Positions 1-64,000 of a stretch of DNA of 64,000 bases are shown piece after piece. Position numbers and translations under genes: made by a program. Where the stretch lies: the NCBI GenBank assembly GCA_039995105.1, contig CP146203.1:1984001-2048000 (forward strand). The letters are read 5' to 3'. The DNA comes from Jonesiaceae bacterium BS-20. GTDB taxonomy: Bacteria > Actinomycetota > Actinomycetes > Actinomycetales > Cellulomonadaceae. Every line of letters starts with the position of its first letter. Positions within the stretch are counted from its first letter, which is position 1. The notes beneath the pieces were generated by a model. That model saw only the letters and a list, made by a program, of their open reading frames with translations, did no database searches and was not told the DNA's origin.

Positions 1-835
1 GAGCGCCGTCCGTAGGGAAGTGCTCGTCGTCGGTTGCCGCGATGGACAGCGCCTTCTTACCGGTGATCATCGCCGCGATTGCGCCGTAGTCTCCGGCGGT
101 CTCGAGCCCTGGCAAATACCACCCGGCATTGTGCAACACGTCTGCTCGTTTACACGCGGCAATGCTGGTCAACCCCGCACTGATGACGCCAACGGTAATG
201 TTTGGGGCAAGCGCCAAAACGAGTAGCCCAATCTGAGCACCGAGCGAGTGCCCGGTCACGGCAACGTTGCCCACGATCAGCTCGTGGTTTTCTAAATAGT
301 TCGCCACCGCCAGGACATCGGAGACGTGTTCGCCGTGCAGGCTGTGGCCATTGGCAATCGCGTTCATGGCGTAGAACAGTTCCAGCTCGCGCCCCGTGCG
401 GCCATGCGCACTGCCCCGGTCTTCAAAGCCCAATAGATCCGGAACCGCAACGAGAAAGCCCTGTTTGGCCAGCTCCAGACCATAGGCCACGTTCGGGTTC
501 CCCGCTAACCCCGCAGGTTCACTCTTACCCAAGTGGTGCTCATCGTTATGCTGGTGGATCGCAACGACCGCCTGCCTTGGTCCTTCGCCCTTGGGGCGCA
601 GGAGCAGGCACGGAATCTGGACCAAACCGGGGTTGTTGCGGGTAGTAAGTGCGGCATCGGGAAGCTCTTGGTCTCGACCTGCTGCTCTGCCCACCGTGAC
701 AACCCCGGAAAACACCGCAACGGTTGGGTCGGGGGATGCTACTTCGGTCCATTGAACCGGTTGGGCGGGCCCATCCGAACGCAGGCCAACCATGTGGCTC
801 AGCGCAGTGACGGAAAGCGGGGTGGGTTGTGACAC
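1..835 (-). CDS. alpha/beta hydrolase, C-terminus outside window
   Basis: An open frame runs on the minus strand from a GTG at 835 to the window edge without a stop (278 codons visible). An AGGGAG ribosome binding site lies just upstream of the GTG. The nucleophile elbow GHSLGAQ is visible at about residue 193. Before it is a strand-turn region (VVAIHQHND, then LVAVPDLLGFEDRG) typical of dienelactone-hydrolase or acetyl-xylan-esterase-like serine hydrolases. No signal peptide is seen, so it is probably cytoplasmic. The catalytic Asp and His would be expected beyond the edge. The substrate cannot be deduced. It follows the VWD/LCCL lipoprotein gene on the same strand, separated by a 13-bp-stem hairpin, so it is probably transcribed at least partly independently. 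The family call is firm; the subfamily is uncertain. Confidence 0.8.
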   Translation of the reverse strand, partial: MSQPTPLSVTALSHMVGLRSDGPAQPVQWTEVASPDPTVAVFSGVVTVGRAAGRDQELPDAALTTRNNPGLVQIPCLLLRPKGEGPRQAVVAIHQHNDEHHLGKSEPAGLAGNPNVAYGLELAKQGFLVAVPDLLGFEDRGSAHGRTGRELELFYAMNAIANGHSLHGEHVSDVLAVANYLENHELIVGNVAVTGHSLGAQIGLLVLALAPNITVGVISAGLTSIAACKRADVLHNAGWYLPGLETAGDYGAIAAMITGKKALSIAATDDEHFPTDGA

Positions 836-853
836 GTAGTTCTCCCTTGAAAG

Positions 854-894
854 CCGTGTGGTCTGCTCGCATCTTAGGCGGGCAGACCACACGG
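854..894 (-). terminator. intergenic hairpin between lipoprotein and hydrolase genes
   Basis: A perfect 13-bp inverted repeat (CCGTGTGGTCTGC and its complement) surrounds a 15-nt loop. It lies between the stop of the VWD lipoprotein gene and the start of the hydrolase gene, both on the minus strand. There is no clear T-run after it, so it may attenuate or stabilise transcripts rather than fully terminate. Confidence 0.55.
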
Positions 895-910
895 TCGCAA
901 GAACGAACCG

Positions 911-3064
911 CTATTGGAAGACGTAACCGTCACCCCAGGGTTGTAACCACTCGGTTGGGATGATCCCGTTGGCCTCCGGTTGGGTCTGGTACGTCTGCTG
1001 CCCCTCAACCATGGTTACGTTCAGTAACCCACCCGTTGTTGAAGTGATCAGACCTTGATGTACGGCCGCGGTGCACACCGAGGAGTCCGAGGTGTATCCC
1101 TGGGTCCCTCCACCCCAGATTCGTGAGGTCGGGGTGCCTCCCTGCGGGCAGAAGTGCTCAAAAGCGTCCCCGGCCGTATACTTCGAGTGCGGGTCCCAAC
1201 CCCATTGGGAGGCCACATAATCTTCGATGGTTTGCCCGTCCTTAGGCCCGTGGCCGTCCGGGAACCCCGCGTTGGTGCCGCCTTGGGTTGGCGGGGCGTC
1301 AAGCTGGTAGAAACCCGAGCTGATCCCGGTCAGCAGGTCCATCTGCTGGGCCGCAATAACAAAACTGATGTCACCGGAAGCCCAATAGTCGAACAGGCAG
1401 TTGTCCAAGAACGGTTGCTGGTTGATTCCCGCCCGCTCGCAGACCGCTCTGGCCTGGTTCAGTTCCTTAGCTGGCACATCGCCCAACGCCACGTAGTCAT
1501 CGGGGAACGTGAGGTCCGTGTGGGATTCAGTGGTTTGGCCTGGCAAGTACGTAAACAGGGACTCGTCTTGGGTGATCCGCCACGAGTTCACAAACGAGGA
1601 GTAAAACGCGTTGCTATCAGAGTCAATCAAGTCCACTGCCACGGACGTGCCGTCTCTGGTCACTAGATCATTGTCCGGCTGGGCGTCACCGTCACCAAGC
1701 ATTCCGGTCAGGTCATTGAGCTGGCCGGGGTCCACAAAGAGGCCCAACTGGGACGACCCAAGGGTGATGCTCACCTGCTCACCAGAGCCCGTCGCCACGA
1801 TGACTTCGCTTCTCGACGCCGTAATCACCACATTCCCTGCGGTCACGTCCTGCGGAAGGTCCGGTAATGGCGTTGGCTTGCCGTTGATCACCAGAAGCGG
1901 GGCACCACCTTGGAGTCCCGTGCTGGCCATGACCGTCTGCCCGTCCGCGTGGACCGCAACCGCTGTCAAGACTGAGATGCTCCGAGAACTTCCCATCGGT
2001 GCAGTACGCATCTGGACCGTCAGCCCGGGCGACTCGACCAGAACAAACTCCCCCACCGCCTGCGGGGAATAGGCCAGGTCATCAAAGGTCACCAGGTGCG
2101 GGTCACCATGGACCTTGCCACACCGAAAACCCCAGCATTTCTTTGGCGGTGGCGGATCATAAACCGGTGGACCGCACGTGCCGCCAAGGTTGCACTTGAT
2201 CAGGTCGTTACTGCCCTTAGCTCCCTTGCCAAACTTGTTAAAGAAGCCGCGCACACCACCGAGTCCGCCCTTGCGGGCGCTCCACACGCCCTTTCGAAAA
2301 CCATCGAGGCCAGGGTCTGAGATCTTGCCCTTGCCGGCCAGACTCATCCGGGTGGAGCCCTCAACCGCCTTGCCCATCGCGTTTGTGAACATCAAGATCT
2401 CGGGGCCGTCGGCCTCTTCGGTGCCGTAGAAGTTAATCTGCTCGGCGCTGAGCCGGTGTTCAAGTAACTCAAGTGGTGTCCCGTTAGCAGGGTCACCTCC
2501 CGGATAAGACTGCACGAATGTGAAATCAAAGGCCATGGGCGCCCCCGGTTTGAAGTTACTACCCAAGAAGGTCAGGTCCACTTCAAGGTCATCGGCCGCG
2601 CCAATGGGAGTTTTTGCGTCCGCATCCGGGGTCGCCAAAACGGCAAATACCCGCTCATCTTCAAAGTTCATTATCCCGCTCAGTACATTGACATCTTCAC
2701 GGACTTTGCCATCAGCACCTAAGATTGTCGGGGCAAGACGGTTATCAACTTCAAAGACCAAGCCATCGGCTAAGTTAACGGTTTGATCCGGCTCCCCTTT
2801 TCCTAGGTAATTTAGAATCGTACCGGTCGGATCAACCTCGGTACCAGCGGCTGTAAAATACCGAATGGAGTTGAACAGCCATAGGTCCTGAGCCCAAACA
2901 TGCTCAACCAATTCAACGGCAGGTTCTACCTCAACTTCATCAGGACTAGTGGTCGCACTAGGCGTTTCAACTGGCGTCTGAGCAGACTTTTCTTCTTGCG
3001 TGCTAGAGCAGCCAGCCAGCACTAGCAGCGCCGCAATCGGCACTGCGGCAAGCAACCTCAACAT
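911..3064 (-). CDS. lipoprotein with VWD and LCCL-like domains
   Basis: This is a 717-residue exported lipoprotein. The N-terminus is a signal peptide ending in the lipobox LAGC (Cys about residue 19), followed by a Ser/Thr/Glu-rich spacer. Residues about 317-490 match a von Willebrand factor type D domain (GDPHLVTFDDLAY, then GEFVLVES). Residues about 610-705 look like an LCCL domain, with SSVCTAAVHQG and a GGLLNVTMVEG segment. Such extracellular modules usually bind carbohydrate or protein or act as adhesion parts. No catalytic motif is visible. It is probably anchored to the outer face of the membrane. It lies upstream of the alpha/beta hydrolase on the same strand. The domain calls are from motif recognition; the role in surface binding is inference. 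Confidence 0.75.
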   Translation of the reverse strand: MLRLLAAVPIAALLVLAGCSSTQEEKSAQTPVETPSATTSPDEVEVEPAVELVEHVWAQDLWLFNSIRYFTAAGTEVDPTGTILNYLGKGEPDQTVNLADGLVFEVDNRLAPTILGADGKVREDVNVLSGIMNFEDERVFAVLATPDADAKTPIGAADDLEVDLTFLGSNFKPGAPMAFDFTFVQSYPGGDPANGTPLELLEHRLSAEQINFYGTEEADGPEILMFTNAMGKAVEGSTRMSLAGKGKISDPGLDGFRKGVWSARKGGLGGVRGFFNKFGKGAKGSNDLIKCNLGGTCGPPVYDPPPPKKCWGFRCGKVHGDPHLVTFDDLAYSPQAVGEFVLVESPGLTVQMRTAPMGSSRSISVLTAVAVHADGQTVMASTGLQGGAPLLVINGKPTPLPDLPQDVTAGNVVITASRSEVIVATGSGEQVSITLGSSQLGLFVDPGQLNDLTGMLGDGDAQPDNDLVTRDGTSVAVDLIDSDSNAFYSSFVNSWRITQDESLFTYLPGQTTESHTDLTFPDDYVALGDVPAKELNQARAVCERAGINQQPFLDNCLFDYWASGDISFVIAAQQMDLLTGISSGFYQLDAPPTQGGTNAGFPDGHGPKDGQTIEDYVASQWGWDPHSKYTAGDAFEHFCPQGGTPTSRIWGGGTQGYTSDSSVCTAAVHQGLITSTTGGLLNVTMVEGQQTYQTQPEANGIIPTEWLQPWGDGYVFQ

Positions 3065-3266
3065 GTTGTCCCCCTTTGGACCGGAACCTGAAAGTCATCA
3101 GGTGGTCCGGCCATTATAAGAACGAGCAGTTAAACAGTTCTTAAACTGGGGTTTTACGGTTAACTCAAGGCGTTGGTTTTCAATTGATGGTTCCGCAAAG
3201 TTGCGGACTCATCAACTATGCACTCGGTCTAGGCATCGATCGCGATGAAACTCTCCACATTGGTCA

Positions 3267-3608
3267 TTAGGATCCGCACGCCGAGATCGCATCCGCAACT
3301 TGGGAATGGTAGTACAGGTAGCCACGCCACTGGCGGGATTCATCGTGTTCATTCCAGATTTCCGTGGATCCGCAGGTACCGCAGCAGGTGAAGTTTTCCC
3401 GTGCAACCACACCGATCTCTGCCAGTTCGGCAAAGGCATTGGTCCATGCGGATTCCGGTTGTCCCAACTCCTCTTGCTGCTTTATGCGGTCAGCAATGAC
3501 TTGTTTCAAGAATGTCCGGGCTTCTTCTTCCTTGATACCGGCTTCAGTTAACTCTTCTTCAATGTAGTCCCAATAATCTTCGGGGCGGTCCGCACCGCTG
3601 AGTACCAT
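3267..3608 (-). pseudogene. DUF6891-like protein, truncated
   Basis: A 113-residue frame carries the signature region of DUF6891-type actinobacterial proteins: GVVAREN, then a CCGTCG cysteine cluster, then WRGYLYYHSQ. Members I know continue well past the HxQDTE-like position, but here the frame ends 12 residues later. A short continuation in another frame (VRILMTNVESFIAIDA, ending at 3228-3230) could be the displaced C-terminus. The ATG at 3608 has no convincing ribosome binding site, and the same frame is closed by a TGA some 30 bp upstream. This fits a gene that has lost both ends by deletion or frameshift. A short functional protein cannot be excluded. Confidence 0.5.
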
Positions 3609-3858
3609 GCCCCAGATATCAGCGGAAACTCCTCACGGAGCTCCGGTGTAAGGTCCCAGGTGGCTGGAAGCGCAAATGATTGTGGGCGTGCGCGCCAAGG
3701 ATGTGTCATACAAACAAGTTTGCACCCCCATCTGACACCGGGGATTGGATCACTCAGGCGCCACCCAATGTTCACCAAAAACACACTCTGGGCTGCGTGT
3801 TTACCGGCTGAAGTAACGCTCACCCATGCTGCTTCCTTCTGGCCAATAGACCCGTTCA
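3609..3858. other. intergenic stretch without a supported gene
   Basis: This stretch holds only short overlapping frames on both strands, with no recognisable protein motif and no convincing start site. It may be a remnant of the damaged DUF6891-like gene next to it or of a lost neighbour. No hairpin with a T-run was found. Confidence 0.5.
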
Positions 3859-4818
3859 TTACGTTAGATCCGCAATGGCCTCTCGCAGGTTTGCCCATTT
3901 GAATTTGAAACCGGCATCCATCAGTTTCTCAGGTATGACCCACCGGCTCTTCAGGAGCATCTCTGGTTCCACCCGCAAAATAAACATGGCGGGCTCGAGC
4001 ATCCACCGATAGGCCGGCAGGCCAACCGGTGCGCCCACCGCTCGTCGCAGCGTTGCCATCAGTTCCTTGTTGGTGACCGGGTTTGGGGCGGCAATATTGA
4101 TGACTCCGGTGATGTCCGGGTGTTGATCGATGAAGGTGATCGCGCGCAGGCAATCTTCAATGTGAACCCAACTAAAGCGTTGTTGGCCCTTTGTCCGGTA
4201 GTACCCGCTGCGCTCAGGGCCCGTTGGGTCCGGTCCTATCCCCCGGTACCGCCGGTGCCCTGGCCACCAGCCATCATATTGCGGTCCGCCAAGACCAAGT
4301 TTGGCAATGGTCAAGAGTTTTTGGGTGGCCGGACCTTGTCCCAGCACAATCGCCATTCGCAGTGCTACGCGCCTGGTTTGTGGCAGCTCATTTGCAAAGA
4401 ACTCCCGTTCCCAATTGCGCGCAATATCCACCGAGAACCCCTGCCCCAACTCCCCGGCACTTTCGGTTTGAGGGTAGTCGGTGGCATGCCGGTAGATCGT
4501 TGCGGTTGACGAGTTGAGCCACAGCCTGGGCGGGTGAGCCGCGTTGGAAACCGCTTGGTTCAGCAGCCGAGTGGTTTGCACCCGCGAGCGCAGAATCTCG
4601 TTGCGGGCGGCATCGTGATACCGGCAGCCAACGTTTTTGCCTGCCATGTTAATGAGCAGATCGGCCCCATCCACGAGGGCAAACACCTTGTCTGGCTCAT
4701 CCCAGGTAACGGGGCCGGACCGCCCAATCGTGGCCACCTCGTATCCTCGTGCCTCGAGGTTTACAATAAGTTCCTTCCCAATGAAGCCTGAGGCCCCAGC
4801 GACTACTGCTTTTGGCAT
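3859..4818 (-). CDS. TIGR01777-family NAD-dependent epimerase (SDR)
   Basis: This 319-residue protein is an atypical short-chain dehydrogenase of the TIGR01777/YfcH family. The ATG at 4818 puts the nucleotide-binding motif GASGFIG at the very N-terminus (residues about 7-13), as expected. An upstream GTG at 4836 in the same frame is less likely because the purine-rich AGAAGGG ribosome binding site lies after it. An SSTATIY segment follows mid-protein, and the C-terminal 50 residues (GLPAYRWMLEP, RWVIPEKLMDAGFKFKW) match the DUF1731 tail of the family. These are soluble cytoplasmic enzymes whose natural substrate is generally unknown. It is a single gene between decayed DNA and a transporter gene. 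Confidence 0.88.
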   Translation of the reverse strand: MPKAVVAGASGFIGKELIVNLEARGYEVATIGRSGPVTWDEPDKVFALVDGADLLINMAGKNVGCRYHDAARNEILRSRVQTTRLLNQAVSNAAHPPRLWLNSSTATIYRHATDYPQTESAGELGQGFSVDIARNWEREFFANELPQTRRVALRMAIVLGQGPATQKLLTIAKLGLGGPQYDGWWPGHRRYRGIGPDPTGPERSGYYRTKGQQRFSWVHIEDCLRAITFIDQHPDITGVINIAAPNPVTNKELMATLRRAVGAPVGLPAYRWMLEPAMFILRVEPEMLLKSRWVIPEKLMDAGFKFKWANLREAIADLT

Positions 4819-4973
4819 GGATGACGCCCTTCTCACGGATGACTAGGTAAGCCTACCAATGCCGGTGCACAGGAGATCCCCAAAAAATGGGTTTACCATT
4901 GCCTCTTCGGTTGGCAGCCTCACGAATATCATGGGTGACAAACGCATTGGTCCAGCAACTACGCGGCAAAGCC

Positions 4974-4991
4974 ATTTGCCTGCAGGCAAAT
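4974..4991. terminator. 18-bp perfect palindrome after the TauE/SafE gene
   Basis: ATTTGCCTG is followed directly by its exact complement CAGGCAAAT and touches the stop codon of the TauE/SafE gene. It could be the stem of a terminator or a dimer-binding operator. No T-run is adjacent. Confidence 0.4.
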
Positions 4992-5737
4992 CATAGGAAT
5001 AACAGCGTAGGAACTAACAAGACCAACACGATAATGAGCCCGCTGGTCAGGACTTTGCTTGGCACCGCCCGAGCTATCTTCCACCCGAGGACTACTCCAA
5101 CCAGTTGAGGCATTCCTATGACCGCTACCATGGTCCAATCAACTGCGCCCGCAAGGAGATACCCGGTGGCACCCACCGTGGAGATAACGATCGACTGCAC
5201 TTGAGCAGCCGCTAGGGCCGGCAGAACCCGCACGCCTAGTGCAATCAGAATCGGGACGGTGAGCACCGGTCCACCCACGCCCAGCAGTCCGCTTGCGCAA
5301 GCCACCAAGATACCAATGACGCCCAGGGGCCCTAGCCGCAGTTGTGGACCATCGGTTGTTACTCCCGCCCGTCTTTGTCTGAGCCAGACAAGGCCCGCAA
5401 CAGCCAGAAGAAACACTGCAAGGATAAGCTCAAATTCACGGTTGGAAAGTCCGGTGTTGAGGAAGACACCTGCCGGGGTGCCTAGGACCGCCGTGCCGGT
5501 CAAGACCTTGGCCAGACGGCGGGTGGCATGATCTTTTAGGTGCCCGGAGCGAGCATAAACGGTAGTTCCCACTAGGCCGTTGGCAATGTTGGTGGTCATA
5601 ACCGTACCGGCAATGACGGCGGGGCTGAGCGTGGTCAAGTGAACTAACCCGACCGTGGTGAGGACCCCACCGGGACCAACGGTGGTAATCCCAATCCCAG
5701 CAGTTAGGCCTACGAGCATGAGCAATAGAGTCAGCAA
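4991..5737 (-). CDS. TauE/SafE family anion permease
   Basis: This 248-residue integral membrane protein has about seven hydrophobic segments in two halves. The N-terminal GIGITTVGPGGVLTTVGLV and internal ASGLLGVGGPVLTVPILIALG are the two glycine-rich repeats of the TauE/SafE family, which export sulfite, organosulfonates or similar organic anions. The frame opens with a TTG at 5737 just after a TAA. An ATG at 5719 is an alternative that would shorten the first membrane segment. The gene stands alone on the minus strand, between the epimerase gene and the broken TspO gene, and gives no clue to its substrate. Confidence 0.85.
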   Translation of the reverse strand: MLTLLLMLVGLTAGIGITTVGPGGVLTTVGLVHLTTLSPAVIAGTVMTTNIANGLVGTTVYARSGHLKDHATRRLAKVLTGTAVLGTPAGVFLNTGLSNREFELILAVFLLAVAGLVWLRQRRAGVTTDGPQLRLGPLGVIGILVACASGLLGVGGPVLTVPILIALGVRVLPALAAAQVQSIVISTVGATGYLLAGAVDWTMVAVIGMPQLVGVVLGWKIARAVPSKVLTSGLIIVLVLLVPTLLFL

Positions 5738-5782
5738 GGTTTAACCCTACGCTCCCTGCTCTGTTCTTTGCCCCAGACTTGC

Positions 5783-6252
5783 CTAGTTCAGGACAATAAT
5801 TCCTGCATTCAATGACGTGGCAAACATCAGCCACAGCGGGTAGCGAACTTGAATCCACGCGGCAGGTTTGGAGAATTTAGCTGCCTCTTTTGCTAACCAG
5901 ATCACCACCTCTATGAGCGACAGGAGGACGACCAGCCCCGCCCACCACGCCATCCGCCCAACTATTGGGTACCCAGCTAGAAGATTGGCTTCCAGATCGA
6001 GTTCAAACCAAGTTGGATTCCGAACGCCCACAGCACGCTCTTGGCAGCGTTCTCCTGTCCCTGACCTACACACCCCGACCGCCAGATGAGGAACCCCGCC
6101 AGCGTGATCAGCAGATACAGCAAAGACCACGCGGAACCGAACACCCAGTTTGATGGATTCCAAGCCACTTTTTCGACGTCCAAGTACCATCCCTTGGTAT
6201 TTGGGATGGTCGCAAGTGAACCCACAACTGCGATTGCTATAACCGAGCCCAA
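5783..6252 (-). pseudogene. TspO/MBR family protein, frameshifted
   Basis: The first part (from a TTG at 6252) encodes GSLATIPNTKGWY, AWNPSNWVFGSAWSLLYLL and FGIQLGLNSIWKPIF, then stops at 5977. The remaining conserved half (GYPIVGRMAWWAGLVVLL through FATSLNAGIIVLN, ending at 5783) continues in another frame with the correct TspO order. Adding one base near 5985 would give a continuous protein of about 155 residues, the normal TspO length. TspO proteins are five-helix membrane proteins that bind porphyrins and other hydrophobic ligands. Either the gene is inactivated by a one-base deletion or the sequence has an error here. The start lacks a clear ribosome binding site. Confidence 0.8.
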
Positions 6253-6368
6253 GAACAGCGCAACGGCCTTAGCGGTGTTAGTGTGTGAGGAAAATAGATG
6301 AGGTACTGTCTACCCACCTGGCAGCGGCAGCAACTATCCCACCCCGTTTGCCGATTAGAAGAGTTCTC

Positions 6369-7553
6369 ATGTCTACGATCCTTAGCAATATTCGCCCTTG
6401 GGGTGAGCCGGCGTCCGACGTTCTCGTTGATATCTCAGGCAGTATCACCGCAGTCCAACCACATGACCCGGGCCGGATTGTTGGGCCCGAAGTCACCGTC
6501 ATTGACGGGCGCGGACTACTTGGCCTGCCCACGTTCATCAATGCTCACGCCCACGTGGATAAGTCATGGCTGGGATTACCTTGGCAGTCCTATGGTGGTC
6601 AGGCCACCACCCAGGGCCGGATTGCGTGGGAGCGGGAGCATCGTGACCGGCTTGGTATTCCCTCCACTTCCATTACATCCGCCGTGCTGCGGGATTTCCT
6701 CAAGCACGGCACCACCGCGATCCGTACCCACGTCGATGTTGACCTAGGCCTTGGGCTACACGGCATTGAGGTAGTACGTGAGGCCGTCGCTGATCTTAAT
6801 GGCGCCATGACCGCGCAGATCGTGGCATTTCCCCAAGATGGCGTGCTGCGCCGCCCGGGTGTGGATCAGCTGTTGCGGAAAGCAGCCAGCGCCGGTGTAG
6901 ACTTCATTGGCGGGCTCGATCCAGCAAGCATTGACCGTGATCCCGTTGGCCAGTTAGACCTACTCTTTGATATTGCCGCTGACACCGGAGCCGGGATCGA
7001 TATCCACCTGCACGATCCGGCCGAGCTTGGTGCCTTCCAATTTGACCTGATTATCGAGCGCACACAAAAGTACGGACTGCCCCAAGGAAAGGTCAACGTT
7101 GCCCACGGTTTCGCGCTAGCCCAAGTTGACCCCACTCGCCGCGCCGAGCTCCTAGCCGCGATGGCCGAGCTTGGCATCACGATGACCACGGTTGCTCCGC
7201 TGCGCCTTCCCCAGCTACCGCTGGCCGAGTTTGATGCGGCCGGGGTGAACTTTGGTTTTGGAACCGATGGCATCCGCGACTTGTGGTCCCCGTACGGAAC
7301 CGGTGACAGTCTGGGGATCGCTTGGCAATACGCCCGGGCGAGCTCGATTGTGAAAGACGAGGATCTGTTGCGCGTAGTTAAGATACTGACAAGTGGAGCG
7401 GCGGCCCTTGTGGGCCGGGAAGTCCATGATCTCGTTCCCGGAGCGCGCGCAGATATAGTCCTACTCGACGCGGAGAACCCGATGGACGCGTTAGTACGCG
7501 TTCCCCGCCGGGAACTGGTCATCTCCCAAGGCAACATAGTTCATCAGGAGTAA
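6369..7553 (+). CDS. amidohydrolase (cytosine-deaminase-like)
   Basis: This 394-residue TIM-barrel metal-dependent hydrolase carries the metal-binding motif NAHAHVDKSW (about residue 58), IDIHLHD on a middle strand, NVAHG, and the late FGTDGIRD aspartate. It fits the cytosine deaminase or N-isopropylammelide-like branch of the amidohydrolase superfamily, which deaminates heterocyclic or cyclic amide substrates in the cytoplasm. The ATG at 6369 is chosen over the in-frame codon at 6285 because it gives the usual short N-terminal beta-domain and has an AGAAGAG site upstream. The ankyrin lipoprotein gene starts 6 bp after its stop, so the two are almost certainly cotranscribed. The substrate is not determined. 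Confidence 0.82.
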   Translation: MSTILSNIRPWGEPASDVLVDISGSITAVQPHDPGRIVGPEVTVIDGRGLLGLPTFINAHAHVDKSWLGLPWQSYGGQATTQGRIAWEREHRDRLGIPSTSITSAVLRDFLKHGTTAIRTHVDVDLGLGLHGIEVVREAVADLNGAMTAQIVAFPQDGVLRRPGVDQLLRKAASAGVDFIGGLDPASIDRDPVGQLDLLFDIAADTGAGIDIHLHDPAELGAFQFDLIIERTQKYGLPQGKVNVAHGFALAQVDPTRRAELLAAMAELGITMTTVAPLRLPQLPLAEFDAAGVNFGFGTDGIRDLWSPYGTGDSLGIAWQYARASSIVKDEDLLRVVKILTSGAAALVGREVHDLVPGARADIVLLDAENPMDALVRVPRRELVISQGNIVHQE

Positions 7554-7559
7554 GCCATC

Positions 7560-8351
7560 ATGACAACTAGTTCGACTCTCTTACGGCGCTCGCACGGCAG
7601 GCACCGCCTGCCCGCCGCGCTGCTTGCGTTCGCGGTGACGGCGGGATTCATGACAGGCTGCGCCGATGCCTCCCCCGGTTCACCCATTGAAGCAAGCACC
7701 AGCACGGAAAGTTCCGCACCCAGCAAAGCCACTCCACAGGCATCGGGAGAAAATATGACCGCAACCGACCAACTCTTTGCAGCCGCTTCCGCCAATAATG
7801 CACCCGCTGCCCAAGCCGCACTTGACGCCGGGGCCGAGCTCGAAGCGGCCGACAACTCGGGGCGCACCCCACTTGTCGCAGCGACAAAAGCAGAAGCAAC
7901 GGAGGTTGCGATCTTGCTGCTGGAAGCCGGAGCAAATCCCAACGCCAAGGACAACATGCAAGACTCAGCGTTCTTGTATGCCGGCGCTGAGGGCTTGGAT
8001 GAAATCTTGGTTGCCACGCTCGCTCATGGCGCCGACGTGAACAGCACAAACCGCTACGGCGGCACCGCGCTCATCCCCGCAAGCGAACACGGATATGTTT
8101 CAACGGTCGCAATCCTGATCGACGCCGGTGTCCCCGTCGATCACATCAACAACCTGTCCTGGAACGCGCTCCATGAGGCAATCGTGCTGGGCAATGGATC
8201 CGCCGAACACATTGAAACCGTACGGCTCCTCATCAACGCGGGCGCCGACGTCACCATCCCCGATGGCGCCGGGGTCTCCCCGCGAGAACTTGCCTCCAGC
8301 AGGGGTTACCAAGCAATCATGGACCTCATTGACGGCGCGCTTGCCCATTGA
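7560..8351 (+). CDS. ankyrin-repeat lipoprotein
   Basis: This 263-residue protein has a basic N-terminus, a hydrophobic stretch and a lipobox FMTGC, then a Ser/Thr-rich linker. About five ankyrin repeats follow from residue 65 to the end (pattern GRTPLVAAT...ILLLEAGANPN, GGTALIPASEHG..AILIDAGV, ALHEAIV..VRLLINAGADV). It is predicted to be tethered to the outside of the cell membrane and to act by protein binding; no enzyme motif is present. It starts 6 bp after the amidohydrolase stop and so shares its transcript. Ankyrin proteins of this type are common beside catalases and hydrolases in actinobacteria, but the partner is not known here. Confidence 0.85.
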   Translation: MTTSSTLLRRSHGRHRLPAALLAFAVTAGFMTGCADASPGSPIEASTSTESSAPSKATPQASGENMTATDQLFAAASANNAPAAQAALDAGAELEAADNSGRTPLVAATKAEATEVAILLLEAGANPNAKDNMQDSAFLYAGAEGLDEILVATLAHGADVNSTNRYGGTALIPASEHGYVSTVAILIDAGVPVDHINNLSWNALHEAIVLGNGSAEHIETVRLLINAGADVTIPDGAGVSPRELASSRGYQAIMDLIDGALAH

Positions 8352-8374
8352 CACCCTCAAAAGTAGACCCATAC

Positions 8375-8393
8375 GATATCAGTAACTGATATC
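8375..8393. promoter_or_regulatory. palindromic operator of the FitAB-type module
   Basis: A perfect 19-bp inverted repeat, GATATCAGT-A-ACTGATATC, ends 13 bp before the GTG start of the antitoxin gene. Ribbon-helix-helix antitoxins usually repress their own operon by binding such a site. The position supports this, but binding is inferred. Confidence 0.65.
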
Positions 8394-8406
8394 AGAGGTG
8401 ATTACT

Positions 8407-8634
8407 GTGGAACAGATACTTATCCGCAATCTGCCAACGGGCACAAAGGCCGCTCTCAAGCTGCAAGCTAGAGAACATAACCGTTCGGTCGAAGCAGAAT
8501 TACGCGCAATTGTGACCGCCGCAATTGCGCAGCGACCAACCACATTGGTAGATCTGCTGTCCGTAGATGAAGGTCACGAGTTTGAATTTGAGCCAGGTCG
8601 CGTTGGCCTGACCGCACGGACTGCCCAACTATGA
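8407..8634 (+). CDS. FitA/VapB-type antitoxin
   Basis: This 75-residue protein has an N-terminal ribbon-helix-helix DNA-binding fold (QILIRNLPTGTKAALKLQA, then NRSVEAELRAIV) and a C-terminal acidic/aromatic tail (FEFEPGR) of the kind that wraps over a PIN toxin. The GTG at 8407 is preferred because an AGAGG ribosome binding site sits 8 bases before it; a GTG at 8398 lies inside that site. The stop overlaps the toxin start by four bases (ATGA), so translation is coupled. It should neutralise the PIN toxin and autoregulate through the palindrome just upstream. Confidence 0.88.
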   Translation: MEQILIRNLPTGTKAALKLQAREHNRSVEAELRAIVTAAIAQRPTTLVDLLSVDEGHEFEFEPGRVGLTARTAQL

Positions 8635-9047
8635 ATTACCTCTTGGATACCAATGTGATCTCTGCATTACGGGTCCGAGGCAAGAATCCCCGTATCGAGG
8701 CGTGGGCATCTGTGGCCCCATTGAGCACACTATTCACGTCAGCAATTTCAATCGCCGAGATCGAACGAGGCATATGTGCAAAAGAGCGAACCGATCCAAC
8801 CCAAGGACGCACCCTACGCCTGTGGCTAGAGAACAACGTCTTACCCTCATTCGCAAACCGGATTTTGCCTTTTGACTTAGGAGCCGCACGTATCTTGGGC
8901 TCCTACCGTGTCCCAGAACATGCACCCTACGATGACGCCCTCATTGCCTCTATTGCGCAGGCTAACGGGTTAACGGTCGCAACTAGGAACACTAGACACT
9001 TCATACCCTTGGGAGTTGCTTGCGTGAATCCTTGGGAACATTCTTAA
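8631..9047 (+). CDS. PIN-domain toxin, FitB/VapC family
   Basis: This 138-residue PIN nuclease starts with LLDTNVIS (first acidic residue), has AEIERG in the first third, YDDALIAS near residue 100, and TRNTRHF towards the end, giving the usual acidic Mg-binding cluster. The sequence resembles the FitB branch rather than classical VapC because of the IAEIERGI and ARNTRHF-like segments. VapC toxins cleave tRNA or rRNA; the target here is unknown. It overlaps the antitoxin gene by four bases. The convergent lacI gene ends 12 bp downstream on the other strand. All motif residues appear intact, so the module is probably functional. Confidence 0.9.
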   Translation: MNYLLDTNVISALRVRGKNPRIEAWASVAPLSTLFTSAISIAEIERGICAKERTDPTQGRTLRLWLENNVLPSFANRILPFDLGAARILGSYRVPEHAPYDDALIASIAQANGLTVATRNTRHFIPLGVACVNPWEHS

Positions 9048-9059
9048 TGGAAGACACGA

Positions 9060-10097
9060 TTAGGATCTGTTTGCCCCCGGTGGCGGACCAGAACTACCAC
9101 GCACCACAAGGGGTGGCCGAACCTTGGAGTACCGGCGCCCACCCAATCCTTCAATTTCTTGACGCATGAGTTCAAACCCACGTCTGCCCATATCTACAAA
9201 ATCTTGGACCACCGTGGTCAGTGGCGGTGACCAGATTTCACCAAGGGGGTGACCGTCAAACCCGACCACTGAAACATCCTGTGGTACCCGGCCACCGGCA
9301 TCGAGAATCCCCCTAATGACACCCATCGCAATTTCATCATTACCGCAGAAAACCGCGGTGACATCCTTGCGCGTAAATAATTGGGCACCAATGGCAACAC
9401 CAGATAGCGGGTCCCAAGTTGCGTCCAAAACTTCTGGGATCTCGCACTTCGCACGCCGAAGGGATCGCTTCCACCCCGTGGTGCGGCCATCCTCGCGCCG
9501 CGACGGAGGGATGCGCACGTGATGGACCGTTTGGTGCCCCTGGTCCAATAGGTAGTCCGTAAGCTCTTCTGCCGCACTAACCTCATCCAACATGGCCTGA
9601 GGAATCGACGTATCCCTAAGACCAGACAAAGCAACTACCGGGATATTACGCGGAATACGTTGTAGTGCTGCGCTCCCCTGCGCATCAAACTTGAGCACAA
9701 ACAGTCCAGCCAGTGGCTGACTTACCGTTACTGCAATCGCTTTCTCAACCGCCTCATCGCTGGCGTTCTCAATCACTGCGATCAGGACTGCGTAGCCCTC
9801 AGCGCGCGCGGACTCTTCAATTCCACGGATCGTCTCCGCATATCCGTAGTGCGAAGTATCCCCGGTCAAGATCGCAACGGTACGAGGTTTACGAGAAACC
9901 AGCATGCGGGCCGCAGCATTGGGACGATAGTCCAGCACCTTAATTGCTCGTTCCACCCGCGCCATTTTGGCCGGGCTCACCGTTGCGGCCCCCGTCAACA
10001 CCCGTGACACGGTTGGTATAGAAACTTCTGCGAGCGCTGCCACATCTGCGATAGTCACCTTCGCAGATGAGTCACGGCTTCGTGCCGCACTGTTCAT
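9060..10097 (-). CDS. LacI-family regulator (left end of galactoside locus)
   Basis: This 345-residue LacI-type repressor has an N-terminal helix-turn-helix (TIADVAALAEVSIPTVSRVL), a hinge helix (PNAAARMLVS) and a periplasmic-binding-protein-like sensor domain. It is clearly paralogous to the second LacI protein encoded at 20323-21354: both carry TSHYGY, a nearly identical EAV..AI..TVSQ segment and CGNDE. It lies downstream of the surface glycosidase gene on the same strand behind a strong hairpin. It probably senses a sugar taken up by the neighbouring importer and controls genes of this cluster; ligand and operator are not known. Confidence 0.88.
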   Translation of the reverse strand: MNSAARSRDSSAKVTIADVAALAEVSIPTVSRVLTGAATVSPAKMARVERAIKVLDYRPNAAARMLVSRKPRTVAILTGDTSHYGYAETIRGIEESARAEGYAVLIAVIENASDEAVEKAIAVTVSQPLAGLFVLKFDAQGSAALQRIPRNIPVVALSGLRDTSIPQAMLDEVSAAEELTDYLLDQGHQTVHHVRIPPSRREDGRTTGWKRSLRRAKCEIPEVLDATWDPLSGVAIGAQLFTRKDVTAVFCGNDEIAMGVIRGILDAGGRVPQDVSVVGFDGHPLGEIWSPPLTTVVQDFVDMGRRGFELMRQEIEGLGGRRYSKVRPPLVVRGSSGPPPGANRS

Positions 10098-10180
10098 GTG
10101 TTCACTACTCCAACTAGGTTCAGCCCGGTCAAAATTTGGTGGGCAAGACGCATCCAGTATCAGGATACGAGAGGTCTCAT

Positions 10181-10221
10181 CAAGTAAGGGGCAACACAGA
10201 TGCTGTGCTGCCCCTTACTTG
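10181..10221 (-). terminator. strong hairpin between glycosidase and lacI genes
   Basis: CAAGTAAGGGGCA pairs perfectly with TGCCCCTTACTTG. After one mismatch the stem continues with CACAG/CTGTG around a 3-nt loop. It follows the stop codon of the glycosidase gene on the minus strand. No T-run follows, so it is either a terminator of the glycosidase transcript or an mRNA stabiliser. Confidence 0.65.
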
Positions 10222-10251
10222 GATTACTGCATCAATTTCTTGCCGCCAACC

Positions 10252-13200
10252 CTAGCTTTGCTTGGCTGACTTCCTACGGTTATGGATGAGTAGTCCTCCC
10301 CCGGTAACTACCGTCAATGACAGCAGCATTGCCAAGAGTTGGAAACTCGCACCGGTTTTAGCCAACGAATCATCAGCCTCAATTCCAGGCTTAGCCGGCT
10401 TTTGATCGCCGTCCTTGTCGGTGTCGTCACCGTCGGCAGAACCATCACCATCACCGTCGGTAGAACCGTCACCGTCACCGTCGCCGTCGGTAGAACCGTC
10501 ACCGTCACCATCGCCGTCGGTAGAACCGTCACCGTCACCATCGCCGTCGGTAGAACCGTCACCATCACCGTCGGTAGAACCGTCACCGTCACCATCACCG
10601 TCACCCGGTGTTGTTGTGCCATCTGATTCAAGAACGAATGGCGCAAAGGAGATGCGGTCCACGTTTGGAGCAATTGCATAACCATCTACGGCTACGTCAT
10701 CCCAGGATCCGTTGTCCTTACCCTCGTCGATGTACAAGGTTTCGCGGGTGTTTCCAAATTCAATCGCGCCATCGGAGGTGCTTAGTGACAGAGGCATGAC
10801 TGCTTCCCAGAAGTTGGTACGCAGGTAGGTGTACCTAAACGTGGTACGCCCAACCAAGTCGTCACTTCCAGCTTCCTTTGCTTGCAGCCCGAGGTCGACC
10901 ACCTGTGGGTTGTAGTCGTGGGTGCCTTCAATCGAGTCGTTGGAATAGTGCACAATCGCGTTGTACTCCCCCGCGGCGGAGAATCCGTTACCACGGGCGA
11001 TGGTCATAGTGCCCTCGTTCTCCGGGTCACGGTCCGTAATTCCAAGGCCGCCCACGTAACCATTGCCGGTTCCGTTGGTTGCAATGCCATTGGTAGGAGT
11101 GTTACCCCAGTTCTGCACGGCGGCAGTGCCACCAAGTGTCACCTTGTTGAGGTCTTCGGCTTCAACAACAACGATTGAAGCATCACCTTCAGTCGCCCTG
11201 GTCAGGGTGAAACCTTCAACTACTACACCGTCAGCTCCAAATAACTCAATCTCCGAAATTCCCTGCGGCAGGTGTAACCGTACCCGTGATGAATTGACGC
11301 CTTCGGATGCGCTGAAGGTAGTGGCTACGCGCCCGTTTGCGGCAACATCAAGTTCAGCGCCTGTGGCTCCGACCCAGTCAACTACGAGGTCGTAGTATCC
11401 GGATTCTCGGACTGCCGGGTAAACATCAGCCCGTTGGTCTTCACCTACTTTGGCCCAGCCGGCCTGTGCGCCGGTCCATGAGATCGTTGCTCCATCGGCG
11501 AGGCGGAATGTGGTTGCCGGGTAGTTTTCGCTAGACGCGTTGGTATCTGCTCCAACCTTGGTGAGCGTGTACCGGTCCAAGGTGACTCCCCCTTCAAAGC
11601 CTGCGTTAGGCATGAGGGTAGTTCCATCCTTGCTGGTGCGGATACTCAGTTCGTGGGTACCGGCGCTGAGTTTTACATATACCTCAGCGCTGCCACGAGC
11701 GACAGTACGTACTTGGTTTGGTCGAGTCGCATTGGCCCCGTACTGCACCTTTTGGGAGAACTCGCCATCTACAAATAGTGCGTGCTGGACTGAGACTCCT
11801 GGTGTTGCCCCAATTACTTGGAGTTCGTACAGGCCGTCCTCTGCTACTGTTACGGTCCAATTGGACTGGGAGTCCACCGCGTTGAAGCTCCATACGTCAC
11901 GCCCGTTTGAGGCCCGGTATCCACCACCGGGTGAAGTGCGTGAAGTCGCCGCCTGAAGCTGGGTGTTCTCGGCTTCAACTACGTACTGGGTTGCTTGGCT
12001 AGCCTGATCAGCCTCGACATCACGATCCGTTGCCGGGGTGATAATCAGTTGATACGCGCTTGTATTGTCGGTGGCTGAAACCCGGACGCTCGCCTTGCCA
12101 TCCTCAACTACAACAGTGTCGAATGCTGCTACGACGCGTGGGGTTGCTGCTTGGCCGTCGGTTCCGCTCACTCGAGCTTCACGGACTTCAATGTCTACCT
12201 TGTTTCCAAGTCCGGCTTTGTCTAGCCCGGACAGGTTAATCAAAGCGTCTTTGCCGGATGCAATGCTGCCGTACAGCACTTGTCCACGCTTGTTGCCTTG
12301 GTCGATTGCGCCAATAGCACGGTCTCGTCCTTTAGTTACCTTGACGGTTTGGGAGCCATGCATGTCGCCGTACCACTTGAAGAGCCACCATCCGCCATTG
12401 GCTGAGTTCACCATTGCGTGGTTGTCTGAAAGCGTTCCCGATGCCGTCCAGTAGGCGGTTTGAGCGTCCACCTTGGCAGCCTCGAAGCTAGCAAACCAGT
12501 GCAATAGGTTTGCCGGCGAGCTCATGTCGTTGCTTGCACCCCACTCGGTGATGTTGACGTCTGGCATATTGTCAGCGCTGACACCGGCGGCTAGTGCTGC
12601 CTTGCGGAAGACCTCCATGCGGTCTTCCAACCATGGGTAACCTTGCAACTCGTGCCACACGTAGATCTCGGGAACCGTGTTGGTCTGGACTGCCTTGGTT
12701 AGGAATTCCTTAATGTTGGCTTCCCAACGAAACATCATGTCTCCGGGGCCAGCAATTTTTGGACGTGCGAGTCCATGACGATCGTACACATCAGCGATGA
12801 CGTCCCAGGCAGCTTCCCAGTCGCTTACACCGTTTGGAGTAAAACTGTCTGGCTGGCCACCGTTGATCAGGTAGTTACGGTACTTAGTGCCATCACCCTG
12901 ATACCAGATTCCATCAGGCTCATTGAAAGGGATGAACACGTATTTTGTTGGGTCTGCGGCTTGGGTAGCAATTGCTTCGGTGACGATTTCCAGCACTTCG
13001 AGGTAGTCCCAAGTACCGTTGGCCTTGTCTAGGGTTTCCCCAGTGAGTCTTCCACTATCGTCACGCACAAAGGTCAAGTCATCGCCCGGACGAATCGCCC
13101 GGTTGTATGGCCAGTCTGGGTAGTAATCCTGAGCGTAGACGTACAAGTCTTTGCCCCACTTATCAAAGAAAGTCTCTTCAATGTGGAAGACATCTCCGCC

Positions 13201-14418
13201 AGGGTGCTGGGTACCAAACGGGGGCTTTTGTGAAGCATTGGTCATGGCCGCACCGTTGACCAGCGCTTGGGTTGGCGATTGTTCATCACCAAATCCGTAA
13301 AGGGTCCCCGAGGCTCCTCCTCGGAACTCGCCCGTCAACTGACCGAAATCAATATCGATTGCATCGGTTTCGCGGTTTTCGACCGTAATAGTTGCGACAA
13401 TTTCGCCGTCCCACCCTGGGATGAAACCTAGGACGTTGAACTCGTTTCCAGGCTGTTCATACTCCTGAGCAGGAATGGAATCCCAGGTAATAGGCAAGGA
13501 GATGGTCGACCCATCCGCGTAGGTAACCTCAATCATCTCGGGAAGCTTTGGCTGCTGCCCTGCCGGTGTGGACAATGAGAAAGTGTCCTGACCAACCGAC
13601 ACAATTTCGCCGGTGTACTGGGCGAACAGCTCGGCTGCTTGGTCACCGGTAAGTGCCTCATGATAAACCGTGAAGTCATCAAATTCGCCGGGGAATGGTG
13701 CAGCCCAATCTGGTGTCCATTGAACAGACCCGATGAGTCCGGAGAAGGTACTGTCAGCGACAGCAAGTTTGGAGACATCTGTGGACGCAGGCACAGATCC
13801 CACGTGCACTCCGTTGACGTAATGGCTCATCGTTGATCCGTCGATCACTGTGGTCAGGTGAGTCCAAGCGTCTGGTTCCAGGGCGGTGGTAGCGATCTTT
13901 ACTTCGCTGCCGGAGTTGGAAGTGGCCTTGGACTGGCCATCCTCACTGGGCTGGAAGTACACTCCCCAGTTATTGGATGGCAACTTGTCGCTTCCCACAA
14001 TGTAGGCCCAAGGAAGGTCATTGCCGTACTGGCCATCCCACTTGATCCAAGTGGAAACGGTAAGCGCGTCAGCGTCTTCAAACAATCCAGCAGGGATCTG
14101 CACATAGGGTGCAACCGTTGACGACGAACGTGGGCCACCCGGGAACACTCCAGAAGTTCCCGTGGCCGCAGTTGCTCCTACTCCTCGTTCGAGCGCCAGG
14201 CCGTTCTTGATGACACCATTTAGCGCTTCACCGGCAGTACCGGTATTAGCAATAGTGTCTGTGGAGTCGTCATCGAACGTGTACTTCAGCACGGGTTCGG
14301 GCAGTGACTCTGGCGCGGCTGCGGCCGGAACCGCAACTAACGCTGTAGCGAGCGTTAGTGGGATGGTTGCCGCCATCGCAATCATCCTACGCGGGGATCT
14401 AGTTACAGATAGTTTCAT
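10252..14418 (-). CDS. cell-wall-anchored glycoside hydrolase (GH39-like) with LamG
   Basis: This 1388-residue surface enzyme has a signal peptide ([16 protein letters not shown]), then a LamG/concanavalin-like domain (about 40-265) and an Ig-like spacer. A clan-A TIM-barrel glycosidase domain spans about 355-770, with FNEPDGIWY (acid/base Glu about 500) and NITEWG (nucleophile Glu about 625), closest by eye to GH39 or agarase-like enzymes. Beta-sandwich carbohydrate-binding modules follow (about 800-1290), then a Asp/Gly/Ser/Thr repeat stalk. It ends with the sorting signal LAKTG (about 1350), a hydrophobic segment and a basic tail. LAxTG suits class E sortases. It probably degrades a galactose-containing polysaccharide at the cell surface to feed the importer nearby; the substrate is inferred from context. 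Confidence 0.8.
10424..10611 (-). repeat. Asp-Gly-rich tandem repeat inside the anchored glycosidase
   Basis: Near-identical short units, reading GDGDGS and TDGDGD on the minus strand, are repeated through this stretch. They encode a stalk between the last binding module and the LAKTG sorting signal. The units have nearly the same DNA sequence, which suggests recent slippage and variable length between strains. The Asp-rich composition could bind calcium. Confidence 0.85.
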
Positions 14419-14594
14419 GAAAACGTAAACCTCATCATCGAAGCGTGAATACCATTTCAGAATCTGTCACAAACCACATTCTACGAGGTCAGCGACTATA
14501 AATCGGCCTAATCTTGTCGCCGACTTTGAATTCTTTGAAAACGATATCATGAATTTCAGAGCGCTGGAAGAGGTAGCTTACCCGCCGCCGAAAC

Positions 14595-14661
14595 AAAAAA
14601 GCGTGGTGGAAGCTGCCGCCCGGCCACCTTAGGCAACCAAGACCGACAACTCCCACCACGC
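14595..14661 (-). terminator. terminator of the alpha-galactosidase gene, large loop
   Basis: On the minus strand GCGTGGTGG (14661-14653) pairs with CCACCACGC (14609-14601), followed at once by six T residues. The 43-nt interior is G+C rich and could fold further. It sits 50 bp past the stop of the GH36 gene and about 180 bp before the glycosidase gene, so it would separate the two transcripts or act as a leader attenuator for the second. Confidence 0.65.
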
Positions 14662-14711
14662 AGCCCTTACCATCCGATTAGATGGCCAAGGATCCAACCT
14701 TGAACACGGAT

Positions 14712-16838
14712 CTATTTGACCGTGATTCGCAGAATCCGTGCAGAAACTTCCGTGCCCCCTGGAGTAACCGTTAGCTCTCCAGTAGCCTTGTTCCACTGAG
14801 TTTCCCAAGCAGGAAGCTGCTTAGGAAACACGGTCTCAACGTCAATTTCCTGCCCCGCGAAGTCGCTGAGCGCTAGCGCCACGGCATTGTCGTGGTCGTC
14901 TCGCGACCACGCAAACACGTAGATTTCGTCATCTCGCTTGGCACCAAGGGAGACAAACGGCGCCTCCCAATGTGGCAGGTCAGTAGGCCAAATTGGCAAG
15001 CTCTGGCTTGTTGCCGTGATGACCTGGCGGTACACCGCCGTCGCCTCAGACACCAGTTCCATGCAGTGTTGCGGCAGTTCATTGAGGTGACCGGACAAGT
15101 ACAGGCGCCCAGAAAGACCCGTGACCAAGTTGAATGCAACAGTCTCTGCCGAGTCATCTCCCTGCGGGTAGGCCCAGTTCCCAGCACGTTCCGGAATCAG
15201 CATGGCTGGAGCAGCAGCAGCAATAGTGGGGTAAAGCAGGAAGTTCTGCTGGTCACTCGTGGACTGCAAGTCATACTGACGCACCGTTGAGTGGTCCATT
15301 CGCTGCGCACCAGAAGAGCACGCCTCAAGAATGACATCTGGGTACCGCGTACGCAGCGCGGAAATCCACTCTTGTAGCGCACGCGAGTGCTCAAGCAAGC
15401 CATAGCCGGCACTCGTTGAGGCATCGGCAGGTCCTGTGCCCGGCGTAACGTTGTAGTCCCACTTGAAGTAACGCACGCCGTAGTCTTCAACCAGACGCTT
15501 GAAAACATCGTCAAGGTGCTTACGCGCATCCGGGGAACGCATGTCAAGGAAATAGCGGTTGTGCTCTTCGATGCGAACGCCGTGACGGGTCATGAATGCA
15601 GAATCAGGCAAAGTCTTGGCAACATCGGACAACACTCCAACGACCTCGGCCTCAATCCAGAGCCCCGGCGCCATCCCCTTTTCACGGATGTATGCAAGAA
15701 CTCCTTCAAGGCCCGCCTCACCAAAACGCTTCTTTGAAGGCTGCCACGCACCAACACTTGGCCACCAGTAGCCGCCATCGTCATACCAACCGCAGTCAAT
15801 GCAGAACACCTCAACGCCCGACTCAGCCGCAGCGTCAATAAGTGGCACCAGCTTCTCGGTGGTGGGATCACCCATGAGAGCGTTCATGTAGTCGTTGAAA
15901 ATCAACGGAAGCTTGGCATCTGCGCTCTCGAATGGCCGATCATTGCGACGGTAAGAAGTAAAGTTCTGGAACACCCCAGTCTTACCCTGATCCGACCACG
16001 TAAAGCTCGCAGAAACGGAGGTGAAGGAAGCCTGCGGCTCGAGCGCATACTCCCAGCCGTGCTCAAGGTCGTTAGGACCACTCAGCGAAAGCGTGAAGTA
16101 ATCGTTGTCAAAGAACCGCGAGTTAATTTCCCAGTGCCACGGTCCGTTATGCTCCACCTGCCAGCCAAATGCCCGGCCAGTCGCTTCGTCCTCTAACACG
16201 GCTAGCGGAAGAGAGTAGCCGGTCGACCAAGTTGAGGTGCTGGTGACATGGTAGGTTCCCCGACCTAGGTGCTTGTGAAAAATAGTGTCCATATCTGGAA
16301 CTAGGTCACGCAACCTCTTCTTTTCCCAGCGACTTTCAGCGCACCATTCGCTACGACCCTCCCAAAGTGCTGGGTCTTCAAGGGACAAGAAGTTGCCAAG
16401 ATTGCCCAGCGCCAAGCTGGTCACCGCAGTCAAATGCACGGTTGTTTGCGAAGTGTTTGACACCTTCGTACTGGCACGTACAGTATTGGCCGATCCAAAC
16501 GATTCAAGCATCACCTCAACCACGAGGCCCGATTTTTCATCTTTCTGCTCAATAACCAGCAGTTCGCCGTGAGCCGTTGGGGCAAGCGTGTGCCCCGTGT
16601 AGCGCAGACGGTTACCAATTGCACTCTGTGTGAGACGCGTACTGGTAAACGCCCGTCCGTGGCCCACCGCGAGAATTTCAACCAAATACTGCGGCTCGGT
16701 ATGCCTGGTTTCAAACTCTTGCCCGGTAACGTCACGCGCAAACTCCCCCGGGGCCCCTAAGAGAGCCACGGGCGCGTCTTCGCCTGCACTAAATACCAGC
16801 GAAGTGTCATTGATCTGCCACTGGATTACGTTCATCAA
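14712..16838 (-). CDS. alpha-galactosidase, GH36 family
   Basis: This 708-residue protein has the full GH36 layout: an N-terminal beta-supersandwich, a TIM barrel (about 330-610) and a C-terminal beta domain. The nucleophile is the Asp of YFKWDYN (about residue 461) and the acid/base is the Asp of LQSTSDQQN (about 529). CSSGAQRMD and DCGWYDDGGYWW line the pocket. It hydrolyses terminal alpha-1,6-galactosyl residues from melibiose, raffinose or galactomannan fragments. No signal peptide is present, so it is probably cytoplasmic and acts on imported sugars. The ATG at 16838 has an AAGGGAG ribosome binding site. The gene diverges from the importer operon. The length matches the family's usual 700-750. 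Confidence 0.92.
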   Translation of the reverse strand: MMNVIQWQINDTSLVFSAGEDAPVALLGAPGEFARDVTGQEFETRHTEPQYLVEILAVGHGRAFTSTRLTQSAIGNRLRYTGHTLAPTAHGELLVIEQKDEKSGLVVEVMLESFGSANTVRASTKVSNTSQTTVHLTAVTSLALGNLGNFLSLEDPALWEGRSEWCAESRWEKKRLRDLVPDMDTIFHKHLGRGTYHVTSTSTWSTGYSLPLAVLEDEATGRAFGWQVEHNGPWHWEINSRFFDNDYFTLSLSGPNDLEHGWEYALEPQASFTSVSASFTWSDQGKTGVFQNFTSYRRNDRPFESADAKLPLIFNDYMNALMGDPTTEKLVPLIDAAAESGVEVFCIDCGWYDDGGYWWPSVGAWQPSKKRFGEAGLEGVLAYIREKGMAPGLWIEAEVVGVLSDVAKTLPDSAFMTRHGVRIEEHNRYFLDMRSPDARKHLDDVFKRLVEDYGVRYFKWDYNVTPGTGPADASTSAGYGLLEHSRALQEWISALRTRYPDVILEACSSGAQRMDHSTVRQYDLQSTSDQQNFLLYPTIAAAAPAMLIPERAGNWAYPQGDDSAETVAFNLVTGLSGRLYLSGHLNELPQHCMELVSEATAVYRQVITATSQSLPIWPTDLPHWEAPFVSLGAKRDDEIYVFAWSRDDHDNAVALALSDFAGQEIDVETVFPKQLPAWETQWNKATGELTVTPGGTEVSARILRITVK

Positions 16839-16871
16839 ACTCTCCCTTGAATTCGAGCTATTTCATGTTTC

Positions 16872-16888
16872 AAAGCGGTAATGCGTTT
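16872..16888. promoter_or_regulatory. candidate LacI-family operator before the GH36 gene
   Basis: Read on the minus strand, AAACGC, a 6-bp centre and GCTTT form an imperfect palindrome of LacI-operator type. It lies about 35 bp upstream of the GH36 start and is flanked by two direct copies of TTTCAAA (16868-16874 and 16886-16892). With two LacI genes in the cluster a regulatory role is plausible but unproven. Confidence 0.35.
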
Positions 16889-17005
16889 CAAATGAAGATC
16901 GTATCTCATTATTTTCAGTTCCGGAAGCGGTTAGTAAAATCGCCAAACTATTGGCCAAATTAGACGGTTTTTGTAAGCCCAGTCATCCGACTTCACGTTT
17001 GCCTG

Positions 17006-17049
17006 TTGACATCCTTGAGCGATTGCACTTAAATGAGGAGCGTTCCTCA
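17006..17049 (+). promoter_or_regulatory. sigma-70-type promoter with overlapping operator, importer operon
   Basis: TTGACA (17006-17011) is separated by exactly 17 bp from TTAAAT (17029-17034). Overlapping the end of the -10 box is a palindrome, TGAGGA-GCGT-TCCTCA (17034-17049), where a bound repressor would block transcription start. The importer's binding-protein gene begins 75 bp downstream at 17125. A LacI-family protein from this cluster is the natural candidate, by inference. Confidence 0.65.
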
Positions 17050-17124
17050 AAGGGACCGGTAACAAGTATCAGGTCCACTCAATGTTGAGCACAGAACACT
17101 TTCACGGCAACGAAGGATTCAACG

Positions 17125-18396
17125 ATGAAGAAGCCAATTTCCAAACTCTTTGCACTCGGGCTCGTAACCTCACTAGCTCTTGCAGGTTGCGCCTCAGGCG
17201 GTGACAAGGACGCATCTAAGACAATCGAACTTTGGACCTCATGGACCGAAGGCCAAGACACCGCAAACGCGGGCCTTGAACAGATCAAGAAGTTTGAAGA
17301 GGAGACCGGCTACACGGTCAATCAAACAAACCTCACTTATGACATGCTCCATGACAAGATCGTGGCTTCGGCTGCCGGCGGGAACCTGCCAGACCTGGTT
17401 TACGGATTGCCCGAGTACGTCGGTGAGTTCCAGCAGATGGGTATTTTGACCGACCTGACCGAATCTTGGGAAGCTTGGGATGAAAAGGGAAACATCAGCG
17501 ACGCGGTAAAGGCTGCTGTTTCCTACGGTGACACCGTTGTTGGGTACCCGTATGAAGCCACGGTTCGCGCCTACCTTGTGCACGATTCCATCATGGCTGA
17601 TGCCGGTGTCTCAGTTCCTGCCACTTGGGAAGATGTTCTAGCAATTGGCACGAGCGTCAAAGATGCTACAAACGTTGACGCATACGGCGTCGCTGCGGCT
17701 GGAGTCCGTTCCCCGCAAGAACTTCTGGTCTACTTAGCTCAGTCCGGTGCAACCATTGCCGAACAGCAGTCTGACGGCCTGTACAAGAACACGTGGGCTG
17801 AGGACCCAGAACAGATGCAGGGTGCTGTTGACACCTTCCAGTTCTACCTCGACATGTTTGACGCAGGTGTGGTGAACAAGAACTCCGCTAGCTATGGCTG
17901 GGAAGAAACCGATGAGAACTTCGCCAGTGCCCTAACCGCCACGTATGTCACCGGAAACTGGCTAGGCGAGCGTGGCGAAGACTACGCGGACACCATGTCT
18001 GATGTTTCCATTCACCCAATTCCAGCTCCTGCCGGTGGCGAGCCAGCAACCTACCTAGAGACCAAGCCTCTGTTTGTTCTCAACGGCGGCAAGAACCCTG
18101 AGGGCGCAATCGAACTGGCCCAGGCAATTGCCGGTGAAGAATGGCAGAAGGCGGCTTATGCAGATAAGTCAGCCCTTGAAAATGTGTCAACAGATTCGAT
18201 TTGGTCAACGGACTTTGCGGCCCTGATGTCAACTGGAATCACCTTCCCTCCGGTAACCCTGAGTGGCATCTCCCAGAACATGACCGACTCCCTGGGCAAG
18301 CTCCTCCAAGATGGCCAGTCCCCACAGGAAGTCGCCCAATGGCTGGGTGAAGAAGTGAACAAGTCGCTCGCAGACAGCGGCGAACTCAGCAAGTAA
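17125..18396 (+). CDS. sugar ABC transporter substrate-binding lipoprotein
   Basis: This 423-residue family-1 extracellular solute-binding protein has a signal peptide ending in the lipobox LALAGC, so it is anchored outside the membrane. The mature part starts with IELWTSWTEGQD and contains the usual two-lobe pattern, with a YGLPEYVGEFQQMG segment and a C-terminal amphipathic helix. It should capture an oligosaccharide, plausibly an alpha-galactoside given the divergent GH36 gene, and deliver it to the two permeases encoded next. The first permease gene starts 154 bp on, after a 13-bp-stem hairpin, an arrangement that usually gives more binding protein than permease. No ATPase gene is present in the cluster. 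Confidence 0.9.
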   Translation: MKKPISKLFALGLVTSLALAGCASGGDKDASKTIELWTSWTEGQDTANAGLEQIKKFEEETGYTVNQTNLTYDMLHDKIVASAAGGNLPDLVYGLPEYVGEFQQMGILTDLTESWEAWDEKGNISDAVKAAVSYGDTVVGYPYEATVRAYLVHDSIMADAGVSVPATWEDVLAIGTSVKDATNVDAYGVAAAGVRSPQELLVYLAQSGATIAEQQSDGLYKNTWAEDPEQMQGAVDTFQFYLDMFDAGVVNKNSASYGWEETDENFASALTATYVTGNWLGERGEDYADTMSDVSIHPIPAPAGGEPATYLETKPLFVLNGGKNPEGAIELAQAIAGEEWQKAAYADKSALENVSTDSIWSTDFAALMSTGITFPPVTLSGISQNMTDSLGKLLQDGQSPQEVAQWLGEEVNKSLADSGELSK

Positions 18397-18435
18397 CAGC
18401 ATGCATTAACCGGCTACTTCATTGTCGACAGTTGA

Positions 18436-18473
18436 GGTTCTGGTTGCACCCACTACCGGTTGCAACCAGAACC
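18436..18473 (+). terminator. intercistronic hairpin after the binding-protein gene
   Basis: GGTTCTGGTTGCA (18436-18448) pairs perfectly with TGCAACCAGAACC (18461-18473) around a 12-nt loop. No T-run follows. Such hairpins between binding-protein and permease genes usually protect the upstream mRNA and reduce permease expression. Confidence 0.65.
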
Positions 18474-18550
18474 GTCCGGATTAAAACATTTGTAGATCAC
18501 TTAGCGGGTCATAGGTTTTAAAGGAGTTCATCATCAATTTCTCAAGTCAT

Positions 18551-19444
18551 GTGCGAGAAAAACGTGAGCGGAGATTCTCCCTTGCGGTTTTAGCACCAGC
18601 GTGGATCTTCCTGATCGTCTTGATCGGATACCCGCTGATCAAAGTTCTTATTGACACCTTTAGCAACTCTCACTTGCTGAACTCCGCAATCTCGGGTTTC
18701 GCAGGACTTGGGAACTTCGAGCGCGTCATCGCCGACCCGCACTTCTCCCTCGCAGTCAAAAACACCGTGCTATGGACTGTGCTGTCGGTTGCTGGTGAAC
18801 TCATTGTCGGACTTGGCGCCGCTCTCCTCTTGAACGCCGGACTCAAAGGCCAGGGCTTCTATCGCATCCTGGTATTCCTGCCGTGGTTGGTGCCCATCAT
18901 CGTTGCGGGCATGACCTGGGACTGGATGCTCAACCCCGACTTTGGCATTATCAACTCCACACTGGTAAACCTTGGCCTTATTTCGGAACCAATCAACTTC
19001 CTAGGCAATACCGACACCGCCCTGTGGACCGTCATTTTTGTCAATATCTGGCGCAGTTTCCCGTACTACACCATCTCATTCCTGGCCGCGCTACAAGCTA
19101 TTCCGGGCGAGGTCCTCGAGGCAGCCTCACTCGACGGTGCCCGCGGCATCCGTAAATTCAAAGACGTTGTTTTCCCATACCTTCGGTCAACCACGCTGAT
19201 CATTGTGTTCATTCACCTCATCTGGACCGCGGTCAACTTCGACTTCATCTGGGTAATGACCCAGGGTGGACCAAACTACTCAACAGTGACCGTCCCCATC
19301 TTGATCTACCAATACTCCATGCAAAAGTTTGACGTTGGTGCGGCCTCCGCCTTATCCACCCTCATGTTGGTGGCCACTTCACTCCTGTTTGTCTTCTACT
19401 ACCGCATGAAGAACCGCCTCAGCGAAGAGATTGTAGGGAACTGA
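18551..19444 (+). CDS. ABC sugar permease, MalF type
   Basis: This is a binding-protein-dependent permease of 297 residues (or six more) with six membrane segments. The EAA loop (EAASLDGARGIRKFKDVVFPYL, about residues 193-214) contacts the ATPase. The start is unclear: GTG at 18551 is the first standard start codon, but the strong AAGGAG site is at 18521-18526, 24 bases upstream. The codon at ideal spacing in this frame is ATC at 18533. Either translation uses a rare start, or the AAGGAG is not used. It pairs with the MalG-type permease that follows 4 bp later to form the channel of the importer. Confidence 0.88.
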   Translation: MREKRERRFSLAVLAPAWIFLIVLIGYPLIKVLIDTFSNSHLLNSAISGFAGLGNFERVIADPHFSLAVKNTVLWTVLSVAGELIVGLGAALLLNAGLKGQGFYRILVFLPWLVPIIVAGMTWDWMLNPDFGIINSTLVNLGLISEPINFLGNTDTALWTVIFVNIWRSFPYYTISFLAALQAIPGEVLEAASLDGARGIRKFKDVVFPYLRSTTLIIVFIHLIWTAVNFDFIWVMTQGGPNYSTVTVPILIYQYSMQKFDVGAASALSTLMLVATSLLFVFYYRMKNRLSEEIVGN

Positions 19445-19448
19445 CACC

Positions 19449-20285
19449 ATGACTAAGAAACTGAGCCTAGGCCGCATCATGGCCTACATCATGACCTTTG
19501 TTCTGGTCATGTACTGTATTTTTCCGTTCCTTTGGATGCTCATTTCATCTTTCAAGGGCAAGGGCGAGATTCGCCGTCCAAACCCATCGTTCATTATTTC
19601 CCAGCCCACGCTGGACAACTTCAAAACAGTACTTGTCGATGCCGGATTTACTAAGTACATCAGCAACAGTCTTGTGGTATCTCTGTCCGCCTGCATCATT
19701 TCGCTTGTGATATCCCTGCTCGCAGGGTACGCATTTAGCCGTTACTACCGGCAGCGTGCAGTCAAGGTGTCCAACCTTTTCATGCTGCTTTCGCAAATGA
19801 TCCCCGGGGTTCTCCTCTTGATTCCGTTGTACATTGTCATGCGGAACCTAGGACTGCTGGACACCAAGATGGCGCTGATCATCGCGTACACAACTTTTGT
19901 AATTCCGCTGTGCACCTTCATGTTATCGAGCGGCTTTGACAACATCCCCAAATCTCTTGAGGAGGCAGCCGAGATTGATGGCTGCTCCAAGTTTGGCACC
20001 ATCTGGCGGATTCTGATCCCGGTCATGGTACCTACAATCATCTCAGTGGGGCTCTATGCGTTTATTAACGCGTGGAACGAGTTCATGTTTGGGTATATTT
20101 TCATCACCACGAGCTCGAACCGTACATTGACTCCTGCAATCATGCTGTTCAAGGGCTCAAATACCGTAGATTGGGGAGCAATCATGGCGGCATCGGTCGT
20201 CGCGGTTATCCCAATGGCTGTAATCTTCTTATTCCTACAGAAATACTTCATTTCTGGCCTCATGAGTGGGGCCGTCAAGGGATAA
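19449..20285 (+). CDS. ABC sugar permease, MalG type
   Basis: This 278-residue partner permease has an N-terminal segment MTFVLVMYCIFPFLWMLISS, five further membrane helices, and the EAA motif (LEEAAEIDGCSKFGTIWRI, about residues 175-193). With the MalF-type protein it forms the membrane channel. The gene follows 4 bp after the previous stop and is cotranscribed with it. The LacI gene follows 37 bp downstream on the same strand, so importer and regulator form one operon. The energising ATPase must come from elsewhere, as expected where a shared MsiK-type ATPase exists. Confidence 0.9.
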   Translation: MTKKLSLGRIMAYIMTFVLVMYCIFPFLWMLISSFKGKGEIRRPNPSFIISQPTLDNFKTVLVDAGFTKYISNSLVVSLSACIISLVISLLAGYAFSRYYRQRAVKVSNLFMLLSQMIPGVLLLIPLYIVMRNLGLLDTKMALIIAYTTFVIPLCTFMLSSGFDNIPKSLEEAAEIDGCSKFGTIWRILIPVMVPTIISVGLYAFINAWNEFMFGYIFITTSSNRTLTPAIMLFKGSNTVDWGAIMAASVVAVIPMAVIFLFLQKYFISGLMSGAVKG

Positions 20286-20322
20286 TGCAGTTCAAGCCCA
20301 CGTATTTGAGATAAGGAAGAAT

Positions 20323-21354
20323 GTGTCCACCAAGCCCCCTACCTTGACTGACGTTGCCAAGTTTGCTGGTGTTTCACTTTCGACAGTGTCCCGTGTGGTG
20401 GAGGATTCCACCAAGGTAACAGCCGCCACACGGGACAAAGTCAAAGCAGCAATGCAAGAGATCGGTTACTACGGCAATGCTGCCGCCCGCCAACTGGTCT
20501 CCGGCAGTAGCTCGACAATCGGTATTATTACGTCCTCAACCTCGCACTACGGGTATTCCCGCACAATCGAGGGTATTGAAGCTGAGGCACGCAAAGCCGG
20601 AACAGCCACTTTGATTGCTGTTGCTGACAATGAAAGCGATGAGGCGGTTCGCCAAGCAATATCAATAGTCGTCTCTCAGAATCCAGCTGGTGTATTGATC
20701 TTGGACTTCGATGATATTGGTTCCGCAGTGTTGGGAGCTATTCCCAAGCATCTAGCTACAGTTGCAGTGACCAGTGCGGGAAGGACCAACCCAGAAGTTG
20801 TATCTATCTGCATTGATGACTACGCAGGCGGCTACAATCTTGGTAAACACCTGATCAGTCAGGGCCACCGGTCTATTTTCATGATCGGTCCCAATGATTT
20901 TCCACAGCAGGGCACCCGTAGCGATGGCGTAGCCAAAGCCCTGCGTGAGGCTCGATTGCCTCAGTACCCTTCATTTCAAGCCGACGACTGGTTCCCAGCG
21001 TCCGGGTACAAGGTTGCAACAGAGATTCTAGAGAATTACGGGGAACGGGTCACTGCAATCATTTGCGGCAACGATGAGCTTGCCGTAGGGGCAATGCGCG
21101 CCATCGCTGAGAAGAATTTGAGGGTCCCCCAGGACGTATCTTGTGCAGGGTTTGATGACCATCACGTGTCTGCATACCTACCAACAGCTCTGACTACGAT
21201 CCGCCAGGACTTTAAACAACTAGGCACAAACGCTTATCAACTACTCACCGAGGTAATCACTGACAAGGAAGCTCCACCAAAGATGACGGTGATTGAGCCA
21301 ACACTCATTGCCCGGGAATCAACTGGTGAGGCCAATCTCAACCGGGGGTTCTAA
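20323..21354 (+). CDS. LacI-family regulator (right end of galactoside locus)
   Basis: This 343-residue repressor has the helix-turn-helix TLTDVAKFAGVSLSTVSRVV, hinge NAAARQLVS and a sugar-sensing domain with CGNDELAVGAMRA and a late GFDDH segment. The GTG at 20323 is chosen because AAGGA (20313-20317) is five bases upstream; an ATG two bases earlier (20321) is out of frame. The protein is paralogous to the LacI encoded at 9060-10097, sharing TSHYGY, SDEAV..AI and VSQ segments. Being last in the importer operon, it probably autoregulates it through the 17034-17049 palindrome. The effector sugar is unknown. Confidence 0.88.
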   Translation: MSTKPPTLTDVAKFAGVSLSTVSRVVEDSTKVTAATRDKVKAAMQEIGYYGNAAARQLVSGSSSTIGIITSSTSHYGYSRTIEGIEAEARKAGTATLIAVADNESDEAVRQAISIVVSQNPAGVLILDFDDIGSAVLGAIPKHLATVAVTSAGRTNPEVVSICIDDYAGGYNLGKHLISQGHRSIFMIGPNDFPQQGTRSDGVAKALREARLPQYPSFQADDWFPASGYKVATEILENYGERVTAIICGNDELAVGAMRAIAEKNLRVPQDVSCAGFDDHHVSAYLPTALTTIRQDFKQLGTNAYQLLTEVITDKEAPPKMTVIEPTLIARESTGEANLNRGF

Positions 21355-21710
21355 CTCCTTTCCCCTGAGCACCAGACTCATTGCCCCAGAAGCGCCCTTG
21401 TACCCGCTTCCGGGGCAATTGTGTATTCGCGCAATATCAGCTAAACCTACTAACCCAAACCATCTACTCGTTTCCTAGTCGAAGAGCGAATGACACTGGT
21501 TTGAGCCGGTGCTCCGTGCTACCCAATTTCAGGGTGCCGCTCACGCCCATTTACTTGGTTGCAAGACCAACCGCAGAGTTAGCCAATACACCCACATTTA
21601 GGTATTTTCATCCCATCATTTCGGTTCACTTTGGTTATCATGGGCAGTTGACCAGCCTTTTTAATAAAGCACCAAGTGGAGCCGTCCTCCACCTTTTCTT
21701 AGGGACTTTG
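21355..21710. other. intergenic region: terminator plus 5' region of lipoprotein gene
   Basis: Apart from the hairpin at 21380-21419 and the AGGGA ribosome binding site at about 21700, nothing coding is supported here. A frame open from 21381 merges with the lipoprotein gene, but its first 110 codons lack protein character and lie across the terminator. Confidence 0.6.
21380..21419 (+). terminator. terminator-like hairpin after the importer operon
   Basis: ATTGCCCC and GAAGCG pair with CGCTTC and GGGGCAAT, with one A/C mismatch between the two blocks and a 10-nt loop. It begins 26 bp past the LacI stop and is followed by a weakly T-rich stretch (TGTGTATTC). Confidence 0.65.
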
Positions 21711-23660
21711 ATGTCTTCGACAAGTAATACAAAGCGAAAACCATCGCTACGCACAAAGTTGCTTGCGCTTCTTGGAAGTACGCTTCTTCTCTTTCTAGCC
21801 GCTTGCGGCGCCAAGATTGATACCATATTGACCTTCAACGCTGAGGGCGGAGGCACCCGTGAAATTACTCTGTCCTTTGAACAGGACGAAACCACCGCGG
21901 ACTACATCACCGGCGGAATCGCTGCAGTTGAAGCATCAATTAAGAAGCACGCACCCCAAGAAATTGAGTTCCTAAGCCTCACCGAGGAGGGCGCCACTGC
22001 AACCGCAAAGTTTGTTATCAAGTTTGAGAATATTGACGAGTACCAAACCAAAACCAAAGCGCTTTTGGCTGCGGGTAACTCAACTTGGAATGATTCCAAC
22101 GTCCAGATATTTGAGAATAATGAACTCCTTAATGGCGTTGCAATCGAAGAATGGTTCTCCAGTCAGCACCTCATGGACTGGATGTTCAATGGTCTCGTTG
22201 CGGACAAAATAGTTGCTGAAGAAAACCGGTCTTCCATGAGTGAGGACGGAAATACTACGGTTATTTTTGGTGACCAAAAGGAATCGGTTTACGCCAACAT
22301 CGATTTCGACGCTATCACTGACCTTGGTTTTGATGCGATCACCATGGAAACAGATGTCTCTGTGACCCCAATGACCCGCTCCATCAAGCTTTGGGTTAGT
22401 GACCGATCACGAGTAATTGCCCACCAAGATACCTATGACCAGTTCTTTAATTCGATCACGACTGACGAGGTGGCGTTTGAAGTCGACACACAAGAAGCCG
22501 GCCATTCTTGGAACACAACGTTCAGTGGAGAAGCTGAATACATTCTTGAAACTACAAGCACCATCCTTAACAGCGACAACGTAGTCTTCAACCTGAAAAC
22601 CGAACCAAGCACGCATAACCCTGCTGTGATGGTCACGTCTGTCAATAACTTTGCTGACTGCACCTCAATTTGCTCGAGAGATGCCGAACCAGTTAGCGAC
22701 TCAGTTAAGGTACCTGAGGGCCCCAAGGACGCTGAAGGTAACCAAGACTCCAACGCCGTTGAGGTTACTTTCTACTCTCTAGAGGACAACCACTCAATCA
22801 CGTTTGAGACGGTTGCAAACTTCAGCGAGGTAGCATACCTGATGGATCTGACGCCTCAAGGGAACGCCTCATTTGAGGCAACCTTCATAGCTGATAAGGC
22901 GATTGCAGATCAGTTTGATGAAGGCTTCAAATCTCTCATCAAGGGTGATTCCGAGGTTGAAGTTGCAACCAAGGAAGGCGACGACCAAGTTGTTTACACG
23001 GTTAACCTAGCCGGCGACTCCACACAAGATCTGATGACTCAGTACAACACTTGGTCCAATACCGATAGTGCTATCGCTGAATATGAGAGCCCTGAGAACT
23101 CGTTCTTTATAATTGACTTCCGGTTTGAAGGTTATTTTGAACTACCCAACCGGTTTAGTCAGAACTTGCCGCTCGAGGGCGCCCCAGTGTTGACCATCAC
23201 CAGTGGTGGCAGGACTAATTTCGTTGCGGATGGCTCATATAGCGATTCCCTGATCTCCATCGAAAAAGGCTTCGCAAAGTTCAACACTGAGAGTTCAGTG
23301 TCCCTCTCGCTGCAGTCCTCGGGGCGCACCCTTGGTGGCATCATCCTACTGGCGATTATTGGCCTCGCAGTCGTTGCTGGTGGTATTGCGCTGACTATCT
23401 TCATTAAGAAGAACAAGGCAGTTGGACCCACAAACCCACACTATTCACAGCACCCAAACGGTACCGGATTCCAACCAACAGGCCCAACCCCTGAGGGGTA
23501 CTATCCGGCAGATCCAAACTATCCAGGCCAGGCTCCAATGCCATCCCCACAGATGCCACTTAGTCAGCCTGAAAGTTTTGATTTCCCGCCCGCACCTCCC
23601 ACAGCGTTTGGGTCATCGCCTGAGCCTTTGAATGAACCAGAATCTCTAGAAAAGCCATAA
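21711..23660 (+). CDS. large lipoprotein with C-terminal membrane helix
   Basis: This is a 649-residue protein of unrecognised function. The ATG at 21711 follows AGGGA and begins a signal peptide ending in the lipobox LAAC. The long extracellular part starts with DTILTFNAEGGGTREITLSF, shows repeated beta-rich, Asp/Glu/Thr-rich blocks, and has two cysteines close together (ADCTSICSRD). Near residue 545-570 is a membrane helix (GIILLAIIGLAVVAGGIAL), followed by KKNK and a Pro/Gln/Asn-rich cytoplasmic tail. It may resemble the LppM-like lipoproteins in its first 60 residues (weak). It is a single gene bounded by hairpins. Role unknown; a cell-envelope sensor or adhesion part is possible. Confidence 0.75.
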   Translation: MSSTSNTKRKPSLRTKLLALLGSTLLLFLAACGAKIDTILTFNAEGGGTREITLSFEQDETTADYITGGIAAVEASIKKHAPQEIEFLSLTEEGATATAKFVIKFENIDEYQTKTKALLAAGNSTWNDSNVQIFENNELLNGVAIEEWFSSQHLMDWMFNGLVADKIVAEENRSSMSEDGNTTVIFGDQKESVYANIDFDAITDLGFDAITMETDVSVTPMTRSIKLWVSDRSRVIAHQDTYDQFFNSITTDEVAFEVDTQEAGHSWNTTFSGEAEYILETTSTILNSDNVVFNLKTEPSTHNPAVMVTSVNNFADCTSICSRDAEPVSDSVKVPEGPKDAEGNQDSNAVEVTFYSLEDNHSITFETVANFSEVAYLMDLTPQGNASFEATFIADKAIADQFDEGFKSLIKGDSEVEVATKEGDDQVVYTVNLAGDSTQDLMTQYNTWSNTDSAIAEYESPENSFFIIDFRFEGYFELPNRFSQNLPLEGAPVLTITSGGRTNFVADGSYSDSLISIEKGFAKFNTESSVSLSLQSSGRTLGGIILLAIIGLAVVAGGIALTIFIKKNKAVGPTNPHYSQHPNGTGFQPTGPTPEGYYPADPNYPGQAPMPSPQMPLSQPESFDFPPAPPTAFGSSPEPLNEPESLEKP

Positions 23661-23671
23661 CAAGAGTTAGT

Positions 23672-23699
23672 GTGTGCGGGACCAATGGGTCCCGCACAC
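23672..23699 (+). terminator. hairpin after the lipoprotein gene
   Basis: GTGTGCGGGACC (23672-23683) pairs perfectly with GGTCCCGCACAC (23688-23699), a 12-bp stem with a 4-nt loop. It starts 12 bp past the stop codon. No T-run follows. Confidence 0.65.
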
Positions 23700-23879
23700 C
23701 TGCTCAACACGTCTCAGCCTTGCCATAGTCACGTGAGTCAACAGTCCTCGAGCACGGAGCGGATACCCAGAGGCTTGATCAGCTAACCAAAACTTGAACT
23801 CAGTTGTTCGGCTGCTACTTGGTTCTACACTTTCCAAGCCAACTTCATAGGGCTATTGGCCTCACACACAATTGTTCAG

Positions 23880-25268
23880 CTAGGCGGCTACAGCCTTTCT
23901 ATTGCGCAGGATTCCCCAAGTGATAAGAACGAGCGTACAGACCGCGGCAATGATGCCAAAGACGAGGGAGCCCCAGCTCATGATCAATGGCACCGAGAAT
24001 GCGGTGATAATTCCACCACCGAGGATGGGCTCGTAGGTCAGTTGCTTGTACCCGTATGCGGTGGCCGCATTAGTTTTTTGTTGCGGGTCCGCCATGTCAG
24101 CGAGGATAAAGCCGGTTGCTACGTTTCCTTGGGACTGCCCAAAGTCAGCTAGACCATGTTCGAACCAAGGCTCACGGTGAATGCGTGGCGCCAGGTAAAG
24201 GACACCAAACACACTCCAAGCCACAGCAATAACCGTGAGAATAGCCAAGACCGGAATGTTCGCGCCTAGAGCTGCAAGTGACATGGTGCCGATCGCCGAC
24301 GCAATCAAGGCATCGAGAGAGAAAGTGGCGATACCACTGACCGATTGGCGGTCAATTTGCTTCTCTAACCCAAACTTACTGGCGAGGAACTGGACTAAGA
24401 AACTACCAATAACGGTGAACGGGAAAAGCGGGAAGTTGTCAAAAATGTCACTACCCAGTGATCCAAAGATGAGTCGTAAGCCCTCAAGGATCATGATGGC
24501 AATCCCAACCGCAAGCGCGATAAACATGAAAGCAGCGGTTACTGCGCTGAGCCCCGTGTCTTCCGTTGCAACGGTGTCAGTGGGAGCCACCGCCGGGTCT
24601 GGGCCGCGGTTAACATCAGCGGATGTGGGCGGAGTTTGACGGGCAACCGTGATCTTGGGGTTCTTGAGTCCGTAACGCACCAAGATTGAACCAAAGATAA
24701 CGCCGGTAACCATCGAAATAGTTGCAAGCCCTAACCCAAGATCGACAATCTCCGGAGCACCGGCTTCAGCAAGCAGCGGTCCCATGCCCGCGATTGTTCC
24801 GTGCCCACCGGCAAAAGACAGTTCCAGAATAGAACCGGCCATGTCGCTCAAACCAAAGATTGGAGTCAAGATGACGACCACTGCGAAGGCACCGAGCGCA
24901 AACTGGCCGAATGAGAAGACCGACCCCATGATGAAGTGAGGCGCAGAAATACCCCAGATCGCTTTGAGCGAAGGCAAGGGCTTGCCCAGCATCAGTGCAG
25001 CAAAAACGATGTTGATGAGCAGGCCCGGTAAAACAGCCCAGACCGCAATGACCTCACCGGGGATCAGCCCCGCACTGTTCGTGAATTTACCCAGAATCTG
25101 AGGGCCTATCAGCAGCATCAAGAATCCGGCGATTACGGAGGATGGGATGAACAGGGTAGACAAGACGGGAATGTACCGTCTGATGAGCCAAGACAGGCCC
25201 AACACAATCCCAAGGAAGACAAAGGCAAGACCAACCCATTGGGCTTCGGAATATCCCAGATTAAACAT
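23880..25268 (-). CDS. sodium/glutamate symporter family protein (GltS-like)
   Basis: This 462-residue integral membrane protein has about ten to eleven hydrophobic segments in two inverted halves. The first half has SSVIAGFLMLLIGPQ and SFAGGHGTIAGMG; the second has FGQSQGNVATGFILAD. These glycine-rich re-entrant loops are typical of GltS sodium/glutamate symporters. A poorly conserved hydrophilic linker (about residues 212-235) makes it longer than the E. coli protein of about 400. The ATG at 25268 has an AGGAAGAG site upstream. It stands alone; the substrate is probably an acidic amino acid, but this is by family only. Confidence 0.85.
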   Translation of the reverse strand: MFNLGYSEAQWVGLAFVFLGIVLGLSWLIRRYIPVLSTLFIPSSVIAGFLMLLIGPQILGKFTNSAGLIPGEVIAVWAVLPGLLINIVFAALMLGKPLPSLKAIWGISAPHFIMGSVFSFGQFALGAFAVVVILTPIFGLSDMAGSILELSFAGGHGTIAGMGPLLAEAGAPEIVDLGLGLATISMVTGVIFGSILVRYGLKNPKITVARQTPPTSADVNRGPDPAVAPTDTVATEDTGLSAVTAAFMFIALAVGIAIMILEGLRLIFGSLGSDIFDNFPLFPFTVIGSFLVQFLASKFGLEKQIDRQSVSGIATFSLDALIASAIGTMSLAALGANIPVLAILTVIAVAWSVFGVLYLAPRIHREPWFEHGLADFGQSQGNVATGFILADMADPQQKTNAATAYGYKQLTYEPILGGGIITAFSVPLIMSWGSLVFGIIAAVCTLVLITWGILRNRKAVAA

Positions 25269-25711
25269 GCTGCACTCTTCCTGGTGGGCTCAATCACGGC
25301 GTTCAAACGACCGTGGACAGGTTGCCCACTAGGTAACAGTATGCACTGGTTTTAACCGTTAGATCATAATTAGTGCAGCGACACCACTAGTACCGGTCAC
25401 AACCCCACCACAAGTAGCTGAGATTATGGAACTCTTTGCCACTGTTTTTTCTTCAGGTCGCTAACCAAATTCCCAATGAACACGGGGCACTAGGTCATTC
25501 GAATCGCGCATACAAAATCACGTAAGCACTTACGCCCAACCAAGGTCTGTGATGTCCGAATACATCCACAGCCTTCCATGGTCTACTCAGCCACTCTCGT
25601 GGTTCTTACCGAATACCTATTCAAGATGACAAGACGTTGTGATGCGGAAGCCACTAGTCGGCTGCAAAGTTCTATTTCCAAGACATGTCATTCACAGTGT
25701 TTTGGACTCGT
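25269..25711. other. 443-bp intergenic region
   Basis: No coding frame with protein character was found. It should hold the gltS-like gene's promoter (near 25269-25400, read leftwards) and the 3' end of the ribose operon. One perfect palindrome is visible, CGTAAG-CA-CTTACG at 25521-25534, which may be a regulator site. Base composition is A+T-richer than the genes around. Confidence 0.5.
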
Positions 25712-26464
25712 TTACCGGCGTGACAACAACGAAGTCATCTGCAAGCGCCCACTGTGAATCCAAACATCGGAATACTCGACAGGGCTTCCATTGGTCAAGT
25801 ATGTAACTTGTTGGAGGTACTGGACCGGTGAACCAACGGGTAATTCCAACGCCTCCCCTACAACCTTGCTAGCGCCTTCTGCACTAAATGTGCGCCGCGC
25901 AGAGGAGATTTCAAGATCATAAATGCCCTCAAGAGTGCCAAAAAGGCTCATGTTAACAAAGTCAGTTTTTTCAATTCCAGGGGCTACATCTGTCCGAACA
26001 TAGTTGTGTAAGAGAGCAACTGGTCCACTCTCAGCCTTACGAATTCGAATCAGTTTAAGAACTGGCACACCGGCGGCAACATCGAGCAGGGCTGCGACAG
26101 GTCTTGGCGGATCCAATAGCGAGCAATCCAGAACCGTTGTAGTGGTAATTACACCTTGGTTGGCAAAGTCTTCACTCAAGGTACTGAGCTTTTGGGCGAT
26201 TGCCGGTTCAATTATTGTGGAGGTGACAAAAGTTCCTCTGCCTCGCACTTGGCGCAAGAGCCCTTCATTAATGAGGGTTCCTATAGCCCGTCTCAGAGTT
26301 CCGCGGCTAACCCCTAAATCTTGGGCTAACTCCGGTTCACTTTTCAACCGGTAGTGCGCTGGCCACTCCCCTGAAGCGATCTGTGTGCGTATCCTTTCCG
26401 ATATCTGGGTATGGATAGCAGTTGGAACGTCTCGCTTGATCGCACCACTGTCTTTCAATGTCAT
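25712..26464 (-). CDS. GntR-family regulator, HutC/UTRA type
   Basis: This 250-residue regulator has an N-terminal winged helix (QISERIRTQIASGEWPAHYRLKSEPELAQDLGVSRGTLRRAI) and a C-terminal UTRA ligand domain (VLKLIRIRKAESGPVALLHNYV, then SPVQYLQQVTYLTNGSPVEYSDVW). It is the last gene of the (deoxy)ribose operon, following deoC on the same strand after a strong hairpin, and probably represses that operon in response to a sugar or sugar phosphate. A shared CTGTACCGG lies both just before this gene (26486-26494) and before rbsK (32450-32458). Confidence 0.88.
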   Translation of the reverse strand: MTLKDSGAIKRDVPTAIHTQISERIRTQIASGEWPAHYRLKSEPELAQDLGVSRGTLRRAIGTLINEGLLRQVRGRGTFVTSTIIEPAIAQKLSTLSEDFANQGVITTTTVLDCSLLDPPRPVAALLDVAAGVPVLKLIRIRKAESGPVALLHNYVRTDVAPGIEKTDFVNMSLFGTLEGIYDLEISSARRTFSAEGASKVVGEALELPVGSPVQYLQQVTYLTNGSPVEYSDVWIHSGRLQMTSLLSRR

Positions 26465-26485
26465 TTCGGTGCCTCCAATAAACTA

Positions 26486-26494
26486 CTGTACCGG
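26486..26494. promoter_or_regulatory. CTGTACCGG motif before gntR (candidate operator half)
   Basis: The same nine bases occur upstream of rbsK at 32450-32458, where they are followed by TAACACAG to give a rough dyad. Two copies at the only two gene starts preceded by free spacer in this operon suggest a binding site for the operon's GntR protein. The match is short and could be chance. Confidence 0.35.
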
Positions 26495-26496
26495 CT

Positions 26497-26525
26497 GCTG
26501 CCGCCTAAATACTTTAGGCGGCAGC
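26497..26525 (-). terminator. strong hairpin between deoC and gntR
   Basis: GCTGCCGCCTAAA pairs perfectly with TTTAGGCGGCAGC around the 3-nt loop TAC, a 13-bp stem. It begins 10 bp after the deoC stop on the minus strand. No T-run follows, so read-through into gntR is likely. Confidence 0.7.
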
Positions 26526-26534
26526 GGAGCTGGT

Positions 26535-27239
26535 TTAGTAGCTTTTGGTCTCACTATCACTTGTGCCGGTAACAATCTGAATTCCAGCACTCGACCCCAG
26601 CAGAACGGCACCTGCGCGTAGCAGAGAAAGCCCCTGTTCATAGTTGGTAATCGCACCGGAAGCTTTCACAAGTACTCCCGGGCGGGCGCGCTCCACAAGG
26701 TAGCGAATGCTCGTTGGGTTTGCTACTTCAATTGCGCCACTACTGCCATTCTTGAGGTACTTGGCACCCGCATCCATGGAAAGTTCGATAGCTGTTTCTT
26801 TCTCAGCTTCAGTTAGGAGTGGTAGTTCAAGCATGACCTTGACTGGAAGCCCCGAAGCACGAACTACTCCGGCAATGTCTTCTCGGAACTCGTCATACAT
26901 TCCACTCTTAAGCCACCCGATCTGGACGCCCATATCAATCTGAGTTGCACCAAGGCGTGCAACTTCAGCAGCTTCGGCGGCCTTTCCCGCGCTGGTCATG
27001 ACTCCTACAGTTGGAAAATCGAGTGCCGTGGCTACTTCGATTCCAGTCCCCTCGAGTTCCTTCGCTACAACAGAAACCCATGAAGCCGAGACCATGGCCG
27101 CGTTAAATCCGTACTTCACGGCTTCTTGCGCATGTGCGATCATCTCTTCCCGGGTACTTCCGGCCGAGATCTTGGTGTGCTGAATAAATGGTGCCATTTC
27201 AGCTGGAGTCAGGTCTAGTTGGGCGTTGTCAGTCATCAT
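26535..27239 (-). CDS. deoC: deoxyribose-phosphate aldolase
   Basis: This 234-residue class I aldolase fits the DeoC family. The Schiff-base lysine lies in GAKYLKNGSSG (about residue 156), the second lysine in VLVKASGAI (about 190), and VKVMLELPLLTEAE matches the conserved strand before them. It cleaves 2-deoxyribose-5-phosphate to acetaldehyde and glyceraldehyde-3-phosphate in the cytoplasm. The K-x-G-S-S-G segment differs slightly from the K-T-S-T-G of E. coli, so a related substrate is possible. It sits between rbsD and gntR in the same operon, which suggests that the sugar taken up includes deoxyribose. Confidence 0.87.
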   Translation of the reverse strand: MMTDNAQLDLTPAEMAPFIQHTKISAGSTREEMIAHAQEAVKYGFNAAMVSASWVSVVAKELEGTGIEVATALDFPTVGVMTSAGKAAEAAEVARLGATQIDMGVQIGWLKSGMYDEFREDIAGVVRASGLPVKVMLELPLLTEAEKETAIELSMDAGAKYLKNGSSGAIEVANPTSIRYLVERARPGVLVKASGAITNYEQGLSLLRAGAVLLGSSAGIQIVTGTSDSETKSY

Positions 27240-27279
27240 TTTCTCTTTCAGGAGTGTTTTGGTTTGTGGTTTTACGGAT

Positions 27280-27735
27280 TCAGACTTTGTCGGCGTAGTA
27301 GTCAGGGACGATTACACCTTCGCCGCCAAACCACTTGGGGGCATCCACGCCACAGATTAGGCCGATGTTTCCCCAAGGTTCAAAAGCTCCGGTACGTACG
27401 ATTACCTTGGCTCTTAATGCTTGTTCTCCGAGCATCTCAGCATGGGTGCGAGTAGTGAATTCTGCATCACTAAATTTGTTCTGCAACCATGTGTCTAGGA
27501 GAGGATTGTTGCTTGGAACATCTTCCGCACGTACTACGCCTTCTACAATGAGTTCATTCGCAATAAGCGAAAGTACCGTACGTAGATCAGGTAGATCACG
27601 GGCAATTGCGAGGTCAATGCGGTGGGCACTTCGGGGAATTGGGAAGCCTGCGTCGACAACCATCAACGTGTCTGTGTGCCCAAGCGTGGCCAGTGCACCG
27701 CTTAATTCTGCGTTAAGAATTCCATTTCGTTTCAA
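27280..27735 (-). CDS. rbsD: D-ribose pyranase
   Basis: This 151-residue protein matches RbsD: it opens with KRNGILNAELSGALATLGHTD (catalytic-site His) and has VVDAGFPIP, the ribose-pyranase signature, and ends with RTGAFEPWGNIGLICGVDA. RbsD interconverts pyranose and furanose forms of ribose so that ribokinase can act on it. The length is slightly above the 130-140 usual. It is cotranscribed between rbsA and deoC. Confidence 0.93.
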   Translation of the reverse strand: MKRNGILNAELSGALATLGHTDTLMVVDAGFPIPRSAHRIDLAIARDLPDLRTVLSLIANELIVEGVVRAEDVPSNNPLLDTWLQNKFSDAEFTTRTHAEMLGEQALRAKVIVRTGAFEPWGNIGLICGVDAPKWFGGEGVIVPDYYADKV

Positions 27736-27781
27736 GGTCTTAATCCTTATCTAAACTGGTTTTTGTTTGCGGAGGCCCTCG

Positions 27782-29311
27782 TTAGGCACCGATAGTTGCG
27801 CCTGTTGCGAGTGCCATAATTGACTCTTCCGTTGCTGTTGCTGATTCCACGACGGCAACGAGTTTTCCTTCACTCATGACCGCAATTCGGTCAGTAATAG
27901 TGAGCAGTTCTGGAAGGTCCGAGGAGGAGCACAAGATCGCAACTTCTTTGTCTGCTAAGTCAAACAGTTGCTCATAGATCTCTGCTTTAGCGCCGACATC
28001 CACTCCACGGGTTGGTTCGTCCAGGATGAGTACCCCTGGATTAATTGCTAACCATCGTCCAAGCATCGCTTTTTGTTGGTTTCCACCGGAAAGCGTTGTT
28101 ATTCCCTGTTCAAGAGTTGCCGTCTTGACTCGGAACCGGGCGCTTTGTTCACTGGCTTTGTCTCGCAACTGTCTCCGCTTAATGAAGCCGAATCTGCTGA
28201 GAGACGCTGTCAGGAGTACTCCAATATTTTCCCCAACGCTCATGGTGGTGAGCAGCCCTTGGGCTCTGCGTTCACCCGGCACGTAGGCGAGTTTCCTCTC
28301 CACACTGGTGATCGGGCTTCGCGGGTGATACACCTTGCCCAGTAGTTCTACGGTTCCTTCATTACCTTGTTCGGCACCGAAGATATTCTGAAGCATTTCT
28401 ACTCGGCCAGAGTCGGGTAACCCCGCTACCCCAAGGATCTCTCCATGGCGGAGTTCAAAGTCGATTCCTTTATGCCTTCGCCCTCCAAGTCCACTAACTC
28501 GTAGAGCGACTTCGGAAGCTTGCTGTGTTCCTGCCTCCGCTTGCTGTTGGGCTCTACTTGTGAGTTGCCCAAGTTCGCGACCAACCATCGCGGCAACCAC
28601 CTGTTCCGGCGATGTATCTTCACGTTTCCAAGAGGCCACGTGTTTGCCGTCACGAAGAACTTCAATTTGGTCTGCCAGTCGGAAAACTTCAGGCATACGG
28701 TGTGAGACGTAAACCATGGTGGTTCCACGGGACTTAAGCGAGTCCATGAGTGCGAAGAGCCTGTCGGCTTCGGCTGGTGTGAGCATTGCCGTTGGTTCAT
28801 CAAGGATCAAAATGTGGCAACCTCGGGCAATTGAGCGTGCTACCACAACTAGTTGCTGAGTTGCCATATCCAAGTCACGCACTACCGTGTTTGGATCTAG
28901 GCTGAGGTCGAGTTCACCTAGCAATTCAATTGTTCTGGTGATCATTTGTGATCGAGATGGGAACATCCTGCCACCAGGTTCCACGCCAGCTAGGATATTT
29001 TCCGCCACACTACGGTCGGGAAGTAGCGATAGCTCTTGCGGCACAATTGCAACGCCGTGCTTAGTTAACACTTCATTTGGTTCATAATTTGCAATCTGCT
29101 CACCAAATACGGTGATGCTCCCACCGCTTGGTGGCTGTAGCCCCGCAAGGATCTTGAGTAGCGTGGACTTACCGGCCCCGTTTTCACCAAGCAACGCCGT
29201 AATCGCTCCGGTTGGAACTGTGAAACTCACGTTGTCTAGTGCGCGTACCGGTCCAAAGTTACGGCTCAGTCCTTTGATCTCAATAGCTGTCTGCGGTGGG
29301 AGCGATGACAC
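27782..29311 (-). CDS. rbsA: ribose-type ABC importer, ATP-binding protein
   Basis: This 509-residue double ATPase has the first cassette at about residues 10-225 (GENGAGKST, then HILILDEPTAML) and a second at about 255-500 (LSGGNQQKAMLGRWL, LILDEPTRGVDVG). The second cassette has a degenerate P-loop (GLPDSGR), normal for RbsA/MglA-type proteins. The GTG at 29311 is chosen because GGAGG lies six bases upstream; only one base separates it from the rbsB stop. It powers uptake through the RbsC permease. Confidence 0.92.
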   Translation of the reverse strand: MSSLPPQTAIEIKGLSRNFGPVRALDNVSFTVPTGAITALLGENGAGKSTLLKILAGLQPPSGGSITVFGEQIANYEPNEVLTKHGVAIVPQELSLLPDRSVAENILAGVEPGGRMFPSRSQMITRTIELLGELDLSLDPNTVVRDLDMATQQLVVVARSIARGCHILILDEPTAMLTPAEADRLFALMDSLKSRGTTMVYVSHRMPEVFRLADQIEVLRDGKHVASWKREDTSPEQVVAAMVGRELGQLTSRAQQQAEAGTQQASEVALRVSGLGGRRHKGIDFELRHGEILGVAGLPDSGRVEMLQNIFGAEQGNEGTVELLGKVYHPRSPITSVERKLAYVPGERRAQGLLTTMSVGENIGVLLTASLSRFGFIKRRQLRDKASEQSARFRVKTATLEQGITTLSGGNQQKAMLGRWLAINPGVLILDEPTRGVDVGAKAEIYEQLFDLADKEVAILCSSSDLPELLTITDRIAVMSEGKLVAVVESATATEESIMALATGATIGA

Positions 29312-29312
29312 G

Positions 29313-30383
29313 TTAGCCCTCCACCGTTGCGTCAGCGATGTTATCCAAGGTGACAAACTGCGCACCTGTATCTACACCGCTGATTGTGGTTCCATCATTG
29401 AGGAAATCGTAAAGGACCTTAACTGCTTGGTAGCCCTGTTCTCCTGGGTTCTGACTGATTGTGAAGTCAACTACTCCATTGGTGATAAAATCTGCGGTTT
29501 GTGGAAGTAGATCAAATCCAACCATGGTGATCTTGCCAGTGTTGCCAGATTGTTCAATCCACTGTGCCGCTGCGGTAGTTGAGCAGCAGTCGAGCCCTGC
29601 AATGGCAACTACATCGGATTGACCGGCCATGGTGGATTCAACCGTGTTGTAGGCGGCATTTGGCTCGTTACCCACGTTTACTGGCCCAACTATTTCAAGT
29701 TCACTGTCTTTGAAGCCTTCTTCAAAGCCTCCGAAACGGTCGTGTGACCATCCAGCTCCAGTGTCTAAGGAGAAGACAACAACTTTTCCGGTCTTGGTGT
29801 CACCGAGAACCTTGAGGAGTTCTTCCGATTGGGCAAGACCTGAAGCTCTCAGATCCTGTCCAACAAAGCCCATTTGGCTGGAGTCCGGGTTATCCGTGTT
29901 GAATGAAATGATTGGAATACCAGCTTGGACTGCCTGTTCGATCACCGGCTTGAGTGCATCGCTCGAAGCAGATGAAACGGCAAGCCCATCTACTGACTTT
30001 TGCTGGATGAGTGTTTGTAGTTCAGCCACCTGCTTGGCAGCATCGCCACCGGTTGGTCCAATGAGTTGGACTTCTGCACCCAATTCAGTTGCTGCCCGTT
30101 CCATGCCTTCTTTGATTGGGGTAGCAAATGCTAATGACGGGTCGTGGTAGCTCAGTTTGATCCGCATCGGTTCACCAGCCTCGATACGTTCCTGGATGTA
30201 GTCAGCTAGCTGAAAGCCAGCTTCTTCGGTGGTGGAGTTACCGCTGTTTTCTGAGCTACTGCTGGTGCTGGTGCTTCCGCCAGTGCCCGACGTAACTGCT
30301 CCGCAGCCGCTGATGACAAGTGCCGAGCTCGCAATGAGCGCACCTACTGCTAAGAAACGACTTGTTAATTTACGCAAAGACAT
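29313..30383 (-). CDS. rbsB: ribose-type ABC importer, substrate-binding lipoprotein
   Basis: This 356-residue periplasmic-binding-protein-like protein has the lipobox ALVISGC at the end of the signal peptide, followed by a Ser/Thr/Gly linker. The sugar-binding fold shows GVDGLAVSSA-like and PIISFNTDN segments typical of the RbsB cluster. The ATG at 30383 is chosen because AAGGAG is seven bases upstream; the ATG at 30389 is too close to it. It lies between rbsC and rbsA. Affinity for ribose versus deoxyribose or another pentose cannot be told from sequence. Confidence 0.9.
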   Translation of the reverse strand: MSLRKLTSRFLAVGALIASSALVISGCGAVTSGTGGSTSTSSSSENSGNSTTEEAGFQLADYIQERIEAGEPMRIKLSYHDPSLAFATPIKEGMERAATELGAEVQLIGPTGGDAAKQVAELQTLIQQKSVDGLAVSSASSDALKPVIEQAVQAGIPIISFNTDNPDSSQMGFVGQDLRASGLAQSEELLKVLGDTKTGKVVVFSLDTGAGWSHDRFGGFEEGFKDSELEIVGPVNVGNEPNAAYNTVESTMAGQSDVVAIAGLDCCSTTAAAQWIEQSGNTGKITMVGFDLLPQTADFITNGVVDFTISQNPGEQGYQAVKVLYDFLNDGTTISGVDTGAQFVTLDNIADATVEG

Positions 30384-30423
30384 CTTCATACTCCTTTGTT
30401 GTGATTGTCTTGTTGAAAAACGG

Positions 30424-31425
30424 TCAGGCACGCGTTTTACGTTTACGCTGCCACGTGTCTGCTGCAACTGCAGCAACGATGACCAGTCCTGTAACGACCG
30501 TCTGCCAGAACGAAGAAATTCCATTTACGTTCAGGATATTTTGGAGGAATCCAATAAAAGCGACCCCAATGATGGTTCCCCACATAGTTCCAGAGCCACC
30601 AAATAGTGCGGCCCCACCGATAATCACCGCTGAGATTACGGTGAGTTCGAGTCCTGTACCCGTGACACCTTGGACATATGACAAGAATGAAAGCCCTAGT
30701 ACTCCTGCAATTGCCGCCGTTAATCCGGAAAGTACAAACGCCCAAAGTTTGACCGCTTTGACGTTGATTCCAACAAGCCGTGCGGCCTCTGCATTTCCAC
30801 CCACCGCGTATGTATTGAAACCGAGACGTGATTTAGACAGGAGTATGACTCCGAGAGCGGCAACCACAGCAAAGATAATCAATTGCATCGGAACTATTCC
30901 AAAGAGCCGACCTTGACCGATCAGGGTGAATTCGGGAACGCCTGGTTGAGATGCACTCAATGAGATGGGGGCACCATCTGAAATAAGTAGGGTGACACCA
31001 CGAAATACACTCAAAGTACCAAGCGTGACAATGAAAGAAGGCACTTCAAGGAAAACAACAGCCAACCCGTTGAGCAGACCGGCAACAGCCCCAACGACCA
31101 CTCCGAGGACTACGGCAAGTGGCCATGCCATGCCATCAGCAATCGCCATTCCAGTTGAGATTGCTGACAGTGCATAAATCGACCCAACCGAGAGGTCGAT
31201 CTCTCCGTTAATGATGACGAACGTTACCCCAATCGCCATGATGCCAATTTGGGAAATTTGTTGTCCAACAGAAAGGAGATTGCCACTTTGCGCAAATCCT
31301 GGTGAAAGGACAGTACCTAAAATAAAGAGCAGAATGAGTGCAGCAAACACCCCTGCTTCTCGTGCATGTAACAGAGAGTGGAATCTTGATGGCACTTTTT
31401 GTGCCGGTGTAGCTACAGCGGTCAT
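30424..31425 (-). CDS. rbsC: ribose-type ABC importer, permease
   Basis: This 333-residue membrane protein of the RbsC/BPD_transp_2 type has about eight to ten hydrophobic segments. NGEIDLSVGSIYALSA and a late GGAALFGGSGTMWGTIIG segment are conserved in the family. Its ATG overlaps the rbsK stop by four bases (ATGA), so the two are translationally coupled. It forms the homodimeric channel energised by RbsA. Confidence 0.92.
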   Translation of the reverse strand: MTAVATPAQKVPSRFHSLLHAREAGVFAALILLFILGTVLSPGFAQSGNLLSVGQQISQIGIMAIGVTFVIINGEIDLSVGSIYALSAISTGMAIADGMAWPLAVVLGVVVGAVAGLLNGLAVVFLEVPSFIVTLGTLSVFRGVTLLISDGAPISLSASQPGVPEFTLIGQGRLFGIVPMQLIIFAVVAALGVILLSKSRLGFNTYAVGGNAEAARLVGINVKAVKLWAFVLSGLTAAIAGVLGLSFLSYVQGVTGTGLELTVISAVIIGGAALFGGSGTMWGTIIGVAFIGFLQNILNVNGISSFWQTVVTGLVIVAAVAADTWQRKRKTRA

Positions 31426-32339
31426 CTTGCATTTCCAATCTGAAGGTCAAGTAGCTCGCGGGTCGGAAGTGACGGGATCACTCCTGCAATCGTCACCGTG
31501 TGAGCACCTGCACGGGCCGCAAACTTTGCTGCATCCACAAGGGACCATCCTTCTCCCAGACCCACTGCTAGGGCTGCGGTGAATGAGTCCCCCGCTCCAG
31601 TAGTGTCGACTACGTTTTCCACGAGTACGGGCTCAATCTCAACGACTTCGTTACCGTCGGCGATCAAAGCCCCCTTGGAACCACGTGTAAGGATTACAGC
31701 AGAGTTCGTTTTTGTCTGGAGAGCCTTGATGAGGTCAATATCAGTTAGTCCATGGCCCTCATCCAATCCAAGGAGAATCGGAGCCTCAGTTTCATTCGGC
31801 GTAATGACATCAATGAGCGGCCATGCCTCATCTGGAAGCACCCGGGCTGGCGCAGGGTTTAGCAGAGTCCGAGTTCCATGTACCCTCCCAATTCGGAGTG
31901 CTTCAATCGCAGCTGCTCTTGGAATCTCCAGCGAAACCACTAGTACATCTGCTGCCGCTATCGAATTCTCAAATGGAGCAATAGCGTTGGCGTCCAGTTC
32001 ATCAAGCGCTCCGGGAGCAATTGCAATCAGATTCTCGCCACTAGGATCAACCATGATGAACCCAACCATGGTTGGATTGTTCGTAGTCACAACGTGGCTG
32101 GCATCGATTCCTTCTGATTGCCACAGATCATGTGCACTTTGACCGTAGGCATCATTTCCAATCGCAGTGAAGAATGAAACTTCTGCTCCAAGGCGCGCGG
32201 CACCAACGGCTTGATTTGATCCTTTGCCACCGGGGCCTTCTTGGAATTCCCCACTTGAAATAGTTTCACCTGCAATTGGGAACTTGGGAACATTCATTGT
32301 TAACCCAACCCCAAAACTACCGACGACTGCAATCTTCAT
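31422..32339 (-). CDS. rbsK: ribokinase (or deoxyribokinase), PfkB family
   Basis: This 305-residue PfkB-type sugar kinase has GGKGSNQAVGAARLGA near the N-terminus and the catalytic signature DTTGAGDSFTAALAVGL (about residues 240-256, catalytic Asp in GAGD). It phosphorylates ribose at O5. In combination with DeoC it could equally be a deoxyribokinase, which is the same family. The ATG at 32339 (MKIAVVGSFG) fits family starts; an in-frame ATG at 32372 would add 11 residues. It is the first gene of the operon, with about 200 bp of free DNA upstream for the promoter. Confidence 0.9.
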   Translation of the reverse strand: MKIAVVGSFGVGLTMNVPKFPIAGETISSGEFQEGPGGKGSNQAVGAARLGAEVSFFTAIGNDAYGQSAHDLWQSEGIDASHVVTTNNPTMVGFIMVDPSGENLIAIAPGALDELDANAIAPFENSIAAADVLVVSLEIPRAAAIEALRIGRVHGTRTLLNPAPARVLPDEAWPLIDVITPNETEAPILLGLDEGHGLTDIDLIKALQTKTNSAVILTRGSKGALIADGNEVVEIEPVLVENVVDTTGAGDSFTAALAVGLGEGWSLVDAAKFAARAGAHTVTIAGVIPSLPTRELLDLQIGNAR

Positions 32340-32449
32340 TGAAAGAGCCCAAACTTCCTTGTATGTGGACAACCATGAACATGACCAGACTATGTACAGG
32401 GTTGTTCAATGTCAAGAGGTTACGTGAACCACTTCACTTTTCAAGGAGT

Positions 32450-32458
32450 CTGTACCGG
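32450..32458. promoter_or_regulatory. CTGTACCGG motif before rbsK (candidate operator)
   Basis: Lies about 110 bp upstream of the rbsK start, followed by TAACACAG, which gives a rough inverted repeat with CTGT. Identical to nine bases upstream of gntR. See the entry at 26486. Confidence 0.35.
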
Positions 32459-32540
32459 TAACACAGGCAAATGTTGCAGGCGCCATTTACCAAATATCAG
32501 ATAATTTAGGCGACTTCATCAAAATTCAGCGGTCCTCCAG

Positions 32541-33302
32541 TCATATCAGTTTGCGCCGATACAGCGCGTTGGCCCACAGGTAGGCACCGATCAACAGCGC
32601 CACACACCACCCAAGCGCAATCCAAATATCGCCGCCAACGGGCGTCCCGGCAAACAATGCTCGTAAAGTGTCAACGATTGACGTGACGGGCTGATTCTCG
32701 GCGAATGCGCGCACTGGCCCGGGCATCGTATCCGTTGGTACAAAAGCCGAGCTGATGAACGGCAGGAATATAAGCGGGTAAGAGAACGCTCCCGCCCCAT
32801 CAACGCTCTTGGCGCCAAGCCCAGCTACCATCGCGAGCCAGGTTACCGCGAGGGTAAAGAGGATCAGGATTCCCGCAACCGCAAGCCAAGCAAGCACACC
32901 CGCACTCGTGCGGAAGCCCATGAGCACGGCCACCGCAATCACAATGACGAGCGAGAGCAGATTAGCCACCAGAGAGGTTAGAACGTGTGCCCATAAGACG
33001 GCAGAACGGGCGATGGGCATGGACTGGAAACGCTCGAAGATCCCGCTTTGCAGGTCCATGAACAGGCGGTATGCCGTGTAGGAAACACCCGAGGCAACCG
33101 TAATGAGCAGGATCCCGGGCAATAGATAGTCCACATATGCGCCGGGACCGGCCTGGATCGCGCCGCCAAATACGTAAACAAAGAGCAGCATGAACGCAAC
33201 CGGCATGATCACTGTCGTCAAGATGGTGTCGAGGCTGCGGGTGATATGCCGTAGAGACCTGCCCAGCAGCACGGTGGTGTCAGCAAAGAAATGCGTGGTC
33301 AT
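32541..33302 (-). CDS. ABC-2 type exporter permease (DrrB-like)
   Basis: This 253-residue membrane protein has six hydrophobic segments. The region FERFQSMPIARSAVLWAHVL is the conserved cytoplasmic loop of ABC-2 exporters of the DrrB type, and PLIFLPFISSAFVPTDTMPG is the typical late loop. The ATG at 33302 has AGGTGG six bases upstream and lies 10 bp after the ATPase stop. With the ATPase it should export a drug, lipid or similar hydrophobic molecule. The substrate is unknown. Confidence 0.9.
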   Translation of the reverse strand: MTTHFFADTTVLLGRSLRHITRSLDTILTTVIMPVAFMLLFVYVFGGAIQAGPGAYVDYLLPGILLITVASGVSYTAYRLFMDLQSGIFERFQSMPIARSAVLWAHVLTSLVANLLSLVIVIAVAVLMGFRTSAGVLAWLAVAGILILFTLAVTWLAMVAGLGAKSVDGAGAFSYPLIFLPFISSAFVPTDTMPGPVRAFAENQPVTSIVDTLRALFAGTPVGGDIWIALGWCVALLIGAYLWANALYRRKLI

Positions 33303-33312
33303 TGGTACCACC

Positions 33313-34086
33313 TCAACTTGGGGTCTCATTGTTTCCCACCACCGCGAAGAACACGTCCTCGAGTGTGGGCTGCTTTTCAACGTAAGTCACCTCGGTCGGT
33401 GGCAACAGTTTCTTGAGGTCGGCTAGCGTGCCGTCGACAATGATTTTGCCGTTGTGCAAAATGGCAATTCGGTCAGCCAGTTGCTCAGCTTCATCAAGAT
33501 ATTGCGTGGTCAGCAAGATGGTAGTGCCGTGCTCAGCCAGCGTCTTGATCGCCGCCCAAACCTCCAGCCTGGCCTGCGGGTCAAGCCCCGTAGTGGGCTC
33601 ATCAAGAAACACCACTGGTGGCTCGCCAATGAGGCTCATGGCAATGTCCAGCCGCCGGCGCATGCCGCCGGAATACGTGGCGACCCTGCGGTCTGCGGCT
33701 TGAGTAAGCGAGAATCTGGCTAGGAGGTCCTCGGCAATTTTTGCAGGATTTTCCCGATGCCGCAGCTTTGCTACCAGCACCAGGTTCTCCCGGCCCGTGA
33801 GGACTTCATCAACGGCTGCGAACTGGCCGGTCAAGCTGATCGAGTTACGCACCTGATGCGCCTGGCTGTGTACGTCAAACCCGTTAATTTCCGTTGTGCC
33901 AGAGTCTGATGAGAGGAGCGTTGCCAGGATTCTGATTATCGTCGTCTTGCCAGCTCCATTGGACCCGAGCAGTGCGGTAATGCTGCCCCGCGCGACCTCA
34001 AGGTCGACTCCCCGCAGCACCGCAACGTCTCCGAATGATTTTTCTAGGCCCCGCGCACTAATCGCCGGGACCTGCCCTGTTGACAT
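33313..34086 (-). CDS. ABC exporter ATPase (DrrA-like)
   Basis: This 257-residue ATPase has Walker A GSNGAGKTT (about residue 42), signature TYSGGMRRRLDIA, Walker B PPVVFLDEPTTGLDPQ and the switch histidine position occupied by Gln (TTQYLDEAEQLAD), as in DrrA proteins. It is the first gene of a two-gene exporter operon with the permease that follows. It is similar to daunorubicin-resistance pumps by family, but the actual cargo is unknown. Confidence 0.9.
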   Translation of the reverse strand: MSTGQVPAISARGLEKSFGDVAVLRGVDLEVARGSITALLGSNGAGKTTIIRILATLLSSDSGTTEINGFDVHSQAHQVRNSISLTGQFAAVDEVLTGRENLVLVAKLRHRENPAKIAEDLLARFSLTQAADRRVATYSGGMRRRLDIAMSLIGEPPVVFLDEPTTGLDPQARLEVWAAIKTLAEHGTTILLTTQYLDEAEQLADRIAILHNGKIIVDGTLADLKKLLPPTEVTYVEKQPTLEDVFFAVVGNNETPS

Positions 34087-34246
34087 GAGTTTTCTTCTTT
34101 CGGTTATCCAAAGTCAGCGGGAGCGCTCAACAGTTCCTGACTGTTACAGGCCGCAGTCACAAAACTCACTATTAAGTGCTACTGACTACTACTACACAGT
34201 ACTGCCGAGTACTCCTGGTGCGCATCCCTTATTCGGGATGAGTGCC

Positions 34247-34290
34247 CAAAAAAATTGGGTTCGAACGAGGACCCCTCGTTCGAACCCAAT
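34247..34290 (-). terminator. Rho-independent terminator of the oxidoreductase gene
   Basis: A perfect 17-bp stem, ATTGGGTTCGAACGAGG and its complement (34254-34270 and 34274-34290), has a 3-nt loop and is followed on the minus strand by seven T residues (34248-34254, the last overlapping the stem). It lies 28 bp past the stop of the oxidoreductase gene. This is the clearest terminator in the window. Confidence 0.93.
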
Positions 34291-34318
34291 AGCATTTGCA
34301 ACCGCTAGTGCGGACCGC

Positions 34319-35260
34319 TCAGTCTGTGAACTCCGTCAGCACAATTTTGCCGCCCGCATGCCCACTCATACTCAATTTGAGGGCATCGGCAGCCTCTTGC
34401 ATTGGCCGGCTGGCAACAACGCGCACACCAAGCTTGCCGTCCCTAACCAGGGCGTTGAGGCGCTCGAGCTCGCTACCTACCGGGCGCACCCAAATGTAGT
34501 GGCCACCGTGTTCTCCTACCGAACCGTCAGCAATCGAAGCATGGCGTCCTAAGTCTTTGAGCACCGCAAGGGTCTGCTCAAGTGCGCCGCCATGGAAATC
34601 AGCTACGGCATCGACCCCTTCCGGAACTAGCGCACGGACCGCAGCAACAAGTCCTTCACCGTAAGTCAGGGGCTCTGCCCCCAATGCGGCGAGGTGCGCG
34701 TGATTCTTAGGCGAAGAAGTCGCCAGCACCCGCACGCCAGCTGCCTTGGCGATCTGGATTCCCGCTTGCCCAACGCCACCTGCACCATTGTGAATGAGCA
34801 AAACCTGCCCTGGTGCCAAGTCGAGAGCGTCAAGCGTGCGCAAGGCGGTCCCGCCCGTCAGCGGTAGTGCGGCCGCTTCTTCGAAGGAGAGTTCCTTAGG
34901 CTTGTGGGCGACCACGTCAGCAGGCAACGTCACATACTGCGCAAACGTCCCCATCCCAACGCTGTCTCGCCGGCCATATGCGTGGACCTCGTCCCCAACT
35001 TTGAACTCAGGGGTGTCAAAACCAACGGCCTCGACTACACCGGAAACATCCCAACCCGGAACTACCGGGAAGTGCACGGTCAGGATCTGATCGAGGTATC
35101 CGGCCATCACCACCCAGTCAACGGGGTTCACCCCCGCTGCCTTAATCTTGATCCGAACCATCCCCGGGCTCACCTTGGGCACGGGAAGTTCCACCTGTTC
35201 CAGCTTTTCCACGCCCCCGTAACTTGCGTAGGCCATGGCTTTCATTGTGAATTCGGTCAT
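34319..35260 (-). CDS. NADP-dependent quinone-oxidoreductase-like alcohol dehydrogenase
   Basis: This 313-residue MDR-superfamily oxidoreductase has a GroES-like N-terminus (AAGVNPVDWVVMAGY, PGWDVSGVVEAVG) and a Rossmann domain with VLLIHNGAGGVGQAGIQIA (about residues 153-171). No structural-zinc cysteine cluster is present, so it belongs to the zinc-independent quinone reductase (QOR-like) group. The ATG at 35260 has AGGAGA upstream. It is a single gene ending at a strong terminator. The substrate is unknown. Confidence 0.88.
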   Translation of the reverse strand: MTEFTMKAMAYASYGGVEKLEQVELPVPKVSPGMVRIKIKAAGVNPVDWVVMAGYLDQILTVHFPVVPGWDVSGVVEAVGFDTPEFKVGDEVHAYGRRDSVGMGTFAQYVTLPADVVAHKPKELSFEEAAALPLTGGTALRTLDALDLAPGQVLLIHNGAGGVGQAGIQIAKAAGVRVLATSSPKNHAHLAALGAEPLTYGEGLVAAVRALVPEGVDAVADFHGGALEQTLAVLKDLGRHASIADGSVGEHGGHYIWVRPVGSELERLNALVRDGKLGVRVVASRPMQEAADALKLSMSGHAGGKIVLTEFTD

Positions 35261-35310
35261 TTGACTCTCCTGATCTCAGCTGGCGGTTGGGGCCGATCAC
35301 CCCTTCAATA

Positions 35311-35868
35311 TTACTGACTCTGCCAAGGACGGGGCCACCCAAAGTACTCGTCCCCCGTGCCGGTCAGGGGCGGTGGGACAGGTCCTTGCCACCCGAGCGG
35401 GGCAAGTGGAATCTGACCAGCGGCAACCATTTGGTCTACCTGCCAAGACAACTGTATGAGCGCCTCGTTACGGTCTATCAGCGCCAGGATCTTTCGAACA
35501 TCGTGTCTCTTCCATATGAAGAGGGCCGCTCCCAAAGCCACCAATACCAGTGCGGCAATACCAAAGAACAGACGGTTCTGTTCCGAATTGGAGGCATCGA
35601 ACACCTCATAGATAAGAACCGCTGCCAGAAAAAACAGCACCCCGCCGGTGACGTGGCGCATGCTTTGCGTGTGCCCGACGGCTCGATCCGACTTGACAGA
35701 CGGAGCCCTTAATATGGACACCTGTCGAAACTGCACGTACCACAACGGCCAGGCGGCAACCCGGAACTCGGCAGCTGAGCCTCGGGGTAATCCCGCGAGC
35801 GCTCCCAGCGGATCTGCCCGAATATCGGGGGCGTTTGCAAGGCGGTTGAAATACTTAAGAACTCCCAT
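35311..35868 (-). CDS. hypothetical membrane protein, two helices
   Basis: This 185-residue protein is not recognised. A hydrophilic N-terminal 70 residues precede two predicted membrane helices (TGGVLFFLAAVLIYEVF and LFFGIAALVLVALGAALFIW, separated by a short loop), then a cytoplasmic tail with a helical part (RNEALIQLSWQVDQMVAAGQIPLAPLG) and a Pro/Gly-rich end. The tail segment resembles the short C-terminal motifs of SHOCT-like small proteins only faintly. Lies between the oxidoreductase and the AAA/TPR gene, all on the minus strand with gaps of 50 and 120 bp. Confidence 0.6.
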   Translation of the reverse strand: MGVLKYFNRLANAPDIRADPLGALAGLPRGSAAEFRVAAWPLWYVQFRQVSILRAPSVKSDRAVGHTQSMRHVTGGVLFFLAAVLIYEVFDASNSEQNRLFFGIAALVLVALGAALFIWKRHDVRKILALIDRNEALIQLSWQVDQMVAAGQIPLAPLGWQGPVPPPLTGTGDEYFGWPRPWQSQ

Positions 35869-35997
35869 GAACTAGCTCATGTCCTAACGGGTTGAAAGCG
35901 GCACTTGCAAGAACCCAGACTACATGTAGATGGAAATGGCGACCATGGCGGGAACATCCCAACCACGTCCTAGCCCAGATTATTCAAGGGCTCCATC

Positions 35998-38937
35998 TTA
36001 CGTATCTTGAAGTTCTACCAACTTGGCCTGGACATATTGTGTGCGCTCATGTTCTGCGCCAAAGGCGCGCTCACACAATTCCGCCAACTCCTCAAGCTCG
36101 CGGATTCCTTGGGCCTCATTTCCGGAGACAAATTGAATCTGCGCCTGCAAGGTTTGAAGCTCTATGGTTTGAAAATGACTAGGTTCTTCATACCGGCTAA
36201 GCAATTCGATTGCAGTTGCGCAGACATTCAACGCCTGCTCGTGCTGTCCTGTGAGGGCATACGCCTGAGCCAATACGGTGCGCGGGGACGAACTCAACTG
36301 GATACCCTCGCGCTCATGCCCGTGATGTGGAATCTCAGCCTCAAGGAACTCAATCAAGAACTCCCAAGCTTCATCCTGTTGGCCAATGGTCAACAATACA
36401 AACTGTATCTCAGCGATCTCAGGGTGATTCGCCCCTAAGTGCTCGCGGATATCCGCGTAAATCGCCGCAAAAAGTTTGTGGGCATCGGCAAGGCGGTTGG
36501 CTTTTCGGTAGGCGAATGCCAAACTGGTCCGCGCCGCGGTCGTTACTGGATGGGTGAGACCTAAAGTCGCAATCATCTGAACAATGAGCGGCTCAAACTC
36601 GGTAATTGCGTGCTCGGGCAGGCCGGTACTTGACCGCTGTCCAGCGAGGTTAGCCCGTAAGATGAGTGTGTCCAAGCTGTCTGCACCCAAGTTTTGCGTA
36701 GCGCTCTCAATCGAATCCTCCAACACCATAAGGCCATCTGCCGGCCGGTCCAATCGAAAGTAGACTTCCGCCAGGCTACTACGCACCGCGGCAATCAACT
36801 TCTGGTCAGGATCTGCGTCACCAAGCGTGTGCTGCAGCGTCTGGGCCAAGAGCGGTAATGCTTGGTCCAACTGGTGGAGTTTTGTCAGAGCCTCGGCCCT
36901 GCCAAAGTCAATATGCCTTAGGGCATACGTGGGCGCATCAGGTATCTGAGCTACGTCTTTTGTCAGCTGCTCAAAGAGCTCGGCGCCCCGCACCGCATCA
37001 ATATGGCGGGTTACCAGCAAGGCATGATCGGTGCGCAGCTCGAGTGTCTTCAAATCATCCGGCTCGCCTGTAGCCATTCTTGCCGCAATCACAGTCTCAT
37101 ATTGCCGGGCTCCTTCAAACCGTCGGCCGCTTTTCCACAGCGCACGGGCATACCTCTCAGCAACCGCGCACCAAACCGGTCCGTGCGGTTCCAGAACATT
37201 CATTGCTCCTTCACTCACCTGAACTAAGTTGGGCAGGTCAAGTGGCGATTGCGCGAGTTCCACCTGCACTGAAAGCACGGCTATGGCCAGGGCATCCTGA
37301 GCTAATAACCCTTTTTCAAAAAGGAACTGGGCAAGGCGCGCCCGGTACAGTTTGTCTGGTGCACTTTGGTCCTGGTCATCCCCGGTTTCATACTCAAGGT
37401 TCACCGATTTAGTAACTGCGGTGGCAAGCGCGCCAAAAAATTCCTCACGGTCCTCTTCGAACAAGAACTCGTCATCGCTCAGGGCAATCTGCCACTGCAC
37501 GGGCTCATGGAAGGCACGCAGGTTATGCGAAAGTTGGCGAGCCCACGTTGATGAGGCGGTGGGGTCGCTCAAGGCCTGAGCAATCAGCGCACTGTCCCCG
37601 CGATTCAACGTTGTTAGTGCGTCAACAAGCAGCGGCCGATGCCAGCTTAGGTCCCACATTCCCTCTTGCGTTTGTACGGACACCGGAACACCCAAACTGG
37701 CGAATACCAGTGCCTCACGCACCGTTTTGGGCAGTTCCTCCCACACGCTGCGGTATAGATCTTCAATGCTGCGCGGCAGCTTTTCAATCTCTGCCTCAGA
37801 CAGTTTCAGATCACCCTCTGGGAACCGGCGCCGGTAGCGTTCAATGGTGCAAAACAGCTCGAGCGCTAGCGGGTTTGAGTAGCGAATTGCTAGGCGGGAC
37901 AGCGTTTGTGGGTCAACCAGCGGATAGTAAAACTGGATTACCGTGGCAAGTTCTGCAGCCCCCAATGGAGCTAAGGACGCACCGGGTTGAAATGGGGCCG
38001 GTAAGGTTGCGCCATCCGCAGCCACGTTGATCCGTACGTCCTGTGTTCGCTCCAAGACATCACGGATGTGCTCGCGTTGCTCACCGTAGCCGGGCCATGA
38101 CGTAGTGATCACCAAGATGGCTGCCTCAGACGTTGCACACCGCGCCACCAGATCAGCCAAGACTTGGTCTGCGGCGTGGAAGTCCTCAACAAAGATGACA
38201 ATGGGCAGTCCCGGAATTGCTAGCCGCGACAGCAGCGTAAATGTTTCTTCGACCGCATCAAATGCTGACGGAGCAATGTCCTGCGTCCCGGCCAACCGGT
38301 CCCGGCTTGCCGCACGGCTTTTTGAGAGTTCTTGCAATTTTCCAAGTGCGGGGCGGATCAAACCAACTCCGGGGACTACCGTTCCCGCAAGGGACTCAAA
38401 CACGGAGCCCACAACGGTCGTGATTCCCTCCTCGAGGGCCGCCCCGGTGGGGTTCTTCCACCACCCAGGATTACGCTCGCCCCACGTGGTCAACTTGCCC
38501 CAGGCATCGTCAAGATAATCCTCATGTGCCTTGAGCTGACCCAAATCTGCGGCCAGGGCATCTGCCGTGGTCCCGCTGCGCAGCGAGGCAGTGATCCCCC
38601 ACCAAAAGAATGCTGGCAGGCTCCCCGGAACGTGCGTCACCTCGGGGTATACCTGTTTGCGGCGGGCGGAGACATCATCGAACTGCATATCCCTGGAACC
38701 CAGAATAGAACCTGGCCAATACGCCGGTTGAGGTTGCCGCTCACCGGCAAGCCGGTTGTAAAACTCCCGCACTATCCGGGTCTTACCCACGCCCGACGGT
38801 GCCTCAATAGACACCCACGCCGGCGAGCCCGTTTGGTTCACGCGATCATAAATTGCCAGCAATCCATCAACAAGTAATTTGCGTCCCTGGCCTACAAAAT
38901 CGGGTTCTAGGCCAGCCCCTGCGGAGTCAAAGTTCAT
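35998..38937 (-). CDS. STAND-like AAA ATPase with TPR repeats
   Basis: This 979-residue protein has a P-loop close to the N-terminus (EAPSGVGKTRIV, about residue 47), a Walker B strand IVIFVEDFHAAD (about 245), and a winged-helix-like segment. From about residue 560 to the end, tetratricopeptide-like helical repeats follow (LRADLALLVTRHIDA-type spacing, DLDTLILRANLAGQ, HPEIAEIQFVL). This is the layout of STAND NTPases (signal-transduction ATPases with repeats), but no separate effector or DNA-binding domain is visible at either end. Start uncertain: ATG at 38937 versus 38961. STAND proteins act as stress or phage sensors or transcription regulators. Its place beside the defence genes favours a sensor, by inference. 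Confidence 0.7.
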   Translation of the reverse strand: MNFDSAGAGLEPDFVGQGRKLLVDGLLAIYDRVNQTGSPAWVSIEAPSGVGKTRIVREFYNRLAGERQPQPAYWPGSILGSRDMQFDDVSARRKQVYPEVTHVPGSLPAFFWWGITASLRSGTTADALAADLGQLKAHEDYLDDAWGKLTTWGERNPGWWKNPTGAALEEGITTVVGSVFESLAGTVVPGVGLIRPALGKLQELSKSRAASRDRLAGTQDIAPSAFDAVEETFTLLSRLAIPGLPIVIFVEDFHAADQVLADLVARCATSEAAILVITTSWPGYGEQREHIRDVLERTQDVRINVAADGATLPAPFQPGASLAPLGAAELATVIQFYYPLVDPQTLSRLAIRYSNPLALELFCTIERYRRRFPEGDLKLSEAEIEKLPRSIEDLYRSVWEELPKTVREALVFASLGVPVSVQTQEGMWDLSWHRPLLVDALTTLNRGDSALIAQALSDPTASSTWARQLSHNLRAFHEPVQWQIALSDDEFLFEEDREEFFGALATAVTKSVNLEYETGDDQDQSAPDKLYRARLAQFLFEKGLLAQDALAIAVLSVQVELAQSPLDLPNLVQVSEGAMNVLEPHGPVWCAVAERYARALWKSGRRFEGARQYETVIAARMATGEPDDLKTLELRTDHALLVTRHIDAVRGAELFEQLTKDVAQIPDAPTYALRHIDFGRAEALTKLHQLDQALPLLAQTLQHTLGDADPDQKLIAAVRSSLAEVYFRLDRPADGLMVLEDSIESATQNLGADSLDTLILRANLAGQRSSTGLPEHAITEFEPLIVQMIATLGLTHPVTTAARTSLAFAYRKANRLADAHKLFAAIYADIREHLGANHPEIAEIQFVLLTIGQQDEAWEFLIEFLEAEIPHHGHEREGIQLSSSPRTVLAQAYALTGQHEQALNVCATAIELLSRYEEPSHFQTIELQTLQAQIQFVSGNEAQGIRELEELAELCERAFGAEHERTQYVQAKLVELQDT

Positions 38938-39214
38938 GCCACCATGCTGGCACAGCAACATTGCCGCACGTTAACCATTGCATGGCGAGTTGGACCATTG
39001 AGTAAATTTGCCAACCATGAATTGACACTGGTTTCTCACAGCCAAATCTTGTTCCTCGAGTTTTCCCCGGTCACTGAATAAACACTGCATATAGCCATTG
39101 GCGCAATCGGCATACATAGCCTCGAACCACTAGCGCCCTTGGACAAATTTCAGGATCCCGTGCAACCTATTTCCATAGGCGATAGCAGCATTCGTGTCAC
39201 CTAGAGGACAATTC

Positions 39215-39721
39215 TCAGCGGAGTTGGCCGCAGGCGGTATCCACCCGAGTTTGAACAATGCCAGATGCTTGTCCGTCAAATGTAAGTAGGTAAGAGCCCG
39301 ACTCGTCTTCTAAGAGCAAGTGATGTGAGGGCGCAGGCCAGGTCGTTCCATCCGCATAGGCGACTGCTTGTTTTTTAGTTCCATACGAAGACTCGATATC
39401 AGCGAACTTCTCTCGCACAGCCTTGACGCCACCCGGGATGTCAGTCGTGGAAAAGGCCATCGCACTGATCCAATGCCCCATGGAATCTCCTGCCCCCGGC
39501 TCATCACAACCGTAAATATTAAACTCTCGGGCAACCACTTCAGTGTCTGGGAATTCCGCCATGATCTCCTCGATCACGTCATCAGATTCATCCAACACGC
39601 TATTAAGGTGAGGAGCCAATTCAGACTCCGTCTGTGTAGTCGGCGCCTCACCAGTAGCACAACTCACCAGCAAACTGGCGGTCAAGATGGCGGTGAGCAC
39701 GGTCGCGCGGCGTGTAAACAT
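39215..39721 (-). CDS. small lipoprotein, function unknown
   Basis: This 168-residue protein has a signal peptide ending in LLVSC, so it is a membrane-anchored lipoprotein. The mature part is acidic, with YGCDEPGAGDSMGHWISAMAF mid-protein and a second Cys in VDTACG near the end, possibly a disulfide pair. No family is recognised. A single gene on the minus strand between the AAA/TPR gene and the putative tRNA fragment. Confidence 0.7.
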   Translation of the reverse strand: MFTRRATVLTAILTASLLVSCATGEAPTTQTESELAPHLNSVLDESDDVIEEIMAEFPDTEVVAREFNIYGCDEPGAGDSMGHWISAMAFSTTDIPGGVKAVREKFADIESSYGTKKQAVAYADGTTWPAPSHHLLLEDESGSYLLTFDGQASGIVQTRVDTACGQLR

Positions 39722-39825
39722 TTGATCATTATTCCATGCTCAGTAAGTGAGGTGTTTCCTTACTTGAGAAACAGGCACCTCGTACGCATGGAGGTCTCTT
39801 CAACCCCGTAGTACTCAGAACCACC

Positions 39826-39849
39826 GTGGGTTCAAATCCCATCGCTACT
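39826..39849 (+). other. tRNA 3'-end-like fragment (T-arm), possible attachment site
   Basis: GTGGG-TTCAAAT-CCCAT forms a perfect T-arm (5-bp stem with one G-T pair, canonical TTCAAAT loop), followed by CGCTACT in the position of the acceptor 3' strand. No matching acceptor 5' strand (AGTAGCG) or D/anticodon arms are found upstream, so this is not a full tRNA gene. Such 3' tRNA ends are left at the far side of elements that integrate into tRNA genes. It lies just before the large defence genes. The encoded CCA is missing. Confidence 0.45.
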
Positions 39850-39954
39850 TTGGGCCCGCATGCGCCAGCCATGTGCACGGCAAGTTACCCCAAATCACCC
39901 CTGTCCCAAGTGGTACGGTAACCAAAGCACCCGCCTTACCGCATGAAGGACACT

Positions 39955-42900
39955 ATGGAAGCCTTGGCTCTTTTGAGTAACAAAGAACGTCAGATCCGCG
40001 CAATGGATGCGCTGGTCAAATACATCGCCCCATACGTCAGCAACAAGATGTCTGCTACGCACGGCCCCGATTGGCAGGTTGCGTATGAGGCCAAGGAGTC
40101 CCAGCGCCGCAACTCACCGTTTACGCTATCGCTCGAGGACATTCGCGCCTTGCTGCGGATTCTGCGCCACGAGCGTGCGGTGTTCCCTGAGGTCGATGCC
40201 TCGCAGCGGGCTTGGATTGATGAGCTCATTCAGGCGACCAATCTGGTGGCACACACCGCCGTCATTTCCGAGGCGCAGGCCGAGCGCGCAATTGATACCG
40301 CGGCTCTGCTTGCCCAGTCGCTCGGGTTGACCGAGTATCTGGACGACATTGCGGAGCTGACACCCACGGATAAGAAAACCAGCATGGTCCCGTTTGAGGT
40401 CCAAGATTCTGCGAGCGCCGCGGCAGCCTTGGGTACCCCGGGGCACTCGGTTTTGGGTATCTCCACTGAGAAAGACGGCGGACCTGGGCTCAACGTTATG
40501 GCCCAGTTTCGCGATGCCATTAATTTTGCGTTGGTCCACAACCACGTCTCCCCAATCACCCTGATTACGGTGAGCAACTCCTGGAACCAGGACATTAACG
40601 ATGTCACGGTCGAGTTTGACCTCGAGGCGCTGCGTGCGGACCTTGCGTTTGGGGCTCCCCTGCGGATCCCGGTTGGCACGGTTCCTGCGGGCCAGACCGT
40701 CGAGCTTGGCCCTGGCCACTTGGGTTGGCGGCTACGCCCGGCCGCGTTCGTTGCGCTGACCGAGTCCACCAGCACCCAGATCACCATGCGCGTCACCGCG
40801 CAGGTTCCAGTCGCGACTAGCCCGGCAGTAATTGGCTCAGCTGTAACCAGCACCGCGACAACTAGCACTGAACTCAAGGGCTTCCAGTCCTCCAGCTCCA
40901 TCCGGGTTTTGACCGCCAACGAGTGGTGGGCTTTGTCTATTCCGGAGAGTCTGGCGGCGTTTGTGCGACCAAACGACCCGGCCATCCAGCAAATTATCTC
41001 CGCGACCCAAGAGCTCCTGCTGGAACGCACTACGTCATCGGCACTCGAGGGCTACCAGGCCGGTCCCGAGCGCGTGTACCAGATTGCCGAGGCTATCTAT
41101 GACGCCATGGCCGCTCAGAACCTGAACTACGTGGAAGTTCCACCATCATTTGAGGGCACGGGCCAGCGCATCCGCACCCACGCCGAGGTCCTGTCCCAGC
41201 GTCAGGGTAACTGCCTGGACCTGTCCTGCCTGTATGCGGCGGCGCTCGAGTACGCCGGGCTCAACCCGGTGCTGTGCGTGGTTGAGGGCCACGCGTTCAC
41301 CGGGTATTTGACCGAGGACACCCAGCTCCCCAGCGTTGCCTTGGACAGCGCGACCGCGATTCGGTCAATTGGGGATTCAGAGCTTTTCGATGCCGTAGAG
41401 CTGACCGCGTTAGCCGCCGGTTCCGGCTCTGCCAGCTTTGATGTGGCCCGCGGGAAGACTCGGGCCTGGTGGGGCGCCAAGATCAACCAGTTTGATTACA
41501 TGCTCGATGTTGCCCGCGCTCACCGCATTGTGAAGCCGCTGCCCAATATTTTGGAGCAGGACGGCGTGCTGACCATCGAGACCGTGCGTGAGGTTGAGGC
41601 TCCTGCGGCCCGCAAGATTCCGCGCACCACACAAGCCGCAAGCGCAGCAGGCTCAAGTGCCCCAGATTCTGCGGCACAGGCGGCCCCAATCCCACCGCGG
41701 GTGAACAACTGGCGCCGTTCCCTCCTAGACCTCAGTTACAACAACCCGCTGCTCAAGCTCAAGCAATCATCCAGCGTCACCCTGCACTGCCCAAGCGGCG
41801 CACTCGCCAAATTTGAGGACAAGGTCGCGGGCGGCGAGGTCATCAACCTTTTGCCAAGCGACCAGCTGGCCCAGATCCACCAGGCCCAGGGTGCTCGCAG
41901 CGCAGGCGACATTGACGCGGAAGCACTCAACCAGATTTTGGTTGATGAAAATACCCTGCACACGAACCTGACTTCCGGTCAGTACGCCACCCGGCTCAAA
42001 CGGCTGGTCCGCAACGCCAAGCTCTCCCTTGAAGAGACCGGCACGGACAACCTCTATCTAGCCTTTGGCACACTCCACTGGGAGGAACGCGGGCGGCAGG
42101 GTGAGGCTCCGTTGTTCCTCCAGCCCATCAAGATCACCGCCGGCGCCGGGAGCCGGCCGTTCCGGATCGAGCTTGATACCTCACGGGACACCCAACCCAA
42201 CTATTGCCTCATTGAAAAGCTGCGGGCATCGTGGAATATCGAGCTGCCGGAACTCGCGGACCCGGGCATGGATGAGTCAGGCATCGACATTGTTGGCGCG
42301 CTTGCCGCCATCCGCTCGCGCCTGGTGCGCTCCCACGTGTCTGATTTTCACGTGGAGGAAACCGCGCACCTTGCCCTGCTGCAGTTCTCCACGCTTGAGA
42401 TGTGGCGTGACCTCACGGATAACTGGCAAGCGTTTGAGGCTCGCCCGGCCGTGCAGCACCTGATTCACTCGGCCGGGAGTTTCCCGTTCGATGACCAGGT
42501 GCCACCTCCCGAGCCCGCTCCGGACGCCGAGGCCACCACGTTCCTGCCCATCTTGGCGGACGGGTCCCAAATAGAGGCCATCCGGTGGGCGGCCGCGGGT
42601 AAGTCGTTCATCCTGGAGGGCCCACCCGGCACGGGCAAGTCCCAGACCATCACCAACCTCATTGCCCACCTGCTCGCCCAGGGCAAGAAGGTCCTATTCG
42701 TTGCGGAGAAGCAGGCCGCCCTTGAGGTGGTTCAGCGCCGGTTGGACTCGGTTGGCTTGGACCCGTTTACCCTGGATATTCACGGCAAGAAGCAGTCCCC
42801 AAACGTGGTCAAGCAGCAGCTCAATACCGCACTTGAGCAGATCCTGAGCGCGTCCCCCAGCTGGGAGACTAAGCGCGCCACGTACCGCTCGCTCGTGGAA

Positions 42901-45900
42901 AATTTGGCGCAGTATCCGGTCCAGTTGCATGAGGCCGGGCCCGCGGACCTGTCCACGTGGGATGCCCACCAGGTCATCCTCGAGCTGGCCCACGAGGTCA
43001 CCAGCGAGCCGCTCAAGCTGCCGCGTTCGGTTGCCCTGCTTGATGGCAGCGCCGAGCACATGTACACCCTTGCCCGGGACCTAGCCCAGGCGCTGGCCGG
43101 GCTTGGGGTCACGCCCCAGGCCGCGCCGTGGCGGATTGCGGGCCCCGCCCGCTTTGACTACCTAGACCGCGAGGGCCTGTCCGCGCTGGTGGCACGGCTG
43201 GACCGCGCACACAAAGCCGTAGCTAGCGCGGCCATCAAGCCGCTGCTTACGGACGTGCTTTCCGATGCCCACCAAGCCTCCCTTGAAGCCTGGCTCACGT
43301 CCCAGCGGTACGGCTATGGCAAGTCTGCCGTCGAGGCGCAGCAGCTGGTCACGCCCCAGTGGGAGGCGTACTCGGAGCAGGTTTTGACCGCGCTCAACCG
43401 CTTTGTGGACACCTATGAACCACAACTGGGCGAGTTCTCCCCCGCCGTTGTTTCTGCGGATCTGGCCGCCGCACACACCCTAGCCCAAGAGGCAGACGCC
43501 AAGTTCTTTGGCAAGAAGAAGCGCCGCCGTCAAGTGGTAAACATGTTGGCCGCCTACCTGCCGGACGCGGGCGAATCCCTCGATCTCAAGACCTTGACCG
43601 CAACCGTGGATGGGTTACGCAAGGTTGCAGATGAGACCACCCGGATCACAGCTTTTATTCGCACCCTTGCCGGGCTGAACCTGCCCTATGACTTCAACCC
43701 GCTGGCCCAGGGCCAGGCCGAGTGGCTGACCAAGGAGATTGAGACCCTACGGACCACCGCTCAGTTGGTGCGTTTCAACGCCTCCAACGCAAAGGTCTCC
43801 CCCACCGAGACCGCCGAGTACCTGGACCAACTGGCCGAGTTCATGCGGTCCTCTCCCACGGACACCGCCCAGGCTAACTTTGACGTGGCCCAGGAGTTCC
43901 AGCAGGCCTGGAGCCAGCTGCTCCAGATCTTGCAGACCACCGGTGAGGACCTTGAGTTCTGGCTGGCCGGCCGCGATCGGTTCACCGCCCTTGACCAAGA
44001 CCTGATGCACTGGACGGCGGACGCCACCAACAACACGTTCATTGCGTTGCAGCGTTGGCTGCGCGTGCGCGGTGATCTGGACCAACTGAGTCAGGCCGGC
44101 GGCACCGAGGTGGTTGCCCGGATCAGGGCCAACTCCGTGCCCACAGTAGAACTTGAGGCGGCCATGCGCTTGGGCGTGACCCAGGAGATTCTGCATGAGC
44201 GCCTCGAATCCACGGGCCTGGCCACGTTTGACGAGCGCCAGCGCGAGGCCACCACGGACAGGTTCCTTTCCAGCGGCGATGAGGTCCGCGCCCAGTTGCG
44301 TTCCGAGCTCCCCGCCCGCGTAGTTGCCGCCCGCAAGTTTGATGTGAACCAGCGAGCCGGTCACGTGGCCGAACTCCGTGCCCAACTCAACAGGCGCCGC
44401 GGCGGCATGACCGTGCGCCAACTACTGCAAACCTACGGAACCGTGATCACACAGATCACCCCGTGCTTTCTCATGAGCCCCGGCTCCGTCGCACGGTTCC
44501 TGCCCGCCAATGGTTTGGACTTTGATGTGGTGGTCTTTGATGAGGCCTCCCAGATCCGGGTCCCGGACGCAATTGGCGCCATGGGCCGCGGCAAGGCCGT
44601 GGTCATTGTGGGTGACTCCAAGCAAATGCCGCCATCCTCTACCTTTGCCGCAAGCATTGGGGACAGCCCCGACCAAGATGCCGATGACCTGCCCGTCCCA
44701 TCAGACATGGACTCGATCCTGTCCGAGGCCGTGGAATCCCGATTCCCCAGCCAGTGGCTGTCCTGGCACTACCGGTCTAGGGATGAGTCGCTCATTGCGT
44801 TCTCCAACCAGACCTATTACGAGGGCCGGCTGTCTAGTTTCCCGTCCCCACCACAGGAATCTCAAAGCTCAGTGTCTGCCTCAAGCGCGCAGCTAGGCAG
44901 TGTACAAGTAGGCGGTGCTCAACTAAGCAGTATTCAAGCAGGCAGCGTTCAAGCAGGCAGCGTTCAACTAGTGAATGTGCACGGGACCTGGGAGGGCGGC
45001 AACCGGGCCGCTCGTGTGAACCGCACGGAGGCCTCAGCCGTAGTCCAAGAGGTGCAAACCCTGCTGGCCACCGACCCGTCGCAGTCCATTGCCGTGGTCA
45101 CGTTCAACACCCAGCAGCGGGACCTCATCTTGGATTCCCTTGAGGAACTGTCAGGAACCAACTCGCTCGTGTTTGATGCACTCAACCGCGAGGATGAGCC
45201 GCTCGTCGTGAAAAACCTTGAAAACGTTCAGGGCGATGAGCGTGACATCATCTTGTTCACCCTCGCGTTCTCCAAGAATGAAAACGGCCGGGTCCCACTG
45301 AACTGGGGACCACTCAGTCGCGTTGGCGGCGAGAAGCGCCTCAACGTTGCCGTCACCCGGGCCAAGTCCTTGGTCAAGGTGTTCTGTTCCTTTGAACCAC
45401 ACGAGCTTGACCTAGGTAACTCAACCTCACTGGGCCTCGCCCACCTCAAGGAATACCTACTGCTGGCCAAAAATGGTGCCGACTCCGTCCTGCACACCCG
45501 TTCCCTAGCTCGTGACCGTCACCTTGAAGAAATCGCCAACCACCTTGAAGCACAGGGACTTGAGGTCAAGCAACGCGTTGGCCTGTCCGACTTCACCGTG
45601 GACCTCGCCATCCGTTTTAAAGACTGCCCCTGGGTCGCAGTTCTACTTGACTCCCCCACCTGGGCCAGCCGCCAAACCGTTGGTGACCGCGATGGCCTAC
45701 CAAAGACGGTCCTCATGGGTTCCATGGGCTGGGCCGATGTTGAGCGCGTGTGGCTCCCCACCTGGCTCCGTGACCGCAACTCCGTCACGGCAACCCTGCT
45801 GTCCGAGGCAAAAAACGCTAAGGAAAAACCCAAACCAAAACCGGTTGCCGCCACTCCTGCCGAAGAACAATCGGCTACGGAATCAGAAACGTCCGCACTG

Positions 45901-46644
45901 ACGCAGTCACTCCTAGCATCTGTTTCCGCAACGCTGGCACAGTCGGCCACACCTGCAGCCAAGCCAGCACCAATCTCCTACCGCCCAGCCGAGGAACTCG
46001 ACTTTGAGCCCGCCTCAATAGCCCCTCAGCACAAGCGGGATCTCTTAGACTCCCACTCCTCAGCGGCACTCGGAGCTATTAACGAGCAGGTCCAGCAGAT
46101 CATCGCGACCGAAAGCCCCATCCTGCTGGACCGTGCGGTCAAGATCTTGGCCCACCGCTTTGACCTGTCCGCCGTACGTGAGTCCAGACGAGAACAACTG
46201 GAAAAGTTCTTCCCACGGGACCAAACCTTCAAGGCACCCAACGGGGATCAGATTGTCTGGGCCACCGCCGCAGACCGCCACAATTACACCAGCTACCGCG
46301 TCCCCACCAACGGCGAACAACGCGATCTCTATGATGTCCCCTATGACGAGCTAGCCAACGCCATGATCGTCACCGTACGCGACGCAATCCAACTCGCAGA
46401 AGATGACGTCCTCCGCGAAACAGCACGCAGGTTCGGTGTCAACACTCTCACCAAGCGCGTGCGTGACCGGCTCCAGCCAATCCTGCAACTACAGGTTCTT
46501 CACCACCAACTAACTCAGTCCGATAATGCTTATTCAATACCCGAAGCCAAGCCAGATCTTTCTGACATTACAAACCTTGAAATTCAGAGAGGGCCTCTCA
46601 GATATCCACGATGGCACTTACAAAGGAGTAGCAATGATCTTTGA
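39955..46644 (+). CDS. DUF4011/DUF3320 SF1 helicase-nuclease
   Basis: A 2229-residue protein. Domains in order: a transglutaminase-like region (QGNCLDLSCLYAAALEYAG at about 420, EGHAFTGYL at 445, ALDSAT at 465); DUF4011 at about 585 (NNWRRSLLDLSYNNPLLKL); an SF1 helicase core with GPPGTGKSQ at 893, VVFDEASQI at 1530, SWHYRSRDE at 1608 and RLNVAVTRAKS near 1800; a five-residue repeat tract at about 1647-1676; a restriction-fold-like segment at about 1850-1950; and DUF3320 at 2020-2155. Such proteins are frequent in defence islands and are thought to process foreign DNA. The ATG at 39955 follows AAGGA by 4 bases; an ATG at 39943 is an alternative. Base composition is G+C-rich until the last about 100 bp. 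The next gene overlaps it by 11 bp. Confidence 0.88.
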   Translation: MEALALLSNKERQIRAMDALVKYIAPYVSNKMSATHGPDWQVAYEAKESQRRNSPFTLSLEDIRALLRILRHERAVFPEVDASQRAWIDELIQATNLVAHTAVISEAQAERAIDTAALLAQSLGLTEYLDDIAELTPTDKKTSMVPFEVQDSASAAAALGTPGHSVLGISTEKDGGPGLNVMAQFRDAINFALVHNHVSPITLITVSNSWNQDINDVTVEFDLEALRADLAFGAPLRIPVGTVPAGQTVELGPGHLGWRLRPAAFVALTESTSTQITMRVTAQVPVATSPAVIGSAVTSTATTSTELKGFQSSSSIRVLTANEWWALSIPESLAAFVRPNDPAIQQIISATQELLLERTTSSALEGYQAGPERVYQIAEAIYDAMAAQNLNYVEVPPSFEGTGQRIRTHAEVLSQRQGNCLDLSCLYAAALEYAGLNPVLCVVEGHAFTGYLTEDTQLPSVALDSATAIRSIGDSELFDAVELTALAAGSGSASFDVARGKTRAWWGAKINQFDYMLDVARAHRIVKPLPNILEQDGVLTIETVREVEAPAARKIPRTTQAASAAGSSAPDSAAQAAPIPPRVNNWRRSLLDLSYNNPLLKLKQSSSVTLHCPSGALAKFEDKVAGGEVINLLPSDQLAQIHQAQGARSAGDIDAEALNQILVDENTLHTNLTSGQYATRLKRLVRNAKLSLEETGTDNLYLAFGTLHWEERGRQGEAPLFLQPIKITAGAGSRPFRIELDTSRDTQPNYCLIEKLRASWNIELPELADPGMDESGIDIVGALAAIRSRLVRSHVSDFHVEETAHLALLQFSTLEMWRDLTDNWQAFEARPAVQHLIHSAGSFPFDDQVPPPEPAPDAEATTFLPILADGSQIEAIRWAAAGKSFILEGPPGTGKSQTITNLIAHLLAQGKKVLFVAEKQAALEVVQRRLDSVGLDPFTLDIHGKKQSPNVVKQQLNTALEQILSASPSWETKRATYRSLVENLAQYPVQLHEAGPADLSTWDAHQVILELAHEVTSEPLKLPRSVALLDGSAEHMYTLARDLAQALAGLGVTPQAAPWRIAGPARFDYLDREGLSALVARLDRAHKAVASAAIKPLLTDVLSDAHQASLEAWLTSQRYGYGKSAVEAQQLVTPQWEAYSEQVLTALNRFVDTYEPQLGEFSPAVVSADLAAAHTLAQEADAKFFGKKKRRRQVVNMLAAYLPDAGESLDLKTLTATVDGLRKVADETTRITAFIRTLAGLNLPYDFNPLAQGQAEWLTKEIETLRTTAQLVRFNASNAKVSPTETAEYLDQLAEFMRSSPTDTAQANFDVAQEFQQAWSQLLQILQTTGEDLEFWLAGRDRFTALDQDLMHWTADATNNTFIALQRWLRVRGDLDQLSQAGGTEVVARIRANSVPTVELEAAMRLGVTQEILHERLESTGLATFDERQREATTDRFLSSGDEVRAQLRSELPARVVAARKFDVNQRAGHVAELRAQLNRRRGGMTVRQLLQTYGTVITQITPCFLMSPGSVARFLPANGLDFDVVVFDEASQIRVPDAIGAMGRGKAVVIVGDSKQMPPSSTFAASIGDSPDQDADDLPVPSDMDSILSEAVESRFPSQWLSWHYRSRDESLIAFSNQTYYEGRLSSFPSPPQESQSSVSASSAQLGSVQVGGAQLSSIQAGSVQAGSVQLVNVHGTWEGGNRAARVNRTEASAVVQEVQTLLATDPSQSIAVVTFNTQQRDLILDSLEELSGTNSLVFDALNREDEPLVVKNLENVQGDERDIILFTLAFSKNENGRVPLNWGPLSRVGGEKRLNVAVTRAKSLVKVFCSFEPHELDLGNSTSLGLAHLKEYLLLAKNGADSVLHTRSLARDRHLEEIANHLEAQGLEVKQRVGLSDFTVDLAIRFKDCPWVAVLLDSPTWASRQTVGDRDGLPKTVLMGSMGWADVERVWLPTWLRDRNSVTATLLSEAKNAKEKPKPKPVAATPAEEQSATESETSALTQSLLASVSATLAQSATPAAKPAPISYRPAEELDFEPASIAPQHKRDLLDSHSSAALGAINEQVQQIIATESPILLDRAVKILAHRFDLSAVRESRREQLEKFFPRDQTFKAPNGDQIVWATAADRHNYTSYRVPTNGEQRDLYDVPYDELANAMIVTVRDAIQLAEDDVLRETARRFGVNTLTKRVRDRLQPILQLQVLHHQLTQSDNAYSIPEAKPDLSDITNLEIQRGPLRYPRWHLQRSSNDL
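44881..44970 (+). repeat. 15-bp tandem repeat inside the helicase gene
   Basis: Six in-frame 15-bp units encode SSAQL, GSVQV, GGAQL, SSIQA, GSVQA and GSVQL. Units 4 and 5 (44941-44955 and 44956-44970) differ only at the end. They lie between helicase motif-III-like SWHYRSRDE and the following VNVHGTW strand. A low-complexity loop grown by slippage is likely. Confidence 0.9.
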
Positions 46645-47722
46645 TATCAGTCCGAACTCTCGGGCATTGGGATCGGAAGAGGCAAGAAAACTAGATGATG
46701 ACTTTTTTCTTTCAAACCCACTAGCTCAATTTTCATCCCGGATTGCCATGCTCTTGGAAGCTCATGGCTCGGAAACGGTTCCCACTCCTGAAAATGAAAA
46801 AGAGTTTTTCAGTACTTTGGGCCTAACCTCCGGCGAGAATGCACTCAAATTCAACAAGAGGGACCGGCAAACCCAGGTCGCGATTGATTCGCTTGCTTTG
46901 AGGCATCAAGTTGCAGAAGCTCTGGCCCGAATAATTCACGCCACTTCAGTGGCTGAGCCCCGGGATGGAGACTCGAGGTGCGTGTGGCTTCAATTAGCAG
47001 ACGGACCGCTCAAGACCTCAGATGTAGTGGGACAGAATGCAAAATACCTCAACGCTAAAACTGACAGACTTCTTCAGTTACTATTCCCGGTTGGCACAAA
47101 TCTCACCAAACAGCACTTTGAGGCTGCTGAGAGTGCCAGGAGTTGGATCAATCACTCAGTTCATTTGTTAACTAATGATGAACTTTCAGCCAATGCTGCC
47201 AATAACAAAATGAAACACGGACTGGCAGTTTCGGCAAGAGACGATATACGAATTGAACTCTTCAATGAAAAACCCGCAGATATCCAAAGAATTCCGGTAA
47301 GCGCATTTGGCAAGGGCAAAACCATTCCTCTCTTTGATCAGCCAATGCTCTCCTACCTCAACCGCCCTTCAGTCAAACCAAAAATGGGTTGGGAAGTTGC
47401 GAGTCTCAGGGTCGATTTACCCGTCGCCTTAGCTGAGGCTTGGATGATGGCCAATATCCATGCAGCCATTTTCCATGTCGCCGCATTGAGACACTTTGAA
47501 GGAAAACTGCCTGATGGTGTGGGTCCCTACCCCAGTTTGGTTATAGGAAGTAGCCCAGAGAAAATAATCGGGAACAAACCTATTGGGTATCGATCAACCA
47601 TCACTTTACCGCCTGATGGAACGACACCTCCGCGTCCCCCAGGATTACTCTTTCACAGTGTCTTCATTCCAATGTCGTTCACTCCTGACAGTGGTACTGA
47701 GGGCACGATAGTTGCTGGATAG
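46634..47722 (+). CDS. unrecognised 362-aa protein coupled to the helicase
   Basis: The ATG at 46634 has AAGGAG five bases upstream and overlaps the helicase stop by 11 bp, so translation is coupled. An earlier in-frame start (46526) lies deep inside the helicase. The protein is mostly helical in the middle. It contains WINHSVHLLTNDELSANAANNKMKHGL; an N-x-x-KHG segment of this kind is seen in some HEPN-like folds, but the match is weak. No catalytic motif can be named. Codon use is A+T-richer than the helicase. It is followed after 172 bp by the DUF4209 gene on the same strand. It may be an adaptor or immunity partner of either. Confidence 0.65.
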   Translation: MIFDISPNSRALGSEEARKLDDDFFLSNPLAQFSSRIAMLLEAHGSETVPTPENEKEFFSTLGLTSGENALKFNKRDRQTQVAIDSLALRHQVAEALARIIHATSVAEPRDGDSRCVWLQLADGPLKTSDVVGQNAKYLNAKTDRLLQLLFPVGTNLTKQHFEAAESARSWINHSVHLLTNDELSANAANNKMKHGLAVSARDDIRIELFNEKPADIQRIPVSAFGKGKTIPLFDQPMLSYLNRPSVKPKMGWEVASLRVDLPVALAEAWMMANIHAAIFHVAALRHFEGKLPDGVGPYPSLVIGSSPEKIIGNKPIGYRSTITLPPDGTTPPRPPGLLFHSVFIPMSFTPDSGTEGTIVAG

Positions 47723-47894
47723 TTCCTTACCAGCATTTTCCTAACAGACTAGGTTTCGATAAAGGCAGACATCATTTCCGCACCCACAACCCACCTGAGC
47801 GCAGGGTAAGCGACAGCCGTCAACACCCCAAGTCTAAAGCCCTTGAGAATTCAAGTACGAAACAATTCTTAGAAAGTATCGGAGAATATTGCTG

Positions 47895-49847
47895 ATGAAC
47901 AACTCCAATGACCAGGCCGTCAATAGAGCAGTCTTAGTGGACGAATTTTCCCCGGAAGAAGTCGACCGAGTTGTGAGACAAATGGAACTGATCTCGGCTG
48001 AACCGTCGAGATATCGCCGATTAATCGCAGCACGTGAGATTTTCTCCCATTACGATCTTCCCCAAGATGACCCGACGCACGCAACTCCAGAGGTTGAGGA
48101 CTCACTAGGTTCTAGCGACTGTCCATGGGAGGAGGACTTGGCCTCTTCATTACAAGTTCTCGAAGAAGCTGCGTTCATGGCAGTGAGATACTCCGTCGAG
48201 TTCAAGATAGTGAAATCACAAGAACGAATTCGGTTGGAACCAAATTTTAAAGGACCTGACTCTTCCGACCCCGTCGACACTGATCAAGTAAAAACCTCTA
48301 CTGTTACGGCTTGGATCGCGCTTGCAGAGAAAGTGCAGTCACCATTTTTCAAGGCCTTGCTGTCTCACCTCGCTTTCCAATCACAAGCAAAGGACGCTCA
48401 CATACATGCCAGGATCGCAGTTTCGAGTTACCTCACCGCGGCGAGGGCTGAGACACGTGCTGCAGATAAGGTCTACTTACTCCGCACCGCGATCCACCTT
48501 GCTCGATCCATCAAGAATCAGTCGATGTCCAAGAGTGCGATGGAAGACCTAGAGATATTGGCTGAGTCACTATTGACCAGCAAGAGAAAGTCAGTTGGCG
48601 CTGCAAGAGAGGCATTGACGACTCTCGTTAGCTTGCATTCACCAAGAGCACTCGACCTGGCAAAACAAGCAAGTTTACTTTGGGGGGAGACACCAGTTGG
48701 CGGAGTCTTTTGGGAGTTATGGCTTACAGCTGACACTGGCAGGAATAATCATGATCAGATTTGGCACCAGCGCATTTCGACCGTGATCAAAGCTGCGGAG
48801 AGTTCAACTTCGAATCAAGTCAGAGCAACACGTCTAGCTGACGCCCTCGCACTTGCAGAACAGTCTGGTTTACCTGAGCTCAGAGAGCAAGTTTCTGTTA
48901 TGTTGCAAGGTGTAAGGAAACTTGACCTTGAATACATGAATATTCGCGCTTCTTCATACCAGTTTGAAGAGCAATTTGAAGAGATGGTGGCTGCTCTCCT
49001 TCTGGATCCAATTATTGCCGATTATGTTCATGATTTCCCTCTTCAATGTAGTGAGCAAACTACTCACGAGAATAAAGACTCGTCATTCCCTCCTTGGTAT
49101 CTCCGACTTAATGCACTTGCTTCAAGCACCGCACCACTAGGAGATTTTGAAAAGAATCGCAAAATTGTCGAAGCTCAAAATAATCTGGCGCCTTTAACAG
49201 CACTATTTCCAATTTCCTTACAAACTTCGGAAGGTCTTCCCCTCTACACTCCGAAGACTGAAGAGGAGCGATTCGATCTTGACCTTGTTGCTTGGGAAAT
49301 CCAATTACTCGATCAGTGGGCCCCCGTACTTTTCGAAGCACTGCACAGAACTATCGATAATTCCATTCCCTCATTAGAGGAGCTGTCCCAAGTTCTTTCG
49401 TTCGATGGAAAAACTACTACTATTAGTGCACAACTCACAGGATCATTCCTTCGATTTTGGTCAGGGGACTCCAGCGGTGCCCTACACACTGCACTTCCCA
49501 TGGTCGAAGCCTTAGTGCGCGAAGCAGTCCTACGCGCTGATCGAGGAATATTTCGATTACAGAAAAACCAGGTCCCCGGCCAGTACGTCGGTCTCGGGGT
49601 ACTTCTCGAGTTGTTCTTTGAATCCTATAATGTAGGCGAAAATGATCAGAGATTCTTAAAATCAATCTACAAGCATCCTGGAGGTTGGAACCTTAGGAAC
49701 CAACTATTCCACGGTTACCTACCAAACATCCACGGCAGTAAGGTTGCAGGTGTCGTGCTCTACTCGATATTGCGGATCCTTGTGCTCTCTGCAGTATCCG
49801 CGGAAGATACCAGCGATCAATCCGAAGCGAGTAAATCTGAAGCTTGA
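47895..49847 (+). CDS. DUF4209 protein with HEPN-like RNxxxHG motif
   Basis: This 650-residue, mostly alpha-helical protein has a C-terminus carrying NLRNQLFHGYLPN (about residues 598-610), an exact match to the RNxxxHG hallmark of DUF4209 and to the R-x4-H catalytic pattern of HEPN ribonucleases. The helix after it (VAGVVLYSILRILVLSA) fits a HEPN fourth helix. The rest (about 1-560) is helical-repeat-like with no known motif. It probably cleaves RNA or is a structural relative without activity. The ATG at 47895 has GGAG 10 bases upstream; a TTG at 47889 is an alternative. It lies third after the helicase in the same direction and is a candidate effector of that set. Confidence 0.72.
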   Translation: MNNSNDQAVNRAVLVDEFSPEEVDRVVRQMELISAEPSRYRRLIAAREIFSHYDLPQDDPTHATPEVEDSLGSSDCPWEEDLASSLQVLEEAAFMAVRYSVEFKIVKSQERIRLEPNFKGPDSSDPVDTDQVKTSTVTAWIALAEKVQSPFFKALLSHLAFQSQAKDAHIHARIAVSSYLTAARAETRAADKVYLLRTAIHLARSIKNQSMSKSAMEDLEILAESLLTSKRKSVGAAREALTTLVSLHSPRALDLAKQASLLWGETPVGGVFWELWLTADTGRNNHDQIWHQRISTVIKAAESSTSNQVRATRLADALALAEQSGLPELREQVSVMLQGVRKLDLEYMNIRASSYQFEEQFEEMVAALLLDPIIADYVHDFPLQCSEQTTHENKDSSFPPWYLRLNALASSTAPLGDFEKNRKIVEAQNNLAPLTALFPISLQTSEGLPLYTPKTEEERFDLDLVAWEIQLLDQWAPVLFEALHRTIDNSIPSLEELSQVLSFDGKTTTISAQLTGSFLRFWSGDSSGALHTALPMVEALVREAVLRADRGIFRLQKNQVPGQYVGLGVLLELFFESYNVGENDQRFLKSIYKHPGGWNLRNQLFHGYLPNIHGSKVAGVVLYSILRILVLSAVSAEDTSDQSEASKSEA

Positions 49848-49939
49848 GGGGAACCTAAGAGCCATATCGTTTCTCGCCAGCCTGGATGCTGCTTCCGATA
49901 CGGGAGCTATTTCCTATCGCACCTAATAATCTATAAGTT

Positions 49940-49977
49940 AAGTGAGGCCACTCTGACTCTTCTAGACTCACTTGTTT
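49940..49977 (+). terminator. terminator-like repeat between convergent modules
   Basis: AAGTGAG (49940-49946) pairs with CTCACTT (49967-49973) and is followed by GTTTT. It lies where the plus-strand DUF4209 gene and the minus-strand SIR2 gene converge and overlaps the SIR2 stop codon. The stem is short and the loop is 20 nt, so the strength is uncertain. Confidence 0.45.
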
Positions 49978-52900
49978 TGTCGCCGGAAGCCTGCATTCGT
50001 TGCAGAGTCAATTAATTGTTGAGCACACTCATCGCCCAAAGAATCACGGACTAAATCAACTAATTCTTTGACACGATACTCCGCAAGAAATTCAGCCGGA
50101 TCTGAATTTCCTATAAGTTCTGCAAAGAACGCTACAAGTTCTGAACCATAGATTTCTAGTACTTCTCGAATGCATTCGGTAGCGCCCCTGTCAACATTTA
50201 GACTAAGATCCTTCCCCTTAAAGAGCGCGATAGCGTCAGGGATATTTGATCCCACCATCGGCACGATACTTGCCCACCCACTTAACTCAGCTTTTGTGGC
50301 AGTGCGTGGGATGCCTTTGAGGCGTTGCTGTAGGTACTCATGAATCCACAAGTTCCAAGCTGCCTCAGCTTTTAGTGAGTCTTGCTGCAACTGTTTGACG
50401 ACCTCACTTGCAAATTTTGTCGCATGATCGCCATTCTCCGCAATAACAGCCGCATCTAGAATACGCTGTCGTTCCTCACCCTCTAAGGGGGCAAAATTTA
50501 CAACTGAAGCTGTCAAGGACACAAACTGGTCTTCCAAACCACCCAATTCTAGGTCACTCAGACTCTCAAAAGCCTCAACCAGTGCCGTCAAGAGTCCTGC
50601 TTCCAAAACACGTGGGCTTACTCGTGAATGGAATAGAAAAGGCTCCCAAACATGTCTTACAGATTTCTTGTTCGAGAACAACGGGAGAATGTAGCTATCG
50701 GTAAACTCCGGATCTGCAGCATCAAAGAAATAGAGCTCACTACCGACCGCCGGCCAGACCGCGTACAAGGCATCTTCAGGTCCTTGTAGAAGAGACTCCA
50801 ATGCAGTACTTTCCTGGTTATTAAGCCCTTTCCAGCTATTGGTCTCATGCCGCCATCGGCGCTGAACCTGTGAAATCCAGAAACGTACAAGGTCACTAGG
50901 CCAACTATTGAGTGCCAAATCAGAGGGCCGGGCGTCCGCATAAGGCTTGAACGAGTTCTTACTGTTATCCCAAACTGACTGTGCCAAAATGCGCATCTCT
51001 TTAAGGAACGTACTGTCTGGCCCATCATGATTTTTACGGCTCTGTTCCAGTAGAAAGGTCGTCACTGTGCGCAGGCTAGTTTCCTCCCCTTTGAGTTCCT
51101 CCACCAATCGCAATACTGGTAGTTCAACATCTCTCAGTTCCGCCTGTGTCCATCCGACAACCAGTGCGCTCAGAAACCCAGCCCCTTCACCTCCTACTTT
51201 TGCCTTTCCTGCAACATTCCAGATTGAAATACCTTTATTCGGATGTTCAAAAGCTATTCCTCGTAGGAGCGCATAAGCAGCGTCGTATGGGTCTTCTGAA
51301 AGTCGAGAGCCTTTACGGTTCAGTTCGCCAAACCACTCAAGTGCTCCAAACGGGTCAGCTTCAATTAACTCGCTAAACTCCGCAACTGGTGGATCCGGTT
51401 CGGGCACCCAATCCGCTGACCCATGCCACATTGAAAAGTCCGGGTTTGTCCGCTCGCCAAAATCAAGATTCTCTTGTTGTATCCTTGTAAGTTCATCAGT
51501 CGCTTGCCTCCAGTTAGGGTCAGCACGAGTCAGCCAAACCAGAAGGTTATAGATTTCGTATTCACGGGTTCTTTCCCATCCTTCATACTCCCGGTCTTCT
51601 GGGTCCCCAGCAAGTACTTTCTTGAGTAAAAGATCACGAGTACTTGGCGTAGCCGAGGGCACTGCAAACTTCAAAACCTGAAATGCCTCGTGTTTAGTTC
51701 CCAGATCAAAGAGAATCTCTCGATCAAGCAACCAAATAATCTTTTCATCGGAAGAGATCCCTGGTGAGCACGCGATTAGGTGCAACGCAAGGCGCTGAAA
51801 CAGACCAAATCCTGTCTCCCACCACCGCTCATAGAGCGGAGGCGAAATCTTGGGCATAGCAGCACCGATATCGCGGAGTGCATTGATAATAATATCAATC
51901 GGTTCAACATGATTGTCTTGCGAATGAGGTTCAATCGCGGAACGGCCTATCTCAAGCACACCGCGCATGGTTAGACCGTTATAGGCATCGAGCATCTCAT
52001 AGGCAGACACCAGTGCCGACTCTAGAATTTGGAGCTTAGCAAGATCAGTCACGTCCTGAGAATCTACCCATGCTCCAATATATTCCTGCATGTCATGAGT
52101 TCTGAGCGGCCATGCGATTTCAGTACGTGGCCATGCAGCCGTTTCTTGCCAAAGAGTCGCAAAACTAGACCTGATACTCAAGAACGGAGTAAGCGCTTGG
52201 CGCACAATAGCTGTGTGCAGTGAGCGGTTCTCTCCTGTGAGAGGAAGTAGGTGTTCAAGAGGTCTTGGAGCAGAATAGTCGTGCAACGACGTAGCCAGGA
52301 ATACCTGCCATTTTTGGGCTGCTCGGATATCTAATCTCCTAAGATCATGCAGAGCAAATGCAATATCTTGGATAAGGACTGGATGTATCTTTTGTCCTTG
52401 CCTACGCAGAGCTAACATTGCCGCACTGCTACGTGCTGGAATACCAACATAGGTAGAAGCAAACCATTGAGCAAAAATCCTAGAAACATCCGAAATTTCA
52501 CTCTTTGGATCAAAATTAACTTTGTGTTCTGGTACCCTTTCTACCCATTCCAACCACTTAAACGATGTAGCTAGCTCGGTGAAGACTTTGACACCCTCTA
52601 CAGTTGATAGCTGAGCAAGAAGGTAGTCCTCATCCAGTACAGATAGTTGAGGAAGTCTTGACTCACCTTCGGGATCGTCAGCCTCCCACACAGAAACTAT
52701 CTCAGAAATACGATCTTTATGGTCGTCCGTTCTCATGCTCTTCCAGTCAGCCCAGGCATGTAGCACCCGAGGTAACTCTGAGTAGCTACCATCAGGGTTC
52801 GGATAGGTAATTGGAGTAACTTGCAGTCGAAGCAACGCTTCTCCGTTCTCCTCCCCCTCCTGGACCAACACATACCTAGAAGTCTTCGATGGCAACCCAA

Positions 52901-53546
52901 GTGTCAGGTACCGCATGACGGTGTCTGACAGGCTGTAACCAATGAACAGGACAACATTTTCTGAAAACATTGGCTGCAGAAATCGTGGGGCCCAACCATC
53001 CCCAAAATACGCACGACCAAATCCCCGATCGTCCAAAATTAGCTCGTCATGATCACGAGACAGAGATCCATGGAGGTGAACAATCCCACTAAAATCTCGG
53101 CCTAGGGGTAGTGCTGGTCCTATCCATAGATCACCAAGATCTATAGAAAGCTCTTGTGCGGCAGTGGATAAGTGAGTATCAAAATTTGTCGTTACTATTT
53201 TTGGTTTACCGGAACTGTGAGCCACTTTTGCAATGGCACGGTGAAGATCATTTGGAGCAGAGCCTTCAGGTCGTAAAAGTTCCGCAGCATGGTAATGAGA
53301 ATCGAACCTTTCGGGTAATGATCCGATAAAAGTATCAATCTGTTCTTCATGGATTTTTTCGAAGGGTTGCCTCGCCCTGTCCCCCAGTTGTCTTGCAAGT
53401 TCATGAAATAGGGGTAAGGAGGACGGCTCCGACTTTGAGACTCCCGCTCCGACAAAGAGCACTAGTCTTCCCTCAGAATGAGCCTTAAGTACCTCTTCAG
53501 GAATGTCGACTCCGTCAATAAACCGCATTTCTACCCAAACTTCCAT
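49968..53546 (-). CDS. SIR2-domain protein with long C-terminal region
   Basis: This 1192-residue protein has a SIR2-like NAD-binding domain at about residues 25-240: LVLFVGAGVSKSEPSSLPLF, IVTTNFDTHLS (about 118), GIVHLHGSLSR (about 157) and VVLFIGYSLSD. These match SIR2 proteins of defence systems, which deplete NAD on phage detection rather than deacetylate. The remaining about 900 residues are helical with no named motif, possibly the DUF4020-type C-terminus that SIR2 proteins of this size carry. The ATG at 53546 or 53528 is possible; neither has a strong site. It follows the UvrD-like gene by about 100 bp on the same strand, so it is probably the last gene of that operon and its effector, by inference. 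Confidence 0.82.
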   Translation of the reverse strand: MEVWVEMRFIDGVDIPEEVLKAHSEGRLVLFVGAGVSKSEPSSLPLFHELARQLGDRARQPFEKIHEEQIDTFIGSLPERFDSHYHAAELLRPEGSAPNDLHRAIAKVAHSSGKPKIVTTNFDTHLSTAAQELSIDLGDLWIGPALPLGRDFSGIVHLHGSLSRDHDELILDDRGFGRAYFGDGWAPRFLQPMFSENVVLFIGYSLSDTVMRYLTLGLPSKTSRYVLVQEGEENGEALLRLQVTPITYPNPDGSYSELPRVLHAWADWKSMRTDDHKDRISEIVSVWEADDPEGESRLPQLSVLDEDYLLAQLSTVEGVKVFTELATSFKWLEWVERVPEHKVNFDPKSEISDVSRIFAQWFASTYVGIPARSSAAMLALRRQGQKIHPVLIQDIAFALHDLRRLDIRAAQKWQVFLATSLHDYSAPRPLEHLLPLTGENRSLHTAIVRQALTPFLSIRSSFATLWQETAAWPRTEIAWPLRTHDMQEYIGAWVDSQDVTDLAKLQILESALVSAYEMLDAYNGLTMRGVLEIGRSAIEPHSQDNHVEPIDIIINALRDIGAAMPKISPPLYERWWETGFGLFQRLALHLIACSPGISSDEKIIWLLDREILFDLGTKHEAFQVLKFAVPSATPSTRDLLLKKVLAGDPEDREYEGWERTREYEIYNLLVWLTRADPNWRQATDELTRIQQENLDFGERTNPDFSMWHGSADWVPEPDPPVAEFSELIEADPFGALEWFGELNRKGSRLSEDPYDAAYALLRGIAFEHPNKGISIWNVAGKAKVGGEGAGFLSALVVGWTQAELRDVELPVLRLVEELKGEETSLRTVTTFLLEQSRKNHDGPDSTFLKEMRILAQSVWDNSKNSFKPYADARPSDLALNSWPSDLVRFWISQVQRRWRHETNSWKGLNNQESTALESLLQGPEDALYAVWPAVGSELYFFDAADPEFTDSYILPLFSNKKSVRHVWEPFLFHSRVSPRVLEAGLLTALVEAFESLSDLELGGLEDQFVSLTASVVNFAPLEGEERQRILDAAVIAENGDHATKFASEVVKQLQQDSLKAEAAWNLWIHEYLQQRLKGIPRTATKAELSGWASIVPMVGSNIPDAIALFKGKDLSLNVDRGATECIREVLEIYGSELVAFFAELIGNSDPAEFLAEYRVKELVDLVRDSLGDECAQQLIDSATNAGFRRQNK

Positions 53547-53648
53547 ACTCTGAGGTTGACTGGAGGAACCAAAATAAGAGGTCCGGCCAACACTTCCACG
53601 GTCACAGCTGCTGCCCCAACTACTTGGGCTTGAGTAACTTCAAGATCA

Positions 53649-55859
53649 TCAGCGATTGATAACCACCAGTTCATCACGAGCTCGGGTGGACGCTACATAG
53701 ACCAGGGCACGGTTGCGTAGTAACTCTTCATCAACTTCAGCTTCACCACGGCTACGCTGGGCCTGCGCAGATTCATTTAGTAAGGTCTCCTGGTCAAAGA
53801 TAACGACCCTTGAAAATTCCATGCCCTTAGCGCGGTGCATCGTCATGATCTGAACGGTTCCTGGATCTGTCCGTGTCGAGTCTTCAATGAACCGGGCTGG
53901 GATACCTTTTCCGTTCAGCTCTCGCTCAATTGCGTCAGCTTGGGATTTACGGGCAATGAGTACACCGATTGTGCGGATCTCGTCTTCGTCTTGCTGGCGC
54001 CACTGCGCTATTTGCTCCGCAGTCTTGGCAACAGCATCACCTAGGTGGCTTGCCTCAATGACTTGCGGTTCCGGTCCAAAACGTGCTGACACAAACTTGT
54101 CCGTAGTTGCTTCCTCGCCATCCAGGTCGAGGAACTCACTGCCTTCCAAGACTTTTACCGCATACCGCAGGTTTTGCTGAGTAGTCCGGTAGTTCAGTGT
54201 CAGACGCCGAGAGCGGCCTCGGATCTCAAAACCAAAGTGCCCCAAGATAATCCGCTGGGCGTAGATTCGTTGGTTTCCATCCTCGGCGACGAAGACGTCA
54301 TTTGGTCCCGTCTCCACAAGTTCGCGCACCAGCATCCAGTGCGCTGCAGAAAAGTCTTGTCCCTCATCGATGATCACATGGTCTGCGATAGTTGTGGACC
54401 CCTCGGACGTTGCTCTTCGCAAGTATGCAGCCGCTAAGGCAGAACGTTCCGCGAATGATGGGGCTTCCCCAGCTAGCAGACGATACTTCTCTATCGCTTG
54501 CCAAACCGCGTCTCTGCGGGACCGGTCTAGGGCAATGCCTCGTCCTGGCCTGCGAACTTTCCTGTACTCGTCACGGGTGGTGATTGCACGTGGCAGCACG
54601 ACGTTTTCATACTCTTGTTGCAGAAAGGCTGCATTACGCACTCGGTCATCCGTAATGTTCTCCATGACCTCCATGGCTGATTCCCAAAGTGTAGTTTTGG
54701 GAATCTGGAGCGTGCGGTCTACTTGGCGCCCCAGTAATGCAACTGAGACTTCGTCCAGTAGTTCCTTAGATGCCTGGCGTAGTACGCGTCCGGCCAGGGC
54801 ATCAATGCCGCTCACTAGAATGCCTTGGTTCCCCAACTCTTTTGCAAAAGTCGCGGTGGGGTCCAGCAGCTCCATGTTGTCTTTCAAAGACTCAGCAAGT
54901 GTCTTGCTAAACGTGGTGAGCACAATCCTCGCTGCGGGGTTCTTTCTCTGTAGCTCTCTTGTGCGGTGGAGAAGAACGACAGTTTTACCTGTTCCCGCTC
55001 CCCCTGAAAGCCTAAAGGCACCGTTGTAGTCACCGTATGCGTAACGACGTTGAGAGGGGTGCAAGAAGACTCGCCAGGCACCAAAGTCACCAGCCTCGAT
55101 GACTTCACGGAGTTCATCTTCCCCATCGACAATGATGAAGTTAGCCTTTGCGGCTTCACGCTTGGTCGCTTTAACAATGACCTCATCCGCAGACAGATCG
55201 AGTTCCGTCTCAGGAACTTCTTCTTTGAGTTGCTGCAAGAACTCCGAGGCCTCATCGAGGTCAAAGATCTTCCGAATCTCAGAGATTGGGGTTCCAGTGG
55301 CCAACTCGATAAGCATTTGGGATTCAAGCCCAGAGATCACTCCCGCAAGGTGGATAATCTCATCCTCGGTGTACAAACCCATCGCGAGTTCTGCAACATC
55401 TCGTGCAAAGCCAAGTTGCTCAACCAAGTCTTGGGCGGTGTGGCTCCACGTAGAAAGCAGCGGGAACGCTTCCTGTACTTCTGCGGCAGTAACTGGTTCA
55501 GCAACAGGGGAGAACTCTCGAGGTGCAATCTCCTGCTCTCGATAAACGATGTCACCATTCACCGCGTTCACCGACAGGGTGAGCTTCTTGGCCCGCTCAA
55601 TCGCCTCATCGTGAGGGAAAATCCCATACAGGTAGTACAAGATGGTGGCGTCACTTGGCACCTTGACCATGACAGCCCGCCAGAACTGATCTACACGCCC
55701 GGTACGGACACGGCGATCAGCCGAGTTGATAATGGGTTCGATATGGAGCCCCGGAGAAGTGTCATCGCGCATGATCTTCTCGGTGAACGCTATGGCCTTC
55801 ATGGCAATAGAGGCATCGAGATTCTTAGTCCACCCTTGACGTAGTACCACTTGGCTCAT
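53649..55859 (-). CDS. UvrD-like SF1 helicase with RelE-like N-terminus
   Basis: This 736-residue protein opens with a domain (about residues 1-95) resembling RelE/ParE toxins: DRRVRTGRVDQFWRAVMVKV, then YYLYGIFPHDEAIERA, matching the HDxAYxxA end of that fold. SF1 helicase motifs follow: GGAGTGKTVVL (Walker A), HVIIDEGQDFS (Walker B), LTLNYRTTQQNL, IMTMHRAKGMEFSRVV and LVYVASTRARDEL. It unwinds or translocates on DNA. Its ATG directly follows the stop of the 2225-aa helicase gene (TAGATG), so the two are translationally coupled and probably form a complex or work in sequence. Confidence 0.87.
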   Translation of the reverse strand: MSQVVLRQGWTKNLDASIAMKAIAFTEKIMRDDTSPGLHIEPIINSADRRVRTGRVDQFWRAVMVKVPSDATILYYLYGIFPHDEAIERAKKLTLSVNAVNGDIVYREQEIAPREFSPVAEPVTAAEVQEAFPLLSTWSHTAQDLVEQLGFARDVAELAMGLYTEDEIIHLAGVISGLESQMLIELATGTPISEIRKIFDLDEASEFLQQLKEEVPETELDLSADEVIVKATKREAAKANFIIVDGEDELREVIEAGDFGAWRVFLHPSQRRYAYGDYNGAFRLSGGAGTGKTVVLLHRTRELQRKNPAARIVLTTFSKTLAESLKDNMELLDPTATFAKELGNQGILVSGIDALAGRVLRQASKELLDEVSVALLGRQVDRTLQIPKTTLWESAMEVMENITDDRVRNAAFLQQEYENVVLPRAITTRDEYRKVRRPGRGIALDRSRRDAVWQAIEKYRLLAGEAPSFAERSALAAAYLRRATSEGSTTIADHVIIDEGQDFSAAHWMLVRELVETGPNDVFVAEDGNQRIYAQRIILGHFGFEIRGRSRRLTLNYRTTQQNLRYAVKVLEGSEFLDLDGEEATTDKFVSARFGPEPQVIEASHLGDAVAKTAEQIAQWRQQDEDEIRTIGVLIARKSQADAIERELNGKGIPARFIEDSTRTDPGTVQIMTMHRAKGMEFSRVVIFDQETLLNESAQAQRSRGEAEVDEELLRNRALVYVASTRARDELVVINR

Positions 55860-58800
55860 CTAGTTCGCTCCGCTCATCTCTTGTACGACCAACTCAATAG
55901 CATCTGCCAGCTCAGGGGCTGTACAACCAATCATCTGCCATCCATCTGACACAGCATCTATGCGGTCAGCTTCTTCCATATCGAATGACGTTGCCAGTCG
56001 GTACTCCGGCCAAGCTATATCAAGGGGTACCCCTTGCTCACTCTCATATCCAATGACCAGGCCGCTTCTGACTTCCTCAAGGTCGACACTTCTTTCACTC
56101 AACAGAGTCGCCAGTTCTTGCAAGAGCGCTGACTCGTGCGGCTCAAGACTAAACTCTCTCAGATCCCACTGGCCTTCGAGGTTTCGTTCAACAGCACTCA
56201 GGGCAGTAGTCAGACTCTCGTCAACAATCTCCCCAGATTCCTGCAGTTGGCTCAGCGCAGCCATTTCAAAGTCCCATTGCATCCATGCCAAGAGATTCGA
56301 AACCGTGAGCCACTCTTGCCAGGTGTCTCTGTGGTCCCCTTGTTGAAGTGCCGAGTCGCTATCGTCATGCACTGCAAGCACCTTGATCTGGTGCCCTACC
56401 TTGCTTCCAGGGGGACTGATAAGCGATTGGTTAAGGAACAAGTTGCCTTGAGTTTGTAGCGCAGCTACGAAGAAGTCCCCGCTGCCCCACTCAAGAGTCT
56501 CCAGGGCTTCACTCAAGGAGTCGGGGCTCACCCGAGAATTTGCCAACCCATTCGCAAGTTGCTTCAACGATCCCTCGGCAGAGCCTTGCACCAGCCCACT
56601 GCCGTAGAGGTTCCAATAGAAACCAGCAATGGTACCCAAGCCCGCTAACCCCGCGGCGCTTGCCGAGTACACAAATGACCACAGCATTCCCATGGGTCCT
56701 TGGTCAGCAACCGCATACGTTTGGGTCTCTGCTCGTTCACCCAAAATGTTGTTGAGGACCGATGCTTGCCCTTGATCAAACCAGGAAGGTAGGTACCCTG
56801 AACCATCAAGCTCAAGGTCCTGGTTTGTGATGGATAAAACTACGTGCCCAAGTTTCCTCAGTGCATTCCTTTTCTCAGCGTCCTCAGCAATGATGTTGTT
56901 ACTTCCCTTGCCATGGAACTGATATCCATCGGTGAAGATTGATACGGGAGGCAGGTTTGGGTCATCTGATTGCAGCACAAAGTCAGGCCTGACAAATTTG
57001 TAACTGACTTGCGGTTTTAAGGTCCAAGCATGTTTGCCGTTGGGTAGGCGGAAGTCCAGTTGGATTCCAGAATCGGTGTGTTTGGTAGTAACCCTGGCCC
57101 CACGGCTCTCTAAGAGTTCCTTGAACTGGGTCCTGAACTTTACTTCTAGGTGCGATTCCGAAGTATTGCTCAGCGTGACGTCTTGAACCGTTACCCACTG
57201 ATCGACCGGATCAGGATCTTCTTCCGGTTCAGTATCAGTGGATTCGTTGAGGATTTCCGTCAAGATTCTTGTCGCACTGGAACGCGACACGTAGGAATCT
57301 CCGCGCCCGCGTGAGTAGGGCAACAAGCACTGGGCACAGGCTTTCAGTCCCTCATCCTCACAGGCGCATCGAGACACCACTAGGTACGCACCGTATAGAA
57401 TCTTACGGAGCACAACCGGGTCAGCCAGGTCTGCCAAGTACCCGGTACCGCCAGGGACACGGTCATGGATGAGAACTGCTTCACGGTTCTTTGATCCATC
57501 AGCTAAGTAGGGATCAATAGCGCTGATCACTTCAAGGTGGTCAGGTTCTCCCCCGATGTGCTCGCGCAAACCAAGGAAGATCGCGGCGATTAGCGAAGGC
57601 AGCGCCGTTTCATCTCCAAGGGTGTAGACCTCGGGTAAGCGCAACACCAGTCCCTGTGTGCTAAGGGTCCGGCTAATCACCAGCCGGCGGTTATGTTCCT
57701 CGTAGCTTTTACGGTGAATACACCAGGCTCGGTGGTCTGATGGTGAATTCCGGTTTGTGGATGAGTCTAGTTTTCCACAGTAGCTACAAACCGCAAACAT
57801 GGGCACACGCTGCGTACGTCCACCAATTTCTGACTCTTGTCCGCCCGGTCCGCCCTTGCCTAAATTCAACTGGGTGATGGTGAGTTTCCGCAGGTACCTG
57901 ACGCCAAATTCGCTGTCTTTGAGGTACCACTGCCGGGCCAAGTTCTGTGGCGAGGCGTCAATATCAGCGAGGTCAACTATCCCAAATGTAGTTTGCACCC
58001 GGTCATCTTGGGAATCCGAGATCATGGCCTCATCCCGCATGATCTCAGAAGAGACCTTCCGTAGTTCAACTACGTCAAATATTTGTCCCGTGTCGTTAAT
58101 CCCAGCCGAGCCACAGCGCGGGCAGGTTACTGACTTGGTTCCAACATCTGAAATCCGCTCTGAGTACCCGCAGGCATTGCAGAATGCGGTTGGGTAGACT
58201 TCTGATCCTTCGGCACCAAAGTCGATTGATTGAATCTTTGTTTTGAACCCTCGAGCGTAGAACGTAGCGCCCGGCACAAACTCCCTGATTGCGTTGGCAG
58301 CACTGCGGGTGAGGGTCAGTTCATCCGTTTCAAACTCTCGGGTCTCTGGGTTGCGCCAGCCAATTGAAATGTCTAGTTCAACGCTGTCATCCAACAGAGT
58401 GTAGTTTGGTAACAGTCCGAGCTCTTCGAACGCTTGGATCCAGTTTTGCTTATCGCGTGCTACTTGCTGTCCAACGAGCAAGCGGCGTTCACCCTTTAAC
58501 GAGCGACCTGCCTTTACATCGTCTTCTGATGCATTCTCATTTTTGGCCCGTAGTTCAATCTCTGGGGCAACCTCATCAATCTGAGCTAGCCGGAACTTGA
58601 TTTCATCCTTAACTTTGCTCCAGCGTTGTCCCGCTCCGAAAGCCTCGGCGGCAAGCGCAGAGGTGCCAGTCCCATCAACCGGAGTCGCCCAGGCACGTAG
58701 GGCAACGGCAGCCTCATCAAAGTGGGGAATCCCCAAGGAATCAAACTGCCCCAAGAATCCAGCTAGACAGTCATTGGCGTTCTCTTCTGCATATCCAATT

Positions 58801-61800
58801 ATCTGAGCCAGTGCAGATTTTTTGCCTGGAGCTGGGGAGAACACCCGTTCTGCGTTTCGCGGTATCTCAAAGACCTGCTCACGGGCAATCTTGTCAATCA
58901 CGGTGGCTAAATATTGCCTGCGCAGGATCTCTTCCGCGGCAAGGTACGTGGCAGGGGCACGGACAGCCCCGTTGATCACCGAAAGTGGATCATCCAGCTT
59001 TGGAAGGTTGACCGAGTTACCCCGCACATAGGCAAGATCTAGTGCATTTCCAGTCTGCCGCCCAGCACGTCCAACCCGCTGCACATAGGAAGCAACGGTT
59101 TCTGGCAGTGACGCCAACAAGACGGTGGACAGGTCTCCAATGTCGATTCCCATCTCAAGCGTTGGGGTTGCGACAAGGACATTTGGGTCACCTGGGTTTT
59201 GAGCGCTCGACTTGAACCCGTTTTCGTACTCGAGCCGCTGATTGTCTTCAAGCAGCGACGTGTGCTCGCGGGAAACAATGCGCCGCGCATTTTCAGAACT
59301 ATAAAGCTCCCGGTAGAAGTTAGGTTCACCGGACTTTGCCACCTGCCGCCCATCACACCTGGTCAACGTACATGGCCCAGTGGCAAGGATTGCTACCACG
59401 CGGGAAGTCGCGGGCGTAATAGTCTGGCAGACCTCGCACTCAAGGAAAATCTCGGATGACTCTAGTTCTTGTGACTCCACCCTCTTGACCCAGATAGATT
59501 TTGGATCGAGCCCATAAATATAGGCACCGGTCTCACTAGTGAGTTCCGTAATAACCTTTGATTTGGCCAGCATGCGCAGGAGTTTTTGCGTGAGCGTCGC
59601 AGCAGAGTTTGATTCAATCTGAAGGTTTCGCATTGCCCAAATGGAATACCAACTCTTTGCATGCCTGAAGTTCACAAAGTCGGAGTCCGCGCGTCCTCCC
59701 AAAGACTGACCACCACGGGGGAATGCCATACCAGGCCGCCCCTTGGGGAACGCTGGCATTCCCAAATCTCGAGGCCGTTTGCCCCAGATCCAAATGCGCA
59801 AACCATCATGTTGGGTGTAACGGTCAAGCCAAGGGTGGTTGATCGCACCATCTGAGCGCATTCTTTCTAGAATCCCGGTCACCCACCGTAGAATCTCCGC
59901 ATCCGTAAAAACCTCTACCTCATCTACGGAGTGAGTCAGTGACGGCGATTGCGAGTAGCCTTCAAGAGCTTCTCGCCCCAAAGCAACAAGATCAACACCA
60001 GATGGGACTTGCACCTCAGCCTGTACGCTTCCGGTTAGCTCAAGCGTCCGGCCCAGAGTGTGCTGCAGACCAAACTCAAGCGAAGCGTCAAAGAGCAGAC
60101 GGCTCCGCACACGTTCAACAGCAGACTTTGAGATCCGCCCAGCATTTTTCTCCTGCCAGTACTCCTGATACCCCCATCGATCTGTGCAGTCTGGCGGTAC
60201 CAGCCGGAACCGCTTGTGTTGGTCGCCGGCGGCCTGATCAATCGCACTGTCCACCAAGGTAACTAGGTTCTGCGGCTCATCCCCCAAGGCCGTGTTGAGC
60301 GCAGCACGCAGCGTCATGGAGTGGGAACGGGCCTGCACAAAACCTGCTCGGTGAGCCGCGTCTTGCACCGAGTCTGTAAATACCAGCGCCTTCTTTTCAC
60401 CCACATCCACGTATTGGGAGCCAAACATGGTGGACAGGGTTACGGACAGAAGCGTGGCAATCCTGGATCCTAGTGCCCTAATAGAGTCCGGGCGGTCGCA
60501 GTTTGGACAGACCTCCTGTGAGCTCAGATCATTCGCGTCGAGGCCAGAAAAAGTGAGCACGGGCAGCAGAGTTTCACGGTCCGCTTCGAGTTCATCTACC
60601 GCGGGAGTCTCCGAGAGAATTGTGCGCCGCTCGGTATCGAACCAATGCAGGTTGGACACCTTTTTGCCCTCAAGCGCCTGCAGGCCCTCATTCGGCGCAT
60701 AGATCAGTGCCCGTACGCGGCCACTTCCATTCATGGCCTCCCTGCGGATAGCGTCATCATTGGGAGACAGGTCTCCTCCGGTGGGGGCAAGGAGCACTTG
60801 CCACCCGGAACGGCCGCATTGCCGGCAAAAGATTGCGGGCAGGCTGGCACGGTTGTCACTGTCTGGGTTTTCCCCGGTCAGGTGTCCGTCATCTTGCCAG
60901 TGGAATGCCGGGGAGTATCCAATTTTACGGTTGACCCGGGAGACTTCCCGGACCCACATATGTAGCTCTACCGTCAGAGCTTCACGCCCCGCCTCGGCTC
61001 TGACATGACTCAGGGCCGCAATGTAATACTCGAGTGCCTCGACCCTAGGGTCCTCAACCGGGCCATCACGCCGCAGACGCTGGGCCTGAGCAATGGCGCG
61101 CTGCTTTTGGGGCAGGAATAGTTGCTCAGCCAGGTCCCGCAAGGACCGTGCCCCTCCCGATGCCTCAACAAGCGGCCCCGTCAGCAGGCACAGTTTTTCC
61201 AACTTCAGAAGATCGTCGTGGCTAGCTCCAGCGAGTACCTGCGCTGCGGCAATGAGTTCTAGTGGCTCGTTCTCACCGACATCCAACGAGTCACCCAGCA
61301 AAACCCCCTCGGTCTGTGTCACCGCAAAAAAGTGACTGAACACCAGAGCGGCCAACTTACCGGAGTAGTTTTCCAAGTCGGTGTCCTCACCAAATCTAAC
61401 CAGTCTAGGATCGACACCGGAGCGGTCCTGGTCAGGATCCAAAATGGCCAAGAATCCCTTGACATCCTCGACCAGTTCCCACAGGCGCACCTTGTCAGTT
61501 GAGACCGGGGTAACCCGCACACCCACTGACAAGTCCACAGAGGTTTGTCCCCACACATCGGGGCTAACCCGTGCCTCCGTCACCACAGAATCCGGTGGGA
61601 ACTCAACACCAAAAACGGTCCGAGCGAAGGCTAGCATTTGCCCGGGGTCGCCCTTATCCCCCAGGGTTGCTGAGGTTGCTACAGGGGTGACCGTTCCCAA
61701 CGGGCTGTTCCAGTCACCTTCAGTTAGGTCGGGGTCTTCCTTGGACCAATAAGACTTGAGGGCAAGGCCCAGCCGGCGGAGCAGCATGGCCACATCGGTT

Positions 61801-62537
61801 CCCTGCGCACCGTCATAGGTGTGGAACTCATCAAGTACCAAGTACTGCAGGCTGCGGGCCGATTCTTTCCACAGGTTCTGGTCTGAGGGGCGCAGTAGGA
61901 GCTGATCCAACATCTTATAGTTGGTCAACAGAATGTCTGGTGGATTCTTGCGCAGATCGTAGCGGTCGGTAATGAGACCACCCGCAGCAGTCTCAAGGGC
62001 GGATTTGTCTTGTCCCGTGTAGAGGCCAACCGTTATTCCCTCAAGCCCCGCCATTTGCGTGACAAGTGTATTGATACGCATGGCCTGGTCATTGGCCAAC
62101 GCGTTCATGGGGTACAGGATCAGTGCCTTAATGCCCTGCTGTCCCGTCAGTTTGGCCCGGCGCACATGGTCCAGGATTGGGTAAAGGAATGCCTCGGTTT
62201 TACCCGATCCGGTTCCGGTAGTCACAAGCGTGGGCAGCGGGCGCTCCTCCGGTTCCAAGTCCTTAGATGACAGCCGCGCGAACGCCGCTGCCTGATGTCC
62301 ATAGGGCGGAAACTGCGGCGCTATCTCGAGGTGGTCTTCCCAGCCCTGCTCAGCCGCTTGGAAGGGCAACCGGAGTCGCAAGAATGGCCCTTTGAACACA
62401 CCTGTCTGCGGATCCGCCATGAACTCGCTCAGCCCGTTATTCGCACCGGGCTCAGTCAGCGCAAAGGTAGTAGACAGGTAGTGCGTGAGGTGTTCACGGA
62501 TTTCTTTTGCCTGCAGCGTTGGTAGCAGCTCTGCCAC
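55860..62537 (-). CDS. DEAD-type helicase with DUF1998/MZB and nuclease-like domain (DruE/DISARM-like)
   Basis: A 2225-residue protein. Near the N-terminus is the P-loop TTGTGSGKTEAF (about 110) and the Walker B variant VLDEFHTYDG (about 237). The second helicase lobe is at about 1120-1180 (TPTLEMGIDIGD, YVQRVGRAGRQTG). Zinc clusters follow: CNACG..CPRCG at about 1455, CSYCG..CIH at 1582, and the DUF1998/MZB signature CACEDEGLKACAQC at 1720. At about 1830-1910 is PDFVL..VSIFTDGYQFHG..EDAEKRNALRKLGHVVL, resembling a DUF559/Vsr-type restriction fold. A helical C-terminus completes it. This size and order recall DruE of Druantia and a fused DrmA-DrmB of DISARM. GTG start at 62537 with AAGGAG upstream. 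It is coupled to the UvrD gene. Confidence 0.87.
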   Translation of the reverse strand: MAELLPTLQAKEIREHLTHYLSTTFALTEPGANNGLSEFMADPQTGVFKGPFLRLRLPFQAAEQGWEDHLEIAPQFPPYGHQAAAFARLSSKDLEPEERPLPTLVTTGTGSGKTEAFLYPILDHVRRAKLTGQQGIKALILYPMNALANDQAMRINTLVTQMAGLEGITVGLYTGQDKSALETAAGGLITDRYDLRKNPPDILLTNYKMLDQLLLRPSDQNLWKESARSLQYLVLDEFHTYDGAQGTDVAMLLRRLGLALKSYWSKEDPDLTEGDWNSPLGTVTPVATSATLGDKGDPGQMLAFARTVFGVEFPPDSVVTEARVSPDVWGQTSVDLSVGVRVTPVSTDKVRLWELVEDVKGFLAILDPDQDRSGVDPRLVRFGEDTDLENYSGKLAALVFSHFFAVTQTEGVLLGDSLDVGENEPLELIAAAQVLAGASHDDLLKLEKLCLLTGPLVEASGGARSLRDLAEQLFLPQKQRAIAQAQRLRRDGPVEDPRVEALEYYIAALSHVRAEAGREALTVELHMWVREVSRVNRKIGYSPAFHWQDDGHLTGENPDSDNRASLPAIFCRQCGRSGWQVLLAPTGGDLSPNDDAIRREAMNGSGRVRALIYAPNEGLQALEGKKVSNLHWFDTERRTILSETPAVDELEADRETLLPVLTFSGLDANDLSSQEVCPNCDRPDSIRALGSRIATLLSVTLSTMFGSQYVDVGEKKALVFTDSVQDAAHRAGFVQARSHSMTLRAALNTALGDEPQNLVTLVDSAIDQAAGDQHKRFRLVPPDCTDRWGYQEYWQEKNAGRISKSAVERVRSRLLFDASLEFGLQHTLGRTLELTGSVQAEVQVPSGVDLVALGREALEGYSQSPSLTHSVDEVEVFTDAEILRWVTGILERMRSDGAINHPWLDRYTQHDGLRIWIWGKRPRDLGMPAFPKGRPGMAFPRGGQSLGGRADSDFVNFRHAKSWYSIWAMRNLQIESNSAATLTQKLLRMLAKSKVITELTSETGAYIYGLDPKSIWVKRVESQELESSEIFLECEVCQTITPATSRVVAILATGPCTLTRCDGRQVAKSGEPNFYRELYSSENARRIVSREHTSLLEDNQRLEYENGFKSSAQNPGDPNVLVATPTLEMGIDIGDLSTVLLASLPETVASYVQRVGRAGRQTGNALDLAYVRGNSVNLPKLDDPLSVINGAVRAPATYLAAEEILRRQYLATVIDKIAREQVFEIPRNAERVFSPAPGKKSALAQIIGYAEENANDCLAGFLGQFDSLGIPHFDEAAVALRAWATPVDGTGTSALAAEAFGAGQRWSKVKDEIKFRLAQIDEVAPEIELRAKNENASEDDVKAGRSLKGERRLLVGQQVARDKQNWIQAFEELGLLPNYTLLDDSVELDISIGWRNPETREFETDELTLTRSAANAIREFVPGATFYARGFKTKIQSIDFGAEGSEVYPTAFCNACGYSERISDVGTKSVTCPRCGSAGINDTGQIFDVVELRKVSSEIMRDEAMISDSQDDRVQTTFGIVDLADIDASPQNLARQWYLKDSEFGVRYLRKLTITQLNLGKGGPGGQESEIGGRTQRVPMFAVCSYCGKLDSSTNRNSPSDHRAWCIHRKSYEEHNRRLVISRTLSTQGLVLRLPEVYTLGDETALPSLIAAIFLGLREHIGGEPDHLEVISAIDPYLADGSKNREAVLIHDRVPGGTGYLADLADPVVLRKILYGAYLVVSRCACEDEGLKACAQCLLPYSRGRGDSYVSRSSATRILTEILNESTDTEPEEDPDPVDQWVTVQDVTLSNTSESHLEVKFRTQFKELLESRGARVTTKHTDSGIQLDFRLPNGKHAWTLKPQVSYKFVRPDFVLQSDDPNLPPVSIFTDGYQFHGKGSNNIIAEDAEKRNALRKLGHVVLSITNQDLELDGSGYLPSWFDQGQASVLNNILGERAETQTYAVADQGPMGMLWSFVYSASAAGLAGLGTIAGFYWNLYGSGLVQGSAEGSLKQLANGLANSRVSPDSLSEALETLEWGSGDFFVAALQTQGNLFLNQSLISPPGSKVGHQIKVLAVHDDSDSALQQGDHRDTWQEWLTVSNLLAWMQWDFEMAALSQLQESGEIVDESLTTALSAVERNLEGQWDLREFSLEPHESALLQELATLLSERSVDLEEVRSGLVIGYESEQGVPLDIAWPEYRLATSFDMEEADRIDAVSDGWQMIGCTAPELADAIELVVQEMSGAN

Positions 62538-62594
62538 GGGTTCTCCTTGGATACTCGGTATAGAAGATTTACGATGCCTGCCCCACTCACATCA

Positions 62595-64000
62595 TCATCT
62601 TGCGGTCTCCATGGTTTTCAGTTTGTCCTCAAAGAACGCATACGCGGCACGCATGTCTGCCTCACGGTCGTTCGTTTCAAACGGGAACTCATAGGTGTAC
62701 CGGCTAGGTCGGTGGCCCGTAAGTTCTTCAGCCGCATCGCAGTCTAATTCGGTCTTAGGGAAGGTACGTTCTTCACTGGTCAATGACTCGCCCTTCTTGC
62801 GGTACTCACCAGCAATACTGTTGGGCACTTGGCGGCCATTAGCGTCATAGAGGTTCTTCTTTTCATACCCGTACAGGACCGCAAACTGTGTCCGGTAGAC
62901 CGTGCATAACTCATCCGCGCTGAGACCCAACATGAGAGCTACCAGTGCGTCGATCTCAACCAGGGCCTGCCTGCGAGCCGTTGCATTCCGTAGTGGCGTA
63001 GCCGCTGACCAAGCCGGTTCAATGTCACCAAGTGAAACCTTGCCGTTGTAATCCCGGTGGGGCGCCCACGTCATTGCCTGCCATGCCGGATCAAACGCGT
63101 CATTCCAAAGATCAGAGTATGCGTCCGTCAGACAATTGAGGCGCGCAGCCCGCAATGCAAGTTCGCTCGAAAGCGGGTGGTCCTGCACGAATGGTAGTCG
63201 TCCAAATGTCGAGGCGTGAATTCCAGACTTGGGAGCTGCTCTAACAGAGAAGTCTAGTGATAATGATTGTGAAAAGGCCGCCAGACAGAACAAAGTTTCC
63301 GCAGTCTGATTGGGAATGCCTACGCTTGCAACACCATGAATGTGCGCTGTTCCGGGTGGGATAATCGTAGAGATTAGAGTTCTTTCACCTGTGTTCGCCG
63401 CCATTGCACGCCAAGCAATACGGTAGTGATCCCGTGCGGGAATCTCACCGTTCTCACCCCAGTGGGTGTAGGCGGAGTCGTAGTCCTGCTTGCTTGGAAC
63501 CGGTTTGTATGAAGTGTACGGCGACGCCTCTGGAGCGAGAGTCTCCAGATCAACCTCAGACCAGTCGAGGTTGTTCTTCATGCCTTTGTTGGGCTGCTTA
63601 AAAAAAGGCAAACCAACGTGGAAGTTTGGCCCTTGGAGAATTGTCTCCTTCCAAGCTTCTGGTTGGCCCCAAGCGACATCAAAATACCCTTTTTGGCGGT
63701 CGATTGTTTCATTCCAACCTGCTGAAAACTCAGGTTTTAAGGCAGAAACTCTTGGATTTACTGAAAGTACTTCAAGTGCATGTTCTACCGAAGTATTCAC
63801 AGAGTAGACCATCGGAGTACTCAAGATGGATTCTCCTGTCCGTCCCAAGACCCTGTTCCAAACATCCAAGGTGTCTACCGTGACTTTAGAAATACGATGG
63901 GCGTGTGAACTTTGATCCCATTTTCCAAGGTCATTCTTCACCCCCGGTTCAGGCCCCAACCCATCATGTTGGAAGGAACGCACCACTGTTTCAGGATGAT
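62595..64000 (-). CDS. type IIG/Eco57I-like DNA methyltransferase, C-terminal part
   Basis: The frame is open to the right edge of the window (no stop in the last codons), so the N-terminus and any catalytic motif (NPPY) lie outside. The visible 468 residues resemble the target-recognition half of type IIG and PglX-like methyltransferases: YRIAWRAMAANTGERTLISTIIPPG, then FCLAAFSQSLSLDF..GIHASTFGRLPFVQ, then ARRQALVEIDALVALMLGLSADELC. It would recognise and modify self DNA. It is 57 bp upstream of the DEAD helicase gene on the same strand and is thus the first visible gene of the module. The call depends on motif recognition and is uncertain until the missing part is seen. Confidence 0.7.
   Translation of the reverse strand, partial: HPETVVRSFQHDGLGPEPGVKNDLGKWDQSSHAHRISKVTVDTLDVWNRVLGRTGESILSTPMVYSVNTSVEHALEVLSVNPRVSALKPEFSAGWNETIDRQKGYFDVAWGQPEAWKETILQGPNFHVGLPFFKQPNKGMKNNLDWSEVDLETLAPEASPYTSYKPVPSKQDYDSAYTHWGENGEIPARDHYRIAWRAMAANTGERTLISTIIPPGTAHIHGVASVGIPNQTAETLFCLAAFSQSLSLDFSVRAAPKSGIHASTFGRLPFVQDHPLSSELALRAARLNCLTDAYSDLWNDAFDPAWQAMTWAPHRDYNGKVSLGDIEPAWSAATPLRNATARRQALVEIDALVALMLGLSADELCTVYRTQFAVLYGYEKKNLYDANGRQVPNSIAGEYRKKGESLTSEERTFPKTELDCDAAEELTGHRPSRYTYEFPFETNDREADMRAAYAFFEDKLKTMETAR

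Follow-up and report, generated by a model that had tools for sequence, protein, structure and literature searches.

Gene order and domain layout of the locus

The window, which is the whole 64,000-nucleotide stretch of the Jonesiaceae bacterium BS-20 genome that was analysed, contains an open reading frame of 2225 residues that begins with GTG and has no internal stop codon. The earlier note gave this frame as 55860-62537 without a strand; it lies on the minus strand. In its own genome it belongs to an operon of four genes, all on the minus strand, that encode in order a 1008-residue SNF2/DrmD/BrxHII-like protein (ArmA), a 1606-residue PglX/type IIG-like protein (ArmB), the 2225-residue protein (ArmC) and a 736-residue protein (ArmD). 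The features within the window are as follows:

62595..63998, minus strand: C-terminal part of ArmB, a PglX/type IIG-like methyltransferase (1606 residues in the genome), which runs past the window edge
55860..62537, minus strand: armC, YprA/DruE-like helicase with a Vsr-type nuclease tail (2225 residues)
61767..62231, minus strand: ArmC DEAD helicase domain (residues 103-257; Walker A GTGSGKT from 108, DEFH from 236)
59058..59282, minus strand: ArmC Helicase_C domain (residues 1086-1160)
57324..57584, minus strand: ArmC MZB domain (MrfA Zn-binding, DUF1998 region; residues 1652-1738)
56781..57161, minus strand: ArmC Vsr-type PD-(D/E)XK nuclease domain, predicted active (residues 1793-1919)
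56169..56780, minus strand: ArmC middle region between the two Vsr-like copies (residues 1920-2123)
55863..56168, minus strand: ArmC second Vsr/DUF559-like domain, degenerate (residues 2124-2225)
53649..55859, minus strand: ArmD, UvrD/GajB-like helicase (736 residues), whose first base directly follows the armC stop codon
55527..55859, minus strand: RelE-like N-terminal domain of ArmD (residues 1 to about 111)

A single-protein scan of genome contigs gave no confirmed relative, but genome searches did. The 225-residue tail was matched in 42 of the 394 genomes of the class, its own counted, and 44 of the 45 matches sit in open frames longer than 2100 residues (the remaining one lies in a 1057-residue frame), indicating that the long fusion protein is conserved. 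Phage records returned two matches to the query (P0001), neither spanning 80% of it, and no tRNA gene that might mark an integration site was found within the window or in either flanking stretch.

Besides the own genome, the E. coli plasmid pLAO8 and 11 of the 18 related stretches show the four-gene order, one of these 11 having ArmB divided between two frames; seven stretches do not have the complete order, some being cut by contig ends, and ArmC is followed by ArmD in 15. The first 270 residues of ArmD matched no Pfam family. When a model of these residues (mean pLDDT 86.7) was searched with Foldseek, the best rows were mostly YoeB/RelE/YafQ-type toxins (first row probability 1.00, E 0.013; none at E ≤ 0.001), and in a second structural comparison the best match reached Z 7.9 over 81-82 residues, with almost all of the best 50 rows belonging to the YoeB/RelE/YafQ superfamily.

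A phylogenetic tree of 21 rows, which drew on 11 of the 18 related stretches, was built with IQ-TREE. The 17 Type II rows form one side with support of 100/100, and the window protein shares a 100/100 branch with ArmC from E. coli ATCC 8739, apart from two DruE and two Type I proteins; the latter two were called Type I by gene order, and the tool warned of long branches among these four. Taken together, the gene order, the RelE-like domain encoded by the following gene and the tree with ATCC 8739 ArmC suggest that the window protein is almost certainly ArmC of the ARMADA Type II family. ARMADA is a defence system described in 2025 (Bell et al., PMC12458937). According to the available sections of that paper, the E. 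coli Type II system protects against phage (section 6), this defence is non-abortive and depends on each of the four genes and on the ArmC Walker motifs, and the YprA-like helicase carries BrxA-like, MarR-like and zinc-binding insertions. ArmC from E. coli NCTC 12900 and ATCC 8739 has the same four-gene order, the same helicase-MZB/DUF1998-Vsr domain series and the same conserved residues as the window protein. The ATCC 8739 protein comes from a different host and is 30% identical over residues 4-1912.

The Vsr-type tail and its predicted active site

The earlier note had described three motifs behind the DUF1998/MZB cysteine cluster, and these were located in the protein: the cluster spans residues 1724-1739, and PDFVL (1851-1855), TDGYQFHG (1869-1876) and EDAEKRNALRKLGHVVL (1885-1901) are all C-terminal to it. 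With Pfam, PF18741 (REase_MTES_1575) matches residues 1836-1908, with E=0.018 (15.5 bits) when the full-length protein is searched and 5.3e-4 (20.4 bits) when only the tail is. Both scores are below the curated cut-off of 38.2, and so Pfam alone would not settle the nuclease call. The same family was matched at E ≤ 0.05 by 10 of 34 aligned tails (best 5.6e-6) and not by the other 24. Profile-profile comparison gave 97.3% for Vsr (E 1.8e-11, 60 columns) and 97.3% for DUF559 (PF04480; E 2.7e-11, 71 columns), against 0.1 to 1.1% for five control comparisons, which bears out the nuclease-like nature of the tail that had been proposed. The second copy matched DUF559 at 95.5% and Vsr at 91.4%; the two copies compared directly reached only 21.3%, and their kinship rests on each matching both families. 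Among PDB sequences, no nuclease was found by phmmer with the 225-residue tail piece (best E 2.1) or by hmmsearch with the tail profile (best E 0.036).

A structure prediction of the tail is confident, with block means of 93-98 across residues 1800-1909. Its best structural match is 3hrl (Z 7.2, 93 residues), and Vsr (1cw0) scores Z 4.6 over 109 residues, with unrelated rows at Z 5-6. A Foldseek search of the 456-residue tail model against the PDB gave nothing at E ≤ 0.001; the model is multi-domain, and several domains weaken such a search. A fold that is not restriction-like had been named as counting against the nuclease reading; the one predicted here would suit a restriction-like core but does not decide the matter, and the homology to Vsr and DUF559 is clear from the profiles.

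To the two Vsr-like copies, the available sections of PMC12458937 add an inactivated EEP domain placed between them; no domain, EEP included, was recognised in residues 1920-2123 in this analysis. The same source predicts an active Vsr domain in ArmC, often trailed by inactivated EEP and Vsr domains, and the window protein has the Type II trait of a Vsr domain with a conserved site and, after it, a second copy that is degenerate. The helicase-nuclease fusion is thus not new in kind, having been predicted for ARMADA in 2025 (PMC12458937, section 8, as available).

The 34-tail alignment comprises the window protein and 33 relatives, whose identity to the first tail is 19 to 29%. It omits 15 of the 45 tail matches, which received no locus, as well as genome G426 (L034, L066), where tblastn with the tail gave nothing at 1e-3. 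For comparison, 18 of 20 DUF559 loci (L084 and L088 were left out by choice) and 20 of 20 Vsr loci were used; one DUF559 protein showed no motif. The key positions are:

57144..57146, minus strand: E1798, invariant in 34/34, outside the stretch aligned to Vsr
56982..56984, minus strand: D1852 of the PDF motif, invariant in 34/34, aligned with the PD aspartate of Vsr
56934..56936, minus strand: F1868, the classical (D/E)xK acid position, F or Y in 34/34
56928..56930, minus strand: D1870 of the TDG motif, D in 33/34 and E in 1/34
56913..56915, minus strand: H1875, invariant in 34/34, aligned with the WH histidine of Vsr
56880..56882, minus strand: D1886, invariant in 34/34

The aspartates of PDFVL and TDGYQF had been put forward as the catalytic acids, with the expectation that poor conservation would count against the nuclease reading. 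Both are conserved (D1852 in 34/34, D1870 in 33/34), but the classical second acid would stand at F1868 and not at D1870. The glutamate found two residues before DG in DUF559 proteins (17 of 18) is not present in the ArmC tails. In six further members, D1852 and H1875 are kept in all; E1798 is kept in five, with a Streptomyces piece gapped there, probably from trimming, and D1886 and R1890 are each kept in five, Gemmobacter having a gap and M, respectively. The Gemmobacter relative has E at the (D/E)xK acid position. Both E. coli ArmC proteins examined keep the equivalents of E1798, D1852, H1875 and D1886.

Vsr (very short patch repair) endonuclease is a stand-alone protein that acts in mismatch repair, whereas the ArmC domain is preceded by some 1790 residues of helicase and is encoded in a defence operon. 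The two share the PD aspartate, F at the (D/E)xK acid position (20 of 20 Vsr proteins) and a [DN]GxxxH-type box. Judged by its aligned residues, the predicted ArmC site is Vsr-like and not classical (D/E)xK, and the catalytic set is likely to consist of E1798, D1852 and H1875 with D1870 and D1886. Given that the classical acid is missing, any activity would be of the Vsr kind, or else has been lost.

Loss would make the Vsr fold a non-catalytic DNA-binding or structural relic, with phage blocked by the helicases and methyltransferase or else by ArmD through its RelE-like domain. This reading is considered unlikely, with several points in its favour: the classical second acid is missing in all 34 tails, the neighbouring copy is degenerate, and PMC12458937, in its available sections, ascribes inactivated Vsr domains to Druantia I/II relatives and reports Walker mutants but no nuclease mutants of ArmC. 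Against it, E1798, D1852, H1875 and D1886 are invariant in tails of such low identity, while the corresponding acid position in the second copy varies (D 19, E 12, S 2, G 1); the classical acid is absent from Vsr proteins too, and the first copy is predicted active by Bell et al. in the available text. The ArmC tail is predicted, with reasonable confidence, to be an active nuclease that is relevant to defence.

Druantia relatives and less probable readings

About 10 kb past the window end, the same genome encodes a distinct DruE that has a DruH-like neighbour. Druantia III adjoins ARMADA II in 3 of 47 ArmC-bearing genomes: the two are divergent in the own genome, whereas in G091 and G373 Druantia III lies immediately downstream of ARMADA II and runs in the same direction. 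It also shares the direction of ARMADA II in E. coli ATCC 8739, but lies upstream of it there.

Druantia III DruE is, like ArmC, a YprA-family helicase, and the E. coli protein carries tail nuclease domains; these are PLD domains, with which DruE was reported in 2026 to cleave DNA (PMC13192584, available sections), and the DruE clade differs from that of ArmC. The DruE of G033 has 22 residues after MZB, compared with 125 in G091 and 139 in G373. The two longer ends had no Pfam match and may hold a small domain. Pfam likewise gave no match to the PLD domains that E. coli DruE is reported to carry (PMC13192584, in part), and so a missing Pfam match does not imply a missing nuclease. The neighbouring DruE ends 23 residues past its zinc domain, too soon to accommodate a tail nuclease, which raises the idea that ARMADA II and Druantia III form one combined machine in which the ArmC Vsr domain cuts for both. 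A DruH-DruE pair from M. smegmatis, with a 1667-residue DruE reported to lack a canonical nuclease domain, protects when cloned (PMC13316683, available sections), indicating that such a DruE does not need ArmC; this result slightly lowered an already small estimate, and a combined machine is considered improbable.

The helicase had earlier been called DruE-like. It is YprA/DruE-like, but it is an ArmC of ARMADA II and belongs to neither Druantia nor DISARM by tree and gene order. The reading in which it is Druantia DruE, and its tail the nuclease part of a Druantia system, draws on PADLOC, whose top match is DruE3 (E 5.3e-81); the tree and the operon neighbours ArmA, ArmB and ArmD group it outside DruE, and the DruE past the window end fits a DruE model far better (E 2.6e-185), leaving this reading very improbable. 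DISARM was rejected on domain architecture: helicase and MZB are in one polypeptide here, while DrmA and DrmB are separate genes. The possibility that the motifs arose by chance in a rapidly evolving tail, as the weak single-sequence Pfam score might allow, is considered refuted by residue conservation and by the profile-profile scores with their controls.

Proposed working and significance

The explanation favoured as a whole, and considered probable, is that of an ARMADA II armC whose Vsr-type tail has an intact predicted active site and works as follows. ArmB, the PglX-like methyltransferase, would mark self DNA, with methylation as the putative self signal, and ArmA (SNF2/BrxHII-like) and ArmC would load onto unmarked phage DNA. 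The helicase core of ArmC would drive translocation, and the Vsr domain, kept close to the DNA, may nick or cut it using a metal on D1852, aided by H1875 and E1798. The damage would then be extended by ArmD (RelE-UvrD/GajB-like).

The Druantia III genes beside ARMADA II, divergent here and co-directional in E. coli, extend a pairing known from E. coli (PMC12458937, available sections). The predicted helicase-nuclease fusion of ARMADA holds, by raw sequence, in a relative only 30% identical to the E. coli protein, and the analysis names residues for mutation and corrects the choice of acids. For this broad and recently described anti-phage system, the predicted ArmC nuclease site is the obvious candidate for the effector.

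A predicted Vsr-like nuclease domain in the ArmC tail

The reading frame at 55860-62537 on the minus strand encodes a single protein of 2225 aa without internal stops, ArmC of ARMADA Type II, in which four Pfam matches were located:

103-257, DEAD
1086-1160, Helicase_C
1652-1738, MZB
1836-1908, PF18741, a weak restriction-nuclease match

PF18741 reached an E-value of 5.3e-4 when the tail was searched alone, with scores below the curated cut-off for both the whole protein and the tail. An earlier note had proposed a nuclease-like domain of the DUF559/Vsr type behind MZB, from three motifs that lie at residues 1851-1855, 1869-1876 and 1885-1901. The domain is real and was well read: its profile matches those of Vsr (20 proteins) and DUF559 (18 proteins) at 97.3% each, and five control comparisons, with the ArmD RelE region and the middle region of the tail (1920-2123), gave 0.1 to 1.1%. 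The Vsr match spans D1852 and H1875, with E1798 outside it. In an alignment of the window tail with those of 33 relatives of the same class, which share 19-29% identity with its first row, E1798, D1852, G1871, H1875, D1886 and R1890 are identical in all 34, and position 1870 is D in 33 and E in one. An AlphaFold2 model is confident across the domain; its structural matches are middling, with a putative endonuclease, 3hrl, at Z 7.2 (93 residues), Vsr itself, 1cw0, at Z 4.6 (109 residues), and unrelated Mediator subunits also at Z 5-6. Foldseek by itself gave no match at E ≤ 0.001 for the tail model. The case for the predicted nuclease domain rests on the profiles and on conservation.

The two aspartates put forward as catalytic fared differently. 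That of PDFVL, D1852, is kept in every tail; D1870 of TDGYQF is conserved, but as a neighbouring residue and not as the classical second acid. This acid, two residues before DG, is E in 17 of 18 DUF559 proteins (the remaining one lacks the motif), whereas the place is F in 20/20 Vsr proteins and F (18) or Y (16) in the ArmC tails; the predicted ArmC site is therefore Vsr-like. D1852, D1870 and H1875 are also kept in six of six further members from named records, among which only Gemmobacter has E at the second-acid place.

A second copy lies at residues 2124-2225. Its profile matches DUF559 at 95.5% and Vsr at 91.4% but the first copy at only 21.3%, and its PDB matches are PvuRts1I, AbaSI and I-Bth0305I (Z 6.8-7.2). 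The aspartate place holds D in 19 tails, E in 12, S in two and G in one, and no DG...H box was seen in this part of the protein. This copy is probably dead. Many Type II proteins are reported to carry inactivated EEP and Vsr domains behind the one predicted to be active (Bell et al., PMC12458937).

The ARMADA operon and its neighbours

ArmC is encoded third of four minus-strand genes, listed in own-genome order:

ArmA, minus strand, 1008 aa, SNF2/DrmD/BrxHII-like
ArmB, minus strand, 1606 aa, PglX/type IIG-like methyltransferase
ArmC, minus strand, 2225 aa
ArmD, minus strand, 736 aa, UvrD/GajB-like helicase with a RelE-like N-terminus

The armD gene starts at the base directly after the armC stop codon. 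This four-gene order is found in 11 of 18 related stretches and ArmC followed by ArmD in 15 of 18; at one locus (L049:1-3773), armC is followed by a tandem pair of ArmD-like genes.

Upstream of armA, on the opposite strand, the own-genome flank L047 carries Druantia III:

L047:8691-16465, past the window's right edge, divergent from ARMADA II, DruH-like gene (1060 aa) and DruE (1531 aa)

DruE models match the latter to 2.6e-185. The 1060-aa gene is called DruH by position, because no PADLOC family (1e-4) or Pfam family (0.05) matched. This DruE has only 23 residues behind its MZB domain and no room for a nuclease tail; E. coli DruE is described as a DNA-cleaving helicase with PLD nuclease domains (PMC13192584). 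A search with this DruH matched at least 4 of 46 other genomes with an ArmC match (directly after ArmD, with DruE, in G091 and G373; on another contig in G153; at another location in G214) and at least 1 of 148 relatives excluding the own genome (G033), these counts being lower bounds because matches lie near 22-31% identity. Loci L117:372-17781 and L118:1255-19636, from two other genomes of the class, hold ArmC-ArmD-DruH-DruE as one co-directional run. An integrase-core (rve) transposase-like gene (L047:17936-19459) lies ~1.5 kb past the own-genome DruE gene.

Three further genes in the window stand out:

39943-46644, plus strand, 2233 aa, HEPN_Swt1, DUF4011, SF1 helicase (AAA_11/12), MTES_1575 nuclease (44.1 bits, above its cut-off), weak DUF3320; PDC-S37/Hhe in PADLOC
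47889-49847, plus strand, 652 aa, PADLOC PDC-S39 (2.4e-12), weak DUF4209/DUF7380
49968-53546, minus strand, directly downstream of armD, SIR2-domain gene, first ~270 residues matching Dsr1

The first is a second giant helicase in one island, with a nuclease from a Pfam family also matched in ArmC. At 1e-5, BLAST against the 18 related ARMADA stretches gave no homologue of the SIR2-domain gene.

Place of the window protein in the ARMADA family

ARMADA is defined in PMC12458937, where an active Vsr domain is predicted at the C-terminus of the ARMADA I and II helicases, all four genes and ArmC K110 and D234 are required in E. coli, and defence there is non-abortive. No ArmC nuclease-site mutant was found in the covered sections of its text and in its figure legends, and no ArmC nuclease test in the literature seen on ARMADA/YprA and Vsr/DUF1998 or in the covered parts of PMC13192584, PMC13316683, PMC3943268, PMC12904381 and PMC11090510.

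Among named plasmids, the best matches are Tsukamurella and Streptomyces. On the E. coli plasmid pLAO8 the genes follow the identical order, each protein being 30-35% identical, and of 5426 E. coli genomes, 518 carry near copies of the pLAO8 gene. E. coli ATCC 8739 carries the four genes ~5 kb from tRNA-Phe, and the two co-directional genes upstream of them are taken as the DruH and DruE genes of the PMC12458937 locus. The window protein groups, in a tree of 21 proteins, with those of pLAO8 and ATCC 8739 and the ArmC proteins of 11 of the 18 related stretches (100/100), apart from two DruE and two Type I proteins, the latter labelled from gene order and all four flagged by the tree tool as long branches. 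The window protein is of an already described kind, ARMADA II ArmC, to which it adds a new and distant member.
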